A stretch of 64,000 nucleotides of DNA from Chondrosia reniformis (taxonomy: Eukaryota > Porifera > Demospongiae > Chondrillida > Chondrillidae). Numbering within the stretch: position 1 is the first letter of the stretch; the number at the start of each line of letters is the position of its first letter. The position numbers and the translations under genes are program-made. The notes beneath the pieces were generated by a model. That model did not search any database and was not told the DNA's origin. It saw nothing but the letters and a program-made list of their open reading frames with translations. Location: assembly GCA_947172415.1 (NCBI GenBank), contig OX359202.1:2950001-3014000 (forward strand). The letters run 5' to 3'. Shown here in pieces: positions 1-64,000 of this stretch.

Positions 1-2040
1 CTGCGAGAGTGAATTGCTCTCTTGGTTGACAGACTTCACATTTCCTAATGTTTCCAAAGTTTTTTTCAAAGGTAGGGGAAGAAAGAACATGGTTCCCTTA
101 CAAGCTTTTAGTGAATTGTAAATAGGCACTTTGGCTGTGTATGTGCCTAACCTTACAAATGTCTGAAATGCTTTCGCTCGTTGAATCAGCTGTCTACTCA
201 AAACATCCAATTTAGCTAGTTCTGCAGGCATTGGCTCAGTTATCAAACCATTCAGAATACAGCGCGAAGGTACCTTGTTGTCATTCAGAATTGATCGGCA
301 GTATTGGCACACATACAGAGAATCAATTTCAGTTTCATTGTTCTGCTCAAGTATGTACTTCTTTAATTGCTGCCAGACCTTTGTCACAAACTTTAAGGCA
401 CTCTTCTTCATGCTTGTGACATTCTTTCGTTGGTGCAAACGCCCACAACAGCAACATGCATACTCTGGGTCATCACCAACCTCCTTCTCTAGTTTAGTAA
501 TCAGAGTGGCATGCTTTACTTGAAGCAAGGGTTCCAGACTAGGAAGACCTGCTGCCAAGTTCTCTTGAGATGATTCACACTCACTCTGATATAGTTCCTC
601 ACAGTGACTGATGCCAGCAGCATCCATTAGTAGATCAAAATCTACTAAACCGAGTGCCACATCAATGGCATAAATTTGGCGATGGTGGTTTCTTGCAGAA
701 TATAGAACCTTTGCATTCGTGGGTAGTGAGTGGAAGCAGCACTGAATGTTCTAAGCAGACTACTGCACATTCCAATGGCACAGGGAAATGGGTGGCCTAG
801 CAGCTCATGGAACTGCTCTTGCTCATCCAGTTGACTGGTAAATTTAGCTGCAAAGCACTGATCTGTATGGTGTCCATGCTGACATCCCTTGTTGATGGAC
901 TCTAGTCCATTTCTAAGCTCTTGCATGGAATTTTTGAAAAGTTCCTTTGCTGCAACAATGGAACTATATAATCTCTTCATCTGTTGGCAGTTTGCACTCT
1001 TCTGTGCACTTCCACTTTTTGGGACGCATTGTATTTTTGTCTCTGTCACCCACTTCCTCAGCAGTGCAGCATTGTCTATACTCATCCACTGGTATGGAAT
1101 TGTTTTGCTTCATTGGCATGTAAGCGGTATCATAAAAGAATGGCTCTGACGAAGAAGTGTGCCACCTTTCTCCCAAATTCAATGATGACAGTTCAAAAGA
1201 ATTTATCACTCGAACACACTTCAGCAACTGTCCCACTCTCTCTCTGCGCTTCTTGACTACCCTGTCTTCGTGCAGTGATTCTGCAAACAGTTTTTGTCAA
1301 GACACCTTTTGACAATTTCCTTGCAATATTTTCATGACTTTGCTTAAAGTCTTTCCTTAATTCCAGTCTCAAGGAAGGCTTTGAAAATAGCTTTTTTTGC
1401 AAATCTGTTACATACTGCTGCCTAGCATATGCTTTTGGATCATTCAAAGCATATTTATCTCTACGATAAATATTCACATGCTCCTTTTTCTGTTCATAAT
1501 TTGATTTTGATGCAGCTATTTTCATCCATCGTCTTTTAACATAATTTGCTCTTGAGACAGCTTTTCTCACACCTGAGTTGCATTTGTACCTTTTTCTATC
1601 TGCAGCTTTCTTTGCTTCTGGGTTGAAAGTGTAACGTGCTTTAGCCACAGCCTTCCTAACTTCAGAGTTAGGCAAGTAGTTGGCTTTAAAAGCAGACTTC
1701 CTGGCTTCTGGATCAGAAAAGTAACTTGCTTTAGCAGCAGCTTTCTTTGCTTCTGGATTGACAGCGTAATGTCCTTTAGCTGAAGCCTTCCTAGCTTCAG
1801 AATTAGCAGAGTAGTTTACTTTAAAAGCAGATTTCCTGGCTTCTGGATCAGCAAAGTGTCTTGCTTTAGCTGCTGCTTTCTTTGCTTCTGGATTGATAGC
1901 GTAACGTGCTTTAGCTGCTGCTTTCTTTGCTTCTGGATTGATAGCGTAACGTGCTTTAGCTGCAGCTTTCTTTGCTTCTGGATTGATAGCGTAATGTGTT
2001 TAGCAGCAGCTTTCTTTGTTTCTGGATTGACAGCGTAATG
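1..2040 (-). pseudogene. Helitron A, first-protein gene (middle part), frameshifted, runs off the left edge
   Basis: Read leftward. About 1740-2040 encodes 42-bp (14-residue) charged repeats of the type KARYAINPEAKKAA. A basic region follows (1193-1675), then a segment with EPFFYDTAYMP and WKCTEECKLPTDEEI (about 964-1236), then one with HPFPCAIGMC and FSAASTHYP (about 700-1085). From about 690 to base 1 a third frame stays open. It carries a Cys cluster (ACCCCGRLHQRK at about 430-465, then YVCQYCRSIL) and a DUF6570-like stretch (VPSRCILNG, ELAKLDVLSRQLIQRAKAF). This zinc plus DUF6570-like order is what precedes the Rep domain in animal Helitrons, which should lie beyond base 1. At least three frameshifts (near 1215, 990 and 700) break it. 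It continues upstream at 8,965-10,000, beyond the inserted F1 transposon. The family is recalled, not searched. Confidence 0.72.
1740..2040 (-). repeat. 42-bp coding tandem repeats of Helitron A
   Basis: Units of 42 bp (14 codons) encode a Lys/Ala-rich repeat with the core NPEAKKAA. About three units are close copies (1863-1990), with more diverged units on either side. A whole number of codons per unit means copy number can change without breaking the frame. Confidence 0.75.
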
Positions 2041-2068
2041 CGCATGTGGAACATGTCCGTTATAGTTC
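2041..2068 (+). repeat. F1 left terminal inverted repeat
   Basis: CGCATGTGGAACATGTCC followed by a TTCCG box. It matches, with a few mismatches, the complement of 8935-8962. Confidence 0.8.
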
Positions 2069-2221
2069 CGATTTTTTGAAGCCGCTTTTAGGTGTGAAAT
2101 ATTTGAACATTTACAGGAAGTAGCGTGAATGTCATGTGACTCGCACATGAAGTTTATATTATTATAATACAATGTCATGATGACGCAGCAGAATGAAAAA
2201 ACGTAATCGATTGATTAGTCA

Positions 2222-2345
2222 CTTGTTCGGCGAGGGTCGGCGAAGGACTAGAAGTCGAAATTCCTCAGTGGAAGAACGAGAAGGTACGGCGTGGGTCGGC
2301 GAAGGACTAGGATTCGAAAATCCTCAGTGAAAGAACGAGAAGGTT
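2222..2345. repeat. Two tandem copies of a roughly 60-bp unit
   Basis: GGTCGGCGAAGGACTAG and AGAACGAGAAGGT recur about 60 bp apart with few changes. The unit lies in the F1 left subterminal region. No coding potential is seen. Confidence 0.7.
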
Positions 2346-2374
2346 AGATGTTTTATGTAACGTAGTATTTCCTT

Positions 2375-2790
2375 TTAGACTTTTAGATGATTTGTGTAAC
2401 GTATCATTTTAGACTTTCTAGTTGACGTTACACAAATCATCTAGAAAGTCTGAAAAGCTACGTTACACAAATCAACTAGAAAGTCTGAAAAGCTACGTTA
2501 CACAAATCATCTAGAAAGTCTGACAAGCTACGTTACACAAATCAACTAGAAAGTCTGAAATGCTACGTTACACAAATCAACTAGAAAGTCTGAAATGCTA
2601 CGTTACACAAATCAACTAGAAAGTCTGAAAAGCTACGTTACACAATCTCAACTAGAAAGTCTGAAATGCTACGTTGTAACGTAGCATTTCAGACTTTTGT
2701 ATAACGTATCATTTTAGACTTTTGTGTAATGTATCATTTTAGACTTTTTAGTTGATTTGTGTAACGTAGTTTTTTAATATAGACTATTTA
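2375..2790. repeat. 35-bp minisatellite that switches orientation twice
   Basis: About eight units (core ACAAATCAACTAGAAAGTC) run one way from about 2440 to 2675. Units in the opposite orientation (GACTTTNTAGNTGATTTGTG) flank them at 2375-2440 and 2680-2790. The transcript could fold into a long imperfect hairpin. Confidence 0.85.
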
Positions 2791-2892
2791 CATGATTTGT
2801 GTAATGTAGCGTTTCATTTTAGTTTGTTTAGATTGTTGAAATCTTTTGACATGTGGTGGCTTTGAAAAAAGCCGTTTGTTAGTTCTTTTTAT

Positions 2893-3186
2893 TTATTTTT
2901 CTTGTTTTCTCTTTTTTGCAGCTGGCTCCTTTTCCTCCTCCAGACGTACAAACCTGCACTTTGGGTTTGTACATGGCCTCCCCCAACACAACATAAATGG
3001 CCTCTTGCAGCCTTCAAGCAGGTGAGGTTCCACATGCCTGTATTTGCACTCTCCAGGTCCTTTTTTACATTTGTCTTGGAACCTACACAGCTTTGGTAGG
3101 TTCCCTGGCTTCTTGGTCTTGGCCTTTCTTTTTTCTCCTTTTCCTCCTTTTTTCCGTTCTCTTTTTGGATTATAGTTATATGGCAT
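2893..3186 (-). CDS. Small CCCH zinc-finger protein (97 aa), possible
   Basis: The start region is very basic (KRERKKGGKGEKRKAK). A CCCH finger follows: CRFQDKC, then CKKGPGEC, then CKYRH (spacing C-x5-C-x6-C-x3-H). A second Cys array, CWGRPCTNPKCRF, ends in Arg where His would be expected, so finger two looks incomplete. CCCH fingers usually bind RNA. The overlapping frame starting at 3218 is less protein-like. A TATA box lies about 75 bp upstream, and the ORF sits inside the F1 transposon, so it may be an accessory gene of that element or captured host sequence. Joining the ATG at 3218 to this frame would need one inserted base in an AAA run. The start is therefore uncertain. Confidence 0.5.
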   Translation of the reverse strand: MPYNYNPKRERKKGGKGEKRKAKTKKPGNLPKLCRFQDKCKKGPGECKYRHVEPHLLEGCKRPFMLCWGRPCTNPKCRFVRLEEEKEPAAKKRKQEK

Positions 3187-3258
3187 TTATCGAAATTTCC
3201 GAAGTTAAAAGTTGCCATTTTTTGCTGTATCAGCTGTTGTAGCTATGCTGGGTGGAGT

Positions 3259-3267
3259 CTATTTATA
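3259..3267 (-). promoter_or_regulatory. TATA box (TATAAATAG) upstream of the CCCH ORF
   Basis: A good TATA match on the minus strand. Initiation about 30 bp downstream would give a short leader before the ATGs at 3218 and 3186. Confidence 0.45.
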
Positions 3268-3432
3268 CTGTTGGTTGGAGGGTGTGTCATCACGCCCATT
3301 ATAGGCTGGTTATTCACTTTCTCACCACCTTATCCACCTAGCAGGTGAAGATATGACCTTATTATCAACTTATTGTTACCTTGTTTTCACTTTATTGTTA
3401 TTGTCTTGCGTGTAAATTAGTATCATTTAATT

Positions 3433-4030
3433 GTATTTGTCTGTACATCTATGCTGTTCCATATGTGGTTCACTATTGGGACCAGCACCAAAGAAATTGT
3501 CCATTCAAGGACATTTGGTGGTGTTCCTAGAAATGAAGCCATATGGACAAATCTTCAGCACTTTTGGGAAGCCATACTTTTGAGGTAAGTCCTTTAATTG
3601 TATGCATTGTGTTGTGTCACCTAAACTTTTGCTAAAATGATTTTGCACATGTAAGGAACTTTAGCTGTATTTGTCTGTACATCTATCCTGTTCCATATGT
3701 GGTTCACTATTGGGACCAGCACCAAAGAAATTGTCCATTCAAGGACATTTGGTGGTGTTCCTAGAAATGAAGCCATATGGACAAATCCTTCAGCACTTTG
3801 GGAAGCCATACTTTTGAGGTAAGTCCTTTAATTGTATGCATTGTGTTGTGTCACCTAAACTTTTGCTAAAATGATTTTGCACATGTAAGGAACTTTAGCT
3901 GTATTTGTCTGTACATCCATGCTGTTCCATATGTGGTTCACTATTGGGACCAGCACCAAAGAAATTGTCCATTCAAGGACATTTGGTGGTGTTCCTAGAA
4001 ATGAAGCCATATGGACAAATCCTTTAACTG
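3433..4030. repeat. 234-bp tandem repeat, 2.6 copies
   Basis: GTATTTGTCTGTACATC recurs at 3433, 3667 and 3901, exactly 234 bp apart. Copies differ by few bases and by one compensated pair of indels (near 3563 and 3797). Each full copy has a strong plus-strand splice-donor match (GAG followed by GTAAGT) after a short open stretch. It may be a duplicated exon. The product is unknown. Confidence 0.85.
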
Positions 4031-4077
4031 TATGTACTGTGTTGGGAAATTTAAAATGAATTGATGTTATGTACATT

Positions 4078-4160
4078 GAACACTAACCAGCCAGCAAAGA
4101 GGGATACCTAGACTTTGTTAAGTCTTTCATGCATCCTCATTACCATTAAATTAGTGAAGT
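4078..4160. repeat. Dispersed repeat also present at 44,284-44,372
   Basis: Both places share CACTAACCAGC, AGCAAAGAGGGAT, GACTTTGTTA and CCTCATTACCA in order with small gaps. No boundaries or coding content are apparent. Confidence 0.65.
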
Positions 4161-4313
4161 ATGTACTGATGACTGACATACATTTCAGCATAACAATGAA
4201 GTGGAATATGCATGGCTGGGTAGAATGTTGATCTGAACAGATAGACTCATTAGCATATGCATGGCCAATCTTCCGAGAAGTGATGGCTTTGAAAAAAGCC
4301 TTTATTAGAAATT
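4161..4313. other. No feature seen
   Basis: Internal sequence of the F1 element. Only short, non-conserved ORFs are present. Confidence 0.5.
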
Positions 4314-4412
4314 GTAATAGAGCCACACAACGACTCTTATAATAGAGCCACACAACGACTCTTATAATAGAGCCACACAACGACTCTTATAATAGAGCCA
4401 CACAACGACTCT
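4314..4412. repeat. 25-bp tandem repeat, 4 copies
   Basis: Units contain AGAGCCACACAACGACTC and are virtually identical, suggesting recent expansion. Confidence 0.9.
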
Positions 4413-4529
4413 CTAATGAAGATTACATACCAATTTCAAGCAAAGCTTTATGTCCTTAGCATACTCACTGTACATGGTATTAATGGGAGATACTTGGGCT
4501 ATTTGGAGATCTAAACTACGTTTCTTAGC

Positions 4530-7500
4530 TTAGATCTTTTTCCTAAAGTAACGGGCTAGTGAATGATACCTTTCCTTCTGAGAAGGCAACATATGCCTAT
4601 CTCCTTGCTTATACATACACCGCAATTGATCAAATACATTCAAATCAGCGGAAGAGCCAAGCAATTTGGCAATAGCTTTACACACTGATGATTCAAGAGA
4701 TACTTCAGGACAACTATTCAGTACCTCATCTACTTGTACATCTACAGTACCTTCTGTGTTCAGGTTAGGATTTTGCTCATCATTTCCATTACTATTTTCC
4801 TTTTGGACAAACCATCTTCACCAGTTTCAGATGCTATAGAACTTTCCTCACTCTGAATTGTTTTCCTACATGGAGTGGAAGACTTAGGAGAAGCCAAAGT
4901 AGGCTGGATAAATGTTGCTTCAAATGAAAACTCAGGTTCACTTGAAACACTCACACAGTTAGCAGAGGAAATTTCAGATATGTTACCTTCCCTTTCATTT
5001 TCTCTTTCCATGATTATAGGAAGTGTTATTTTCCTTTCAATAACCTCCTTCCAACAGGATTCGGACCTTTCAGCAACATCTTCCATTGAAGCATTACGGA
5101 AATGTAACAATTCAGGCCCTTTAGATGAGATTTCTTCACCATCCTGCGAGTCATGGAAACAAAAGCTGCCACATGAGTCTCTGTGCCACCAAACCCCTTC
5201 ACCACACTTTAAATAAGGACTTATTCTTTTAAGGTGAGCCTTGTAGGAATCTGTCCTTCTATTAATAAACTCTTCCTTGAAGATAGTGCCTGGGTAGGGA
5301 GGAAGTTTTGAAGCAGACTGACTAATTCTTGAGTTTTCCTTTCTCAATTTTAACAAAGGGTTGCTGGTTTTTTGATTCCTTTTACATTGAAGTCTTTTCA
5401 GTACCCCTGGTAGCATGTTTTCTGGCTTGTGATCAGTACACTTTGCTGCTGATTCAGCACTCTTGAAGATTCTCTCCTCATTTTCAGTGTTGGTTGACCT
5501 GCAGCTAACAACTTCATGTTGCATAGGACCATGCACAAGTAAAGCATGAAAATAATTTGAGATCATTGTGTCACCAAACAGCTCACAATGCAGCTCATGA
5601 ACAATATATGCACAATTATAAAACTGTAGGCATTGTTTGGGACTTCTGTTAGAATCTTTTGAATACAGAATATTGGACAGTTGAACAAGACAGCAAATAA
5701 AAGTAGCCACAGTACTTGGAGTATCATATAAGTGGAATATGTGAGCTACATCTACTAGTGCTTTACGAAGGTCAGAACCATACAAATTTGCCTTCTTCCA
5801 CAAGGTACTAAAATAATCACACAATGAAGTTTTTAGCCTTGAAGGCCCCAAAACCGAGGGCAATTGTCTAAAGACAGCACCTAGATAGCCCTTTAAATCA
5901 TGGAGAGGCTCACAAGGAAGGACACCGTAGCTATCTAGATGAAACTCATCTAATGAACTTTCAGGTGCCATCATCAGTAAAGAGGGAACTCTTTGCACCC
6001 CCCGGAGCATTTCCTTTAGGACATTTAATCTACCCTTTTTATCAGACGGATAGTCCTTAACACCCCTTTTCTCTAACTCAATTCTTAACTGATTTGTGTT
6101 TAATTCTTCGTAGTACTTTATCTTACCAGGAACTTTACCAAAGTGTCCTCCTGTAGCCACTTTAAGATTTTTCTGCAGCATCCTTTGTTCACACTTAACT
6201 GCATGCTGAAAATCTGCAAAACTATTACGGTGACAAACACAAGCAACACAAGGATAATTTCCACCACATGTGATTCCAACTTCAAATTGTGCTGCAGGTT
6301 TATCACCCTTGAAGAAACGTAGCCTATCAGTAATTCTGATTCCAGTTGAACTTAGAACCTCATCACTTAGACCATCCAATTCTGAGAGTCGCTCAGGAAT
6401 TAAAGTAGCCTGATCTTGTAGTGATGAGGACCCATGAGCAACTACATGAATTTCTCCTTCTTGGAGAAACTCTTCTACATTTTTACCTATTTCATTTTCA
6501 GTCATGAACACAATAGGGTCATACATAACCCCAACCATTATGGCTAAAATACCATGTGATGCTAGACTTGAGTGGTCATGCCATATCCAGATAGTCCTTG
6601 TCCTCTCATATTTGGAGAGGAGGTGTTTCAATTCCTCCAAACTCAAATTTTCAAATTGATTCATAGAATATCCTGCCCCTTCCCTAAGTACACCTAGAAT
6701 ATATTCCTTACTCATTGCTTCAATCTCAACATCAGTATGAAGCCTCATAAATTTTTCATGGGCCTTCAGTAAACCATTTCGAATGTCAAACAAAGGAAAT
6801 TTACGACTTTGGGCAACAGTTTCAACCCTTTCTCCTTGGTGATATCGTACTAAAGTAATGGGAATACATTGAATGCCTTCATTTAATATATATATACACC
6901 ACTTTGGACAAGGGAACGGTCAATGGCTACTAATCGCCTTTTGTTAGGAGGTACGGGTACTGCCATAGATGTGCTTTGGAATCTTTTTTTGTAGACTTTG
7001 GCTTTGGAACTATTTCAAGCCCTGGAATTGAAAGATTAATTTCTTGAGCAAGTAACCTAATTTTATTACTGCCATCAGTAGCACTGACATTAAACAATTT
7101 AGCTATATCACTAGCTATAAACTTAGTATTAGGGTCCCATGTTTTTAAGCATTCACAAAGTTCTGGAAATTTGCTGCATTCATGTGGTCTCAGTGGATAC
7201 CGTTTCTTTTTCGGGGCTTTGTCATCACAGGGTGGCTCAAAGTATTGTTCTTTGCGAAAGCTATCAGCCTTGCTTAAACTAATATTATTTGAATAAACAG
7301 CTTGAAGGGTACTAGAATCAAGTATGCCCTTAAACTCTGAGATTAGTTTCTTTTGGGCTTCTGTAACTAATTTATTAACATCACCCTCACTATAACACTT
7401 ATTTCTAGATTCATTCAGGGGTTTATTACAAGTCTGCTTCTTCCCATTAAATGTTTTAAATGTTGAATTTCTCTTTGAAGCATTTTCTTTCTCATATTCA

Positions 7501-7970
7501 GGCACTGAGATATTAAAAAAAGGCTTCAGTGGGAAAGTTTTTTGAATTTCTGCAAACTGCGTAGCACAAGCTACACAGTTTGACAAAGAATGTTTTTATT
7601 TTTCAGATGAGGACAATGCAGCCCAATTTAAAGAAGAAAAGGCTTTTACATAGGCTGCCTTTAAAGTTGAAAAAGGAAAACCTTTTGCAAAAGCTTTTTC
7701 TATCATTTTACAATGAGACTCAAATAAGCTAATGGATTTAAGACTTTTTTTCTCAAAATAATTTGGGCCAATCACAAATTGTGGTCCCACAAATAAGCTT
7801 TGGAAACATTCTCTAGTGTTATACTCAACCTTCTTAGTCTTCTTTTTACTCTTCTCCTCGGAAATAGTTTCCTCGGATGTCTCGGCACGCCTTTTAGGCA
7901 TACATTCATACACTAAAGTGCGGCAAAAGCCACAGTTGAAAGATCTTCCCGAATTGTTGACAAATGGCAT
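4530..7970 (-). pseudogene. F1 transposase-like protein gene, broken by four lesions
   Basis: The largest open part (4760-6793) is 677 codons; it has no ATG at its own start and continues upstream. Visible motifs there: IWHDHS (about 70-75), GDKPAAQFE (163-171), a Cys/His cluster CVACVCH (182-188), a SAP-like stretch LNTNQLRIELEKRG (231-244) and EPLHDLKG (295-302). Upstream ORFs 6930-7586 and 7596-7970 give the N-terminus; their start ATG is at 7970. Lesions: an in-frame TAA at 7596-7598; a length change in an A-run near 6985; another in the TA-run near 6890; and a frameshift near 4800, after which a different frame continues to 4530. This recalls a large uncharacterised family of cnidarian and sponge proteins. 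The acidic motifs could be part of an RNase H-like core, which is inference. As the main gene of F1 it is the transposase candidate. Confidence 0.72.
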
Positions 7971-8934
7971 CTAAAAACCAAGTGGATAAAAGGAAATATT
8001 AGCTAAAACTGTGAGCGTGATAGAGGGCTAACAATGTAAGCCTATATCAAAGCAAGCAAGAAAAGAAAACCACGATGATTGCCATTAATTACTACTCTTC
8101 TTCCCGTGAATCACGTAGACTAGTACACGTAAAGGTTGCATACAGAAGTAGCATATTGATGATATTGTTACTCTAACTGATTCCACTTACCTCTTATAAG
8201 ACAAAAACGATCTGATGAAAGAAACTTAATGCTTGCAGAGAAGCCTTACGTGAAAAACACTTCGGAAAGAATGACACGTTTTGTTATGCAAAAATATTTA
8301 CGAATATTTTAGGTGCAAATTAAGCATTAACGATGCCTACGTCATATATGATGATTGAATGACGGCTAAATTTGTTTTCAATATTAGGCTGACTGTCACG
8401 TGAAAATGTCTCCACTCGAATGAAAGAGACGAAATTTACAAGAAAATGACCATTAGACAATGGAGGATTCTTTGTTAAAGGATTTTTTGATTTCATTCTC
8501 TTCAAAAGGTAACAGCCTAAAAGTTCCATGTGTACTCCTGCAATATTCTCTTGTTTCGCTGAGATCTGAAGTGTTGAAGACCTGAGAGAAAGGTAAGAAA
8601 ATACATTTTCACTTATTACTCGAAAACTAAAGGGAATTTAAAAGGAGTATACACACAATCGTTTGATATTATTATTGCGCATTGAATGGTGTCACTATTT
8701 ACTCTATATTTGTAATTTTCAATGTCTAATACGGCATTTTCGGAAATTAAGTACCTATCACTTACGGCCGAATATCTCAGCCGTTAAGCATGCAATCGAA
8801 GCGCGGATTTTACTAACGTATTAAGCATGCATAGCGCTTCAATTCTATGCACTTCGTTTAAATATAAAATATTTCAACATTAAAATAAAAGACAGTTAAA
8901 AAGTGTTAGTTAAATTTTCTTCTCCTTGATTTTC

Positions 8935-8962
8935 CGGATATCGCGAACATGTCCCACATGCG
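8935..8962 (-). repeat. F1 right terminal inverted repeat
   Basis: Read inward it starts CGCATGTGGGACATGTTC and then a TCCGG box. The following TG repeats the TG that precedes the left end. Confidence 0.8.
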
Positions 8963-8964
8963 TG

Positions 8965-9379
8965 TGCTTTAGCTGAAGCCTTCCTAGCTTCAGAATTAGC
9001 AGGAGTAGTTTACTTTAAAAGCAGATTTCCTGGCCTCAATGTTAATTTCATAGCTTTCTTTGGATGCCTGTCGTTTTGGTTCAGAACTCTCCGCATAATC
9101 AAGCCTTCGCTTCTCTAATATTTCTTCTCTTTGCAAAACATACTTTTGTTTCTTGGCCTGTTTCTTAAGCCATTCCTTTGAAGGACCTGAATTTGATTCT
9201 ATATCTCCTCCAAGCAGCAGCAACAAAGTAAGTGCTCTGGCTAAGGAGCAATTACGTTTACAATAGTATCTTCTGCATAGTAGCAGCCACAGTGTGTATC
9301 TGAACCAGTACTGCTTCTGACAAATGAATGTATGCTTGCCAGCATCAACAGTACTTAAAATAAATGCATAGTTCCTCAT
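8965..9379 (-). pseudogene. Helitron A first-protein N-terminus with a degenerate 2A peptide
   Basis: Reading leftward from ATG 9379: a hydrophobic leader (LARALTLLLLLGG), then GDIESNSGP at 9208-9182, then a Lys/Gln-rich part that enters the charged repeats continued at 1-2040. It aligns with Helitron B's leader (KRN..LA..L.LLLL.GD.E.N.GP). 2A peptides need NPG followed by P for ribosome skipping. Here the first Pro is Ser, a single C-to-T change in the codon, so activity should be lost. The F1 insertion at 2041-8962 separates this piece from the rest of the gene. Confidence 0.75.
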
Positions 9380-9551
9380 TGCTATGCTATTATACTACTG
9401 AAGTATAGTATTTTCAGCATAATGACTGCGACTTGTCCCTTTCGCAGCTATAACAGTGATCCTTATAAAATCATTTGGAGCTGCAACAAACTGTGGTACT
9501 TCCCTGAGAATCTCACTTTCCCAACTGCCACAGTTATGGGACTTATGGCCT

Positions 9552-9990
9552 CAGCAACAGAAGGAATTACCCCAGTCACAGGACCAATAGTCCCAGCCAC
9601 AGGACCAAATGCCCCAGCCACAGGGCCAATAGTCCCAGCCACAGGACCAAATGCCCCAGCCACAGGGCCAATAGTCCCAGCCACAGCACCAAATACCCCA
9701 GCCACAGGACCAATAGTCCCAGCCACAGGACCAAATGCCCCAGCCACAGGGCCAATAGTCCCAGCCACAGGACCAAATGCCCCAGCCACAGGGCCAAATG
9801 CCCCAGCCACAGGGCCAATAGTCCCAGCCACAGGACCAAATGCCCCAACCACAGGACCAATAGTCCCAGCCACAGGACCAAATGCCCCAGCCACAGGGTT
9901 AATAGTCCTAGCCACAGGACCACATGCCCCAGCCACAGGGCCAATAGTCCCAGCCACAGCACCAAATGCCCCAGCCACAGGGCCAACACA
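9552..9990. repeat. 21-bp minisatellite upstream of Helitron A's 2A ORF
   Basis: About 20 units alternate between two subtypes around the core CCCAGCCACAGG. Because 21 is divisible by 3 and the unit has no stops, several frames are open; I do not take these as genes. One minus frame reads as PCGWG heptads, as in Helitron B. Confidence 0.92.
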
Positions 9991-10344
9991 AATTCATTAA
10001 TTCATCAGTGCAATTAACACTACATATGGTACAAGGTAGACACAGGTTCTGCATATCTAAAAGTTCAATAGCAGGAACAACTGCTTCCTGTTCCTCGCCC
10101 TGTACAGCAGGTGGAGTTCTGCAGAAAATAAGTAAAGAGTCTGACACTGGTTGAAACAGGAGAGTAGCTGACAAATATGCCAGAAACCACACGACACAGC
10201 CACATTTCACATAACATTGTAAATTGTATAACTTATCTGATCTTGGTTCCAAATCCATGTGCTTGGTGCATTTCCTCCTCTATGTTGTATTCATAGACAT
10301 TTATCTCTTAAGTAATGCAATACGTGATATAAGGGTGAATAATT
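9991..10344. other. No gene seen; presumed Helitron A 5' end lies here
   Basis: A minus-strand ORF (9908-10258) joins a Cys-rich stretch (LCLPCTICSVNC) to the minisatellite's PCGWG heptads. It could be leader coding or chance. I cannot place the Helitron terminus. Confidence 0.35.
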
Positions 10345-10502
10345 ATCTTTGTAAAAGTTCATCTTTCGACTTTTAGAGCGTCTAGAGACGCAGTTTTTTC
10401 GATTCTTCTGTTCTGCCAAACGTTTCGACCCTGGGGGTCTTCTTCAGTGACTGAAAACTGCGTCTCTAGACGCTCTAAAAGTCGAAAGATGAACCTTTAC
10501 AA
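10345..10502. mobile_element. Foldback element (family F2), copy 1, interrupted on its right by F1
   Basis: Arms of about 50 bp (TTCATCTTTCGACTTTTAG, GCGTCTAGAGACGCAG) are inverted around a short centre. The same hairpin is at 14,654-14,808. The last bases of its right arm (AAAGATA) lie beyond the F1 insertion at 11,786-11,792. Read on the minus strand, the centre holds CTGAAGA, a GACCC/GGGTC stem and GAAAC. Confidence 0.8.
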
Positions 10503-11785
10503 CGCTAGTGGAACATGTCCATATTTCCGGAAATTTTCAAAAAAGTCGTTAACTAACACTCTTTTTTAATCTACTCTATTTTACTTTAGAAACATCGTAT
10601 CACTAAACAAATTATATAGATTTGAAGCGCTATTCTTTCTTAATACTTTGGCTACAAGAGCATCACGATTGCAGGCTTAAAGGAGAAGGTAAGCGGCCGT
10701 AAGTGAGAGGTGCCAAATCGCCAAAAATGTTTTATTAGACAGTGGAAAATACGAATATAGAATAAATGGTGACACCAATCTATGAAGGAATTATAATCGA
10801 AAACGTATTTTCGTACCTTTATCGGGCACCTCTAGTAGTTCATATCTCAATTAAACAAGGGAATATTCCAAGAGTATACATACAACTTTTAGGCTGTTAC
10901 TTACTGAAGAGATTGATGTCAAAAAATGGTTAGATATACAATTCTCCACTGTCTAATAATCGCTTCGTTTTCCATTTGTCTCTTCTCCTTCGAGTAATGG
11001 TATTGTCACGTGATTATCAGCCGAAATTAGTGGTATAGCTTAGCCATCATACAATGACGTTATATGATGTTGCATATGCACCCAAATATTTGGTAACACG
11101 TTATACAAACATTAGACTTCCGAAGTTGATATGTCAAGTAAGGCTTCTCGGTAGCGATACAGTTTCTTTGATCAAAGTTTTGTGTTGTTGTAAGAGGTAA
11201 GTGGAAACAGTAAGCATATTGCATGTCTACCAATATATACGTAATTATCAATGGCGAAAATGTATGAGCAATTAACGAAGAATAATCAAAAGAAAATAGA
11301 ACGTTTCGGTCATGTAAGCCTTAATTCCTTAGCTATTATAATACGTTAATAATAGCAGAGGAATTAAGGCTTACGTGACCGAAACGTTCTATTCTTTTTT
11401 TGATTATTAACGTAGTATAATCAAAAGAAAAGCGTTCTATTTTTCTTTTGATTATTAACGTAGTATAATCAAAAGAAAAGCGTTATATTTTTCTTTTGAT
11501 TATTAATGTAGTATAATCAAAAGAAAAATAGAACGTTTCGGTCACGTAGGCCTTTATTGGCCTTCCTCCGTCGTTGGCCTTCCTCCGCAATTGCTCATAA
11601 GTTTTCACAATTGATAATTTAACATCGATAACGACTAGTGATGACTCGTGACGTTTCAGTGGCTGGTGCTCTGCTTCACGCGCAGGTCACATGCTAGCGA
11701 CACTTCCGCCTGGAATGTGACACCTCTGAATGCGCTAATAGATGATTTACAAAAATCGGAAATTCGTAGACATGTTACACATGCG
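10503..11785 (+). mobile_element. Non-autonomous F1 element (1,283 bp)
   Basis: It begins CGCTAGTGGAACATGTCC and ends with the complement of CGCATGTGTAACATGTC. It is flanked by AA/AA, and the undisturbed target exists at 14,795-14,810. There is no coding gene; the ORFs at 11,060-11,251 and 11,648-11,839 are not conserved. At 11,285-11,560 it contains nested inverted repeats built on AGAACGTTTCGGTCA and its complement. It shares sequence with the right end of the 6.9-kb F1 element (8150-8962, opposite orientation) and with 39,741-41,294. Confidence 0.82.
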
Positions 11786-11830
11786 AAAGATAAGTTCGAC
11801 GCAGTTAGAAGAAATCCTTATTCCATAATG
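11786..11830. repeat. Right flank of F2, duplicated at 14,802-14,846
   Basis: GATAAGTTCGACGCAG and AGAAGAAATCCTTATTCCAT follow F2 in both places, so the repeated unit is larger than the hairpin. Confidence 0.8.
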
Positions 11831-11944
11831 GTGCAATAATTGTTGATCAATTCTCCATCCTTTGAGTCACAGAGATTAGTTGCTATAACTTAAGACAACT
11901 GAAAGTAAAGTCATTTTCAACACAACTCTCTATCTCACAATTAT

Positions 11945-12064
11945 GTGAAAGAGTCAAGAAAACGACCAGTGAAGGTCCATTACCGTGGTTATAATCATAC
12001 GGTTACGATGAATGGAGGTAGCTATCCAGAGGACTTAGACATACAAGTTATTGAACCTTTTTGA
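11945..12064 (+). CDS. Short open stretch, possibly a last exon (unassigned)
   Basis: Forty codons with protein-like composition (RPVKVHYRGYNHTV, YPEDLDIQVIEPF) end at TGA. No ATG is apparent; an upstream splice acceptor is possible. I do not recognise it. Confidence 0.25.
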   Translation: MKESRKRPVKVHYRGYNHTVTMNGGSYPEDLDIQVIEPF

Positions 12065-12255
12065 GTACAAAGAAAAGGATGAGGTGGGAATGATACAGCC
12101 AGGTTTATATATAGGAGGTGTGATGGGGAATGACAGTTAATGTTTTAATAAAAGTTCGCCGAATAATTAAATGAAGATGTTAAGTTAAACTGAATTAAAT
12201 GTGGTCAAATAATAGGATAAAATTCAACATAGGAGTGCATGTAGTAGTAACTTAC

Positions 12256-12345
12256 TGATACGAGCGACAACGACGCTGGAGCGCTTAAAAGCACTGTTGA
12301 AGTTAAAAGCCCGAAGACTGTCAGAACATTTAAAGCAATCGCCAT
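12256..12345 (-). CDS. First exon encoding a signal peptide (30 codons)
   Basis: ATG at 12345. The peptide begins MAIALNVLTVFGLLT and remains hydrophobic to an Ala/Ser-rich end (SAPAS), like a secretory signal with a cleavage site. The exon ends exactly at a consensus donor (TCA followed by GTAAGT), phase 0. Downstream exons would lie below 12,256 on the minus strand, but I could not identify one. It may be an orphan fragment or the start of a real secreted-protein gene. Confidence 0.45.
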
Positions 12346-12384
12346 TTTTACGAATAGGTTGCTAATGGAGTTACATTCACTAAT

Positions 12385-12490
12385 TTATATAATAAAATGG
12401 CGAATTCATTGATGCGATGACTCTGGTGCCAAGAAAATCGCCATACTTAATAATGTTATCACTCTCGCTCCTACGAAAGAATATAGCGAA
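12385..12490. repeat. Diverged third copy of the duplicated segment at 13.0 and 13.8 kb
   Basis: AAAATGGCGAATTCATTGA, TGACTCTGG and GAAAGAATATAGCG occur in the same order as in the two closer copies. Confidence 0.65.
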
Positions 12491-12917
12491 CCTTTTATAT
12501 ATGACTTCAGGGACATAAAAACAGATCATTAATTAAGTCGATTTATCTCAACACAACTCTGTCATTCCAAGCATATGACCAATCCATCTTAGGACTTAGA
12601 TGGTCATATGAAAGTAAAAAGAGAGTTGCATACAGAGAATCATATGGTCGCCTAAGTATTATTAATTATTTTTTTCATAAACAGTTTAATGACAATAATA
12701 TGTAGCCGAGAGTCATTCACAGCTAGACTAACGTTCCAAACAAATATACCGACAACATTAAGTATAATCATTATTAAGCTACGTAACGTAACACGCAGAA
12801 CATTGAGCCGATAATTTCAATTTGAAAGTCAAACATTGGCCCTAACATCTTGCCGAACCGAGTCAAGCGCAATTACTAGCTAGATACTTACATAACATAT
12901 AGACAAACAAAGTACAA

Positions 12918-13088
12918 CTAACTACTGGATTTCTTCTTCCTTGCGCCATTCGTAGTAACTTCTATCAAATGTAATATTTCTTGAAGTTGACTACGTAAAT
13001 CGCTTCTCGATTTGGTTGCTATGGATATTACGTCATTAAAATGGCGAATATATTGAAGCTTTGACTCTTGGGCGACGAAAACCGTCAT
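12918..13088 (-). CDS. 56-codon ORF, unassigned
   Basis: ATG at 13088. It reads MTVFVAQESKLQYIRHF, continues with a charged, possibly helical stretch (RSDLRSQLQEILHLIE) and ends GARKKKSSS. The sister copies at 12.4 and 13.9 kb share the start but stop after about 12 codons. No family is recognised; it may be chance. Confidence 0.25.
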   Translation of the reverse strand: MTVFVAQESKLQYIRHFNDVISIATKSRSDLRSQLQEILHLIEVTTNGARKKKSSS

Positions 13089-13500
13089 GCTCAATAATAA
13101 CGTAATCGCTCTCGCTTCTACAAAAGAATACAGCGCGGAAAATTAGAAGTATTTTCGCTAAAGAAGTAGCCCGAAAACCCATTTCCTTTTGTAGTTACAG
13201 CGGGCGAAGAAGATAAAGAAGATGAAGAAGAAGATGAAGAAGATGAAGAAGAAAACTAAAGTGGGATATTTCAAAGTTCGTTTATTTGCCAGCGGAACAC
13301 GGTCGCTATCCTTAAAGGCCAGTTTATAGCATGGATAGTCTAGTGTTAACTATACATAGCCTTTTTTCGGCGATTTTCAGCCTAATTCGGATTTTCGCTC
13401 CTATACACATGTATAGGGAAAACGAAATAACCCGTACCATCCCTACATAGAGAGTGCTACCGTACTCTCTGATAACACTAGTACATTTAACTAGTACATA
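13020..13500. repeat. Duplicated segment, copy 1
   Basis: Similar over several hundred bases to 13,835-14,310: CGTCATTAAAATGGCGAAT, CAGCGGGCGAAGAAGAT, ATTTCAAAGTTCGTT and CCATCCCTACATAGAGAGT in the same order. It contains a GAA/GAT microsatellite at about 13,205-13,257. Confidence 0.8.
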
Positions 13501-13513
13501 AAACTAGTATATA

Positions 13514-13762
13514 CTAGAGAACAATAAAAAATTTCTACAAAAATGGTAAAGATGTAGGGATGGCACAAAACGCAGAGAAACAAGAAAGGGATGTTCCACA
13601 GTGAAGCATTAGCTATATATGCATGAATCATAAAACACCCTTGCTTGTAGGATTCATGCATAGCTAATGCTTCACTGTGTAACATCCCTTTCTTGTTTCT
13701 CTGCTTTTTGTGCCATCCCTACATCTTTACTATTTTTGTAGAAAATTTTTATTGTTCTCTAG
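13514..13762. repeat. Long foldback (arms about 115 nt, loop 21 nt)
   Basis: The left arm 13514-13629 and right arm 13651-13762 are near-perfect complements (for example CAGAGAAACAAGAAAGGGAT and its complement), with small indels. A transcript would make a long RNA hairpin. Confidence 0.88.
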
Positions 13763-13834
13763 TTTCTGTACTTTTTATGGAGCATAAGCTAGGAATTCGT
13801 ATATTTTAAACCACTTTGGTTTTGCAATGTTCGA

Positions 13835-14310
13835 CTGAATATGACGTCATTAAAATGGCGAATTTATTGAGGTCTTGACTCTGGGGCCATGAAAACTGTC
13901 ATACTCAATAATAGCGTTATCGCTCTAGCTTCTACAAAAGAATACAGCTCGGAAAATTTAGAGTATTTTCACTTAAGAAGTAGTCCGAAGGCTTATTTCG
14001 TTTTTTAGTTACAGCGGGCGAAGAAGATGAAGAAGAAGATGAAGAAGAAGATGAAGAAGAAGAAAACGAAAATGGGAGATTTCAAAGTTCGTTCATTTGC
14101 CAACGATACACGGTTGCTTGCCTTCAAGGCCAATTTATAGCATGGCTGTTCTATATTTAACTCTACATAGTCTCGTTTCGGTGATTTTTAGCCTAATTCG
14201 GAATTTCGCTCCTATACCAATGTATGGGGAAAACGAAACAACCAGTACCATCCCTACATAGAGAGTACTACTGTACTCTCTGATATACATACAAAGAGTA
14301 CATACAACTA
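13835..14310. repeat. Duplicated segment, copy 2
   Basis: Partner of 13,020-13,500, including its own GAA/GAT microsatellite at about 14,026-14,066. It ends as the ACTAGT minisatellite begins. Confidence 0.8.
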
Positions 14311-14646
14311 GTACATAAAATTAGTAGGTTCAACTAGTTCACACAACTAGTAATTAGTACATATAACTAGTACATGAGACTATGACATACAAGTAGTACA
14401 TACAACTAGTACATAGAACGGGTACATAAAACTAGTACATACAACTAGAAACTAGTCCATACAACTAGGATATATATAACACTAGTACATTTAACTAGTA
14501 CATAAAACTAGTATATATATACATACAAAGAGTACATACAACTAGTACATAAAATTAGTAGGTTCAACTAGTTCACACAATTAGTAATTAGTACATATAA
14601 CTAGTACATGAGACTATGACATACAAGTAGTACATACAACTAGTCC
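14311..14646. repeat. 13-bp minisatellite, block a
   Basis: Loose tandem copies of TACAACTAGTACA, centred on the palindrome ACTAGT. Same family as 45,595-64,000. Confidence 0.88.
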
Positions 14647-14653
14647 ATAGAAC

Positions 14654-14808
14654 TATCTTTGTAAAGGTTCATCTTTCGACTTTTAGAGCGTCTAGAGACG
14701 CAGTTTTTTCGATTCTTCTGTTTACCAAAGTTTCGACCCTGGGGGTCTGCTTAAGTGACTGCATCTCTAGACGCTCTAAAAGTCGAAAGATGAACCTTTA
14801 CAAAGATA
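14654..14808. mobile_element. Foldback element F2, copy 2 (uninterrupted)
   Basis: TATCTTTGTAAAGG at the left is answered by CCTTTACAAAGATA at the right, around arms shared with 10,345-10,502. It shows the target that the F1 element hit in copy 1. Confidence 0.85.
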
Positions 14809-14849
14809 AGTTCGACGCAGTTAGAAGAAATCCTTATTCCATTACTACT

Positions 14850-16045
14850 TCATAAAACTGCTAGTACAAACAACTAGTGCCTATATCTTGTACATACAAC
14901 TTGTTCATATCTAGTACATACAACTAGTACATGCAATTAGTACATCCAACTAGTACATAAAATTAGTACATACAACTACCACATACAACCTGAACATACA
15001 ACTAGTCCCTACAACTAGTGAATATAACTAGTATTAGTACATACAACAAGTACATACAACTGGTACATGCAACTAATACATACAATTAGTACATAAAACT
15101 AGTTCAAACAAACAGCACAAGTAGTATAGAGAACGAATTCCTTCCTGGTTGCTAGTATAACTTGTACCAGAATCTGCAACTAATTCAAAAAACTAGTACA
15201 TACAACTAGTCCATACAACTAGTACAAAGCTAGTACCTACAACTAGTATAAACATACAACTAGTGTATACATACAACTAGTACACAGGACGTGTGCATAC
15301 AATTAGCACGTACAACTAGTACTTTCAACTAGTACATATAACAAGTACACACACCTACTGCATATAACAAGTACACACACCCACTACATAAAACTTATAC
15401 ATAAGCATAAAACTAGAATATGTGAATAGTACATACACATTGTACATACAACTAGAAACTAGTACATACAACTAGTATACATATACAGCTGGTACATTTA
15501 AATAGTACATACAACTAGTACATACAAATAATACATAAAATTCCTAGGTACAACTAGTTCATAAAATTTGTAACTAGTAAATTTAATTAGTACATGCGAC
15601 TAGTATATACAACTAGTACATACAACTAGTGCATGCAATTAGTACATGCAACTAGGACATATACCTAGTACATAAACCTACTACATATAACTAGTACATA
15701 CACGTATACCTAGTAAATGTAAATAGTACATACAACTAGTACATACAGCTAGCGCTACAACTAGTACAAATAACTAGTACAAATACTTATTATTAGAACA
15801 TACAAATAGTAAATACAACTAGTACATACAACTAGTAGGTACAACAAGTACATACAACTAGTATATACATACAATTAGTACACAGAACTTGTACATTCAA
15901 TTAGTACATACAACTACTGCATACAACTAATACATACAACTAGTACCTAAAACTAGAAAATACTTCTTACAAATAGTACTTTCAACTAGTACATAGCACT
16001 TATAATTAGAACATACAAATAGTTAATACAACTAGTACATTTCTA
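14850..16045. repeat. 13-bp minisatellite, block b
   Basis: Continuation of block a, interrupted by F2. Units are degenerate, often differing at one to three positions. Confidence 0.88.
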
Positions 16046-16219
16046 GCCAAACTTAAAGCGATACTTTTGCATTACAAGCTCGACACCTTCATCGTTAGTT
16101 AAACTCGGTACAATGTCTCATCGAAACCCCAGAAACACCTTTTCTGCTTAGACTTATGCTAATGATTAAAGCCGCGCTTCAGCCAGCCTTCCCAAACACC
16201 CAACGAAAACGACAAGTCC

Positions 16220-17954
16220 AGAAGGGTTTCTTAAAATCGGCGTAGAAAAAATAGGCCTCTCAGGTATCTTAAATCAAAAGTTAGTGTTAGAAACTGTCCC
16301 ACCCTTTATACAAAACAAAGAGCCCCCATGTGTAGTATATAATTATACCCAACCAATAGGACCTAGCCTCTAAGTCAGATGTCTTTAGAAAACCAGAACC
16401 ATATGAGTGTCACCAGTCCCCCTTCATTTAAAAGCCCCTAGGCCATGTTTTAACAGGTGACCTACGTATTGTTAGTAACCCAAAACTTAGAAAACTTCTT
16501 AAGGACCAAAATTTAGAGAACCTAATAACTTTAATTGGGTAACTGCTTTAAAAATGTGTAAGGAAGGTCTTAGAAAATATAAGATTACCTGGGCCCATAG
16601 AGAAAATGTATCTACTTCTGTATTTAGTGAGTGGGAAAATGCTGTACTTAAGAAAATTAATTATAGGATCTCTACGCTGTCTAAATCGTATACCAAATCC
16701 TCAGTAGCCAAGAAGACCCTTACTTGTCCTAAAATTAAGAAATTCTTAGCAGACCTATATGATAAGTATGTTATAGCCCCTGCCAATAAGGCCTCTAATA
16801 ATGTAATATTTATATGTAAGTCCTACTATAGACAAATTATTAATGAAGAACTAGGCAGTACCTCCACTTATGCTAAACGTACAGTAGAACCCCAACAGTT
16901 AATTAGGAAACACATAGATTTCTTAAAACTAGAGAACTTAGAACCTAAACCAGACTGGTGTAACCTTCCCTCTTTTTACTGGATGCCTAAGCTACATAAG
17001 AACCCTTACAGCTACAGATTCATAGCTGCCTCTCACAAATGTACTACCAAACCCCTTTCTAGATTTCTAAATTCGGCACTCAGACTAATTCCCAAACATT
17101 TTAGAGAATACTGCCTAGGTATATATAGGAATACTGGTGTTAATGCCTTTTGGATAGTAGAAAACTCACTAGAAGTCTTAGATAGTCTTAGGTCTATACC
17201 CACCAGAAAAGCCCAGCTAGCTAGTTTTGATTTTTCTACATTATATACAGCGATCCCCCATAACCTACTTAAAGATAAGATTACTAACCTTATTCATTGT
17301 ACCTATACCTGTAGGAAGTCACAATATATAGAAGTCTGTCAGGTTTAAGCCTTTTGGTTTAACAATGTCTCCAATAAAGCAGTCACAGTTGTTCATTTAG
17401 TAGAGCTCTTTAATTACCTTATTGACAACATTTATGTATGTGTAGACGTTCTGTATTTAAGCAATGTGTAGGTATCCCTATGGGTACTGACTGTGCCCCT
17501 GTAGTTGCTAATCTTTTTCTGTTTGCCTATGAGTATGAGTTTATGAAAGGACTACTTAAGGATAACATCACCTTAGCTAGTAAATTTTCCAATACGTTTA
17601 GGTATATTGATGACCTTTTATGTATTAACAACAAGGATGTTGAACTGTCAATTAGTGACAGCCTATTGTGTCTTTATTTCACAACTAATTAGGTATTCCA
17701 GAATATGTAGTGACTTCTCCAGTTTTCAGGCTAAAAGTTTGCAGTTATGCAGTAGGCTTATTAAGCAGGGTTACAAATACTTTAAGCTAAAATCAACCTT
17801 TAAAACCTTCCTATCCCGGCAGTCTCTAGTTAGAATCAAGTATAAGCAAAAAGTAGCTAGTATGCTTAAGGACTGTCTTGTGTAACCCCATATTGTGTTA
17901 CCCCACCTCCAAAGAAATGTTACTACTAAAAGACCTAAGGGTAGACTTATGTAA
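16220..17954 (+). pseudogene. Penelope-like reverse transcriptase, frameshifted
   Basis: Upstream remnants read EGFLKIGVEKIGLSGIL and GHVLTGDLRIVSNPKLRK. The open part 16,554-17,348 shows YDKYVIAPANKASNNVIF, YWMPKLHKNPYSYRFIA, TTKPLSRFLNSALR and FDFSTLYTAIPH (RT motif A). After a stop and a disrupted 90 bp, 17,438-17,692 has GIPMGTDCAPVVANLFL (motif B) and RYIDDLL (catalytic YIDD). A deletion then joins it to the thumb (FISQLIRYSRICSDF, about 17,665-17,885). Compared with copy 3, about 100 bp before the thumb are missing. Stops at 17,346-17,348, 17,690-17,692 and 17,883-17,885. RT polymerises cDNA from the element's RNA at the target. This copy is inactive. Confidence 0.82.
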
Positions 17955-18111
17955 TATGTCCTACTTGTGTCTATAGTTATGCTGAGTCTGTTTTACCTTT
18001 ACAAGCAAGAATACTAATAGATTTATAATTAATTCATAAAAGTTAAATGGACCTACATTCCTTTCATAAAATTAAATTTCATCATGTGTCTTAGTTAACA
18101 CCTTATTTAAC

Positions 18112-18125
18112 TTTTGGCGCCAAAA
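18112..18125. promoter_or_regulatory. E2F-like palindrome TTTTGGCGCCAAAA (Penelope copy 1)
   Basis: Perfect 14-bp palindrome matching the E2F consensus TTTGGCGC in both directions, just upstream of the TATA box in the 3' module. Confidence 0.5.
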
Positions 18126-18130
18126 TAGTG

Positions 18131-18139
18131 TGTATAAGG
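18131..18139 (+). promoter_or_regulatory. TATA box (TGTATAAGG), Penelope copy 1
   Basis: It lies 6 bp after the E2F-like palindrome. The other copies read TATATAAGG. Confidence 0.45.
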
Positions 18140-18205
18140 CCCCTAGATTCAGCATAGTGAGCCAAGGATTCACAGAAGATCAAGATAAAGAAAAAGACAA
18201 AGACT

Positions 18206-18262
18206 CCCAGGATCACTGATGAAGGGTGGAATTCCCAGAAACGGCTGTCTGACCCAGTGGAG
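18206..18262 (+). ncRNA. Hammerhead-ribozyme-like motif, Penelope copy 1
   Basis: CTGATGA (18216-18222), then a GGG/CCC stem, GAAAC (18238-18242) and GTC (18247-18249) as possible cleavage triplet. GGATCA before the core can pair with TGACCC after it, with one A-C mismatch (stem I). The stem II closing pair is A-A, which is atypical, so activity is doubtful. Penelope-like elements are known to carry hammerhead motifs. Confidence 0.5.
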
Positions 18263-18404
18263 AAGAAGATGAAAGAAGGGAAAAGAAGGAAGAAAAGACT
18301 CCTGTATCTTCATCTAAAGCTCTCTTTAGGTTTAGTCCCTCTATAGGCTTTTTTTACAGACTAGGCATATAGCATGTAGGAAAATGGCATCTTAGATTTT
18401 TCAT

Positions 18405-18465
18405 AAACTAGTACACACACATAATACATATAACTAATACATAAAACAAGTATTTCGAGTTTCGC
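18405..18465. repeat. 13-bp minisatellite, short block
   Basis: ACTAGT-type units resume directly after the Penelope 3' end. A similar short block is at 18,838-18,902. Confidence 0.75.
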
Positions 18466-18837
18466 CCCTAAGTAAACTCAAACTACTTGGCTGGTTCCCA
18501 TAGATATCCGGTGAACCGATTTTTGAACTACTCTTAATGGTTGTCAATTTTTCAAGGCCATATTTCGTAGAAAACGTTTTTGCGCAAACTTTACGTTACA
18601 TAGTATTAGTAAGGGTGGTTTTTAAATCCATTTCGTTCGTTCAATGTTGTACACTAAGAAAGAGAAAACTAATTTTAAGCTAGAAAGCGAAAGCTAGCCG
18701 AACGTCCGCCATTTTTTGACAGCCATATATATATATATATTTATATATATATATATACAAGACTACGAACAGGAAGCCATACGTTAACATAATTTCTGAA
18801 ATAACTATAGGGGCGCCTATGGTGCCCAAAAATATAA
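18466..18837. repeat. Dispersed repeat R, diverged copy 1
   Basis: It shares with the copies at 43.4, 45.2 and 54.1 kb an opening ACTCAAACTACTTGG, a CCGCCATTT box, a long TA run (18,725-18,760), GAAGCCATACGTTAA and a 3' GGGGC..GCCC hairpin followed by an AACTAG. A second opening segment with GGGGCTGCCGCC lies at 18,903-18,975. Confidence 0.55.
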
Positions 18838-18975
18838 CTAGTTCAAATAAATAGTGCATCCATATAGTACATACAACTAGTACATAAAACTAGTAAATAA
18901 AACAAGTAGTTCGAGTTAAAAAAACTCGTGGGGGCTGCCGCCTCCCACGCACTCAAACTACTTGGCGGCTTTCGG

Positions 18976-19819
18976 ATGATTTTGTATACTGTCATATTCT
19001 AAGCTTAAGATATTCTCAAGATGTAAATTGTAGAATGTGTATTATCATATATATCTATGATATGATATGAAATACTTAGAAATGAATACAGTAAATGGAA
19101 CTAATAAACACAGCCTCTAAAGAGTGTTACCAAAAGTTAGTGGGAAAAATAAATTTGTCAGGAACCTTGAAGTTCCGAGTTAAGTTAATGTAAGTGACTA
19201 TAACCATGTAGAAATTAGTAGCAGACTGGTTCCAAAATGACTTGTCCAGTTTATCAAATTTGGGTTTGCAAGAATTAGTCTCCCCTGTATAAAGAAAGAG
19301 ATTTTAACACTGAATGTATGATGTGTGCAAACCAACAATAGTGTAAAGCATCTACTTACCATGTGACAATAAATAAAATGCTTCTTTTCCATGACATCGA
19401 CAGAATCACTAAGTGTAACTTGATCTACATTTTCCTTATTGTGCAGACTTAAATTTAAGTGGCTATAAAACTGGATAACCTGCAATTAAATAAAACCTCC
19501 CTGAAATGATTAAATATTCATCGCAATTTAAAAAATGATTAATAATTAGCTTACGAGTGACTTTACTCCTCCTTATCCTTCTTTGCAATAGAAATAGAAA
19601 AGTATGTGAACACATCTACATGCATACAATTAAAAAGTATACAAAACAAATTACCTCTTATAACATGCAAACAAAATATGCACAATCACTAACAGGCATG
19701 CATTTAAATCAACACCCTGTATTGCTGGACAATTAATGTGAATGTATATATCACCACCACGGTTGTCTTTAATCACATCCCAATGCAGTGGCCCATTGCC
19801 ACTGCACTGCTCCTTTTAA
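18976..19819. other. No gene seen
   Basis: AT-rich. The minus ORF 19,198-19,485 shows no motif. Helitron B's 3' terminus should lie here, but I could not identify a CTRR end with a preceding hairpin. Confidence 0.4.
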
Positions 19820-22800
19820 TCATTCTTCAGGACCACACTGTGACAAAAAGGTGGCAAATGGAGCAAAATCTGTTGAAATCTTTGCAGATTCTACTGGAAG
19901 TAAGGCAGTGAAATGAGAGGAATCCAAAAAACCTAAAAGTGGCACTTTATCTTCCAGGACTGAGTCAGGACAATAGCAATAATTGTTATTTAATCTCTTA
20001 TCTCTCATTTTAAAAAGATCTTTTAATTCAGCTTGTGTAATGTCATGCTTAATTGGTTGGAGCCTTTCCCCTTCATGATAGAGACTTCTGTTGCACATCA
20101 CACCATACAACCAGATAGGCCTTTTTAAAATCAGAGCTAGGGCATACAAATGAAATTGGTCACCCCATGCTTTATCGTGGATTGAACTGCAAAGGATTTC
20201 CAACCATTGTCTCTCTGCTGCCTTAGCAACTGCAAGAGGCTCTCGTTCCCCTGGCGGTATATGTATTCCTGCAACTGGTTGTATGACTTTTATCATGCGT
20301 TCTCGATGTACAATTATACTATAAGCAGTCAACAACCTCAAGTGCCACATATACTGCTCAGTACCAGAAAGTGATAGGGAAAGCATGTTATACATGCAAT
20401 TACCATCTCCTTTAGTGCACACTGGGACATATTGAGAAATAAGAGCTGCAAAGATCTTTTCTTTTTCCAAAATATCTACTAGATGACAGTCGCTAAATGT
20501 AGCCCTGCAAGGTATATTTATCACTTTTAAAATACAGTCTAGTTCATGGCTGTGAGAGTTTGCCCATTTTGTTATCGACTCAACAGTTGGACTATTTTCA
20601 TTTACTATCACTTCTAGTGCCGTTTTCAGTGAGGACACCAGCTGTGCATCAACATTAACAATCGGATTTAAGTGTACAGATTGACTGACTTCCATGTGGA
20701 CTACTATAGGCTTCTGCTTGCCTTGTAACTCATCATCCCTATTTTTAGTAGACAATGTCTGCTTGTCACTATGCAATGCAGCACTTTTGTCCTCCACCAA
20801 AGGATTGGCCCTGTTTTCACTGTTTGATTTGTCAGGACGTTTGCAGTTCTGAACCAATAGATCTGATGTCTGCCCGTCACTTTGCAATACACTACCACAA
20901 GTAGACTGTTGTCGCAGCCTTGCCATTTCCTCATGAACTCTCTTGTTTGCTGTCATCTTTTGTGGCTCAAAGTTCAGTAGGGCCACTCCATTTAGAGTAT
21001 GCACGCGACTGAGAGCTACATAGGCCATAGCAGGTTCAAAAACGTCCTTACCAAGATCCATGACTGCTGCATCAAGTGACAAACCTTGCACTTTATGCAC
21101 AGTGGCTGCCCAGCAGAGAATCAAAGGAATCTGTGTTCTCTGCAAGAGTGTGCCTTCCTTTCCATAGAAGCATGCTGAAATTGCTGCAATCAGCACAACT
21201 TCCTGATCACCAGAGGCAATTGTCACCTTTGAGAGGCTTCCCACATTTGGATCAAAGAATTTGACATACACCTCTGTAGGCATTTCACCAGGTTTTCTCT
21301 GATTATTTGTTTTTCCTGGCCATTTGAATCCCACAATTATACCTCTGGCACCATTCATAAGGCCATCACCACAGTTGATGTTATGGCGAAGCATCACTCT
21401 GGCACCAATTGCTAACTTCAATTGACAAGGTAATGCAGCACAATCTTTGTCATCCTGTGGAATGAGGCGTTCAGGAACCTCATTGTAATTAACATGGGCA
21501 TAGAATTGTCCTCGACTCTGTAGAATTGCATGTTCTGCATCAATTCTATACAGTTGATTGTCTTTTGCCAAACATGTAATCTGGGTTTCATTATATCCTT
21601 CTACATCCACTGAACGAGGATACAATCTGAGGGCAGTATCAAATGGGGGAGCCAGTAAATCCACAGATCCACTGGAAAGCAACCGTGTGTGCAACACTTT
21701 AACATCTTCAACCGTGTGGTTGCCTATTCTGACACGATTAAGGATATCTGAAAAGGTAGCATCTTTTTGCTGCCGCATATTAACTTCTAATTCAATGACC
21801 TTGAAGAAATCTCTCCAAAGGTGTGAAGACAATCGGCCTGATGAACGACCAGGTTTCTTACTGAAAACATGGCTCCCATTCACAGGCGACAGCTGGTATA
21901 AGTCTCCCACAGCTATCACATTCAAACCACCAAATATTTCATCATTGCCATAAATTTCACACAGACGGCTGTGTACATACTTCAATATTTGGTATGAAAC
22001 CATACTAATTTCATCAATTATGATAGTGTGCACCCCTTGCCACAATTTTCTCAAATCATGCAATGCTAAAGCATGCAGTTGTAACTGATGGGCCGTCTTG
22101 CCATGCTCTACTTGCAGTCTCAGGGCTCTGTGGATGGTTAGCCCTCCAACGTTAAAAGCTGCAACCCCTGTAGGTGCCATCAAGATGCATGCATGCTTGT
22201 CTGGCCCACTGGAGACCGAGCGCTCCAAATGCTCTTTAATTGCTCTAATTACGTGTGATTTACCAGTGCCCGCTCCACCTGTCACAAACAGATGAAAAGC
22301 TTCTGGAGCTTTTGGGCGTAGCTTCACTTGGTACTTATGTAATTCTCGAGTGTACTGAACAACTATGTCAAATGGAACCCGTTGTTGTGTATTGAGGTTT
22401 GCAACTAGTTGCCGAAAGACCTCATCAGGAAGGGTGCATCTAATTATTGCCCCAATGGCATTGTCGTCATCATTTATAAGCCCTTCATCTAAATTTCCTG
22501 CACCCTCAGTGTCATCCTGAAAGTAATGAGGATCAGCAAAATTCTCAGGGTTCATCAATCCACCCTCAGCCTCTACAGGAGGTTTGGCAGCATCCTCTCG
22601 ATGAACTTGGAGTGTCATAGGTGCAACTGCATCCTGATAAGCATCGTCTTTCAAGGCTTGCAATTGTACAACAGCCCTCTGCACCTCGTCTGCAAAAGTG
22701 TGGTTCTCTGCATTAAGAACAACCATTTCTCCCTCCCTTGCAAAGAAAGCCTCCATTGCTGAAGAGTGGTGTAGTAGGAGATCCACGGGTTCCTTCCTCC

Positions 22801-24334
22801 AAGGAATGTAAAGAAGCAGCAAACTGTAGTAATAGTCATCACCATGACTTTCTACTGTCTGTACTGGTATTCGAAGGCAAGCTTGCTTCCTTCGAAGGCG
22901 CACCCATCCCAAGTTGTTTTGCAGTTGGCTACGAGGCTGCCCTGATCCACTTCCAACGGAACCATCACATCCATCCACATCATACCAGACGGCATAATGA
23001 GCCAACATCATGTTGGCAAAGTGTTGTGAGTCTGGTCGTGAGGCATATCTATCAAAGATGCCAGGAGCAAAAATGTCAGTGGAATCATCCTCCAATTGAA
23101 GCAATTCAGCTTTACATTTTAGCAAGCGTGTTCTCTTCTCTGGCTTGGTGGTGTTAACAAAAACCACTTTTCTGGAGTTTTCCTTGAGAGGCAAATGACA
23201 TAATCGATATGCTGCCTCCTGGGCACTCAATTCACGGTGTGTCAACATGGTGTTGCCAACCTTTGAGAGGCGCTTTCTTGCTGTAGCCCGAGGAGGCAAG
23301 CTTTCCAGTGCATCCCGGATTGCTTTCCTAACCTCCTCACTTTCCGATTTGCACATATATGAACAAACATATGCTGCTGTCCCATAAACAGACCCAATCA
23401 ACTGTATATCCATATTAGCCTTCCAAGCCTTTAGAAGGTGTGCATTGTATGGATTGCAGTTTTCCTCCCCTTCTGATCGTTTCAGAACATAAAACCTGGA
23501 CTTGTTTCCAGGATCGTCATTGTTTTTCAGCCTTGTAACCTCTGAGAGAGGCTGAGGAAAGTCAAATCGACAATCCTTCACATTTGGACGTCTGTTTGTT
23601 GCCTTTTTGCAAGTGACTGTATGATGGTGTTGCTGCACGTGCATTACCAAAGAATGCAGTTGTTCATCCTTGCTACCTTCATTTGGTATGTTCACAGATA
23701 TATACCGATCAATGTACTGTGGGGCAATCTGCCTTCCAACTGTTGTGTCTAGGTTGGGAGCATCCTTTATCCACCACATAGAATGGACATGTGGGGAACC
23801 CCTCAACTGAAATTCAATTCTCCAAAAATAATCAACCACCTCGCCAATGGGTTGTCCAGATCCTTTAATGACCTCCTTGACAAAGGACTGAAAACGATGG
23901 GCAAAATGCCTTGCTGTAACCACCGGATTGGACCTCATCAGGTTTCTTTTTTCACTGGATGACAGGTTGGCTGCTTCTTCCTCTGAGAGATTTTGACCCC
24001 GACTTTTGCTTAGAACTATCATCAAGTCTACCCAGTTATTATCATCAGCACTCAGTGTAATAAAGAATGTGGGAGGACCAAGAGTGCGAAACATAGCAAA
24101 TAATTGGATCTTCACTGAGTTCCAAGAAGCTTGCGTACCACGAATGTCTTTCATGAAGCTGTAACAGTTTTCACGCAATTCGGGATTGTCATCCAATGGT
24201 CCTCTAAGCAATCCAGCTGTGAGTAAGCGCTTATCATCAGTTTCATTGTCAGTCTTATTATCAAAGTGGCTTACTCTGAAAGACCGCATTCTCATAGCGA
24301 TGGAAATGCTGCTCTGCAACTTCAGTGCTTCCAC
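19820..24334 (-). CDS. Helitron B Rep/PIF1 helicase/OTU polyprotein (1,504 codons after the TAG)
   Basis: Helitron-type Rep: GSPHVHSMWW (about 179-188) holds the HUH metal site (His182, His184). AYVCSYMCK (321-329) holds the paired catalytic tyrosines (322, 326). PIF1-like SF1 helicase: Walker A GGAGTGKS (686-693), APTGVAA (720-726), Walker B IIDEISM (772-778), GDLYQLSPV (810-818), VHKVQG (1079-1084) and ALSR (1107-1110). OTU cysteine protease: GDGNC (1309-1313, catalytic Cys1313) and SHF (His1474), both kept. Role: nick and ligate Helitron ends, unwind DNA; the OTU target is unknown, possibly ubiquitin-like tags or the polyprotein. The first Met is 4 codons after an in-frame TAG (24,347-24,349), so it is unlikely to be the natural start. 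Intact catalytic residues suggest recent activity. Confidence 0.9.
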   Translation of the reverse strand: MEALKLQSSISIAMRMRSFRVSHFDNKTDNETDDKRLLTAGLLRGPLDDNPELRENCYSFMKDIRGTQASWNSVKIQLFAMFRTLGPPTFFITLSADDNNWVDLMIVLSKSRGQNLSEEEAANLSSSEKRNLMRSNPVVTARHFAHRFQSFVKEVIKGSGQPIGEVVDYFWRIEFQLRGSPHVHSMWWIKDAPNLDTTVGRQIAPQYIDRYISVNIPNEGSKDEQLHSLVMHVQQHHHTVTCKKATNRRPNVKDCRFDFPQPLSEVTRLKNNDDPGNKSRFYVLKRSEGEENCNPYNAHLLKAWKANMDIQLIGSVYGTAAYVCSYMCKSESEEVRKAIRDALESLPPRATARKRLSKVGNTMLTHRELSAQEAAYRLCHLPLKENSRKVVFVNTTKPEKRTRLLKCKAELLQLEDDSTDIFAPGIFDRYASRPDSQHFANMMLAHYAVWYDVDGCDGSVGSGSGQPRSQLQNNLGWVRLRRKQACLRIPVQTVESHGDDYYYSLLLLYIPWRKEPVDLLLHHSSAMEAFFAREGEMVVLNAENHTFADEVQRAVVQLQALKDDAYQDAVAPMTLQVHREDAAKPPVEAEGGLMNPENFADPHYFQDDTEGAGNLDEGLINDDDNAIGAIIRCTLPDEVFRQLVANLNTQQRVPFDIVVQYTRELHKYQVKLRPKAPEAFHLFVTGGAGTGKSHVIRAIKEHLERSVSSGPDKHACILMAPTGVAAFNVGGLTIHRALRLQVEHGKTAHQLQLHALALHDLRKLWQGVHTIIIDEISMVSYQILKYVHSRLCEIYGNDEIFGGLNVIAVGDLYQLSPVNGSHVFSKKPGRSSGRLSSHLWRDFFKVIELEVNMRQQKDATFSDILNRVRIGNHTVEDVKVLHTRLLSSGSVDLLAPPFDTALRLYPRSVDVEGYNETQITCLAKDNQLYRIDAEHAILQSRGQFYAHVNYNEVPERLIPQDDKDCAALPCQLKLAIGARVMLRHNINCGDGLMNGARGIIVGFKWPGKTNNQRKPGEMPTEVYVKFFDPNVGSLSKVTIASGDQEVVLIAAISACFYGKEGTLLQRTQIPLILCWAATVHKVQGLSLDAAVMDLGKDVFEPAMAYVALSRVHTLNGVALLNFEPQKMTANKRVHEEMARLRQQSTCGSVLQSDGQTSDLLVQNCKRPDKSNSENRANPLVEDKSAALHSDKQTLSTKNRDDELQGKQKPIVVHMEVSQSVHLNPIVNVDAQLVSSLKTALEVIVNENSPTVESITKWANSHSHELDCILKVINIPCRATFSDCHLVDILEKEKIFAALISQYVPVCTKGDGNCMYNMLSLSLSGTEQYMWHLRLLTAYSIIVHRERMIKVIQPVAGIHIPPGEREPLAVAKAAERQWLEILCSSIHDKAWGDQFHLYALALILKRPIWLYGVMCNRSLYHEGERLQPIKHDITQAELKDLFKMRDKRLNNNYCYCPDSVLEDKVPLLGFLDSSHFTALLPVESAKISTDFAPFATFLSQCGPEE

Positions 24335-24346
24335 AATGTTGCATGC

Positions 24347-25102
24347 CTAAAAGATGTATGAAGGATGACAGGCCCATCTTGTATCAGCACTCAGCAATCT
24401 CGCTTGGAAATACTGTAGAGGTGAAACCTTGGTCTCTCTGATTTTACCAAAGCTATTTTCACCATCAGGATATAAAGTTGGAAAAGCCATTGCTTCAAGA
24501 TCATCCCGATCCTCAAATATGCTCAATGGTGTAGCTGTTATTCTTTGTAACTCATGAACCTGGTGTTCAATTGATTTACGTTCTTGTACCAATTCAACAG
24601 CAACTACATTAGGCTGGAGAGCATCCAACCTGACAATTCCAGTTTCATCCATTTCAAGATTTTCTTCTTGTCGGCTGTTCTCACCTTCGGTGACTTCTTC
24701 ACCATCAACAAACATACCTTCTGATATGTTGCTGATGGAGACATCTCTATACAAGGGGTTATGCTGCTTTAGCCATTGCAATGCTTGCATAACTCTAGAG
24801 TACCGACAGCAATGGTAAGCTTTATCAGGCCCATTACTTTTGTCTTCACTTTCTGGTGACTGTGGCTGCTGAATGTAAACAATATCTTCCCCATTAGGTA
24901 GACGGGGGAGTTCCGAAATGACAGAGTCAACATTTGAAGGAAAGTTAATCACTTGCCCTCGGACAGCCCTTTGTCCACCCCTTGGTAATATCACCATTTT
25001 CATGAAAACAGTGGCCTTTGAAATCAAACGTTGCTCCAATGTATTTAATCCCATTAACACTGAAGGGATGTCCACCACTTTCATTTTATTAAACTGAGAC
25101 AC
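24347..25102 (-). pseudogene. Helitron B DUF6570-like domain and start of Rep, ended by an in-frame TAG
   Basis: It carries VVDIPSVLMGLNTLEQRLIS and KMVILPRGGQRAVRGQVI, the usual pre-Rep segment. An acidic linker follows, then ATPLSIFEDRDDLEAMAFP and PDGENSFG, and the beginning of Helitron_like_N (QARLLSADTRWACHPSY). It stops at TAG 24,347-24,349 in the same frame as the downstream 1,504-codon ORF, so a single base change would account for the break. Its 5' end overlaps the previous ORF. One base missing from an A-run near 25,110 explains the change of frame. Confidence 0.8.
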
Positions 25103-26379
25103 TGCTGGAATATTTTTCTTTGTAACAAATTCTTACACCTGTTACAAAACCAAACAGTTTTAGAATTATCTTGAATTGATTCATTTATCGTAGAAAGTAA
25201 CTCAACTGCAACATCCAAGCTAAATGTCGCACCCAACTGTCTATAGCACAACTTTCCACATGAATAACATTTATGGGTAGGCCCTTCCAGAATTACTTTT
25301 TCAAACTTTTGCAAATTATTTCTCAATTTTTTGCCTTGATTAGATGGCAATGCAATCTGAAGTGTTGGTACAGTAACAACAGATTCTGAAACTGTAATAG
25401 CAGTAACATCTGCATCCTCTTCCATGTCTTTCTCTTCAGACATTTGGTAGGTGCAATCTTGCTTAGCAGCACCATACAAAACTGCATGGTTGCAAAGCAA
25501 TATTTGTTCCCTTTGTAGTCCTTCTTTTGATAGAATATCTATATCTCCAACAGCCAAATTTACCTGTGAAGTAACACTGGCACATTGTACATTTTCAGTT
25601 TTTTGCACTCCATGGTATTCATCTAATGACTCATGGTTTGTAAACAATTCCTGTTTTCGCTTTCTAAATGCCTGCATTCTTAATCTTGCTTGATCCTTTT
25701 CTCTCTTCAATCTTAGAGTACGCTCCTGTTCAGATTCTTTTACGCTTCTTGATTTCCATTCCTTCATACCACTTAGTCTTGACTCCAGATTTTCATCTGT
25801 TTCTGACAGTAGCCTTTGCTTACAATTTACAGAGAGAGTAGCAAGCCGTGCTTGACGTTCTTCAATACTTTGTGACTTTAAGCGCTTCTTTTGATTTTCA
25901 CGAAGTGTAGCAACTCTGGCTTCATGTTGCTCAGCACTTTCTGACTTTAAACGCTTCCTTTGATTCTCAGAAAGTGTAGCAACTCTGGCCTCACGTTGCT
26001 CAGCACTTTCTGCCTTTAAACGCTTCCTTTGATTCTCAGAAAGTGTAGCAACTCTGGCCTCACGTTGCTCAGCACTTTCTGATTTCAAGTGTTTCTTTTG
26101 ATTTTCAGAAAGTTTAGCAACTCTACCCTCATGTTGCTCATCACTTTCTGATTTTAAGCGCTTCTTTTGATTTTCAGAGTATTTACTCAGTCTTACAGAA
26201 CGTTGTTGTTCTGTTTCACACTGTAGGCGTAGTCTTTGGTTTTCAGACATTTTTGCTAGCCTTGCAGAATATTCTTTTCCTGTTTCATTTTCTAGACACT
26301 TTCTCTGATATGTTGATAGCATTGATAGTCTTGAAGACCTCCTTGCTTCACTCTCTGCTCTTTTTTTTACTCTGATCAT
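25081..26379 (-). pseudogene. Helitron B charged 22-residue repeats and zinc motif
   Basis: About eight repeats of 22 residues (core SENQRKRLKSESAEQ) occupy roughly residues 10-190. They are likely a helical, nucleic-acid-binding or self-associating region. An acidic linker follows, then two CxxC pairs (CYSCGKLC and WFCNRCKNLL) that probably bind one zinc. The last codons drift out of frame at an A-run, and the DUF6570-like domain continues in the next ORF. It overlaps the 2A ORF by 32 bp in another frame at an A8 run (about 26,360-26,367). With seven A's the two would be one frame. MIRVKK could instead be a real internal start. Confidence 0.8.
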
Positions 26380-27166
26380 CAGTCAACTTAGCAGCCGATG
26401 CAGGAAGGCTGGAAATTTCATTATTGTGATATGGTCCCGGATTTAGTTCAACATCTCCGGCCAGCAATAACAGTAAGCTTAACACACATGCTAAATAAAC
26501 GTTACGCTTACAATGTTTCCTTTTGCGTGCCAAGTGGTCCAATGAATTTCTAAGTCGGAAATGATTTTGATGAATGCATTTCTTATGCAATTGCACCATT
26601 TCACAATAATAGTTCCTTAAATTAGGATGACAGTCCTTCCAATTAGCAGTGTAATGCCTATGGTTACACCCATAAGTAGTAGAAAGGGTACACAAAATGC
26701 CCATTCTTATTTCATTCAATACAGTGTACTCTACTACTTTATGGTTAATAATATTTGTGTCTGTTAAGTTAAATGTATAACTTGGAAATGACACTAAACA
26801 GGGCAAACCTACCCAGCCATGTGCATTGGGTGAGCAACCCCAGCTACTGGGTAATTGATCCCAGCTACAGGGTGAAGAACCCCAGTCACAGGGTGAGTAA
26901 CCCCAGCCACAGGGTGGGCAACCCCAGCCACAGGGTAATTGACCCCAGCCACAGAGTGAGCAACCCCAGCCACAGGGTAATTGACCCCAGCCACAGGGTG
27001 AGCAACCCCAGCCACAGGGTAATCGACCCCAGCCACAGGGTGATTTACTTTGACTCCAGAAACAGAGCAAAGAATTGACAGACTGAGTGTAATTATGTTT
27101 GTAGATAGTGCCTATCATGACAGTCTGTTCATTTGAGATGTATGCAAATGGAGTCTTAGAATGCAT
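26348..27166 (-). CDS. Helitron B N-terminal leader with a 2A ribosome-skipping peptide
   Basis: The 272-codon ORF reads through the 21-bp minisatellite as PCGWG heptads, then a Cys/His-containing stretch. It ends with a hydrophobic segment (YLACVLSLLLLLAG) running into GDVELNPGP (residues 237-245; bases 26,432-26,458). This is a full match to the D(V/I)ExNPGP 2A consensus, at which ribosomes skip one peptide bond and release the upstream chain. The leader-plus-2A layout resembles N-terminal 2A signals reported in sea urchin and sponge proteins, where the hydrophobic part can act as a signal sequence if skipping fails. The true start may be a Met downstream of the minisatellite. Confidence 0.8.
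   Translation of the reverse strand: MHSKTPFAYISNEQTVMIGTIYKHNYTQSVNSLLCFWSQSKSPCGWGRLPCGWGCSPCGWGQLPCGWGCSLCGWGQLPCGWGCPPCGWGYSPCDWGSSPCSWDQLPSSWGCSPNAHGWVGLPCLVSFPSYTFNLTDTNIINHKVVEYTVLNEIRMGILCTLSTTYGCNHRHYTANWKDCHPNLRNYYCEMVQLHKKCIHQNHFRLRNSLDHLARKRKHCKRNVYLACVLSLLLLLAGDVELNPGPYHNNEISSLPASAAKLTDDQSKKKSRE
26815..27050. repeat. 21-bp minisatellite upstream of Helitron B's 2A
   Basis: About 11 units with core CCCAGCCACAGGG, the same unit length and core as at 9,552-9,990 in Helitron A. Confidence 0.92.
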
Positions 27167-28042
27167 ACGTACCGTATATTGTTCATTTTTCAGACATGTA
27201 TAGCCTGGAATAAAAAATAGAAAGGCAGCTAATATATATAGAAATGATTATCAACAAAACCCAGTCACACAGAATAGAGCAACTTACCGTAAAGGTACAA
27301 TTGCATGCATGTGAAAAAATTACTGTGATTATTAAAAATTTGGCCTCTAAACACATTAGCGTTTTTTATGCATGTGATCTTGTCGATCAAGATTATATAG
27401 CACCACCGCTTGAGCAGCTAGCTGCCCCACCCATCACCTCTAAGCAGCTGCCCCACTCACAGCCTTCTAGAATCACATGACGGCACGATTCTGGACTAAT
27501 AATAACTATATTATAGAGTAAATGGAAGTGATGATTTCGACTTACTTAAAAATGGCTGCTTCAACATTATTGCCACTATCGTCGATTCTTCTACGAACAC
27601 ATTTACTATCAACGCTAGAAAAAGGAATTCATTGTGACGTACTTGAAGTTGGTGTGGTCGAGCTTTATAAATGTTGTAATTAAATAATGCAATAGAAATT
27701 TATGCGCCCAGACATTGCCTTGCATAATTATAGATAAAACAAACACATACATGCAATATTGTCACTTTACGGTATCAATTATGGCTTAGTTGGCTTGTGT
27801 TCTGTGCAACTTTTCTTACTGTTTCTTTCATGTTCTGTTTTTTGGGATGATTCCTGCTGCATGGGATAAAAAGGATGTAGTAATAACATAGCATGCAATT
27901 TGTAAATAAAATTAATTTGTCAGCCAGCCAGTTCTGGTTTCACTGTGCATACCATAAAAGCAGTTTCATAAGCAACTAAATTCAGTTTTTCACTCATTTA
28001 TATACCTTGGAAAAGCTATAAATGTATGTATATATATATATA
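27167..28042. other. No confident gene
   Basis: A plus ORF at 27,244-27,480 and a 44-codon plus ORF near 27,551 (MAASTLLPLSSILL) have no recognisable features. Helitron B's 5' end and promoter should lie near 27.2 kb. Confidence 0.35.
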
Positions 28043-28616
28043 CAGTGGAACCTGTGTCAGCAGTCACCTGTGTTAGGCAGTATCCTAGTATAAGCCGGTA
28101 ACTATAGGGGAAGTCCCGAATGAATACATATTAATTTGTGTGCATTATTAACCTGTAGTAACGGTCACTCTCTATTACGTTAAACGGCCACTGCTCGAGT
28201 ACAAACAAAATAATACACTTGTCAGTAAAGTTCTTTGTTACGGAAAGAGGTTATTGAGCCTCTCTATGTAGGCCAGGCATCCGTAAAATCAGTACATGCA
28301 CGAAATTTCTAGGCCACGGTTAACCATCCCCCCAGCCACTTCACAGAGGGCGATGCTCTCACCCTTCCTGAAGAAAAATGAAACTGTTTGGCATTGGAAC
28401 GAGGAAGATCGCTGACACTATTAAGTGTGGACAAACGCAGGTGCAGGCAATTTTGAAGGCGAAGGAGTTGATCATCCCCACCTTCGAAATTATAATGTTT
28501 CGCCATATTATTATATATTGTAATTATATTTGATGCAAACTCTATAAGCAGGCCACCTCTGTATAAGAGCCAGTTGGTCAGGTCCCAAGGCTGACTGTCT
28601 TATACAGGTTCCACTG
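28043..28616 (+). mobile_element. Pogo/Tigger-type DNA transposon remnant (574 bp)
   Basis: Ends CAGTGGAACCTGT and ACAGGTTCCACTG are inverted. TA precedes the left end, as expected for Tc1/mariner relatives. The right-hand TA is not kept. Subterminal GGTCCC-type boxes fit pogo elements. Confidence 0.7.
28354..28476 (+). pseudogene. Fossil CENP-B/pogo helix-turn-helix of a transposase
   Basis: Two frames show ALTLPE and then MKLFGIGTRKIADTIKCG and TQVQAILKAKELI, a recognisable DNA-binding helix-turn-helix of pogo transposases. A deletion removes the middle of the domain, and nothing of the catalytic domain is left. The minus ORF over it is a shadow. Confidence 0.6.
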
Positions 28617-29702
28617 CGGTAAAATAAAGTATGTCAATGACTACATTCCAATAAATATGGAAGGTGTCAGTAAGTTTTCAGAAGGCAATTAAGTATTGCA
28701 TAATAAGACTATATAGGTGTGTATAAGACTATTAAATTGATTGGAAACGGCATAACGTGATGTGAGCAAGGGTTGTTATGCTTCCAAATTTTAGTTTTGG
28801 AGGTGTGAAGATACTTGCATTCAGACACACTTTATTGTTTGTGTTTGACAGCGTACATTCTCTGGAACCGCATTTTGCATTACTATAATTTAAAAAGCAT
28901 ATCTTTCTCTTATTATTCAAATGAGAGATATATACATTGTAACAATGGGTTCAGAGAGTAACTCTACTTAAATAGATTAATATAAGGAGACCCCATGTTC
29001 TAAGATAAAGACACACAAAGTTGCTGGACAAGTTACCCATATAAAGAGTTTTTCCTAAGTGTACTAAAAGGATGGCCTACTTTACTATCTCTTACTATTA
29101 ACTACTAGAGTCCGTTTAGTACATGTATCTGTTATTAGGGATATGCTGCATTAATTTAAAAACTTTGTGGTGCTACTACTACAGGTACATAAACGATTTA
29201 CGCGCTTCCGCTTCTTTGTATATATCAATAATAATACAATACCTAGCAAGGTAGCCTTTCGATCGACAGTTTGAGAAGCTTGGCGTCATTGCTAACGATC
29301 TATAACTTATTCTCTACAACTGGAAGCGTATAACAACCTCGATCGTTCTATATCGTTACACTATATTGATATACGAGAATCATATGAAATCCTTTATAGT
29401 ATCCCTCTTCAAAGGCTATTTGACGTATCAAGTCGTTTATAAAAGCGCTTTAGCTCATCATACGTCCCGGAAACACTGTACCCAAAAACGAAATTACAAC
29501 AAACATGGTGAGAGCCGCGCGTTGGCGGATACCGATATAGTCATTGTTCTTTTCCTAAGTAGAAGTCGTCCTAAGTAGAAGTCGGATTTAAGTAATAATT
29601 TAAGATGAATCTTAGCAGCTTAAGAAAGTAGGAGGAAAAGGAAGGGAATCCGAATGAAGAAATACAACTCTTTCAAATGGATAGATGTGCAGCTGAAAAT
29701 TG
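28617..29702. other. No gene seen
   Basis: AT-rich. The short ORFs at 28,732-28,920 (-) and 29,366-29,578 (+) have no motifs. Confidence 0.4.
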
Positions 29703-29840
29703 GTGTCAGCATTCACAGACCGACAGCTAAGTATACATATCTGTAGGTTCAGATGATGGTACTTTAAGGTTTTGGGAGGTGGACACTGGTGATTGTTCAT
29801 CCCTAAATCATATCCAAAGAGTTTCACACAAAGGGGTAAG
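29703..29840 (+). pseudogene. WD40-repeat fragment, BOP1-like
   Basis: One frame reads SVGSDDGTLRFWEVDTGDC, a classic WD40 strand. Just upstream, in another frame, VSIHRPTAKY would be the preceding strand. The wording resembles the ribosome-biogenesis protein BOP1. A frameshift and the absence of neighbouring repeats suggest a processed or shuffled fragment. Confidence 0.45.
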
Positions 29841-29935
29841 CTTTTCTTTTCATTCACGTAGCTAAAAAACTTTGGTACCAGCCGTCCTTAGCATAGCAAG
29901 GGAACGTCACCAAAGGAATTATGCCTATATTAAAC

Positions 29936-29987
29936 CATAGATTAATTATCTATACTACGTAACGTTACGTAGTATACATAATCTATG
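29936..29987. repeat. Palindrome centred on CTACGTAACGTTACGTAG
   Basis: The perfect 18-bp core extends, with small gaps, to outer arms CATAGATTA and its complement. Confidence 0.85.
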
Positions 29988-30411
29988 ATTAAACGTCACT
30001 GTCTCATCCTTACAGTACCATCATCTTTATCACTATCATTGTAATATTTGCCCTTGTTTATTGATAAGATAATTTGAAAAAGTATATTAGACGTTATAGT
30101 AAAGGTATTATTACGCATAGATGTAATTTGTCTTAAACAAAGACAATATGATTACGTACGGCGCCGGACATATTTAAGGATATCATGTAATATGGCTAAA
30201 AATCAAAAGAAGGCCTTCAGAGCGCAAAAGACTAGTGTATTCATTTGGCAGGCGCCGTCGATGTCTTTGCCCTACGCTTCTTATTACTGATTAGCATGAT
30301 TATCAATAGATGATACAAACATTACAGTGTTTATTATAAACAGTTTATAAACAAATACTGTCCTGTTTGTAAACACGGGAATCTAATTTAAGTTAGAAGT
30401 AAACTTACAGC
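29988..30411. other. No confident gene
   Basis: A 32-codon plus ORF near 30,193 (MAKNQKKAFRAQKTS) is too short to judge. Confidence 0.3.
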
Positions 30412-30501
30412 CTAAATGTACTGTAAGACTTTAGTAGAGGGAAGTCATGAGCTGTAAGACTATAAGACTAACAGAAAAGGGTATATTTGGAGGCACCGTA
30501 A
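30412..30501. repeat. 88-bp direct repeat bounding a satellite block (left)
   Basis: CTAAATGTACTGTAAGACTT through TTTGGAGGCACCGT recurs nearly unchanged at 30,933-31,022, exactly bracketing the satellite block. Confidence 0.88.
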
Positions 30502-30932
30502 CTTTAGACAAATGTAGAACCCCTCTGCTAAGCTACACTCGTACAACTTTAGACACACTTAGAACCCCTCTGCTAAGCTACACTCGAACAACTTTAAACA
30601 GACTTAGAATCCCTCTGCTAAGCTACACTCGAAAAACTTAAGACAGACTTAGAATGCCTCTGTCAAGTTACACTCGAACAACTCGATGGACACACTTAGA
30701 ACCCTCTGCTAAGTTACACACGAACACCTTTAGACACGCTTAGAACGCCTCTGCTAAGCTACACTCGAATAACTTTAGACAAATGTAGAACCCCTCTGCT
30801 AAGCTACACTCGAATAATTTTAGACAGACTTAGAACCCCTCTGCTAAGCTACACTCGTACAACTTTAGACAGACTTAGAACGCCTCTGCTAAGCTACACT
30901 CGAACAACTTTAGACAAATGTAGAACCCCTCT
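30502..30932. repeat. 45-bp satellite, block a
   Basis: About ten units around CTTTAGACAGACTTAGAAC and CTCTGCTAAGCTACACTCG. The same unit is at 33,240-35,700 and 44,636-45,130. Confidence 0.92.
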
Positions 30933-31022
30933 GCCTAAATGTACTGTAAGACTTTAGTAGAGGGAAGTCATGAGCCGTAAGACTATAGGACTAACAGAAA
31001 AGTCTGTATTTGGAGGCACCGT
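30933..31022. repeat. 88-bp direct repeat bounding a satellite block (right)
   Basis: Partner of 30,412-30,501. Confidence 0.88.
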
Positions 31023-31600
31023 GAAATCCCTATGCTGTATTTCAAATTAAATTTTGATATGGCTTCCATCTTCGAATACTTGTAAACGAAATGCCCAACG
31101 CTTAGGCTAACTTGGGCATACTATTCTAAGCTTTAATTAGCTTTCTCTTCACTAGCGTCACTGATGAAAATGGCACTAATGAAAACTGAACTGATGAAAA
31201 CCAAAGTAAAGCCTGCGTACAAGGTTTTAAAGACTTACGGACTTCAAACGACGAATTGGAACCGGTGAAACGTACGCTTGATGCATTAATACTGAAATAT
31301 GAGCAAGTAGCTCGAGTACGGGGCTGCCTCCTATAACTTGATTTGATAATGTGTTTCCCTCACTCTACAGTGTAGCACCCTACGTCTTTGTGTTCACCGA
31401 TTCTTGACATGGAGTAGTGTAAATATTAATCTTTATATGGATTGTACACTACTGTTTGTTTAGAGACTGCGATCAAAGGCCAAATCGTCTTTACATAATT
31501 ATTATCAGTTAATGTATAAGCAGCGCGTATATAATATAGGAGGTCTACTACTTATACATATAAGCGTTATTGCTTAGTAGAAGATAATCAATATACTCAC
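31023..31600. other. No confident gene
   Basis: Downstream exons of the signal-peptide exon at 31,601 would be here on the minus strand, but none could be chosen. Confidence 0.3.
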
Positions 31601-31693
31601 TAGAGATGATGTTTGGCGTTCACGAAGGGAGTGATAGATAGCTGTAGCGTTGAAAAACGCTGTTATAAGCAATAGCCACTTTTCGACGTTCAT
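31601..31693 (-). CDS. First exon with a signal-peptide-like start (31 codons)
   Basis: ATG at 31693. It begins MNVEKWLLLITAFFNATA, a short basic/polar start with a hydrophobic core and small residues at a plausible cleavage point, and continues YHSLRERQ. It ends at a consensus donor (CTA followed by GTGAGT), phase 0. Layout matches the exon at 12,256-12,345, though the sequences differ. The gene's remaining exons are not identified. Confidence 0.4.
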
Positions 31694-32382
31694 CGTTGTA
31701 GCGTAGGTTGTTATAGCGATATCGATAATATTGTTACCGCCAAATGCTCGCTTAAAACGCCAAATTTCAGCTGTTATAGCGAACTTCGGCTGTTGGACCA
31801 GATTCCAGCTGTTCGATAAGAATTTCAGACGGTTGTGAACACGAGAATGGATACGATGGAAGTAGTGAGTTTCATTTCTTGCATGATATACCGGACGATA
31901 TTCCTCTAAATAAAGAATGGCGGACTCACTTTGCCCTGTTTTAGCGACACGTAAACTATACCACCCGTAGGCGTACGTAAACTAAACAAAATAAAGTTTA
32001 TTTTATTAATTGGTAAGAATTTTAACGAAAGGAAGTGTATAACATGTGCATACGAATTTATTGAAGAATACAGTGTAACCCCTTATACGGGACTCTCTGA
32101 AATGCGGACATCGCGATTACGCGGACACAAATATAAGGTCCCGATTTTTGCCGGTAGACGTACGTATTTAAGTAACGTCCGATTTATAGACACCTCAATA
32201 TTCCGTAATACGGACATATATCCTTGTACAGCATATATCATTGCAATAGGAATGTCTTCATATACCCTAGCTGTAGGTAAGCCTCTAACCGGTTGAGATA
32301 TTGTAGTTTCTATGATATTGGTATACTGTTACGATTATGTAAATATCGTTTAGATCCCGTTTTCTATTTAAATATATTATAG
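31694..32382. other. No confident gene; possible half of a pogo-type element from 32,071
   Basis: At 32,071 CAGTGTAACCCCTTATACGG follows TA and resembles a pogo left end, with ATGCGGACA-like subterminal boxes to about 32,220. No matching right end was found. Confidence 0.3.
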
Positions 32383-32688
32383 GACGATGCACTCTTGCTT
32401 GAAGAAAGCATAAACCCACCCCCCCAACCAAACATTAACCCCACCACCCCCACCACTTCACCACCCCCACCCAACCCTACTCCCACCACCCTCACCAATA
32501 CACCACCCCCACCGAACATTACACCTATCACATCCAACAATCCTCCACCTCCACCCAACATTACTCCCAATAACTTATCCCCCCTTCCAAGCACTACACC
32601 CACTATATACCTCCACCACCCCACCCTGTCACCCAGTTCCCCGCCCTCAAACACAAAAGAAGGCAGGCAAGAAAGGGTGGACATGTAA
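32383..32688 (+). CDS. Proline-rich exon or low-complexity ORF
   Basis: After an acceptor-like TATTATAG the frame reads DDALLLEESINPPPQPN and then about 80 residues of Pro/Thr/Asn-rich sequence, ending at TAA. It may be a terminal exon. It may equally be a C-rich microsatellite, since the opposite strand is an open Gly-rich frame. Confidence 0.25.
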   Translation, partial: DDALLLEESINPPPQPNINPTTPTTSPPPPNPTPTTLTNTPPPPNITPITSNNPPPPPNITPNNLSPLPSTTPTIYLHHPTLSPSSPPSNTKEGRQERVDM

Positions 32689-33239
32689 CACGTAAGATAT
32701 GTCTTAAGCAGCTTTTTGTGTATGTTATTATAACCTCTTTTCCATGTGTAGATGCAGGTTCTACAACTTTGGCTTCAGGGGGAGGTGCAAAAGATGCAAC
32801 TCCCACAAAAGCAATGTGGGTAGACAGGGGAAGGGTTCAATGGTAAACAACATGCACTTGAATGTATAATATATGTAAAATAAAAAAATTAATGATTTTT
32901 CTCTTTTTTTCCTTTAGACGTTCCATTCAATAAATGTTTCTGGAGGCGGGAACATTTTCTTCCAGTAGAACTACAAACATATACATGCACTGTTTATGTA
33001 ATTTATTATTCCTTAATTAACCTGATTCGGGAAAATAAAAGATAATCAAGACGATTAACCAATATTAATTTAAAGGTTGTTTAATGTCTAATCAACTCTC
33101 TTTCACGAGCATGAGATCAAATCCATTGCAGGACTTTTTATGTCACATGCAGTTAAAAAAGGGTTGAGTAAAGACGATAATCGACTACACAATTTGTACA
33201 ATGAGATAAGTTACAGTTGTAGTGCTATAATTACAGACA
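32689..33239. other. No gene seen
   Basis: AT-rich spacer. No motif. Confidence 0.4.
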
Positions 33240-35700
33240 ACATCAGACACAGGTAGAATGCCTCTGTACGCTACACTTGTACAACCTTAGACACACGTAG
33301 AACACTTCTGTCAAGCTACACTCATACAACTTAGATAGACTTAAAACTCCTCAGCAAAGTTAGCTACACTCATAACCTTTAGACACACTTAGAACTCCTC
33401 TGCTAAGCTACACTAGAACAACTTTAGACAGACTTAGAACGCCTCTGTCAGGTTACACCCGAACAACTTCCGACAGACTTAGAACACCTCTGTGAAGCTA
33501 TACACTCGAACAACTTTAGACAGACTTAGAATGCCTCTGCTAAGGTACACTCGAACAAATTTAGACAGACTTAGAACCCCTCTGCTAAGCTATACACTCG
33601 AACAACTTCAGACAGACTTAGAACGCCTCTGCTAAGGTACACTAGAACAACTTTAGACAGACTTAGAACGCCTCTGTCAAGTCACACTCGAACAACTTTA
33701 GACACACGTAGAACCCCTCTGCTAAGCTACACTCGTCCCACTTTAGACACGCTTAGAACGCCTCGGCTAAGCTAAACTCGAACAACTTTAGACACACTTA
33801 GAACCCCTCTGCTAAGCTATACACTCGAACAACTTCAGACAGACTTAGAACGCCTCTGCTAAGGTGCACTCGAACAACTTTAGACAGACTTAGAACGCCT
33901 CTGTCAAGTGACACTCAAACAACTTTAGACACACGGAGAACCCCTCCGCTAAGCTACACTCAAACAACTTTAGACAATGTAGAACCCCTTTGCTAAGCTA
34001 CACTCGAACTACTTTAGACAGACTTAGAACCCCAATGCTAAGCTACACTCAAACAACTTTAGACAATGTAGAACCCCTTTGCTAAGCTACACTCGAACTA
34101 CTTTAGACAGACTTAGAACCCCAATGCTAAGCTACACTCGAACAACTTTAGACACACGTAGAACCCCTCTGCTAAGCTATACGCTCGAACAACCGTTTAG
34201 ATAGACTTGAACGCCTCGGCTAAGCTACACTCGAACTACTTTAGACACAATTAGAACCCCTCTGCTAAGCTATACACTCGAACAACTTCAGAGAGACTTA
34301 GAACGCCTCTGCTAAGGTACACTCGAACAACTTTAGACAGACTTAGAACGCCTCTGTCAAGTCACACTCGAACAACTTTAGACACACGTAGAACCCCTCT
34401 GCTAAGCTACACTCGTCCCACTTTAGACACGCTTAGAACGCCTCGGCTAAGCTAAACGCGAACAACTTTAGACACACTTAGAACCCCTCTGCTAAGCTAT
34501 AAACTCAAACAACTTCAGACAGACTTAGAACGCCTCTGCTAAGGTGCACTCGAACAACTTTAAACAGACTTAGAACGCCTCTGTCAAGTGACACTCGAAC
34601 AACTTTAGACACACTTAGAACCCCTCCGCTAAGCTACACTCAAACAACTTTAGACAAATGTAGAACCCCTCTGCTAAGCTACACTCGAACTACTTTAGAC
34701 AGACTTAGAACCCCTCTGCTAAGTTACACTCGAACAACTTTAGACACACGTAGAACCCCTCTGCTAAGCTATACGCTCGAACAACCGTTTAGATAGACTT
34801 GAACGCCTCGGCTAAGGTACACTCGAACAACTTTAGACAGACTTAGAACGCCTCTGTCAAGTCACACTCGAACAACTTTAGACACACGTAGAACCCCTCT
34901 GCTAAGCTACACTCGTCCCACTTTAGACACGCTTAGAACGCCTCGGCTAAGCTAAACTCGAACAACTTTAGACACACTTAGAACCCCTCTGCTAAGCTAT
35001 ACACTCGAACAACTTCAGACAGACTTAGAACGCCTCTGCTAAGGTGCACTCGTACAACTTTAAACAGACTTAGAACGCCTCTGTCAAGTGACACTCAAAC
35101 AACTTTAGACACACGGAGAACCCCTCCGCTAAGCTACACTCAAACAACTTTAGACAATGTAGAACCCCTTTGCTAAGCTACACTCGAACTACTTTAGACA
35201 GACTTAGAACCCCAATGCTAAGCTACACTCAAACAACTTTAGACAATGTAGAACCCCTTTGCTAAGCTACACTCGAACTACTTTAGACAGACTTAGAACC
35301 CCAATGCTAAGCTACACTCGAACAACTTTAGACACACGTAGAACCCCTCTGCTAAGCTATACGCACGAACAACCGTTTAGATAGACTTGAACGCCTCGGC
35401 TAAGCTACACTCGAACTACTTTAGACACAATTGCTAAGCTATACACTCGAACAACTTCAGAGAGACTTAGCACGCCTCTGCTAAGGTACACTCGAACAAC
35501 TTTAGACAGACTTAGAACGCCTCTGTCAAGTCACACTCGAACAACTTTAGACAGACTTAGAACGCCTCTGCTAAGGTACACTCAAACAACTTTAGACACG
35601 CTTAGAACCCCACTGCTAAGCTACACTCGAACAACCTTAGACAGACTTAGAAGGCCTCTGTCAAGTTACACTCTAACAACTTTAGACAGACTTAGAACGT
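33240..35700. repeat. 45-bp satellite, block b, with higher-order repeats
   Basis: About 54 units. Marker variants (ACTCGTCCCA at 33,731, 34,411 and 34,911; CCCCAATGCTAAGC; TAGATAGACTTGAACGCC) recur in the same order at about 680 and 500 bp, so multi-unit blocks were duplicated. Confidence 0.9.
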
Positions 35701-35759
35701 ACAAATTTACAAACACATAGAAAGTCTCTGTTCAAAATTTGTACAAAATCAGTCCTACG

Positions 35760-35767
35760 GGCTGCAC
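35760..35767 (+). repeat. Target-site duplication, left (GGCTGCAC)
   Basis: Matches 43,294-43,301 exactly and abuts the inverted repeat. Confidence 0.85.
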
Positions 35768-35848
35768 TAGTCTGATGAAATCAGATCCAAAACTTACGCA
35801 ATACTTGCTCCAGTAAGGGTCTGACAACTTACGGCCGGTTTGCCGTTG
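35768..35848 (+). repeat. 81-bp terminal inverted repeat, left
   Basis: 79 of 81 positions match the complement of 43,213-43,293. Confidence 0.92.
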
Positions 35849-36788
35849 TAAAGGAGGTGTTACCCATACTGACCTCAATTAAAATTCCTCACACTCCTCT
35901 CGCGCTAATAAGAAGGTGTTAGTAAATAAATTTATACGTACGTAATAGGTAAATTCGTACGATGGCTCAGCAAGAGGAACGATCAGCAAAACTTGCAATC
36001 GATTCCGCCCTTTCGCAACTTGGTTGTTCAATTAATTTAAAAGAAAAACAGAGAGAAGCTTTACTGTTAGCCCTAGAGCAAAATGATGTCTTTGTGAGCC
36101 TTCCAACAGGCTATGGTAAAACAATAATTACAGCCTTGCTACCAATGGCATTTGATTATCTCCGAAATGAGCCTCAGAAGGGTTCAATTGTTGTATGTGT
36201 GTCTCCATTGATAGCCCTAATGATAGATCAGAAAGAACGATTAAATAAAATGGGAGTCAGTACTGCAGTGTTCTCAGGTACGCTACAGAAAAACCAACTG
36301 GATGGTAATTATCAGATAGTTCTGCTTAGCCCTGAAACACTGCTTAGAAATATTGAGGTCAGGGAAATGCTATTAAGTGAAAACTATAGAAAACATATTT
36401 CAGCTGTTGTGATTGATGAATGCCATTGCATATACAAATGGTAAGTTTGCTATAGAAGGTATTAAGTTAATTTCCTGATATATACATTATATGGTAAATT
36501 ACATTTAAACAGGGGTGATGATTTCCGGCCTAGTTATGATAAATTGGGTGAAGTAAGAAGTTTAGTTCCTCCTAAAACAGTTTTTGTTGCCATGACAGCA
36601 ACTGCTGACCCAAAGGCTGAAATGAGCATCAAAGCAATCCTCAAAATGGAAAACTGTAGACTGGTGAAAATTTCTCCCGACAAACCAAATATCTTTTATG
36701 GACTACAGAATGGAGTGTCAATAGCTCAATTAGCCATAAGACTTTCAAGTGGAATAATGGAAAAAAAGGAGTCTTATCCTAAAACGCT

Positions 36789-36922
36789 CGTGTTTTGTCG
36801 AAAGTAAGTTATCCATTAATTGTACATCCATGCATGCAGTATACAATGAAATGCTATAATTAACTGATATGCACACAAAGATTCTTATTATATATGGGAC
36901 TAAATGCTTATGTGATTACATA
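36789..36922 (+). repeat. Inverted duplication, source arm (exon 2 end and intron 2)
   Basis: 134 bp, complementary to 37,374-37,507 with about one mismatch. Confidence 0.9.
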
Positions 36923-37373
36923 GAATGCAGGTATACATACACATGTATAGGTGTGAAGATTGTGGTTTGCTGTATAGTTTCATTGAGGACAGGTTAGGAG
37001 ATAATTTCACAAATCCACCAGGTATCCCCAAAAACATTCCAGGAAGAAGGTAAATAAAATACTTAACTCATGACTATTAAGATTCACTCTGGTGTTGATA
37101 TAGGTTTGTTGAAATCTTAATGGCTCAAAACACCTTGAAGTTAAAGGAAGAAGTTATTTTTAATTTTTTAAAGCCTGAAACCTGCACCAGAATTATAATC
37201 TGTACAGAAGCCTTTGGCATGGGGATGGACTGTCCCAATATAAAAAAGATCATTCACTACCTGTCACCCAGTACTCCTGATAGTTACATACAACAAACTG
37301 GCAGAGGTGGTAGAGATGGGGGACAAGCAAGAGCCCTGTGCATATATGCACCGACAAAAATTAATACAAGTAA

Positions 37374-37507
37374 TATGTAATCACATAAGCATTTAGTCCC
37401 ATATATAATAAGAATCTTTGTGTGCATATCAGTTAATTATAGCATTTTATTGTATACTGCATGCATGGATGTACAATTAATGGATAACTTACTTTCGACA
37501 AAACACG
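37374..37507 (-). repeat. Inverted duplication, inserted arm
   Basis: Lies within the last exon of the helicase and supplies its premature stop. It includes a reversed splice donor, showing it was copied from genomic DNA rather than spliced RNA. Confidence 0.9.
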
Positions 37508-37675
37508 ATATTGGTTCAAGATATATGCAGGAGACATTTGTTATTTCATGTATACATGAAGTCTGCCACTTGTGACTTTAGTACATCAACACTGTGTAGA
37601 TGTTGTGATGTATGTGCTGTTGCTTGTAAATGTGGCAACTGTGTTAACTTTAATGATATTATGTAATTCAATTAA

Positions 37676-37962
37676 TATGATTTTGATTATTTTGCTAAGT
37701 GAATATTTGCATTGTTATATTCATTGAAATGGAAGTTATTTCACTGCACATGCATGCAAAAATACACTGTCAAGTGGCACACCTCAAACATTCCTGAGGA
37801 ACAAACCTACTCTAGAGGGAGGAGTTTACATCTACCAGCCTAACAAATTAACATATTTGGGGTGTTGATATTCATACCTAAACCTGAAGCGTGTTGACAC
37901 ACAATATATAAGGCAATGCTATATCACTGTAATACTATAGACTTCTGGAGCTGCTAAGTATT
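37676..37962. other. Intergenic spacer between the two transposon genes
   Basis: 287 bp. It probably holds the second gene's promoter. TATATAAGGC at about 37,906-37,915, roughly 50 bp before the ATG, is a TATA candidate. Confidence 0.5.
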
Positions 37963-39740
37963 ATGCATAGAGGTGAGGAACCTGGTTCTTCAAGTGCATC
38001 TAAAGAATGCAGTAGCTATACATGTGCCTTCTGTGAGAAGGAAGTAGCCTCAAAGTATCAACGCATCAAAATTTGTGGAAAATCTAAAGAGTCAATTGTA
38101 TCAAAAGTAGAGAAATTTGCTGAAATGGAGTTGCTTGGGATTGACTTTGATGTAGAGAGGATACTGGAAAACCTGCCAGAGAGAGATTGCTATCTTTGTA
38201 ACCCATGCCACAAACAGCTGCTGAGATGGGACACCCTTGTATCTCAATTGGAAACAGTAAGGCTCAGTTTACAAGAAAATGTGAGTAGGTTTCTAAATAA
38301 GCCAATGTCTGAGACAGTAAGACCTTCAGCAGACCCACCAACAGCTGGCTTTACTCCAAAACGACGAAAATTGGCTAAAGGGGTCTCACCCAGAGTCACA
38401 GTAAGTAACTACATAACCAAGCTAGTCTTAATAGGCATGGATATATAACTTAATTTATCAGTAACACTTTAATTATTGAACATACAGGTTTCCATAGGAT
38501 ATACCAGGCCTTTACATAAACAATTGCAAAGCTCCACCCAGCGACACGTGGCTAAACACATGGCTTTTAATAAACCAATGCTGGCTTTGAAGGAATTATT
38601 AGAGAATGCTGATACATCTCTTGATGTTGTCAAAACCATCACCAAATTTATGAAATCTAAAGAAATTGAATCAATTTCTTACGAAACAAGTGCTATTAGC
38701 CTCAAACCTACAAATACCCTATCAGAAGTCAGTCAATTTTCTTGGGAAGCACATTGGAAAAGTTTAAAGAATTGTGCACCACTACTTACTACATTTCTAA
38801 GTGAGATGATACCAACAAAGAAAAGAGAAAATGCAATAGCTATCACATGTCTGATTGCATCTATGATCTGCAAAACCCACAATCGTAAGCTTTCAGCCAT
38901 TCAGGAAATAATGGCATTATTGCTATATGCTGGACATGGCACTACAAAGGTATATCAATGTATATACATTGATTAGAAATCTATATATAGGAGTATTACA
39001 GTAAATCAATTTATATACCATGTACATGCAGTCAATTGAGAGACTCCAACCACTAATGATAACTGTCCACCCAAACACTCTAAACAGAAAGCTACATAAC
39101 CTAGGATTACAATTTGATAGAGATGTTATAGAATGGAGAGACCTAATGCAGGCTACATTATCAGGCTCCTCTTGCGACAAAGTAAGTTTAAAAATACAGA
39201 AAACCAATTACATATATATGCATAATATATGTATGATCTTATGAAGGAATTGGGCATCTGTAGAAAAGCAAGACAAAATGCCCTGAGTACAACAGTTGAC
39301 AGCAGCATTGCTGAAGCAATGGATACCAGTGAAACAGTAGATTCACTCAGAGATGAGGCAACTACTTTAACACACCCTGCACATAGTCAGGAATTCGAAG
39401 ACATAGAAATGCCCAGTTTTGTGGTAAACTGTTTTATCATTACAGTCTGCGTCTGCATGAGTTTTAAGTTACAATATATACATATTCAGGTACCTTCACC
39501 ACCTCATAGTCCAAGACAACATGATACCACATTAGTAACAAGCTCTCCTAAAACACCTCAGAACAGATATGGCAGGTCAATATCACTGGATTTATCCCCA
39601 CTGCCAGTTGCAACTGCATCAGTATGTCTCATGCAGACTGCATATGATATTAAATTAATTCTATATACTCATGCATGTAGGTCATAACAACTCCTGGACC
39701 AATTTTACGGCCTCATACAACAGATCCTGAGATATCATTG

Positions 39741-41294
39741 TCCTTCATAGATTGGTGTCACCATTTATTCTGTATTCGTATTTTCCACTGTCTAATAAAA
39801 CATTTTTGGTGATTTCGCACCTCTCACTTACGGCCGCTTAACTTCTCCTTTAAGCCTGTAATTGTGACGCTCTTGTAGCCAAAATATTAAGAAAGAAAAG
39901 CGCTTCAATTCTATATAATTTGTTTAACGATACGATGTTTCTACCGTCAAATAGAATAAACTAAAAAAGAGTGTTAGTTAGCGACTTTTACTGAAATTCC
40001 CGGAAGTGTGGACATGTTCCACTAGCGGTGGTCTGGTTTATATGGAGCTGTATCATCCAGTGTAGTGTAGTTTATGCGATCTTTGACAGCAAAGGCATGA
40101 AAATAATGGAGAGATAGAGTTTGTCGATTTATTGTTTGGTGTCTCCTTTTCACATTTTTGTCGAAGTTATCACCAACTATTTTAAATCCTTTCCATGTCA
40201 TATCTGATTCAGTGTCTTGGTCCTTCCAAAAATACATATTTGCATAAGAGAATTTCATACATCATGTATATTACCATGAAAATGGCACTCACTAGAGATT
40301 CATGTGATTGTTCATTTGAAGATCTATATCTAACAATTGTATGTATACTCCTTTTAAATTCCCTTTAGTTCATGAATTATAATCGAAAACATATTTTCGT
40401 AGCTTTTTCGGGTACCTATAGTACTTCATATCTCGGTTAAACAAGGGAATATTCCAGGAGTATACATACAACTTTTAGGCTGTTACTTACTGAAGAGATT
40501 GATGTCAAAAAATAGTTAGATTTACAATCCTCCACTGTCTAATAATCCGTTTATTTTCCATTTGTCTCTTCTCCTTCGAAAAATGGTATTGTCACGTGAT
40601 TATCAGCCACAATTAGTAGTATAGCTTAGCCATCATACAATGACGTTTTATGACGTTGCATATGCACCCAAATATTTGGTAACGCGTTAAAAACCATTAG
40701 AAGTAAAGCTTCTCGGTAGCGAGACAGTTTCCTTGATCAAAGTTTTTGTTGTCGTAGGAGGTAAGTGGAAACAGTAAGCATATTGCATGTCTACTAATAT
40801 CTATGTAAATATCAATGGCGAAAATGTATGAGCAATTAACGAAGCATAATCAAAAGAAAAAGAATAGAACGTTTTGGTCAAGTAGGCCTTAATTCCTCAG
40901 CTAATAATAATTGCTGAGGAATTAAGGCCTACATAACCGTAACGTTCTATTCTTCTTTTGAATATTAACGTAGTATAATGATGAATTAAGGCCTACGTGA
41001 CCGAAACGTTCTATTCTTCTTTTTTAATATTAACATAGTATAATCAAAAGGAAAATAAAACGTTTCGGTCACGTAGGCCTTTATGGGCCTTCCTCCGTCG
41101 TTGGCCTTCCTACGCTATTCTATAATTTAACATCTATAACGACTAGTGATGAATGGTGACGTTTCAGTGCTGGGTGCTCCGCTTCACGCGCAGGTCACAT
41201 GCTAAAGACACTTCCGCCTGGAATGTGACACTTCTGTAGGCGATAATAAGACGATTTACAAAAATCGGAAATTCGTGGACAGGTTCCACATGCG
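39741..41294 (+). mobile_element. Non-autonomous F1 element inside the DUF6589 gene, partly inverted
   Basis: 39,741-40,027 is the complement of the left part of the copy at 10,503-11,785 (10,503-10,790). About 40,321-41,294 matches the middle and right part in the direct sense and ends ..CACATGCG. Between them lies inverted host coding sequence. The original ends have AC outside on both sides (complement at 40,028-40,029; 41,295-41,296). Excision with one AC left joins the codons for PDH and TELDVF in frame. Confidence 0.82.
40028..40320 (-). pseudogene. Inverted exon of the DUF6589 gene
   Basis: On the minus strand this reads WKGFKIVGDNFDKNV, then QTLSLHYFHAFAVKDRIN and ends APYKPDH, the conserved segment otherwise missing from the plus-strand gene. 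Upstream, SHESLVSAIFM followed by GTAATA looks like the end of the preceding exon. The orientation is opposite to all other exons of the gene. Confidence 0.8.
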
Positions 41295-43212
41295 ACACTG
41301 AACTAGATGTTTTCCTGCCCACTACAGCTGATTTTATTTCTATAAGAACTTTCTTTATCAACTACGTATGCAGGTCGGTTCTCCATGCAATAAAAATGTT
41401 TAATAAACAAATAATCAGCATGCAAACAACTGTTTACTCAGATTTCTAGCAAACAACATTCCCCACTACCACTCACAAGCTAAAGACTTACAATGGCACA
41501 TTCCCCAATCATATTCAGATGAAATGGCAAGGAAATCATCAGTGGTAGGTTGAGGATGTGAATTTTATATGCAGCACAAAGTGTAATCACCTATAGGTAT
41601 TTCTACACCTAATAGAGACCCCTTGGAATCATATTAAAGAATGAAAATATAGTTTCTGAAATGATTACCATTCTTGAAACCCTCCACAAATATGTGCCAA
41701 CAGTTGAGGAAGAAATCGAGATTAGAGTGGATGAAAATACAACCATTCAGGAAAAACAGCAGATGATCCATCCAATTTATTTGGGTGGTGATCAACTAAC
41801 TGTGGCAAGAGCTAGGGCCGCCAAGACTGCTCGAGCTTCTGAAATTACACCTACACAAAGACTAGAAGGCTTAGTTCCTACATTGGAAGATTGGCACACT
41901 AGGCTATGCCTTCTAACGGTATAAACTACATATAGCTTAAAAAACTCATAACATAACAGTTAAAATTGTATATTTATATAGGTTATCTGGAAGCGATACT
42001 ACACCAATAGTCATTCAACGGTTGGCACACTACGTCATCTGAAGAATGTCCTAAACCGATCATCAGTTGGTGGTGAACCAAAGAAAGATGTTAATGCTTG
42101 TGAGGACTTTGCTGAAGTCACACTTACATCATACATCATAGCAGCAGCCTCATTCATTACTCACAAGTCTACTGAGGACCTACTGAGCTGTGAACAATCA
42201 ATTACAAATTTACCGCATTTACCAGAGCTTGCACAACAAATTGTGTCAAAATTTGTGCTTATCGATCACTGTTTAACTGGGTATGACACCAGTGACAAGA
42301 CTCTGACACACACAAAGGAGCTAATGACAATGTTACTACTGTGGTACCACTACAGGGATACAACAAGGGAAGGTGATGGCAATCGGTTACTCCCTTTAAT
42401 AAAAGTGCTCCTGATCATTTTTAAACTGAACAATAGAAGAAACTATGCTAAGGAGATCATCATTATGCTCCATCACTTCTATTATTTGGCATCTGAGCGA
42501 ATGCAACATCAACTGCTATACTCTAGGTAATCATCATGCATGATTCATAATACAAATTAGAGTATATTGTGTACATTGATTTAATGATGGATCCTCAGCT
42601 ATTTTCCACTATACTAATGCAGATTTGTCAACATGCATGGGTTAAAAGGAAAAAACATTGCTTGCGACGTACTAATGGAACATTTGAATAGGTTTGTCTT
42701 AGTGCCTTGTTTTCACTAGATTACATGAAGTGCATAGTTTGCTATTCCTATAAGGTTTACTCTATATTTACCTAAATATACAGAGATTTGAAGAAATACC
42801 TATCAGAGGCTGGTTCTAACTTGACAGAAAACACCATCTTGCGGACTGGGCGTGTTCTGGATATTCTCAAGTCGATTTGCAGCAGTTTTGATGACCACTA
42901 TAGCCCTGGAACACACAAGTCACCTGACTTGTCTCCAGACATTCGAAAAGCTTCACAGCTGCTAAGTCAAGCAGATCTCTTCAGTGATAGTGGAAGGACA
43001 AACCATCCATTGAAGCCCCAGCCAACTTTTAAGAACAACAACAGAAAGGATTTTGCTGCGTGGATTTCTTCTATAACTTCAGTGGACTGCCATTTTTAGT
43101 CTTGTACTTTACACACTTGTTAATTATTAATAAGGACAGCAATGTTTACATTCCAGTTACCAAATATGGCAGGTGTTTGACCACAGAATGGTCGGTGTTA
43201 ATTGCGACCGTG

Positions 43213-43293
43213 CAACAGCAAACCGGCCGTAAGTTGTCAGACCCTTACTGGAGCAAGTATTGCGTAAGTTTTGGGTCTGATTTCATCAGACTA
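43213..43293 (-). repeat. 81-bp terminal inverted repeat, right
   Basis: Partner of 35,768-35,848. The 8-bp GGCTGCAC follows at 43,294-43,301. Confidence 0.92.
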
Positions 43294-43301
43294 GGCTGCA
43301 C

Positions 43302-43429
43302 AGGTAGAACTTCAATTACAATAACAACTTAACATTGACAGATGTTACACAGATCGCAGACATTAATTAGAACGTCTTTCTAGACTGACATAGGCCTATA
43401 AAGACGGAGTATTACAGTATTTACTTTAA
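43302..43429. other. Flank of the transposon; no gene seen
   Basis: The last part (AGAACGTCT..AGACTGACAT) is shared with 45,131-45,150. Confidence 0.4.
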
Positions 43430-43800
43430 TCAAACGAGGATTCATAGATATTGACCAAACTTACTTGCATTTTTTATTACGCTTCTAATTGAAAGCACTT
43501 GGCGACTTCGTTGGGCTTCAATATGGCGATCTACTGGTATTCCAAACGATTTTGGAAGCTTAAGTGTCCTGAACATGATAGAAAAGCTTCAGCTTCCTGA
43601 CGGCCGCCATTTGCAAAAACGATGTATTGACCTATAAATTGGGTGTTACAATAGTTGTGTATGAACTCATATTATATCGACGTATAAAATAAGTGTTATA
43701 ATAGTTGCATATTAACTTGTATTATATAGATATAAATACATATCCGTAACACGAAGCCATACATAAATCGCGTTATGAAAACAATACATTATAAAGGTGA
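43430..43800. repeat. Dispersed repeat R, copy 2
   Basis: GGATTCATAGATATTGACCA, CGCCATTTGCAAAAACGAT, GTATTGACCTATAAATTGGG, CCGTAACACGAAGCCATA and GCGTTATGAAAACAATA in order, as at 45.2 and 54.1 kb. Confidence 0.8.
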
Positions 43801-44140
43801 TTAATTAATAATAGAATGTTTATACAAAACAGTAGGGTGTATATAATAAATAAAGAGTGTTTATACTAAACAAAACAAGAGGAAATAACGCTTACTCGAC
43901 AGCTGTATTGCGGCTAAAGTAATTAACTGAGCGGAAGTTCTTAGTAAGTGTAGATCGAAAGGGGATATGATTTTGACCTTACTGATCAGTTATTCAACCT
44001 TATAGATTCAACGTTTTAGAAAATATTTTAAACTTATAGTCCTACAGTGAGAATTACGTGACATTCATATAGCTTGAAACTGAACATTCATTTTTGCAGT
44101 CGACTGTAAAGGCGAAGGTTATCACCAAATATGCAAATAC
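43801..44140. other. No gene seen
   Basis: AT-rich spacer. Confidence 0.4.
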
Positions 44141-44212
44141 GCATGAAATGAGCCTTTGGCGGTACCTACTATCAATATTGATAGTAGGTACAGCCAAAGG
44201 CTCATTTCGTGC
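44141..44212. repeat. Palindrome, arms about 33 nt
   Basis: GAAATGAGCCTTTGGC and TACCTACTATCAATATT are followed by their complements, with a 2-nt mismatch in the middle of each arm. Confidence 0.88.
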
Positions 44213-44283
44213 GCCACATAAACTCCATATCGATTTATTATTTATTATATATCTGTTTGTCTCATTTAACATAAGTTGACGTT

Positions 44284-44372
44284 CAACACTAACCAGCAAG
44301 CAAAGAGGGATGCCAAGACTTTGTTAGATAGTCTTTAATGCATATCCTCATTACCAACAAATTAGTGAAATC
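44284..44372. repeat. Dispersed repeat also present at 4,078-4,160
   Basis: See the entry at 4,078. Confidence 0.65.
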
Positions 44373-44635
44373 TCACACACAGAAACACTTCAATGCTATT
44401 GCTAACCATAATTATAGATTTAAAGAATGTCTACACCAACTAAGCACTGTAAGAATACTACATAGAAACACATGCAGTCGTACATTATGTCATACAGGCT
44501 AGGGATAAGCTAAAGCGCTAAGCTACGTAGCCATAGGCCTTCTAATAATTCATTCACGCTACTGATAAGCTTAGCTCTTTTTCGAATTAAAGTGTTAAGC
44601 TTGAATAAACGTAACATTGTAATGTAAGTGTATCC
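44373..44635. other. No gene seen
   Basis: Spacer before satellite block c. Confidence 0.4.
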
Positions 44636-45130
44636 ACACTCGAACAACTTTAGACAAATGTAGAACCCCTCAGCTAAGCTACACTCGAACGACTTTAGAC
44701 AGACTTAGAGCGCCTCTGTCATGTTACACTCGAACAACTTCAGACAGACTTAGAACGCCTCAGCTAACCTACACTCGAACAACTTTAGACACACTTAGAA
44801 CCCCAATGCTAAGCTACACTCGAACTACTTTAGACACACGTAGAACCCCTAAGCTATACACTCGAACAACCGTTTAGATAGACAAATGTAGAACCCCTCT
44901 GCTAAGCGACACTCGAACAACTTTAGACAAATGTAGAACCCCTCTGCTAAGCTACACTCGAACAACTATAGACAGACTTAGAACGACTCTGTCAAGTTAC
45001 ACTAGAACAACTTTAGACAGACATAGAACGCCTCTGCTAAGCTACACTCGAACAGCTTTAGACAGACTTAGAACGCCTCTGTCAAGTTAGACTCGAACAA
45101 CTTCAGACAGACTTAGAACGCCTCTGTCAT
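44636..45130. repeat. 45-bp satellite, block c
   Basis: About 11 units like those at 33,240-35,700, with variants AATGTAGAACCCC and GACTTAGAACGCC. Confidence 0.92.
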
Positions 45131-45590
45131 TAGAACGTCTAGACTGACATTGGCCTAGACATACGCAGTATTACCGTTTTTACTTAAATAAAAGAGGATT
45201 CATAGATATTGACCAACCTTACTTGTCTTTTTCTTTGCGCTTCAAACTGAAAGTACTTGGCCACTTCGTTGGGCTACAATATGGCTACCTAGAGGTAATC
45301 CAAACGATTCTGGACGCTTAAATGACCTGAACATGATAGAAAGGCTTCAGCTTCATGAAGGCCGCCATTTGCAAAAACGATATATTGACGTATAAATTAA
45401 GTGTAACAATAGTTACGTATGAACTCGTATTATACATATATCGACGTATAAAATAAGTGTTATAATAGTTGCGTATGAACCCGTATTATATATATAGAAA
45501 TATATATATATCTATATCTTTCCGTAACATGAAGCCGTACAACGTAATCGGCAAATGAAAACAATATAAGGGCTACTTGCGGCAGCCCCT
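45131..45590. repeat. Dispersed repeat R, copy 3
   Basis: Same landmarks as copy 2, with a GGGCT..AGCCCC hairpin at the 3' end followed by TAACTAG. Confidence 0.8.
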
Positions 45591-48500
45591 AACTAGAAAC
45601 TAGTAGATACAACTAGTATATATATAAAATTAGTACATTTAACTAGTATATAAAACTGGTATATACATACAACTAGTACATACAATTAGGCAATAGTACA
45701 TACAACTAGTACATACAATTAGTATATACAAATAGTACCTACAACTACTACATATAACTAGTACATACAACAATTACACACTACTTATACATTCAACTAA
45801 TACAAATAACTACTACATTCGACTAGTACATACAAATAGTATTGAGTACATACAACTAGTTTATACAACTAGTACATGCAACAAGTATCTAGTACATACA
45901 ACTAGAACCTACCTAGTATATAGTATAACTAGTACAAGAATCAACAACTGGTACATACACATAGTACATACAACTAGTACTTACAACTAGTACATACAAA
46001 TAGAAACTAGTAATTACTATTAGTTCATAGAACGAGTACATAATACTATATAAGCAAAGAACTTAAATATACACCAAGTACATAGCTAATATTAACAACT
46101 ACTATATACATACAACTATTACTTGCAACTAGAACATACCAAATAGTACCCACAACTAGTACATACAATTAGTATATACAACTAGTCCATTCAACTAGTC
46201 CATACAGCTATGACAAACTGCTAGGACATATAACTAGTACCTACAACTACTACATATAACTAGTAAATACTCATGCCTTGTAATATTAATATTAGAACGT
46301 ACAACTTGTGTATTCAACTAGTACATAACTACTACACACAACTAGTAAAAAACAACTAGGGCTTATAAATAGTAAATATACCTACTACATATAACTAGTA
46401 CATACACTTTTACCTAATAATTATAAATAGTACATACAACTAGTATCTACTACATACAACTAGTACCTTCTTAGCACCTAGTATAACTAGTATGAGAACC
46501 TACCACTTGTACATACAACTAGTACATACAACTAGAACATACAACCAGTACAAAGCTAGTACATACAACTAGTATATACATACAACTAGTAAATATAACT
46601 AGTACTAGTCCATACAACTAGTACATAGAACTAGGACTTGCAATTAGTACATATAACTAGTGCACATATCTCACGCATATACCTAATACATAAAAATATA
46701 ACTAGTACATATAAATAGTACATAAACATAGTACACACAAGTAGTTCATACAATTACATATACAACTAGTACATACAACTAGTGCATACAACTAGACTTA
46801 ATACAACTATTACCTAGCACAAACAACTAGTACATGCAAATAGGACATACGAATCGTACTTTCAACAAATAAATACAACTAGTACCTACAACTAGTACAT
46901 ATAACTGGAACTAGTACATAAAAAAACTAGTACATACAACTACTACTAACAACTAGTAACGAGTACATACAACTAGTACATTGAATTACTACACACAACT
47001 TGTACATAAAACTAGTAAATAATACAATCAGCTAGGACATAAAACTGGTACATACAACTAGGACATACAACTGGTACATACAACTAGTGCATACAATTAG
47101 TACACACAAATAGTACATACACATAGTAAATATAACTAGTACATACTACTACTATATAAAACTAATACATATAACTGGTACATATAACTAGTACATATAA
47201 ACAGTACATACAACTAGTTCGTAAAACTAGTTCATACAACTAGTACATGCACCAAGTATCTAGTACATACAAATAGAACCTACCTAGTATATAGTATAAC
47301 TAGTTCAAGAATTAACAACTGGTACATACATATAGTACATAAACTAGTACTTTCAACTATTTCATACAACTATAAACTAGTGCATACAACTATTTCATAG
47401 AATGAGTACATAATACTAGAACGTACAACTTGTATATACAACTAGCGCTTAGCTATTATTTATAACTAGTATACATACAACTATATAGTAAATACAACTG
47501 GTACATAACTAGTACATACAACTAGTATATACGAATAGAACAAACAATTACTACATACAGCTATTACATACAACTTTTACATACAGCTAGTATCTACAAC
47601 TACTAAATATAACTAGGACTAGTACATAAAACAAGTGAATACAACTAGTCCATACAATTAGTACATAAAACTAGTACATGCAACTAGTACATACAACTAG
47701 TACATTCAACTAGTCCATGCAACTACGACAAACAGCTAGGATATATAACTAGTACATACAACTACTTCATATAACTAGTAAATACACATACCTTGTAATT
47801 ATAAATAGTACATACAACTAGTACATAAAACTAGAAACTAGAATATACAACCAGCTCCCAGAATGAGTACATAATACTAGAATGTACAACTTGTATATTA
47901 AACTAGTACATAACTACTACACACAACTAGGACATATAAATAGTACATACACCTACTACATATAACTAGTACATACAGTTTTTCCAAATAATTATAAATA
48001 GTACATACAACTAGGACATACAACTAGTACATACAACTAGAATCTACTACATACATCTAGTACCTTCCTAGCACCTAGTATAACTAGTTCAAGAACCTAC
48101 CACTTGTACATACAACTAGTACATACAACTAGAAGATACAACCAGTACAAAGCTAGTACATACAACTAGTAAATACATACAACTAGTAAATACATACAAC
48201 TAGTACATACAAATAGTACCTACAACTAGTACTTGCAACTAGTACATATAACAAGTACCTACAACTAGTAAATATAACTAGTAGTAGTCCATACAACTAG
48301 GACATACAACTAGAACTTGCAACTAGTAAATATAACTAGTACACAAATCTACCACATATAACCAATACATGAAAATATAACTAGTACAGTTAAATAGTAT
48401 AATAAACTAGAAACTAGAACATACAACTAATATATACATAAAACTTGTACGTTTAACTAGTTCATACAACTATTATATACAAACAACTAGTTCATACAAC

Positions 48501-48929
48501 TAGTATTTAAAATTAGCTCGTACAATTAGTTCACACAACTATTAACTAGTACATATAACCAGTACATGCAACTAGTACATGCAACTAGTACATACAACTA
48601 GTTCATAAAACTAGTACATCCAACTAGTTCATACAACTAGTAATTAGTACATATAACTAGTACATTCAACTAGTACATACAACTAGGCCAAATAACTAGG
48701 ATATATAACTAGTACATACACCAAATAAATATAACTAATACAAACAAATATACCTAGTAATTATAAATGGTACATACAACTATTACAGAGAACGGGAACA
48801 TAAAACTAGTACATACAACTACTTCATAAAACTAGTATATAGCTATTACAAAGAACTAGTGCATACATCTTGTACAAACAACTGGTTCATATCTAGTACA
48901 TACAACTAGTACATAACACCTTATTTAAC

Positions 48930-48957
48930 TTTTGGCGCCAAAATAGTGTATATAAGG
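48930..48957 (+). promoter_or_regulatory. E2F-like palindrome plus TATA box, Penelope copy 2
   Basis: TTTTGGCGCCAAAA at 48,930-48,943 and TATATAAGG at 48,949-48,957. Confidence 0.5.
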
Positions 48958-49012
48958 CCCATAGAGAGCCAAGGATTCACAGAAGATCAAGATAAAGAAA
49001 AAGACAAAGACT

Positions 49013-49069
49013 CCCAGGATCACTGATGAAGGGTGGAATTCCCAGAAACGGCTGTCTGACCCAGTGGAG
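49013..49069 (+). ncRNA. Hammerhead-ribozyme-like motif, Penelope copy 2
   Basis: CTGATGA 49,023-49,029; GAAAC 49,045-49,049; GTC 49,054-49,056. Core identical to copy 1. Confidence 0.5.
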
Positions 49070-52000
49070 AAGATGAAAGAAAGGAAAAGAAGGAAGAAAA
49101 GGAAGAAAAGACTCCTGTATCTTCATCTAAAGCTTTCTTTAGGTTTAGTTCCCCTATAGGCTCTTTTTACAGAATAGGCATATAGCAATTAGGAAAATGG
49201 TATCTTAAATTTTTCAAACAATCAGTACATAAAACTAGTTCAAACAAACAAACAAGTAGTATATAGAACGAGTTCATTCCTAGTTCCTAGTATAACTTGT
49301 ACCAGAACCTCCAAGTAGTTCAAAAAATAGTACATACAACTAGTACATAACACTACTAAAAACCTAGTACATACAACTAGTATAAATATACAACTAGTAC
49401 ACAGAACGTGTGCATACAATTAGCACATACAACTTATCCTTTCAACTAGTACATATTCCAAGTTCAAACATCTAGTACATACAACTAGTACATACAGTTA
49501 GGCAATAGTACATACAACTAGTACATACAAATAGTTCATACAACTAGTACCTATAACTAGTACATACAACAATTACACACTACTTATACATTCAACTAGT
49601 ACGAATAACTACTCCATTTGAATAGAACATACAATTAGTATTGAGAACATACAACTAGTACATACTACTAGTACATAAAACTAGTACATATAAACAGTAC
49701 ACACAAATAGTTCGTAAAACTAGTTCATATAACTAGTACATGCAACAAGTATCTAGTACATACAACCAGAACCTACCTAGTACATAGTATAAGTAGTACA
49801 AGAATCAACAACTGGTACATACACATAGCACATACAACGAGTACTACAACTAGTACGAAAAACTAGAAACTAGTAACTTGTAGATACCTAGTACATACAA
49901 TTAGTACATAGAACTAGTTCAAACAATTAGAACATGCAACTACTATATAAACCTAGTACTTACAACTGGTACTTAAAACTAGTTCATATAACTAATACAT
50001 AACTAGTACATACAATTAGTACTTAGACCTAGTTCAAACAATTAGAACATACAACTATTACCTACACCTAGTATATACAATTTGCACTTACAATTAATAC
50101 ATACAAATGGTACATAAAACTAGTACATATAATTGGAACTAGTATATACATGAAACTAGTACATACAACTACTGCTAACAACTAGTAACGAGTACATACA
50201 ACTAGTACCTTGACTACAACTAGTAAATACAATATAACTAGTATTAGTACATACAACAAGTACATGCAATTAGTACATACAACCAGCACATACAGCTAGT
50301 ACATCCAAGTAGTACATATACCTACTACATAAACATATAAATAGTACACACAACTAGGACAATTACACACAACTGGTACATACAACTAGTACATACAACT
50401 AGTACATACAACTAGTACATACAATTAATCACTAGTACATACAACTAATACATACAACTAGTACATACAACTACTACATTTGATTGGTACATACAAATAG
50501 TATCGAGTACACACAACTAGTATAGACAGCTAGTACATTCAACTAGTATATACAACCACTACATAAACAGGAAACTAGTTCTAACAACTAGTACATACAA
50601 CTAAAGCCTACTTAGTTCCTAATATAACTAGTTCTAGAACCTACAACTAGTACATACAGCTAGTGCATACACGTAGTATAGGCAACTTGTACATACAATT
50701 GTTACATACAACTACCACATATAACCAGTACATACACATATAACTGTAATATAAAAATAAAATATACACCTGGTACAACAAGTACATATAAAACGTACAT
50801 CCAACTAGTACATACAACTAGTACACACAACTAGAAACTAATACATACACCTAGTTCATAGAACGAGTGCATAATACTAGAACATACAACTTGTATATAC
50901 AACTAGTACATAGCAACTGCATACAACTAGTATGTACAACGGGTACATAACTAGTACTTGTACATAAGTAGTACATACAACTTGTTCATAGTACCAGTTC
51001 ATAAAACTAGCATATACAACTACTACATAAACAACAAACTAGTATATACATACAACTAGTACATAGCTAGTACTTACAATTAGTGTATACATACAACTAG
51101 TACATACAACTAGTACAAACAATTAGTACAGACAACTACTACATCCAACTACCACATACAACCAGAATCTACATCTAGTAAATATAACTAGTACTAGTAC
51201 ATAGAACTAGTATATACAACTAGTACGTTAAAGTTGTACTAACAACTAGTACACACAATTAATTTCTTATTTAGTCCCTACTACAGCTATTCCTAGAACC
51301 TTCAATTAGTACATACAGCTAGCACATACAACCAGTACAGGAAACTAGTACATACAACTTGTACATACAACTACTACATGTAAACAGTACATATACATAT
51401 AACTAGTTTATAAAAATAGTACATACATTCAGTTAATACATAAACATATAACTAGTATATATGAAAAGTACATACACCCAGTACATACAACTAGAAACTA
51501 GTATACAACCAGTATACTTATACATTCTACTAGTCCAAATGACTACTACATTCGACTAGTACATACAAATAGTATTGAGTACATACAACTAATACATACA
51601 ACTAGTGCATACAATTAGTACACGCAAATAGTACATACAGCTAGTAAACATATATAACTAGTACACACTACTAGTACATATAACTAGTACATATAAACAG
51701 TCCATACAAAACTAGTACATGCAACAAGTGTCTAGTACATACAAATAGAACCTATCTAGTACATAGTATAACTAGTACAAGAATCAACAACTGGTACATA
51801 CACATAGTACATACAACTAGTACTTACAACTAGTACATACAACTAGAAACTAGTAAATACTACTAGTTCATTGAACGAGTACATAAGACTATATAGAACA
51901 ACAACTTAAATATACATCTAGTACATAGCAAATATTAACAACTGGTATATACATACAACTATTACCTAAAACTGGTACATAACTAGTGCATACAATTAGT

Positions 52001-54067
52001 ACACCAAAATATTACACACAGCTAGTGAATATAATTAGTACACACTACTAGTACTTATAACTGGTACATATATATAACTAGTACATGCAACAAGTATCTA
52101 GTTCATACAACTAGAACCTCCCTAGTACATAGTATAAGTAGTACAAGAAGCAACAACTGGTACATACACATAGTACATACAACTAGTATAAACATACAAC
52201 TAGTAAACAGAACGTGTACATACAATTAGAACATACAAATAGTACTTTCAAATAGTACATATAACAAGTTCACACACCTACTACATATAACGAATACATA
52301 AACATATAACTAGTATATATGAATAGAACATAAACATGGTACATACAAATAGAAACTAGTACATACAACTATTTCATAAAACTGGTATATAGCTAGTACA
52401 AACAACTAGTGCATACATCTTGTACATACAACTGGTTCATATCTAGTACATACAACTAATACATACAATTTGTACATACAACTACCACATACAACTTGTA
52501 CATACAACTAGCACCTACACTCTAGTAAATATAAATAGCATTAGTACATACAACAAGAACATACAATTAGTACATACAACAAGAACATACAATTAGTACA
52601 TACAACCAGCACATACAGCTAGTACATACAAGTAGTACCTATACCTAGTACATACAAGTAATACATATACCTAGTATATAAACATATAAATAGTCCATAA
52701 AAATAGTACATACAACTAGTACAATTACACACTACTGGTACATCCAACTAGTACATACAACTAGTACATACAATTTGTACATAAAACCAGTTCAAACAAA
52801 CAAACAAGTAGTATATAAAATGCGTTCCTTCCTAGTTCCTGGTATAACTTGTACTAGAACCTAAAACTAGTTCAAAAAACTAGTAAATTCCACTAGTATA
52901 TACAATTATTCACTAGTACATACAACTATTACATACAACTAGTCCATATAGATACTACATTTGATTTGTACATACAAAGAGGATCGAGTACAAACAACTA
53001 GTATATACATTCAACTAGTACATACAACCACTACATAAACAGGAAACTAGTACATACAACTAGTACATAGCTACTAAATACAACTAGTATATACATACAA
53101 CTAGTGCATACAACAAATACATACAATTAGTACATACAACCACTACATACAACTACTACATACAACCAGTACCTACAACTAGTAAATATAACTAGTACTA
53201 GTACATAGAACTAGTACATACAACTAATACGTTAAAGTAGTACTAACAACTAGTACATACAACTAAAGCCTACTTAGTTCCTAATATAATTAGTACTAGA
53301 GCCTACAACTAGTACATACAGCTAGCGCATACACGTAGTACAGGCAACTTGTACATACAACTCTTACATACAACTACTACATATAACCAGTACATACACA
53401 TATAACTAGTATATAAAAATAGTACATACACCTATTACATACAATAAGTACATACAACAAGTACATACAAAACGTACATCCAACTAGTACATACAACTGG
53501 TACATACAACTAATACACACAACTAGAAACTAGTACATACACCAACTTCATAGAATGAGTTCATAATTCTAGAACATACAACTTGTATATACAACTAGTA
53601 CATAGCAACTACATACAACTAGTATATACGTACAACTAGTTAGTACAACTGGTACATAACTAGTACATACAACTTGTACATAAGTAGTACATACAACTTG
53701 TACATAGTACAAGTACATAAAACTAGCATATACATCTACTACATAAACAACAAACTAGTATATACATACAACTAGTACATAGCTAGTACTTACAATTAGT
53801 ATATATATAGAACTAGGGCATACAACTTGTACAAACAATTAGTACATACAACTACTACATCCAACTACTACATACAACCAGAACCTACATCTAGTAAATA
53901 TAACTAGAACTAGTACATACAACTAGTATGTTAAAGTAGTACTAAGAACTAGTACATACAACTAATTCCTACTCAGTACCTACTATAACTAGTACTAAAA
54001 CCTACAATTAGTACATACAGCTAGCACACACAACAAGTACAGGAAACTAGTACATACAACTGGTACA

Positions 54068-54437
54068 TACAACTACACATATAGTTCGAGTTTAAACACT
54101 CGTGGGGCTGCCGCCCCCCGAATTTACTCCAACTACTTGGTCGCATCGTTGGGCTTTGATATACTATTCTTAATCCTAACGATTGAGGACGCTTAAGTGT
54201 CCGGAAAATTATAAATAGCGACAGAAAAGCTTCGTTAACTAAAGCTTCCTGAACGCCGCCATTTGCAAAAACGATGTATTGACGTATAAATTAAGTGTTA
54301 CAATAGTTGCGTATGAACTCGTATTATATATATATTTATATTTATATATACATATATATATATATATATCCGTAACATGAAGCCATACATAAATTGCGTT
54401 ATGAAAACAATAGAGGGAGCTGCCACAGGCAGCCCCT
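54068..54437. repeat. Dispersed repeat R, copy 4, with GC-rich ends
   Basis: Opens TCGAGTTTAAACACTCG then GGGGCTGCCGCC; ends in an AGCTGCC-ACA-GGCAGC hairpin followed by CCCTAAAAACTAG. Minisatellite flanks it. The 5' TC and the 3' hairpin before CTAG recall non-autonomous Helitron ends, but CTAG also occurs in the flanking minisatellite. Confidence 0.7.
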
Positions 54438-57400
54438 AAAAACTAGGACATATAACTAGTACATACACTTACTACATATAACGAGTACATACACATATAC
54501 CTAGAATATATAAATAGTCAATACAACTAGTACATACAGCTGGTGCATACAACTAGTTCATATAACTAGTACACAAATATATAACTAGTACATCCAAATA
54601 GTAAATACAACTAGAACATACAACTAGTGCGTATAACTAGTACATGCAAATAGTACATGCAACTAGTATCTGGTACAGACAACTAGAACATACAACTAGT
54701 ACAAAGTTAGTACATACAACTAGTATTAACATACAACTAGTACATAGAACGTGTACATACAATTAGCACATACAACTAGTACTTTCAACTAGTACATATA
54801 ACAAGTTCACACACCTACTACATATAACGAATACATAAACATATAACTAGTATATAAGAATAGAACATAAGCATGGTACATACAACTAGAAACTAGTACA
54901 TACAACTAGTGTATATATAAAACTAGTACATACAACTGGTAAATACATACAACTAGTACACACATACAACTAGCACATACCAGTCGTACATAAAATTCAT
55001 AGGTACAACTAGTTTATAAAATTAGTAAGTAGTAAATATAATTAGTATGTGCAACTAGTACATAAAACTAGCACATACAACTAGTGCATGCAACTAGTAC
55101 AAAGAACTGGGACATATTAGTAGTACATACACCTATTACATATAACTAGTACATACACGTATACCTAGTAAATGTAAATAGTACATACAACTAGTACATA
55201 CAGCTTGCGTATACAACTAGTACATTTAACTAGTACACACACATACAAATAGTACATACAAAAAGTAAATACAACTGGGACATACAACTAGTGCGTAGAA
55301 CTAGTACATACAACTAGTATCTAGTACATACAACTAATACAAACAACTAGGACCAAAAACTAGTAAGTTCTAGTACATACAACTAGTACATAAAACTACT
55401 ACTTTCAACTAGAACATATACCTAGTACACACACCTATTACATATAACTAATACATACAAATATAATTAGTTCAAATATATAGTGCATCGACATAGTACA
55501 TACAGCTAGTACAAAAAACTAGTAAATACAACTAGAAACTAGTACATACAACTAGTACATACAACTAGTACATACACCTAGTTCATAAAACTATTATAGA
55601 GCTAGTACAAAGAACTAGTGTATACATCTTGTACATACAACTGGTTCATATCTACTACATACAACTAGTGCATTAAACTAGTACAAAAATTAGTACATAC
55701 AACCAGCTAATACAGCTGGTACATACAAGTAGTACATATACCTAATGTATAGACATTTATAAAGTACATATAAACAGTACGTATAACTATTATATATAAC
55801 TAGTACAAACAAATAGTACATACACCCAGTACATACAAATGTAACGTGTACATATAAGTAGCACATACAACTAGTACATACAACAATTACACAAAACTGG
55901 TACATATAACTAGTACATATAACTAGTACATACAACTAGTGTCTAGTATATACAACTAGTACCTCCCTAGTACCTAGTATAATTAGGACTAGAACCTACA
56001 ACTAGTATATACTACTAGTACATGCAACTAGTACATGAAAATAGTACATACAACTAGTACAGAAAACTAGTGCACACAAACAAACAAGTAGTTCATAGAA
56101 CTAGTTCATTCCTAGTACCTAGTATAACTTTTACTAGCACCTAAAACTAGTTCAAACATCTAGTACACACAACTAGTACATACAATAAGGCTATAGTACA
56201 TAGAACTAGTACATACGACTAGTACATACAAATAGCACATAAAACTAGTACATATAACTAGTACATGCAAATAGGACATACGAATCTTAGTTGCAACTAA
56301 TAAATACAACTAGTACCTACAACTAGTACATATAACTGGAACTAGTACATAAAACTAGTACATACAACTACTACAAACAACTAATAATGAATACATACAA
56401 CTTGTACATTTAACTAGTACGCTCAACATGTACATGCAACTAGTACATGCAACTTGTACATACAATTAGCAAATAAAATTAGTTCATATAACTAGTACAT
56501 ACAACTAGTAACGAAAACATAAAACTAGTACCTTGAGCTACTACACACAACTTGTACATAAAACTAATAAATAGTACAATCAGCTAGGACATACACCTGG
56601 TACATACAGCTAGGACATACAACTGGTATATTTAACTAGGTCATATAACTACTTTATCTAACAAGCACATACAAGTAGTTTCTAATACATAGAACTATAT
56701 AGTACCTCTAGTACCTAGATTAACTAGTACTAGAACCTACAACTAGTACATACAACTAGTGCATACAATTAGTACACACAAATAGTACATACAGCTAGTA
56801 AATATAACTAGTACATACCACTTGTACATAAAACTAGTATATATAACTCGTACATATAACTAGTACATATAAACAGTACATGCAACTAGTACATGCAACA
56901 AGTATCTAGTACATACAAATAGAACCTACCTAGTACATCGTATAACTAGTACAAGAATCAACAACTGGTACCTACACATAGTACATACAACTAGTCGATA
57001 CAACTAGTACATACAACTAGAAACTAGTAGTTACTACTAGTTCATAGAACATACAACTTGAATATACATCTAGTACATAGCTAATATTAACAACTAGTAT
57101 ATACATACAACTATTAAGTACAACTGGTACATTACTAGTACATACAAATAGTACATACAACTAGTACATACCAAATAGTACATACAACTAGTACATACAT
57201 CTACTACATATAACTAGTAAATTCACATATACCTAGTAATTATAAATAGTACATACAACTATAACATACAGCTATTGTATACAATTAGTACATACAACTA
57301 GTACACAAACATATAACCAGTGAATACGCATATAACTGGCACTTATAAAGAGTACATACACATAGTACATACAAATAGTACATACAACTAGTACATACAA

Positions 57401-60192
57401 CTAGCTCGAGTACATAATACTAGAACGTACAACTTGTATATACAACTAGTGGATAGCTATTATTTATAACTAGTGTATACATACAACTAGTACATACAAC
57501 TGGTACATTCAACTAGTCCATACAACTAGGACAAACAACTAGGACATATAACTAGTACATACATCTACTACATATAACTAGTAAATACACATATACATAG
57601 TAATTATGAATAGTACATACAACTATTACATACAGCTATTGTATACAATTAGTACATACAACTAAAACATACAACTGTAAACTAGTACAGATAACTAGTT
57701 CATAGAACGAGTACATAATATCAGAAAGTACAACTTGTATATACAACTAGTGGATAGCTTTTATTTATAACTAGTATATACATACAACTAGTCTATACAA
57801 CTGGTACATAACTAGTACATACAACTAGTACACAAACATATAACCCCAGTGAAGACGCATATAACTGGCACTTATAAATAGTACATACACATAGTACATA
57901 CAAATAGTACATTCAACTAGTACATACAACTAGCTCATAGAACGAGTACATAATACTAGAACGTACAACTTGTATATACAACTAGTGGATAGCTATTATT
58001 TATAACTAGTATATACATACAACTAGTACATACAACTTGTACATAACTAGTACATACAACTAGTACATACAAATAGAACAAACAATTAGTACATACAACT
58101 ATTACATACAACTTTTACATACAGCTAGTTCATTACGACTATATTCTAAATATAACTAGGACTAGTAAATAAAACTAGTGAATACCACTAGTACATACAA
58201 TTAGAATATACAACTAGTACATGCAACTAGTAAATACAACTAGTACATACCAAATAGTACCCACAACTAGTACATATAATTAGTACATACAACTAGTACA
58301 TACAACTAGGACATGCCAAATAGTACCCACAACTAGTGAAAAAAACTAGTACATACAATTAGTACATACAACTGGTACATTCAACTAGTACATACAACTA
58401 TATGGTACATACCAAATAGTCCGCACACTAGTACATACAATTAGTACAAAGAACTAGTACATTCAACTAGTCCATACAACTACGACAAACAGCTAGGACA
58501 TATAACTAGTACATACACCTATTACATATAACTAGTAAATACACATACCTTGTAATTAAATATAGTACATACAACTAGTACATACAACTAGTACAGTAAA
58601 CTAGTACACACAAGTAGTAAATACAACTAGAAAATAGTATATAGAACTAGCTCACAGAATGAGTACATAATACTAGAACATACAACTTGTATATTCAACT
58701 AGTACATAACTACTACACACAACTAGGAAAAACAACTAGGACATATAAATAGTACATACACCTACTACATATAACTAGTACATACACTTTTACCTAATAA
58801 TTATAAATAGTACATAAAACTAGTACATACACCTATTATCTACTACATACAACTAGTACCTTCTTAGAACCTAGTATAACTAGGACAAGAACCTACCCCT
58901 TGTACATACAACTAGTACATACAACTAGAACATACAACCAGTACGTAGCTAGTACATACAAATAGTATATACATACAACTAGTATCTAGTGCATACAACT
59001 AGAACATACAACTAGTACATAGCTAGTACATACAACTAGTACACTGAACATGTACACACCATTAGCACATGCAACTATTACATACAACTAATACATACCT
59101 AATAATTGTAAATAGTACATACAACTAGCATATACAACTAGTACATACAACTAGTATCTAGTACACACAACTAGTACCTTCCTAGCACCTAGTTTAACTA
59201 GTACAAATACCTACCACTTGTACATACAACTAGTACATACACCTAGAACCTACAACCCGTACATAGTTAGTACATACAACTAGTATATACATACAACTAG
59301 CACATACAACTAGTACATACAACTAGTACTTGCAACTAGTACATATAACTAGTTCACACATCTACCACATAAAACCAATACATGAAAATATAACTAGTAC
59401 ATATAAATAGTACATAAACATAGTACATACTAGTAGTTCATACAACTACTAGTACATAGAACGAGTACATAAAACTAGGACCTATAACTAGTTCACACCT
59501 ACTACATATTATTAGTACATAAATATATAACTAGTACATATGAATAGTGCATCCATATAGTATATATAACTAGTACATAAAACTAGTACATGCAACTAGA
59601 AACTTGTACATACAACTGGTATATATATAAAACTAGTACATTTATTTAGTTCATACAACTATTATATACAAACAACTAGTTCATACAACTAGTATATACA
59701 ATTAGGTCGTACAACTAGTTCACACAACTATTAACTAGTACATATTGCAACTAGTACATACAACTAGTACATACGACTAGTTTATACAACTAGTAACTAG
59801 TACATATAACTAGTACGTTCAACTATGACAAACAACTAGTTTTTACAATTAGTTTGCACAATTAGTTCATACAACTAGTTACTACTACATACAACTAATA
59901 CATACAACTAGTACCTAAAACTAGTAAATTAAGCTAGTTCTAGTACATACCACTAGTACATTCAACTAGTACTTTCAACTAGTACATTTAACTAGTACAA
60001 ACAATTACTACATATAACTAATACATAAAAATATAACTAGTTAAATAAATATTGCATCCACATAGAACATACAACTAGTACATAAAACTAGTAAAAACAA
60101 CTAGAAACTAATACATACAACTAGTATATATATAAAATTAGTACATTTAACTAGTACATACAACTGGTATATACATACAACAAGTACATAAC

Positions 60193-60585
60193 AACAATCA
60201 ATTTATCACAAAAGTATATGATAAGCGAGAGGACTTTAACTTTGATATAGTAAATTTCCCCCATTTAGATAGTAATATTCCTAATACCCCAGCCTATGGT
60301 GTCTTTATTTCACAACTAATTAGGTATTCTAGAATATGTAGTGACTTCTCCAGTTTTCAGGCTAAAAGTTTGCTGTTATGCAGTAGGCTTATTAAGCAGG
60401 GTTACAAATACTTTAAGCTAAAATCAACCTTTAAAACCTTCCTAACCCGGCAGCCTCTAGTTAGAATCAAGTATAAGCAAAAAGTAGCTAGTATGCTTAA
60501 GGACTGTCTTGTGTTACCCCATATTGTGTTACCCCACCTCCAAAGAAATGTTACTACTAGAAGACCTAAGGGTAGACTTACGTAA
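60193..60585 (+). pseudogene. Penelope-like RT, C-terminal end and thumb, 5'-truncated
   Basis: An uninterrupted frame reads VYDKREDFNFDIVNFPHLDS, AYGVFISQLIRYSRICSDF, LIKQGYKYFKLKSTFKTF and ends with a basic tail PKGRLT before TAA. It shows the segment deleted in copy 1 and that the protein ends about 30 residues after the thumb, without a GIY-YIG domain. Motifs A and B are absent through truncation. Confidence 0.8.
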
Positions 60586-60829
60586 TATGTCCCACTTGTG
60601 TCTATAGTTATGCTGTGTCTGTTTTACCTATACAAGCAAGAATACTAATGGATTTATAATTAATTCACAAAAGTTAAATGGACCTACATTCCTTTCATAA
60701 AATTAAATTTCATCATGTGTTTAGTTAACACCTTATTTAACTTTTGGCACCAAAATAGTGTATATAAGGCCCCTAGCATAGAGAGCCAAGGATTCACAGA
60801 AAATCAAGATAAAGAAAATGACAAAGACT

Positions 60830-60886
60830 CCCAGGTTCACTGATGAAGGGTGGAATTCCCAGAAACGGCTGTCTGACCCAGTGGAG
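60830..60886 (+). ncRNA. Hammerhead-ribozyme-like motif, Penelope copy 3
   Basis: CTGATGA 60,840-60,846; GAAAC 60,862-60,866; GTC 60,871-60,873. The upstream stem reads GGTTCA instead of GGATCA. Confidence 0.5.
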
Positions 60887-62655
60887 AAGAAGATGAAAGA
60901 AGGGAAAAGAAGGAAGAAAAGACTCCTGTATCTTCGTCTAAAGCTCTCTTTAGGTTTAGTTCCCCTATAGGCTCTTTTACAGACTAGGCATATAGCATGT
61001 AGGAAAATGGTATCTTAGATTTTTCATACAACTAGTACATAAAATTAATTGGTACAACTAATTCATACAACTAGTAACTAGTACAAATAACTAGTACATG
61101 GTACTACTACATACAAGTAGTACATATATCTAGTACATACAATTAATACATACAACTAGTACATTTAAAGAGTACATACAACTATTACATACAACAATTA
61201 CACAAAATTGTTACATACAACTAGAACATATAACTAGTTCATATAACTAGTATATACAAATAGTGTCCAGTATATACAACTAGTAACTCCCTAGTACCTA
61301 GTATTATTTTGACTAGAACCTACAACTAATATATACTACTAGTACATGCAACTAGTACATGCAACTAGTACATACAAATAGTATTGAGTAAATATATACA
61401 ACTAGTACATACAACTAGTGCATACAATTAGTACATAGAACTAGTACATATAAAGAGTACACACAACTAGTTCATAAAACTAGTTCATACAACTAGTACA
61501 TGAAACAAGTATCTAGTATATACAACTAGTACAAGAATCAACAACTGGTAAAAACACATAGTACATACAACTGGTACTTACAACTAGTTCATATGACTAG
61601 TACATAACTAGTACATACAATTAGTACATAGAACTAGTTTAAACAATTAGACCCTACAACTACTACATACACGTAGTATATACAATTTGTATATACAATT
61701 TTGTACATACAAATAGTACATAAAACTAGACCATACAACTATTAACTAGTACATACAACTAGTACATTCAAATAGGACATACGAATCGTACTAGCAACTA
61801 ATAAATACAACTAGTACATATAACTGGAATTAGTACATAAAACTAGTACATACAACTACTACTAACAACTAGGAACGAGTACATACAACTAGTACATTGA
61901 ACTAGCACGCACAACATGTACATGCAACTTGTACATACAATTAGTAGATAAAATTAGTACATATAACTAGTACATACAAATAGTAACGAAAACATACAAC
62001 CAGTACATTGAACTACTACACACAACTTGTACATAAAACTAGTAAATAGTACAATCAGCTAGGACATACAACTGGTACATTCAATTGGTATATACAACTA
62101 GGTCATAAAACTACTTTATATACAGAGTACATACAAGTAGTTTCTAGTACATATAACTATATAGTACCTACCGAGTACCTAGTTTAAATAGTACTAGAAC
62201 CTACAACTAGTACATACAACAGGTGCATACAATTAGTACACACAAAGAGTACGTACTGCTAGTAAATAAAACTAGTACATATAACTGGTACATATAACTA
62301 GTAAATATAAACAGTACATACAACTAGTTCATAAAACTAGTTAATAACAAGTATCTAGTACATACAAATAGAACCTACCAAGTCCATAGTATAAGTAGTA
62401 CAAGAATCAACAACTGGTACATACACATAGTACATACAACTAGTCCATACAACTAGTACAAAGAACTAGAAACTAGTACATACACCAAGTTCATAGAACG
62501 AGTACATTATACTATAGAAAACATACAACTTGAATATACATCTAGTACATAGCTAATATTAAAAACTAGTATATACATACAACTATTAAGTACAACCGGT
62601 ACATAACTAGAACATACAAATAGTACATACAACTAGTACATACCAAATAGTACAC

Positions 62656-63132
62656 CAGACCTGCCAAGTCTCACGCATCTGGCATGAGACACACGCATTT
62701 GACTGTCATGTCACGCTCACACGCATATCTGTGCCAGATCTCACGCCTTTTCCTGATTCTCACTCACTGTCACACTCACTCTAGTCTCCCCAGCAGGCAG
62801 ATCAGCCATACAGGCTGATGGGGCTATTCCTTTGCTGTGGAGTATATATCTCTAAATTCTTGTCGATGATCTATCCATATCCCATTTATTACGACTTATA
62901 GACTCATGATCTAGCAGTAATCCGTAAGCGCAGCGGCGCTTTCTCCTCCATTTTTAATCGATGACGTAATGTATGGTATTAGCCATCTAATGTTAACAGT
63001 AAGGGTAATGAGGGAAATGTACGGGAGCGTAGCGAGCGAAATTTTTTTTGAAATCTCACGCATTTTGGGGCAGTCTCACTCATTTCTTGAGAAAGTCTCA
63101 CGCATGCTCTAAGCCTAGCCTTAGCAGGTCTG
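62656..63132. mobile_element. hAT-like MITE (477 bp)
   Basis: Ends CAGACCTGCCAA and TTAGCAGGTCTG are inverted with one mismatch. AGTACAC is duplicated outside (62,649-62,655 and 63,133-63,139). The interior has repeated TCTCACGCAT boxes and no ORF. hAT elements usually give 8 bp; the seven seen plus one mismatch are compatible. Confidence 0.78.
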
Positions 63133-64000
63133 AGTACACACACCTAGCACATACAATTAGTACATACAACTAGTACATTCAATTAGTCCATACAACTAGG
63201 ACAAACAACTAGGACATATAACTAGTACATACATCTACTACATATAACTAATTAATACGCATTTACCTAGTAATTATGAATAGTACATACAACTAGTACA
63301 TACAGCTAGTGCATATAACTACTACATATAACTAGTACACAAAAATATAACCAGTAAATACACATATAACTGGCACTTATAAATAGTACATACACATAGT
63401 TCCTGCAATTAGTACATACAACTATAAACTAGCACAAACAACAAGTTCCTAGAACGAGTACATAAAACTAGCATATACAACTACTGCATAAACAACAAAC
63501 TAGTATATACACACAACTAGTACATAACTAGTATTTACAATTAGTATATACATATAACTAGTACACACAACTAGTACAAACAAATAGTACATACAACTAC
63601 TACATCCAACTACTGCATACAACCAGTACTTACATCTAGTAAATATAACTAGTACTAGTATATAGAACTAGGACATACAACTAATTCCTACTTGGTACCT
63701 ACTATAACTGGTACTAGAACCTACAATTAGTACATACAGCTAGCACATACAACAAGTACAGGAAACTAGCACAAACAACTGGTACATACAACTACTACAT
63801 ATAACGATGTACATATGCATATATCTAGAAAATATAAATAGTACATACAACCAGTACATACAGTTATTGCATTCAACTTGGATATACAACTAGAAAAAAC
63901 ACCTACTATATATAAGTAAAGCATAAAAATATAACTGGTTCAAATAAATAGTGCATCCACATAGTACATCCAACTAGTACATAAAACTTGTAAATACAAC

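Follow-up and report, generated by a model that had tools for sequence, protein, structure and literature searches.

What kind of element on a sponge chromosome carries genes for both a RecQ-like helicase and a DUF6589 protein, and which of the two proteins would move it? The sequence studied is a window of Chondrosia reniformis (odChoReni1.1), by which we mean the whole 64,000-nucleotide stretch that was analysed, and in it the two genes lie between terminal inverted repeats in an element of 7,526 bp. We consider it probable that what survives here is a defunct member of a DNA transposon family of the cut-and-paste type, most likely AcademH or one closely related to it, with DUF6589 as the probable transposase and RecQ as its regular partner.

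The original prediction described inverted repeats matching at 79 of 81 positions and an exact 8-bp flanking duplication, identical on both sides, and both are confirmed at the following positions.

35760..35767, no strand, left target site duplication, GGCTGCAC
35768..35848, + strand, 5′ terminal inverted repeat, 81 bp, starts TAGTCTGATGAAATCAGA
43213..43293, - strand, 3′ terminal inverted repeat, 81 bp
43294..43301, no strand, right target site duplication, GGCTGCAC

With 40 of 101 candidates scored, the genome yields at least 42 matches to the 81-bp end repeat, and many of these stand in inward-facing pairs. Family A, as we define it, is the window element plus 18 further two-ended copies (19 in all), and exact duplications flank 15 of the 19 (9 bp in nine, 8 bp in six), with none at the other four. 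Since the matches are so many and so often paired, and the two-ended copies so often duplicated, the end repeats stand far above chance; the family has been mobile in the past, as the earlier reading of the locus as a DNA transposon held. The 18 other copies are short derivatives of 70-1,709 bp, 13 of which retain part of the last DUF6589 exon. Many short derivatives come from one segment, whose top genome matches have 97-98% identity.

42782..43293, + strand, 3′ end, 512 bp, source of many short derivatives

Copies lacking both the genes and the duplications had been named as evidence against a transposon of this kind. Four of the 18 are of this sort, and the other 14 lack complete genes yet keep duplications of 8-9 bp. 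A second repeat family, family B, has 97-bp terminal repeats and 9-bp duplications in 12 of the 12 copies examined, and one copy (L066) holds the 5′ part of a related RecQ along with matches to exons 1-3 of the DUF6589 gene. A 10-bp duplication was found in none of the 19 two-ended copies of family A or the 12 of family B. The end pattern TAGTCT-CAGACC-GGGTCTG is common to the element families compared; a related element in L064 is missing GGGTCTG at one end.

The RecQ-like gene inside the element runs from 35962 to 37666 on the + strand.

35962..36440, + strand, exon 1, DEAD domain with PTGYGKT and DECH
36513..36803, + strand, exon 2, MTATA, gt-ag introns
36924..37049, + strand, exon 3
37104..37376, + strand, exon 4, Helicase_C with TEAFGMGMDCP and QQTGRGGRDG
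37531..37666, + strand, exon 5, short Cys-rich end and stop
36788..36922 (+) and 37374-37508, arms of a 135-bp inverted duplication, 99%, spanning nearly the whole of intron 2

In Pfam, the DEAD and Helicase_C scores of the predicted protein exceed their cut-offs, and the search matched no zinc domain at the Cys-rich end of exon 5. The top NCBIfam model is the RecQ family, at 184 bits and thus under that model's cut-off of 219.8, and a PDB search by sequence places RecQ, WRN and BLM helicases among the top matches.

The DUF6589 gene, whose + strand exons extend from 37963 to 43099 inside the element, is interrupted.

37963..38400, + strand, exon 1, CxxC-type N-terminus
38488..38949, + strand, exon 2
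39032..39181, + strand, exon 3
39247..39423, + strand, exon 4 (model, by-eye reading)
39490..39621, + strand, exon 5 (model)
39681..39729, + strand, final coding stretch ahead of the inversion breakpoint (model)
39730..40325, - strand, inverted segment of 596 bp: 39730-40027 belongs to repeat X, 40028-40325 is coding sequence of the DUF6589 gene
40326..41294, + strand, remaining part of repeat X
41297..41374, + strand, coding sequence directly past repeat X, start of the Pfam domain
41442..41544, + strand, exon (model, by-eye reading)
41616..41918, + strand, exon with GGDQLT, candidate second catalytic Asp codon at 41790-41792
41982..42526, + strand, exon between the candidate second Asp and Glu, a possible insertion domain
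42623..42691, + strand, exon ending CDVLMEHLNR, candidate catalytic Glu codon at 42678-42680
42784..43099, + strand, last exon, with stop

The element is therefore not the complete copy that had been claimed: a repeat of 1,262 bp sits within the DUF6589 gene, and the 596-bp inversion has carried coding sequence with it, which for this reason reads on the - strand between 39730 and 40325. The 969-bp part of the inserted repeat has 34 further near-full-length matches in the genome. Of the description as two spliced genes that share a strand and fill the interval, what stands is that the RecQ-like gene and the DUF6589 exons lie on the + strand within it; the inverted segment and the inserted repeat do not fit. 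The window element is a dead, broken transposon copy, and genome searches found no intact copy of the family.

When the window pieces are joined with X spacers and searched as one, they match Pfam DUF6589 (PF20231) at 187 bits over model positions 6-401 of 410, nearly the whole model, the curated cut-off being 27; two exons searched singly reach 71 and 38 bits. The pieces match no other Pfam family, a zf-AD match at exon 1 being well under its cut-off, and Pfam gives no function for DUF6589. The codon of the candidate first catalytic Asp, 40169-40171, falls in the inverted segment, close to the Pfam domain but not within it, and for the stretch containing it neither the C1 copy nor any other sequence gave a match.

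The DUF6589 protein is under strong constraint, dN/dS being 0.11 over 262 codons when the window is compared with the C1 copy. Constraint is low among young copies, which is what dead copies should show: the ratio is 0.56 for RecQ and 0.74 for DUF6589 exon 1 (window against the C2 copy in both cases), and 0.83 for family B (L065 against L064). For RecQ exon 1, window against L065, dS is saturated and gives no ratio.

If the helicase is the partner of DUF6589, as the original prediction had it, the two should recur together. RecQ sequence adjoins DUF6589 at six of seven genomic loci located via DUF6589, independently of RecQ, and the family B copy with parts of both genes likewise supports the partnership. 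DUF6589 genes regularly found without RecQ would have spoken against it; only one of the seven (C1:4940k) has no adjoining RecQ gene, so the pairing stands. At two of the seven, C2:3775k and C1:4714k, the DUF6589 scores fall under the Pfam cut-off. In family A the two genes share a strand, and wherever else they were found paired they lie on opposite strands.

Taken together, the inverted repeats, the duplications, the RecQ pairing and family B point to a cut-and-paste transposon system in which DUF6589 is the probable transposase, as earlier supposed. It is this proposed role that is new here, and we infer with it the catalytic residues of the protein and an RNase H-like fold, for which a PDB search by sequence gave no matching structure. 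In such a system, the Cys-rich N-terminus of the DUF6589 protein would bind the terminal repeats, and the core with the candidate Asp...Asp...Glu would cleave the ends and transfer them to target DNA, the stagger being 8-9 bp. The RecQ-like helicase probably unwinds the ends or repair intermediates. A Pfam family without a function thus gains a testable role, two repeat families within a single animal link a RecQ helicase to transposition, and whether transposition needs a RecQ can now be put to a direct test. Should DUF6589 be the AcademH transposase, further DUF6589 genes could be reclassified as transposons or transposon-derived genes.

AcademH was reportedly set out by Kojima in 2020 as a lineage of Academ DNA transposons, in animals to judge by the title. 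Compared by description only, the resemblance lies in the animal host, the terminal inverted repeats (81 bp and 97 bp here), the helicase and the duplications of about 9 bp. The length of 9 bp is seen in 9 of 19 copies of family A and 12 of 12 of family B; the difference is that family A has 8 bp (6 of 19) or 9 bp, against 9 or 10 bp for AcademH as cited in PMC10045372. Since 8-9 bp comes close to that, and since Academ with a RecQ helicase is already in the literature (PMC3627910), the element is best filed as AcademH-like, and the new or poorly described superfamily first suggested is unneeded. If the filing is right, AcademX belongs to the same superfamily as the window element; as described in PMC10045372, it has a nuclease and duplications of 3-4 bp rather than 8-9 bp. 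The duplication length and the lack of an XPG match in the element do not fit AcademX itself, XPG_I (PF00867) having four genome matches at three loci, none of them inside the element. In the literature searched, Academ and a sponge name came together in one paper, on a mollusc. Kolobok duplications are TTAA, against 8-9 bp here, and with no Pfam family other than DUF6589 among the pieces the element does not belong to KolobokH. The likeness is that KolobokH, too, pairs a RecQ helicase with a transposase, the RecQ lying downstream of the transposase domain, and it is reported only from fungi (PMC9587614).

That RecQ is reported from both Academ (PMC3627910) and KolobokH (PMC9587614) makes repeated recruitment plausible, and with it a separate unnamed superfamily, in which DUF6589 would be a DDE transposase of a class not yet recognised, with no relation to the Academ enzyme, and would be regularly coupled to a RecQ recruited independently, as in KolobokH, with TAGTCT-CAGACC-GGGTCTG ends and 8-9-bp duplications. 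The duplications, not being 9-10 bp (8 bp in 6 of the 15 in family A), agree with this, as does the literature searched, where the name DUF6589 is absent and its accession string occurs in one paper, which is unrelated. AcademH as cited, however, already combines an animal host with a helicase, inverted repeats and duplications near 9 bp, and we regard a separate superfamily as possible but rather unlikely.

It is much less likely that DUF6589 is an accessory protein and that an enzyme encoded elsewhere moves the element. DUF6589 has no match among solved structures (PDB, by sequence), which would suit an accessory role; against this, all eight stop-to-stop frames of at least 100 codons in the element are part of the RecQ or the DUF6589 gene, and DUF6589 is both strongly constrained and recurrent with RecQ. 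Least likely, and in our opinion very improbable, is that a transposon of another kind acquired both genes as chance passengers: the other 18 family A copies with two ends are all too short to fit both, but the genes recur in family B, with different repeats, and six of seven DUF6589 loci have the two side by side.

Some further observations concern DUF6589 sequences outside the window. In the 6-6.5 kb read per locus, no long end repeats were found at the C3, C2 and C1:4714k loci, and the long inverted repeats around the gene pair at C5:4637k were rejected as its ends, being a high-copy repeat. No DUF6589 relatives were found in viral contigs; the sole match among prokaryote genomes (L063) is spurious and lies opposite a long frame that is amidohydrolase-like by eye. 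Near a C5 DUF6589 fragment there is a RING-bearing frame, with PDB matches to BRCA1, RAG1 and further RING proteins.

The genome searched comprises 117.38 Mb in 15 contigs (C1 to C14 denote contigs, and L numbers loci fetched from the same assembly), and the window is C14:2950001-3014000. The ends of the element at 35768-43293 are as originally predicted: its terminal inverted repeats pair at 79 of 81 positions, and an exact 8-bp duplication, GGCTGCAC, lies on both sides. Five plus-strand exons encode a RecQ-like protein of 434 aa with DEAD and Helicase_C domains (Pfam), whose closest solved structures in a PDB sequence search are 1oyw (E. coli RecQ, listed as ATP-dependent DNA helicase), WRN and BLM. 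The RecQ family is its top NCBIfam model, at 184 bits and thus below the cut-off of 219.8, and the Pfam search matched no RecQ zinc domain in it. The gene carries a 135-bp inverted duplication (arms 36788-36922 and 37374-37508, 99% identical), each arm consisting of 119 of the 120 bases of intron 2 and 16 bp of exon. The exons of the DUF6589 gene lie 3' of the RecQ gene and score 187 bits against PF20231, covering 6-401 of its 410 positions (pieces searched jointly, with X spacers). Tandem arrays with a 45-bp unit flank the element on both sides (33254-35698, 30500-30934 and 44636-45126), and the element starts about 70 bp past the end of one of them. There is also a very long and diverged 13-bp tandem array, unit AACTAGTACATAC, at 45598-60175, 14861-15956, 61025-62654 and 63133-63893, strongly skewed in both GC and AT; its longest stretch holds some 1,139 units.

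The element had been called complete, with both genes on the same strand. It is not complete, as the DUF6589 gene is interrupted by a repeat, X, and further altered by a 596-bp inversion. The strand claim stands for the RecQ exons and fails at 40028-40210, where DUF6589-gene coding sequence is on the minus strand, which the original prediction did not report. The segment 39740-41620, with at least 164 genome matches (best 40 of 276 candidates scored), revealed the repeat, whose structure was read from the C11 copy (L062).

Repeat within the DUF6589 gene
Window 39730-41294, also L062: repeat X, 1,262 bp long, with imperfectly matching inverted ends, CGC..GTGGAACATGTCCAC

In other copies of X, the part corresponding to 39740-40027, reversed, adjoins that corresponding to 40326-41294, and at least 34 other matches span nearly the whole of this 969-bp part at 81-99% identity (best 40 of 276 candidates scored). 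Relative to L062, the window is inverted over 39730-40325, and the breakpoint shows an overlap of 6 bp. This is most simply explained by insertion of X in the DUF6589 gene and a later inversion of 596 bp. The dinucleotide on both flanks of X is TA in L062 and AC in the window. Exon-by-exon searches of this assembly, with the best candidates scored, found no intact copy: the next-best match to the DUF6589 exon searched is the C1 copy, 67% identical with three stops, and the RecQ exons of L035, a 5' part located on C2, contain stops.

That RecQ is a regular partner of DUF6589 is borne out by the rest of the assembly. Searches with a DUF6589 exon and with the Pfam family gave seven DUF6589 loci: the window, C1:4940k, C5:4637k, C5:4643k, C3:5389k, C2:3775k (26 bits) and C1:4714k (24.7 bits), the last two falling below the Pfam cut-off of 27 bits. 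RecQ exon 4 has 16 matches genome-wide, from which arithmetic gives a chance expectation of about 0.01 of seven loci with exon 4 within 5 kb; such matches adjoin five of the seven. With C5:4643k, where tblastn on the DNA of that locus placed RecQ pieces about 3 kb off and one weak piece nearer, RecQ is found beside DUF6589 at six of seven loci. The remaining one, C1:4940k, has no RecQ in the 18 kb read, save a RecQ start within a separate 598-bp copy. The genes face each other at the five other paired loci and are in tandem in the window.

The 81-bp ends define family A, with at least 42 genome matches (best 40 of 101 candidates scored). Twenty-seven loci with such ends were fetched, 18 with two facing ends and nine single-ended, the latter being left out of duplication scoring. 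Flanking duplications are exact in 15 of 19 two-ended copies (the 18 and the window), 9 bp in nine and 8 bp in six, and are lacking in L036, L040, L046 and L048. L027 and L028 have identical flanks and may represent a single insertion that was duplicated. The other 18 copies span 70-1,709 bp, and 13 of them contain part of the last DUF6589 exon, mostly on both arms, which ties DUF6589 sequence to the 81-bp ends. Those with DUF6589 sequence on both arms are fold-backs of the element's 3' end. Since the best matches to the full 512-bp 3' end are 97-98% identical (best 40 of 105 candidates scored), these derivatives suggest, from sequence, that family A was active not long ago. The fold-backs and the inverted duplication in the RecQ gene would be the type of product expected from template switching in repair.

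A second, related family, B, has 97-bp terminal repeats. RecQ exon 1 has 53 genome matches, seven of them stop-free at 46-49% identity to the window, and one of these seven, L065, is bounded by a pair of 97-bp repeats with 100% identity and flanked by a 9-bp duplication. The 97-bp repeats have at least 42 matches (best 40 of 125 candidates scored), and 9-bp duplications are present in 12 of 12 cases examined (L065, L066 and ten further end pairs), a count that leaves out five more pairs in the match list and L064. In L066 (C4:5004216-5007822), the RecQ 5' part is on one strand and DUF6589-gene exons 1-3 are matched on the other, with E values of 0.07, 2e-7 and 2e-10, respectively. The ends of both families start with TAGTCT, with CAGACC followed by GGGTCTG further in; when the letters of the inner repeat were shuffled 200,000 times, the motif pair, picked post hoc, arose in 4 cases for one family and 5 for the other. 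One of the two ends of the element in L064 and the left end in L044 lack the full GGGTCTG, and the sequence read at the L075 and L085 ends is too short to show whether it is present.

Between the window and C1 copies, DUF6589 has a dN of 0.21 and a dS of 1.86, the latter near saturation, over 262 codons; the ratio of 0.11 indicates that the protein was probably maintained while these lineages diverged. The young dead copies compared show weak constraint (0.56, 0.74 and 0.83). A sequence search of the PDB with DUF6589 gave no match; we infer an RNase H fold, with these candidate residues:

Candidate catalytic residues of DUF6589
Codon 40169-40171, minus strand: Asp 1, VGDNFD, in the window copy alone, the other loci giving no support
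Codon 41790-41792: Asp 2, GGDQLT
Codon 42678-42680: Glu, MEHLNR

GGDQLT is unchanged in the C1 copy and reads VGDQQT at C5:4637k and GGNQLT at C1:4714k, two loci at which the candidate Glu was not found. EHLN is present in the C3, C2 and C5:4643k copies, and a stop occupies that site at C1:4940k. It is tempting to propose that RecQ would unwind the transposon ends or gap-repair intermediates.

A RecQ helicase is reported in Academ (PMC3627910), and AcademH is listed among helicase-bearing fungal transposons (PMC10799480). The duplications given are 9-10 bp for AcademH and 3-4 bp for AcademX (PMC10045372), and KolobokH, reported from fungi only, carries RecQ (PMC9587614). The RecQ in Academ and the 9-10-bp AcademH duplications argue that the element is best filed as a candidate AcademH-like transposon, AcademH being known here through citing papers. 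No paper on DUF6589 by name was found in the open-access library searched; the one matching its accession string was about optics. What is new is that, in two families within a single genome, DUF6589 and RecQ are linked with end repeats and duplications; from a limited search of open-access literature, we know of no report of this link.

At L042:1485-2120, a RING-finger frame lies directly upstream of a DUF6589 fragment; its best PDB matches, BRCA1 (4e-6) and RAG1 (1.4e-5), both run about 40 residues beyond the RING. In molluscs, N-RAG-TP transposons code for a protein that resembles the N-terminal part of RAG1. A high-copy repeat occurs at L041:2840-3269 and in the C5 neighbourhood, with at least 39 other matches at 94-95% identity (best 40 of 487 candidates scored), some paired 3,501 bp apart, and nearby frames resemble, by eye, those of a retroelement.
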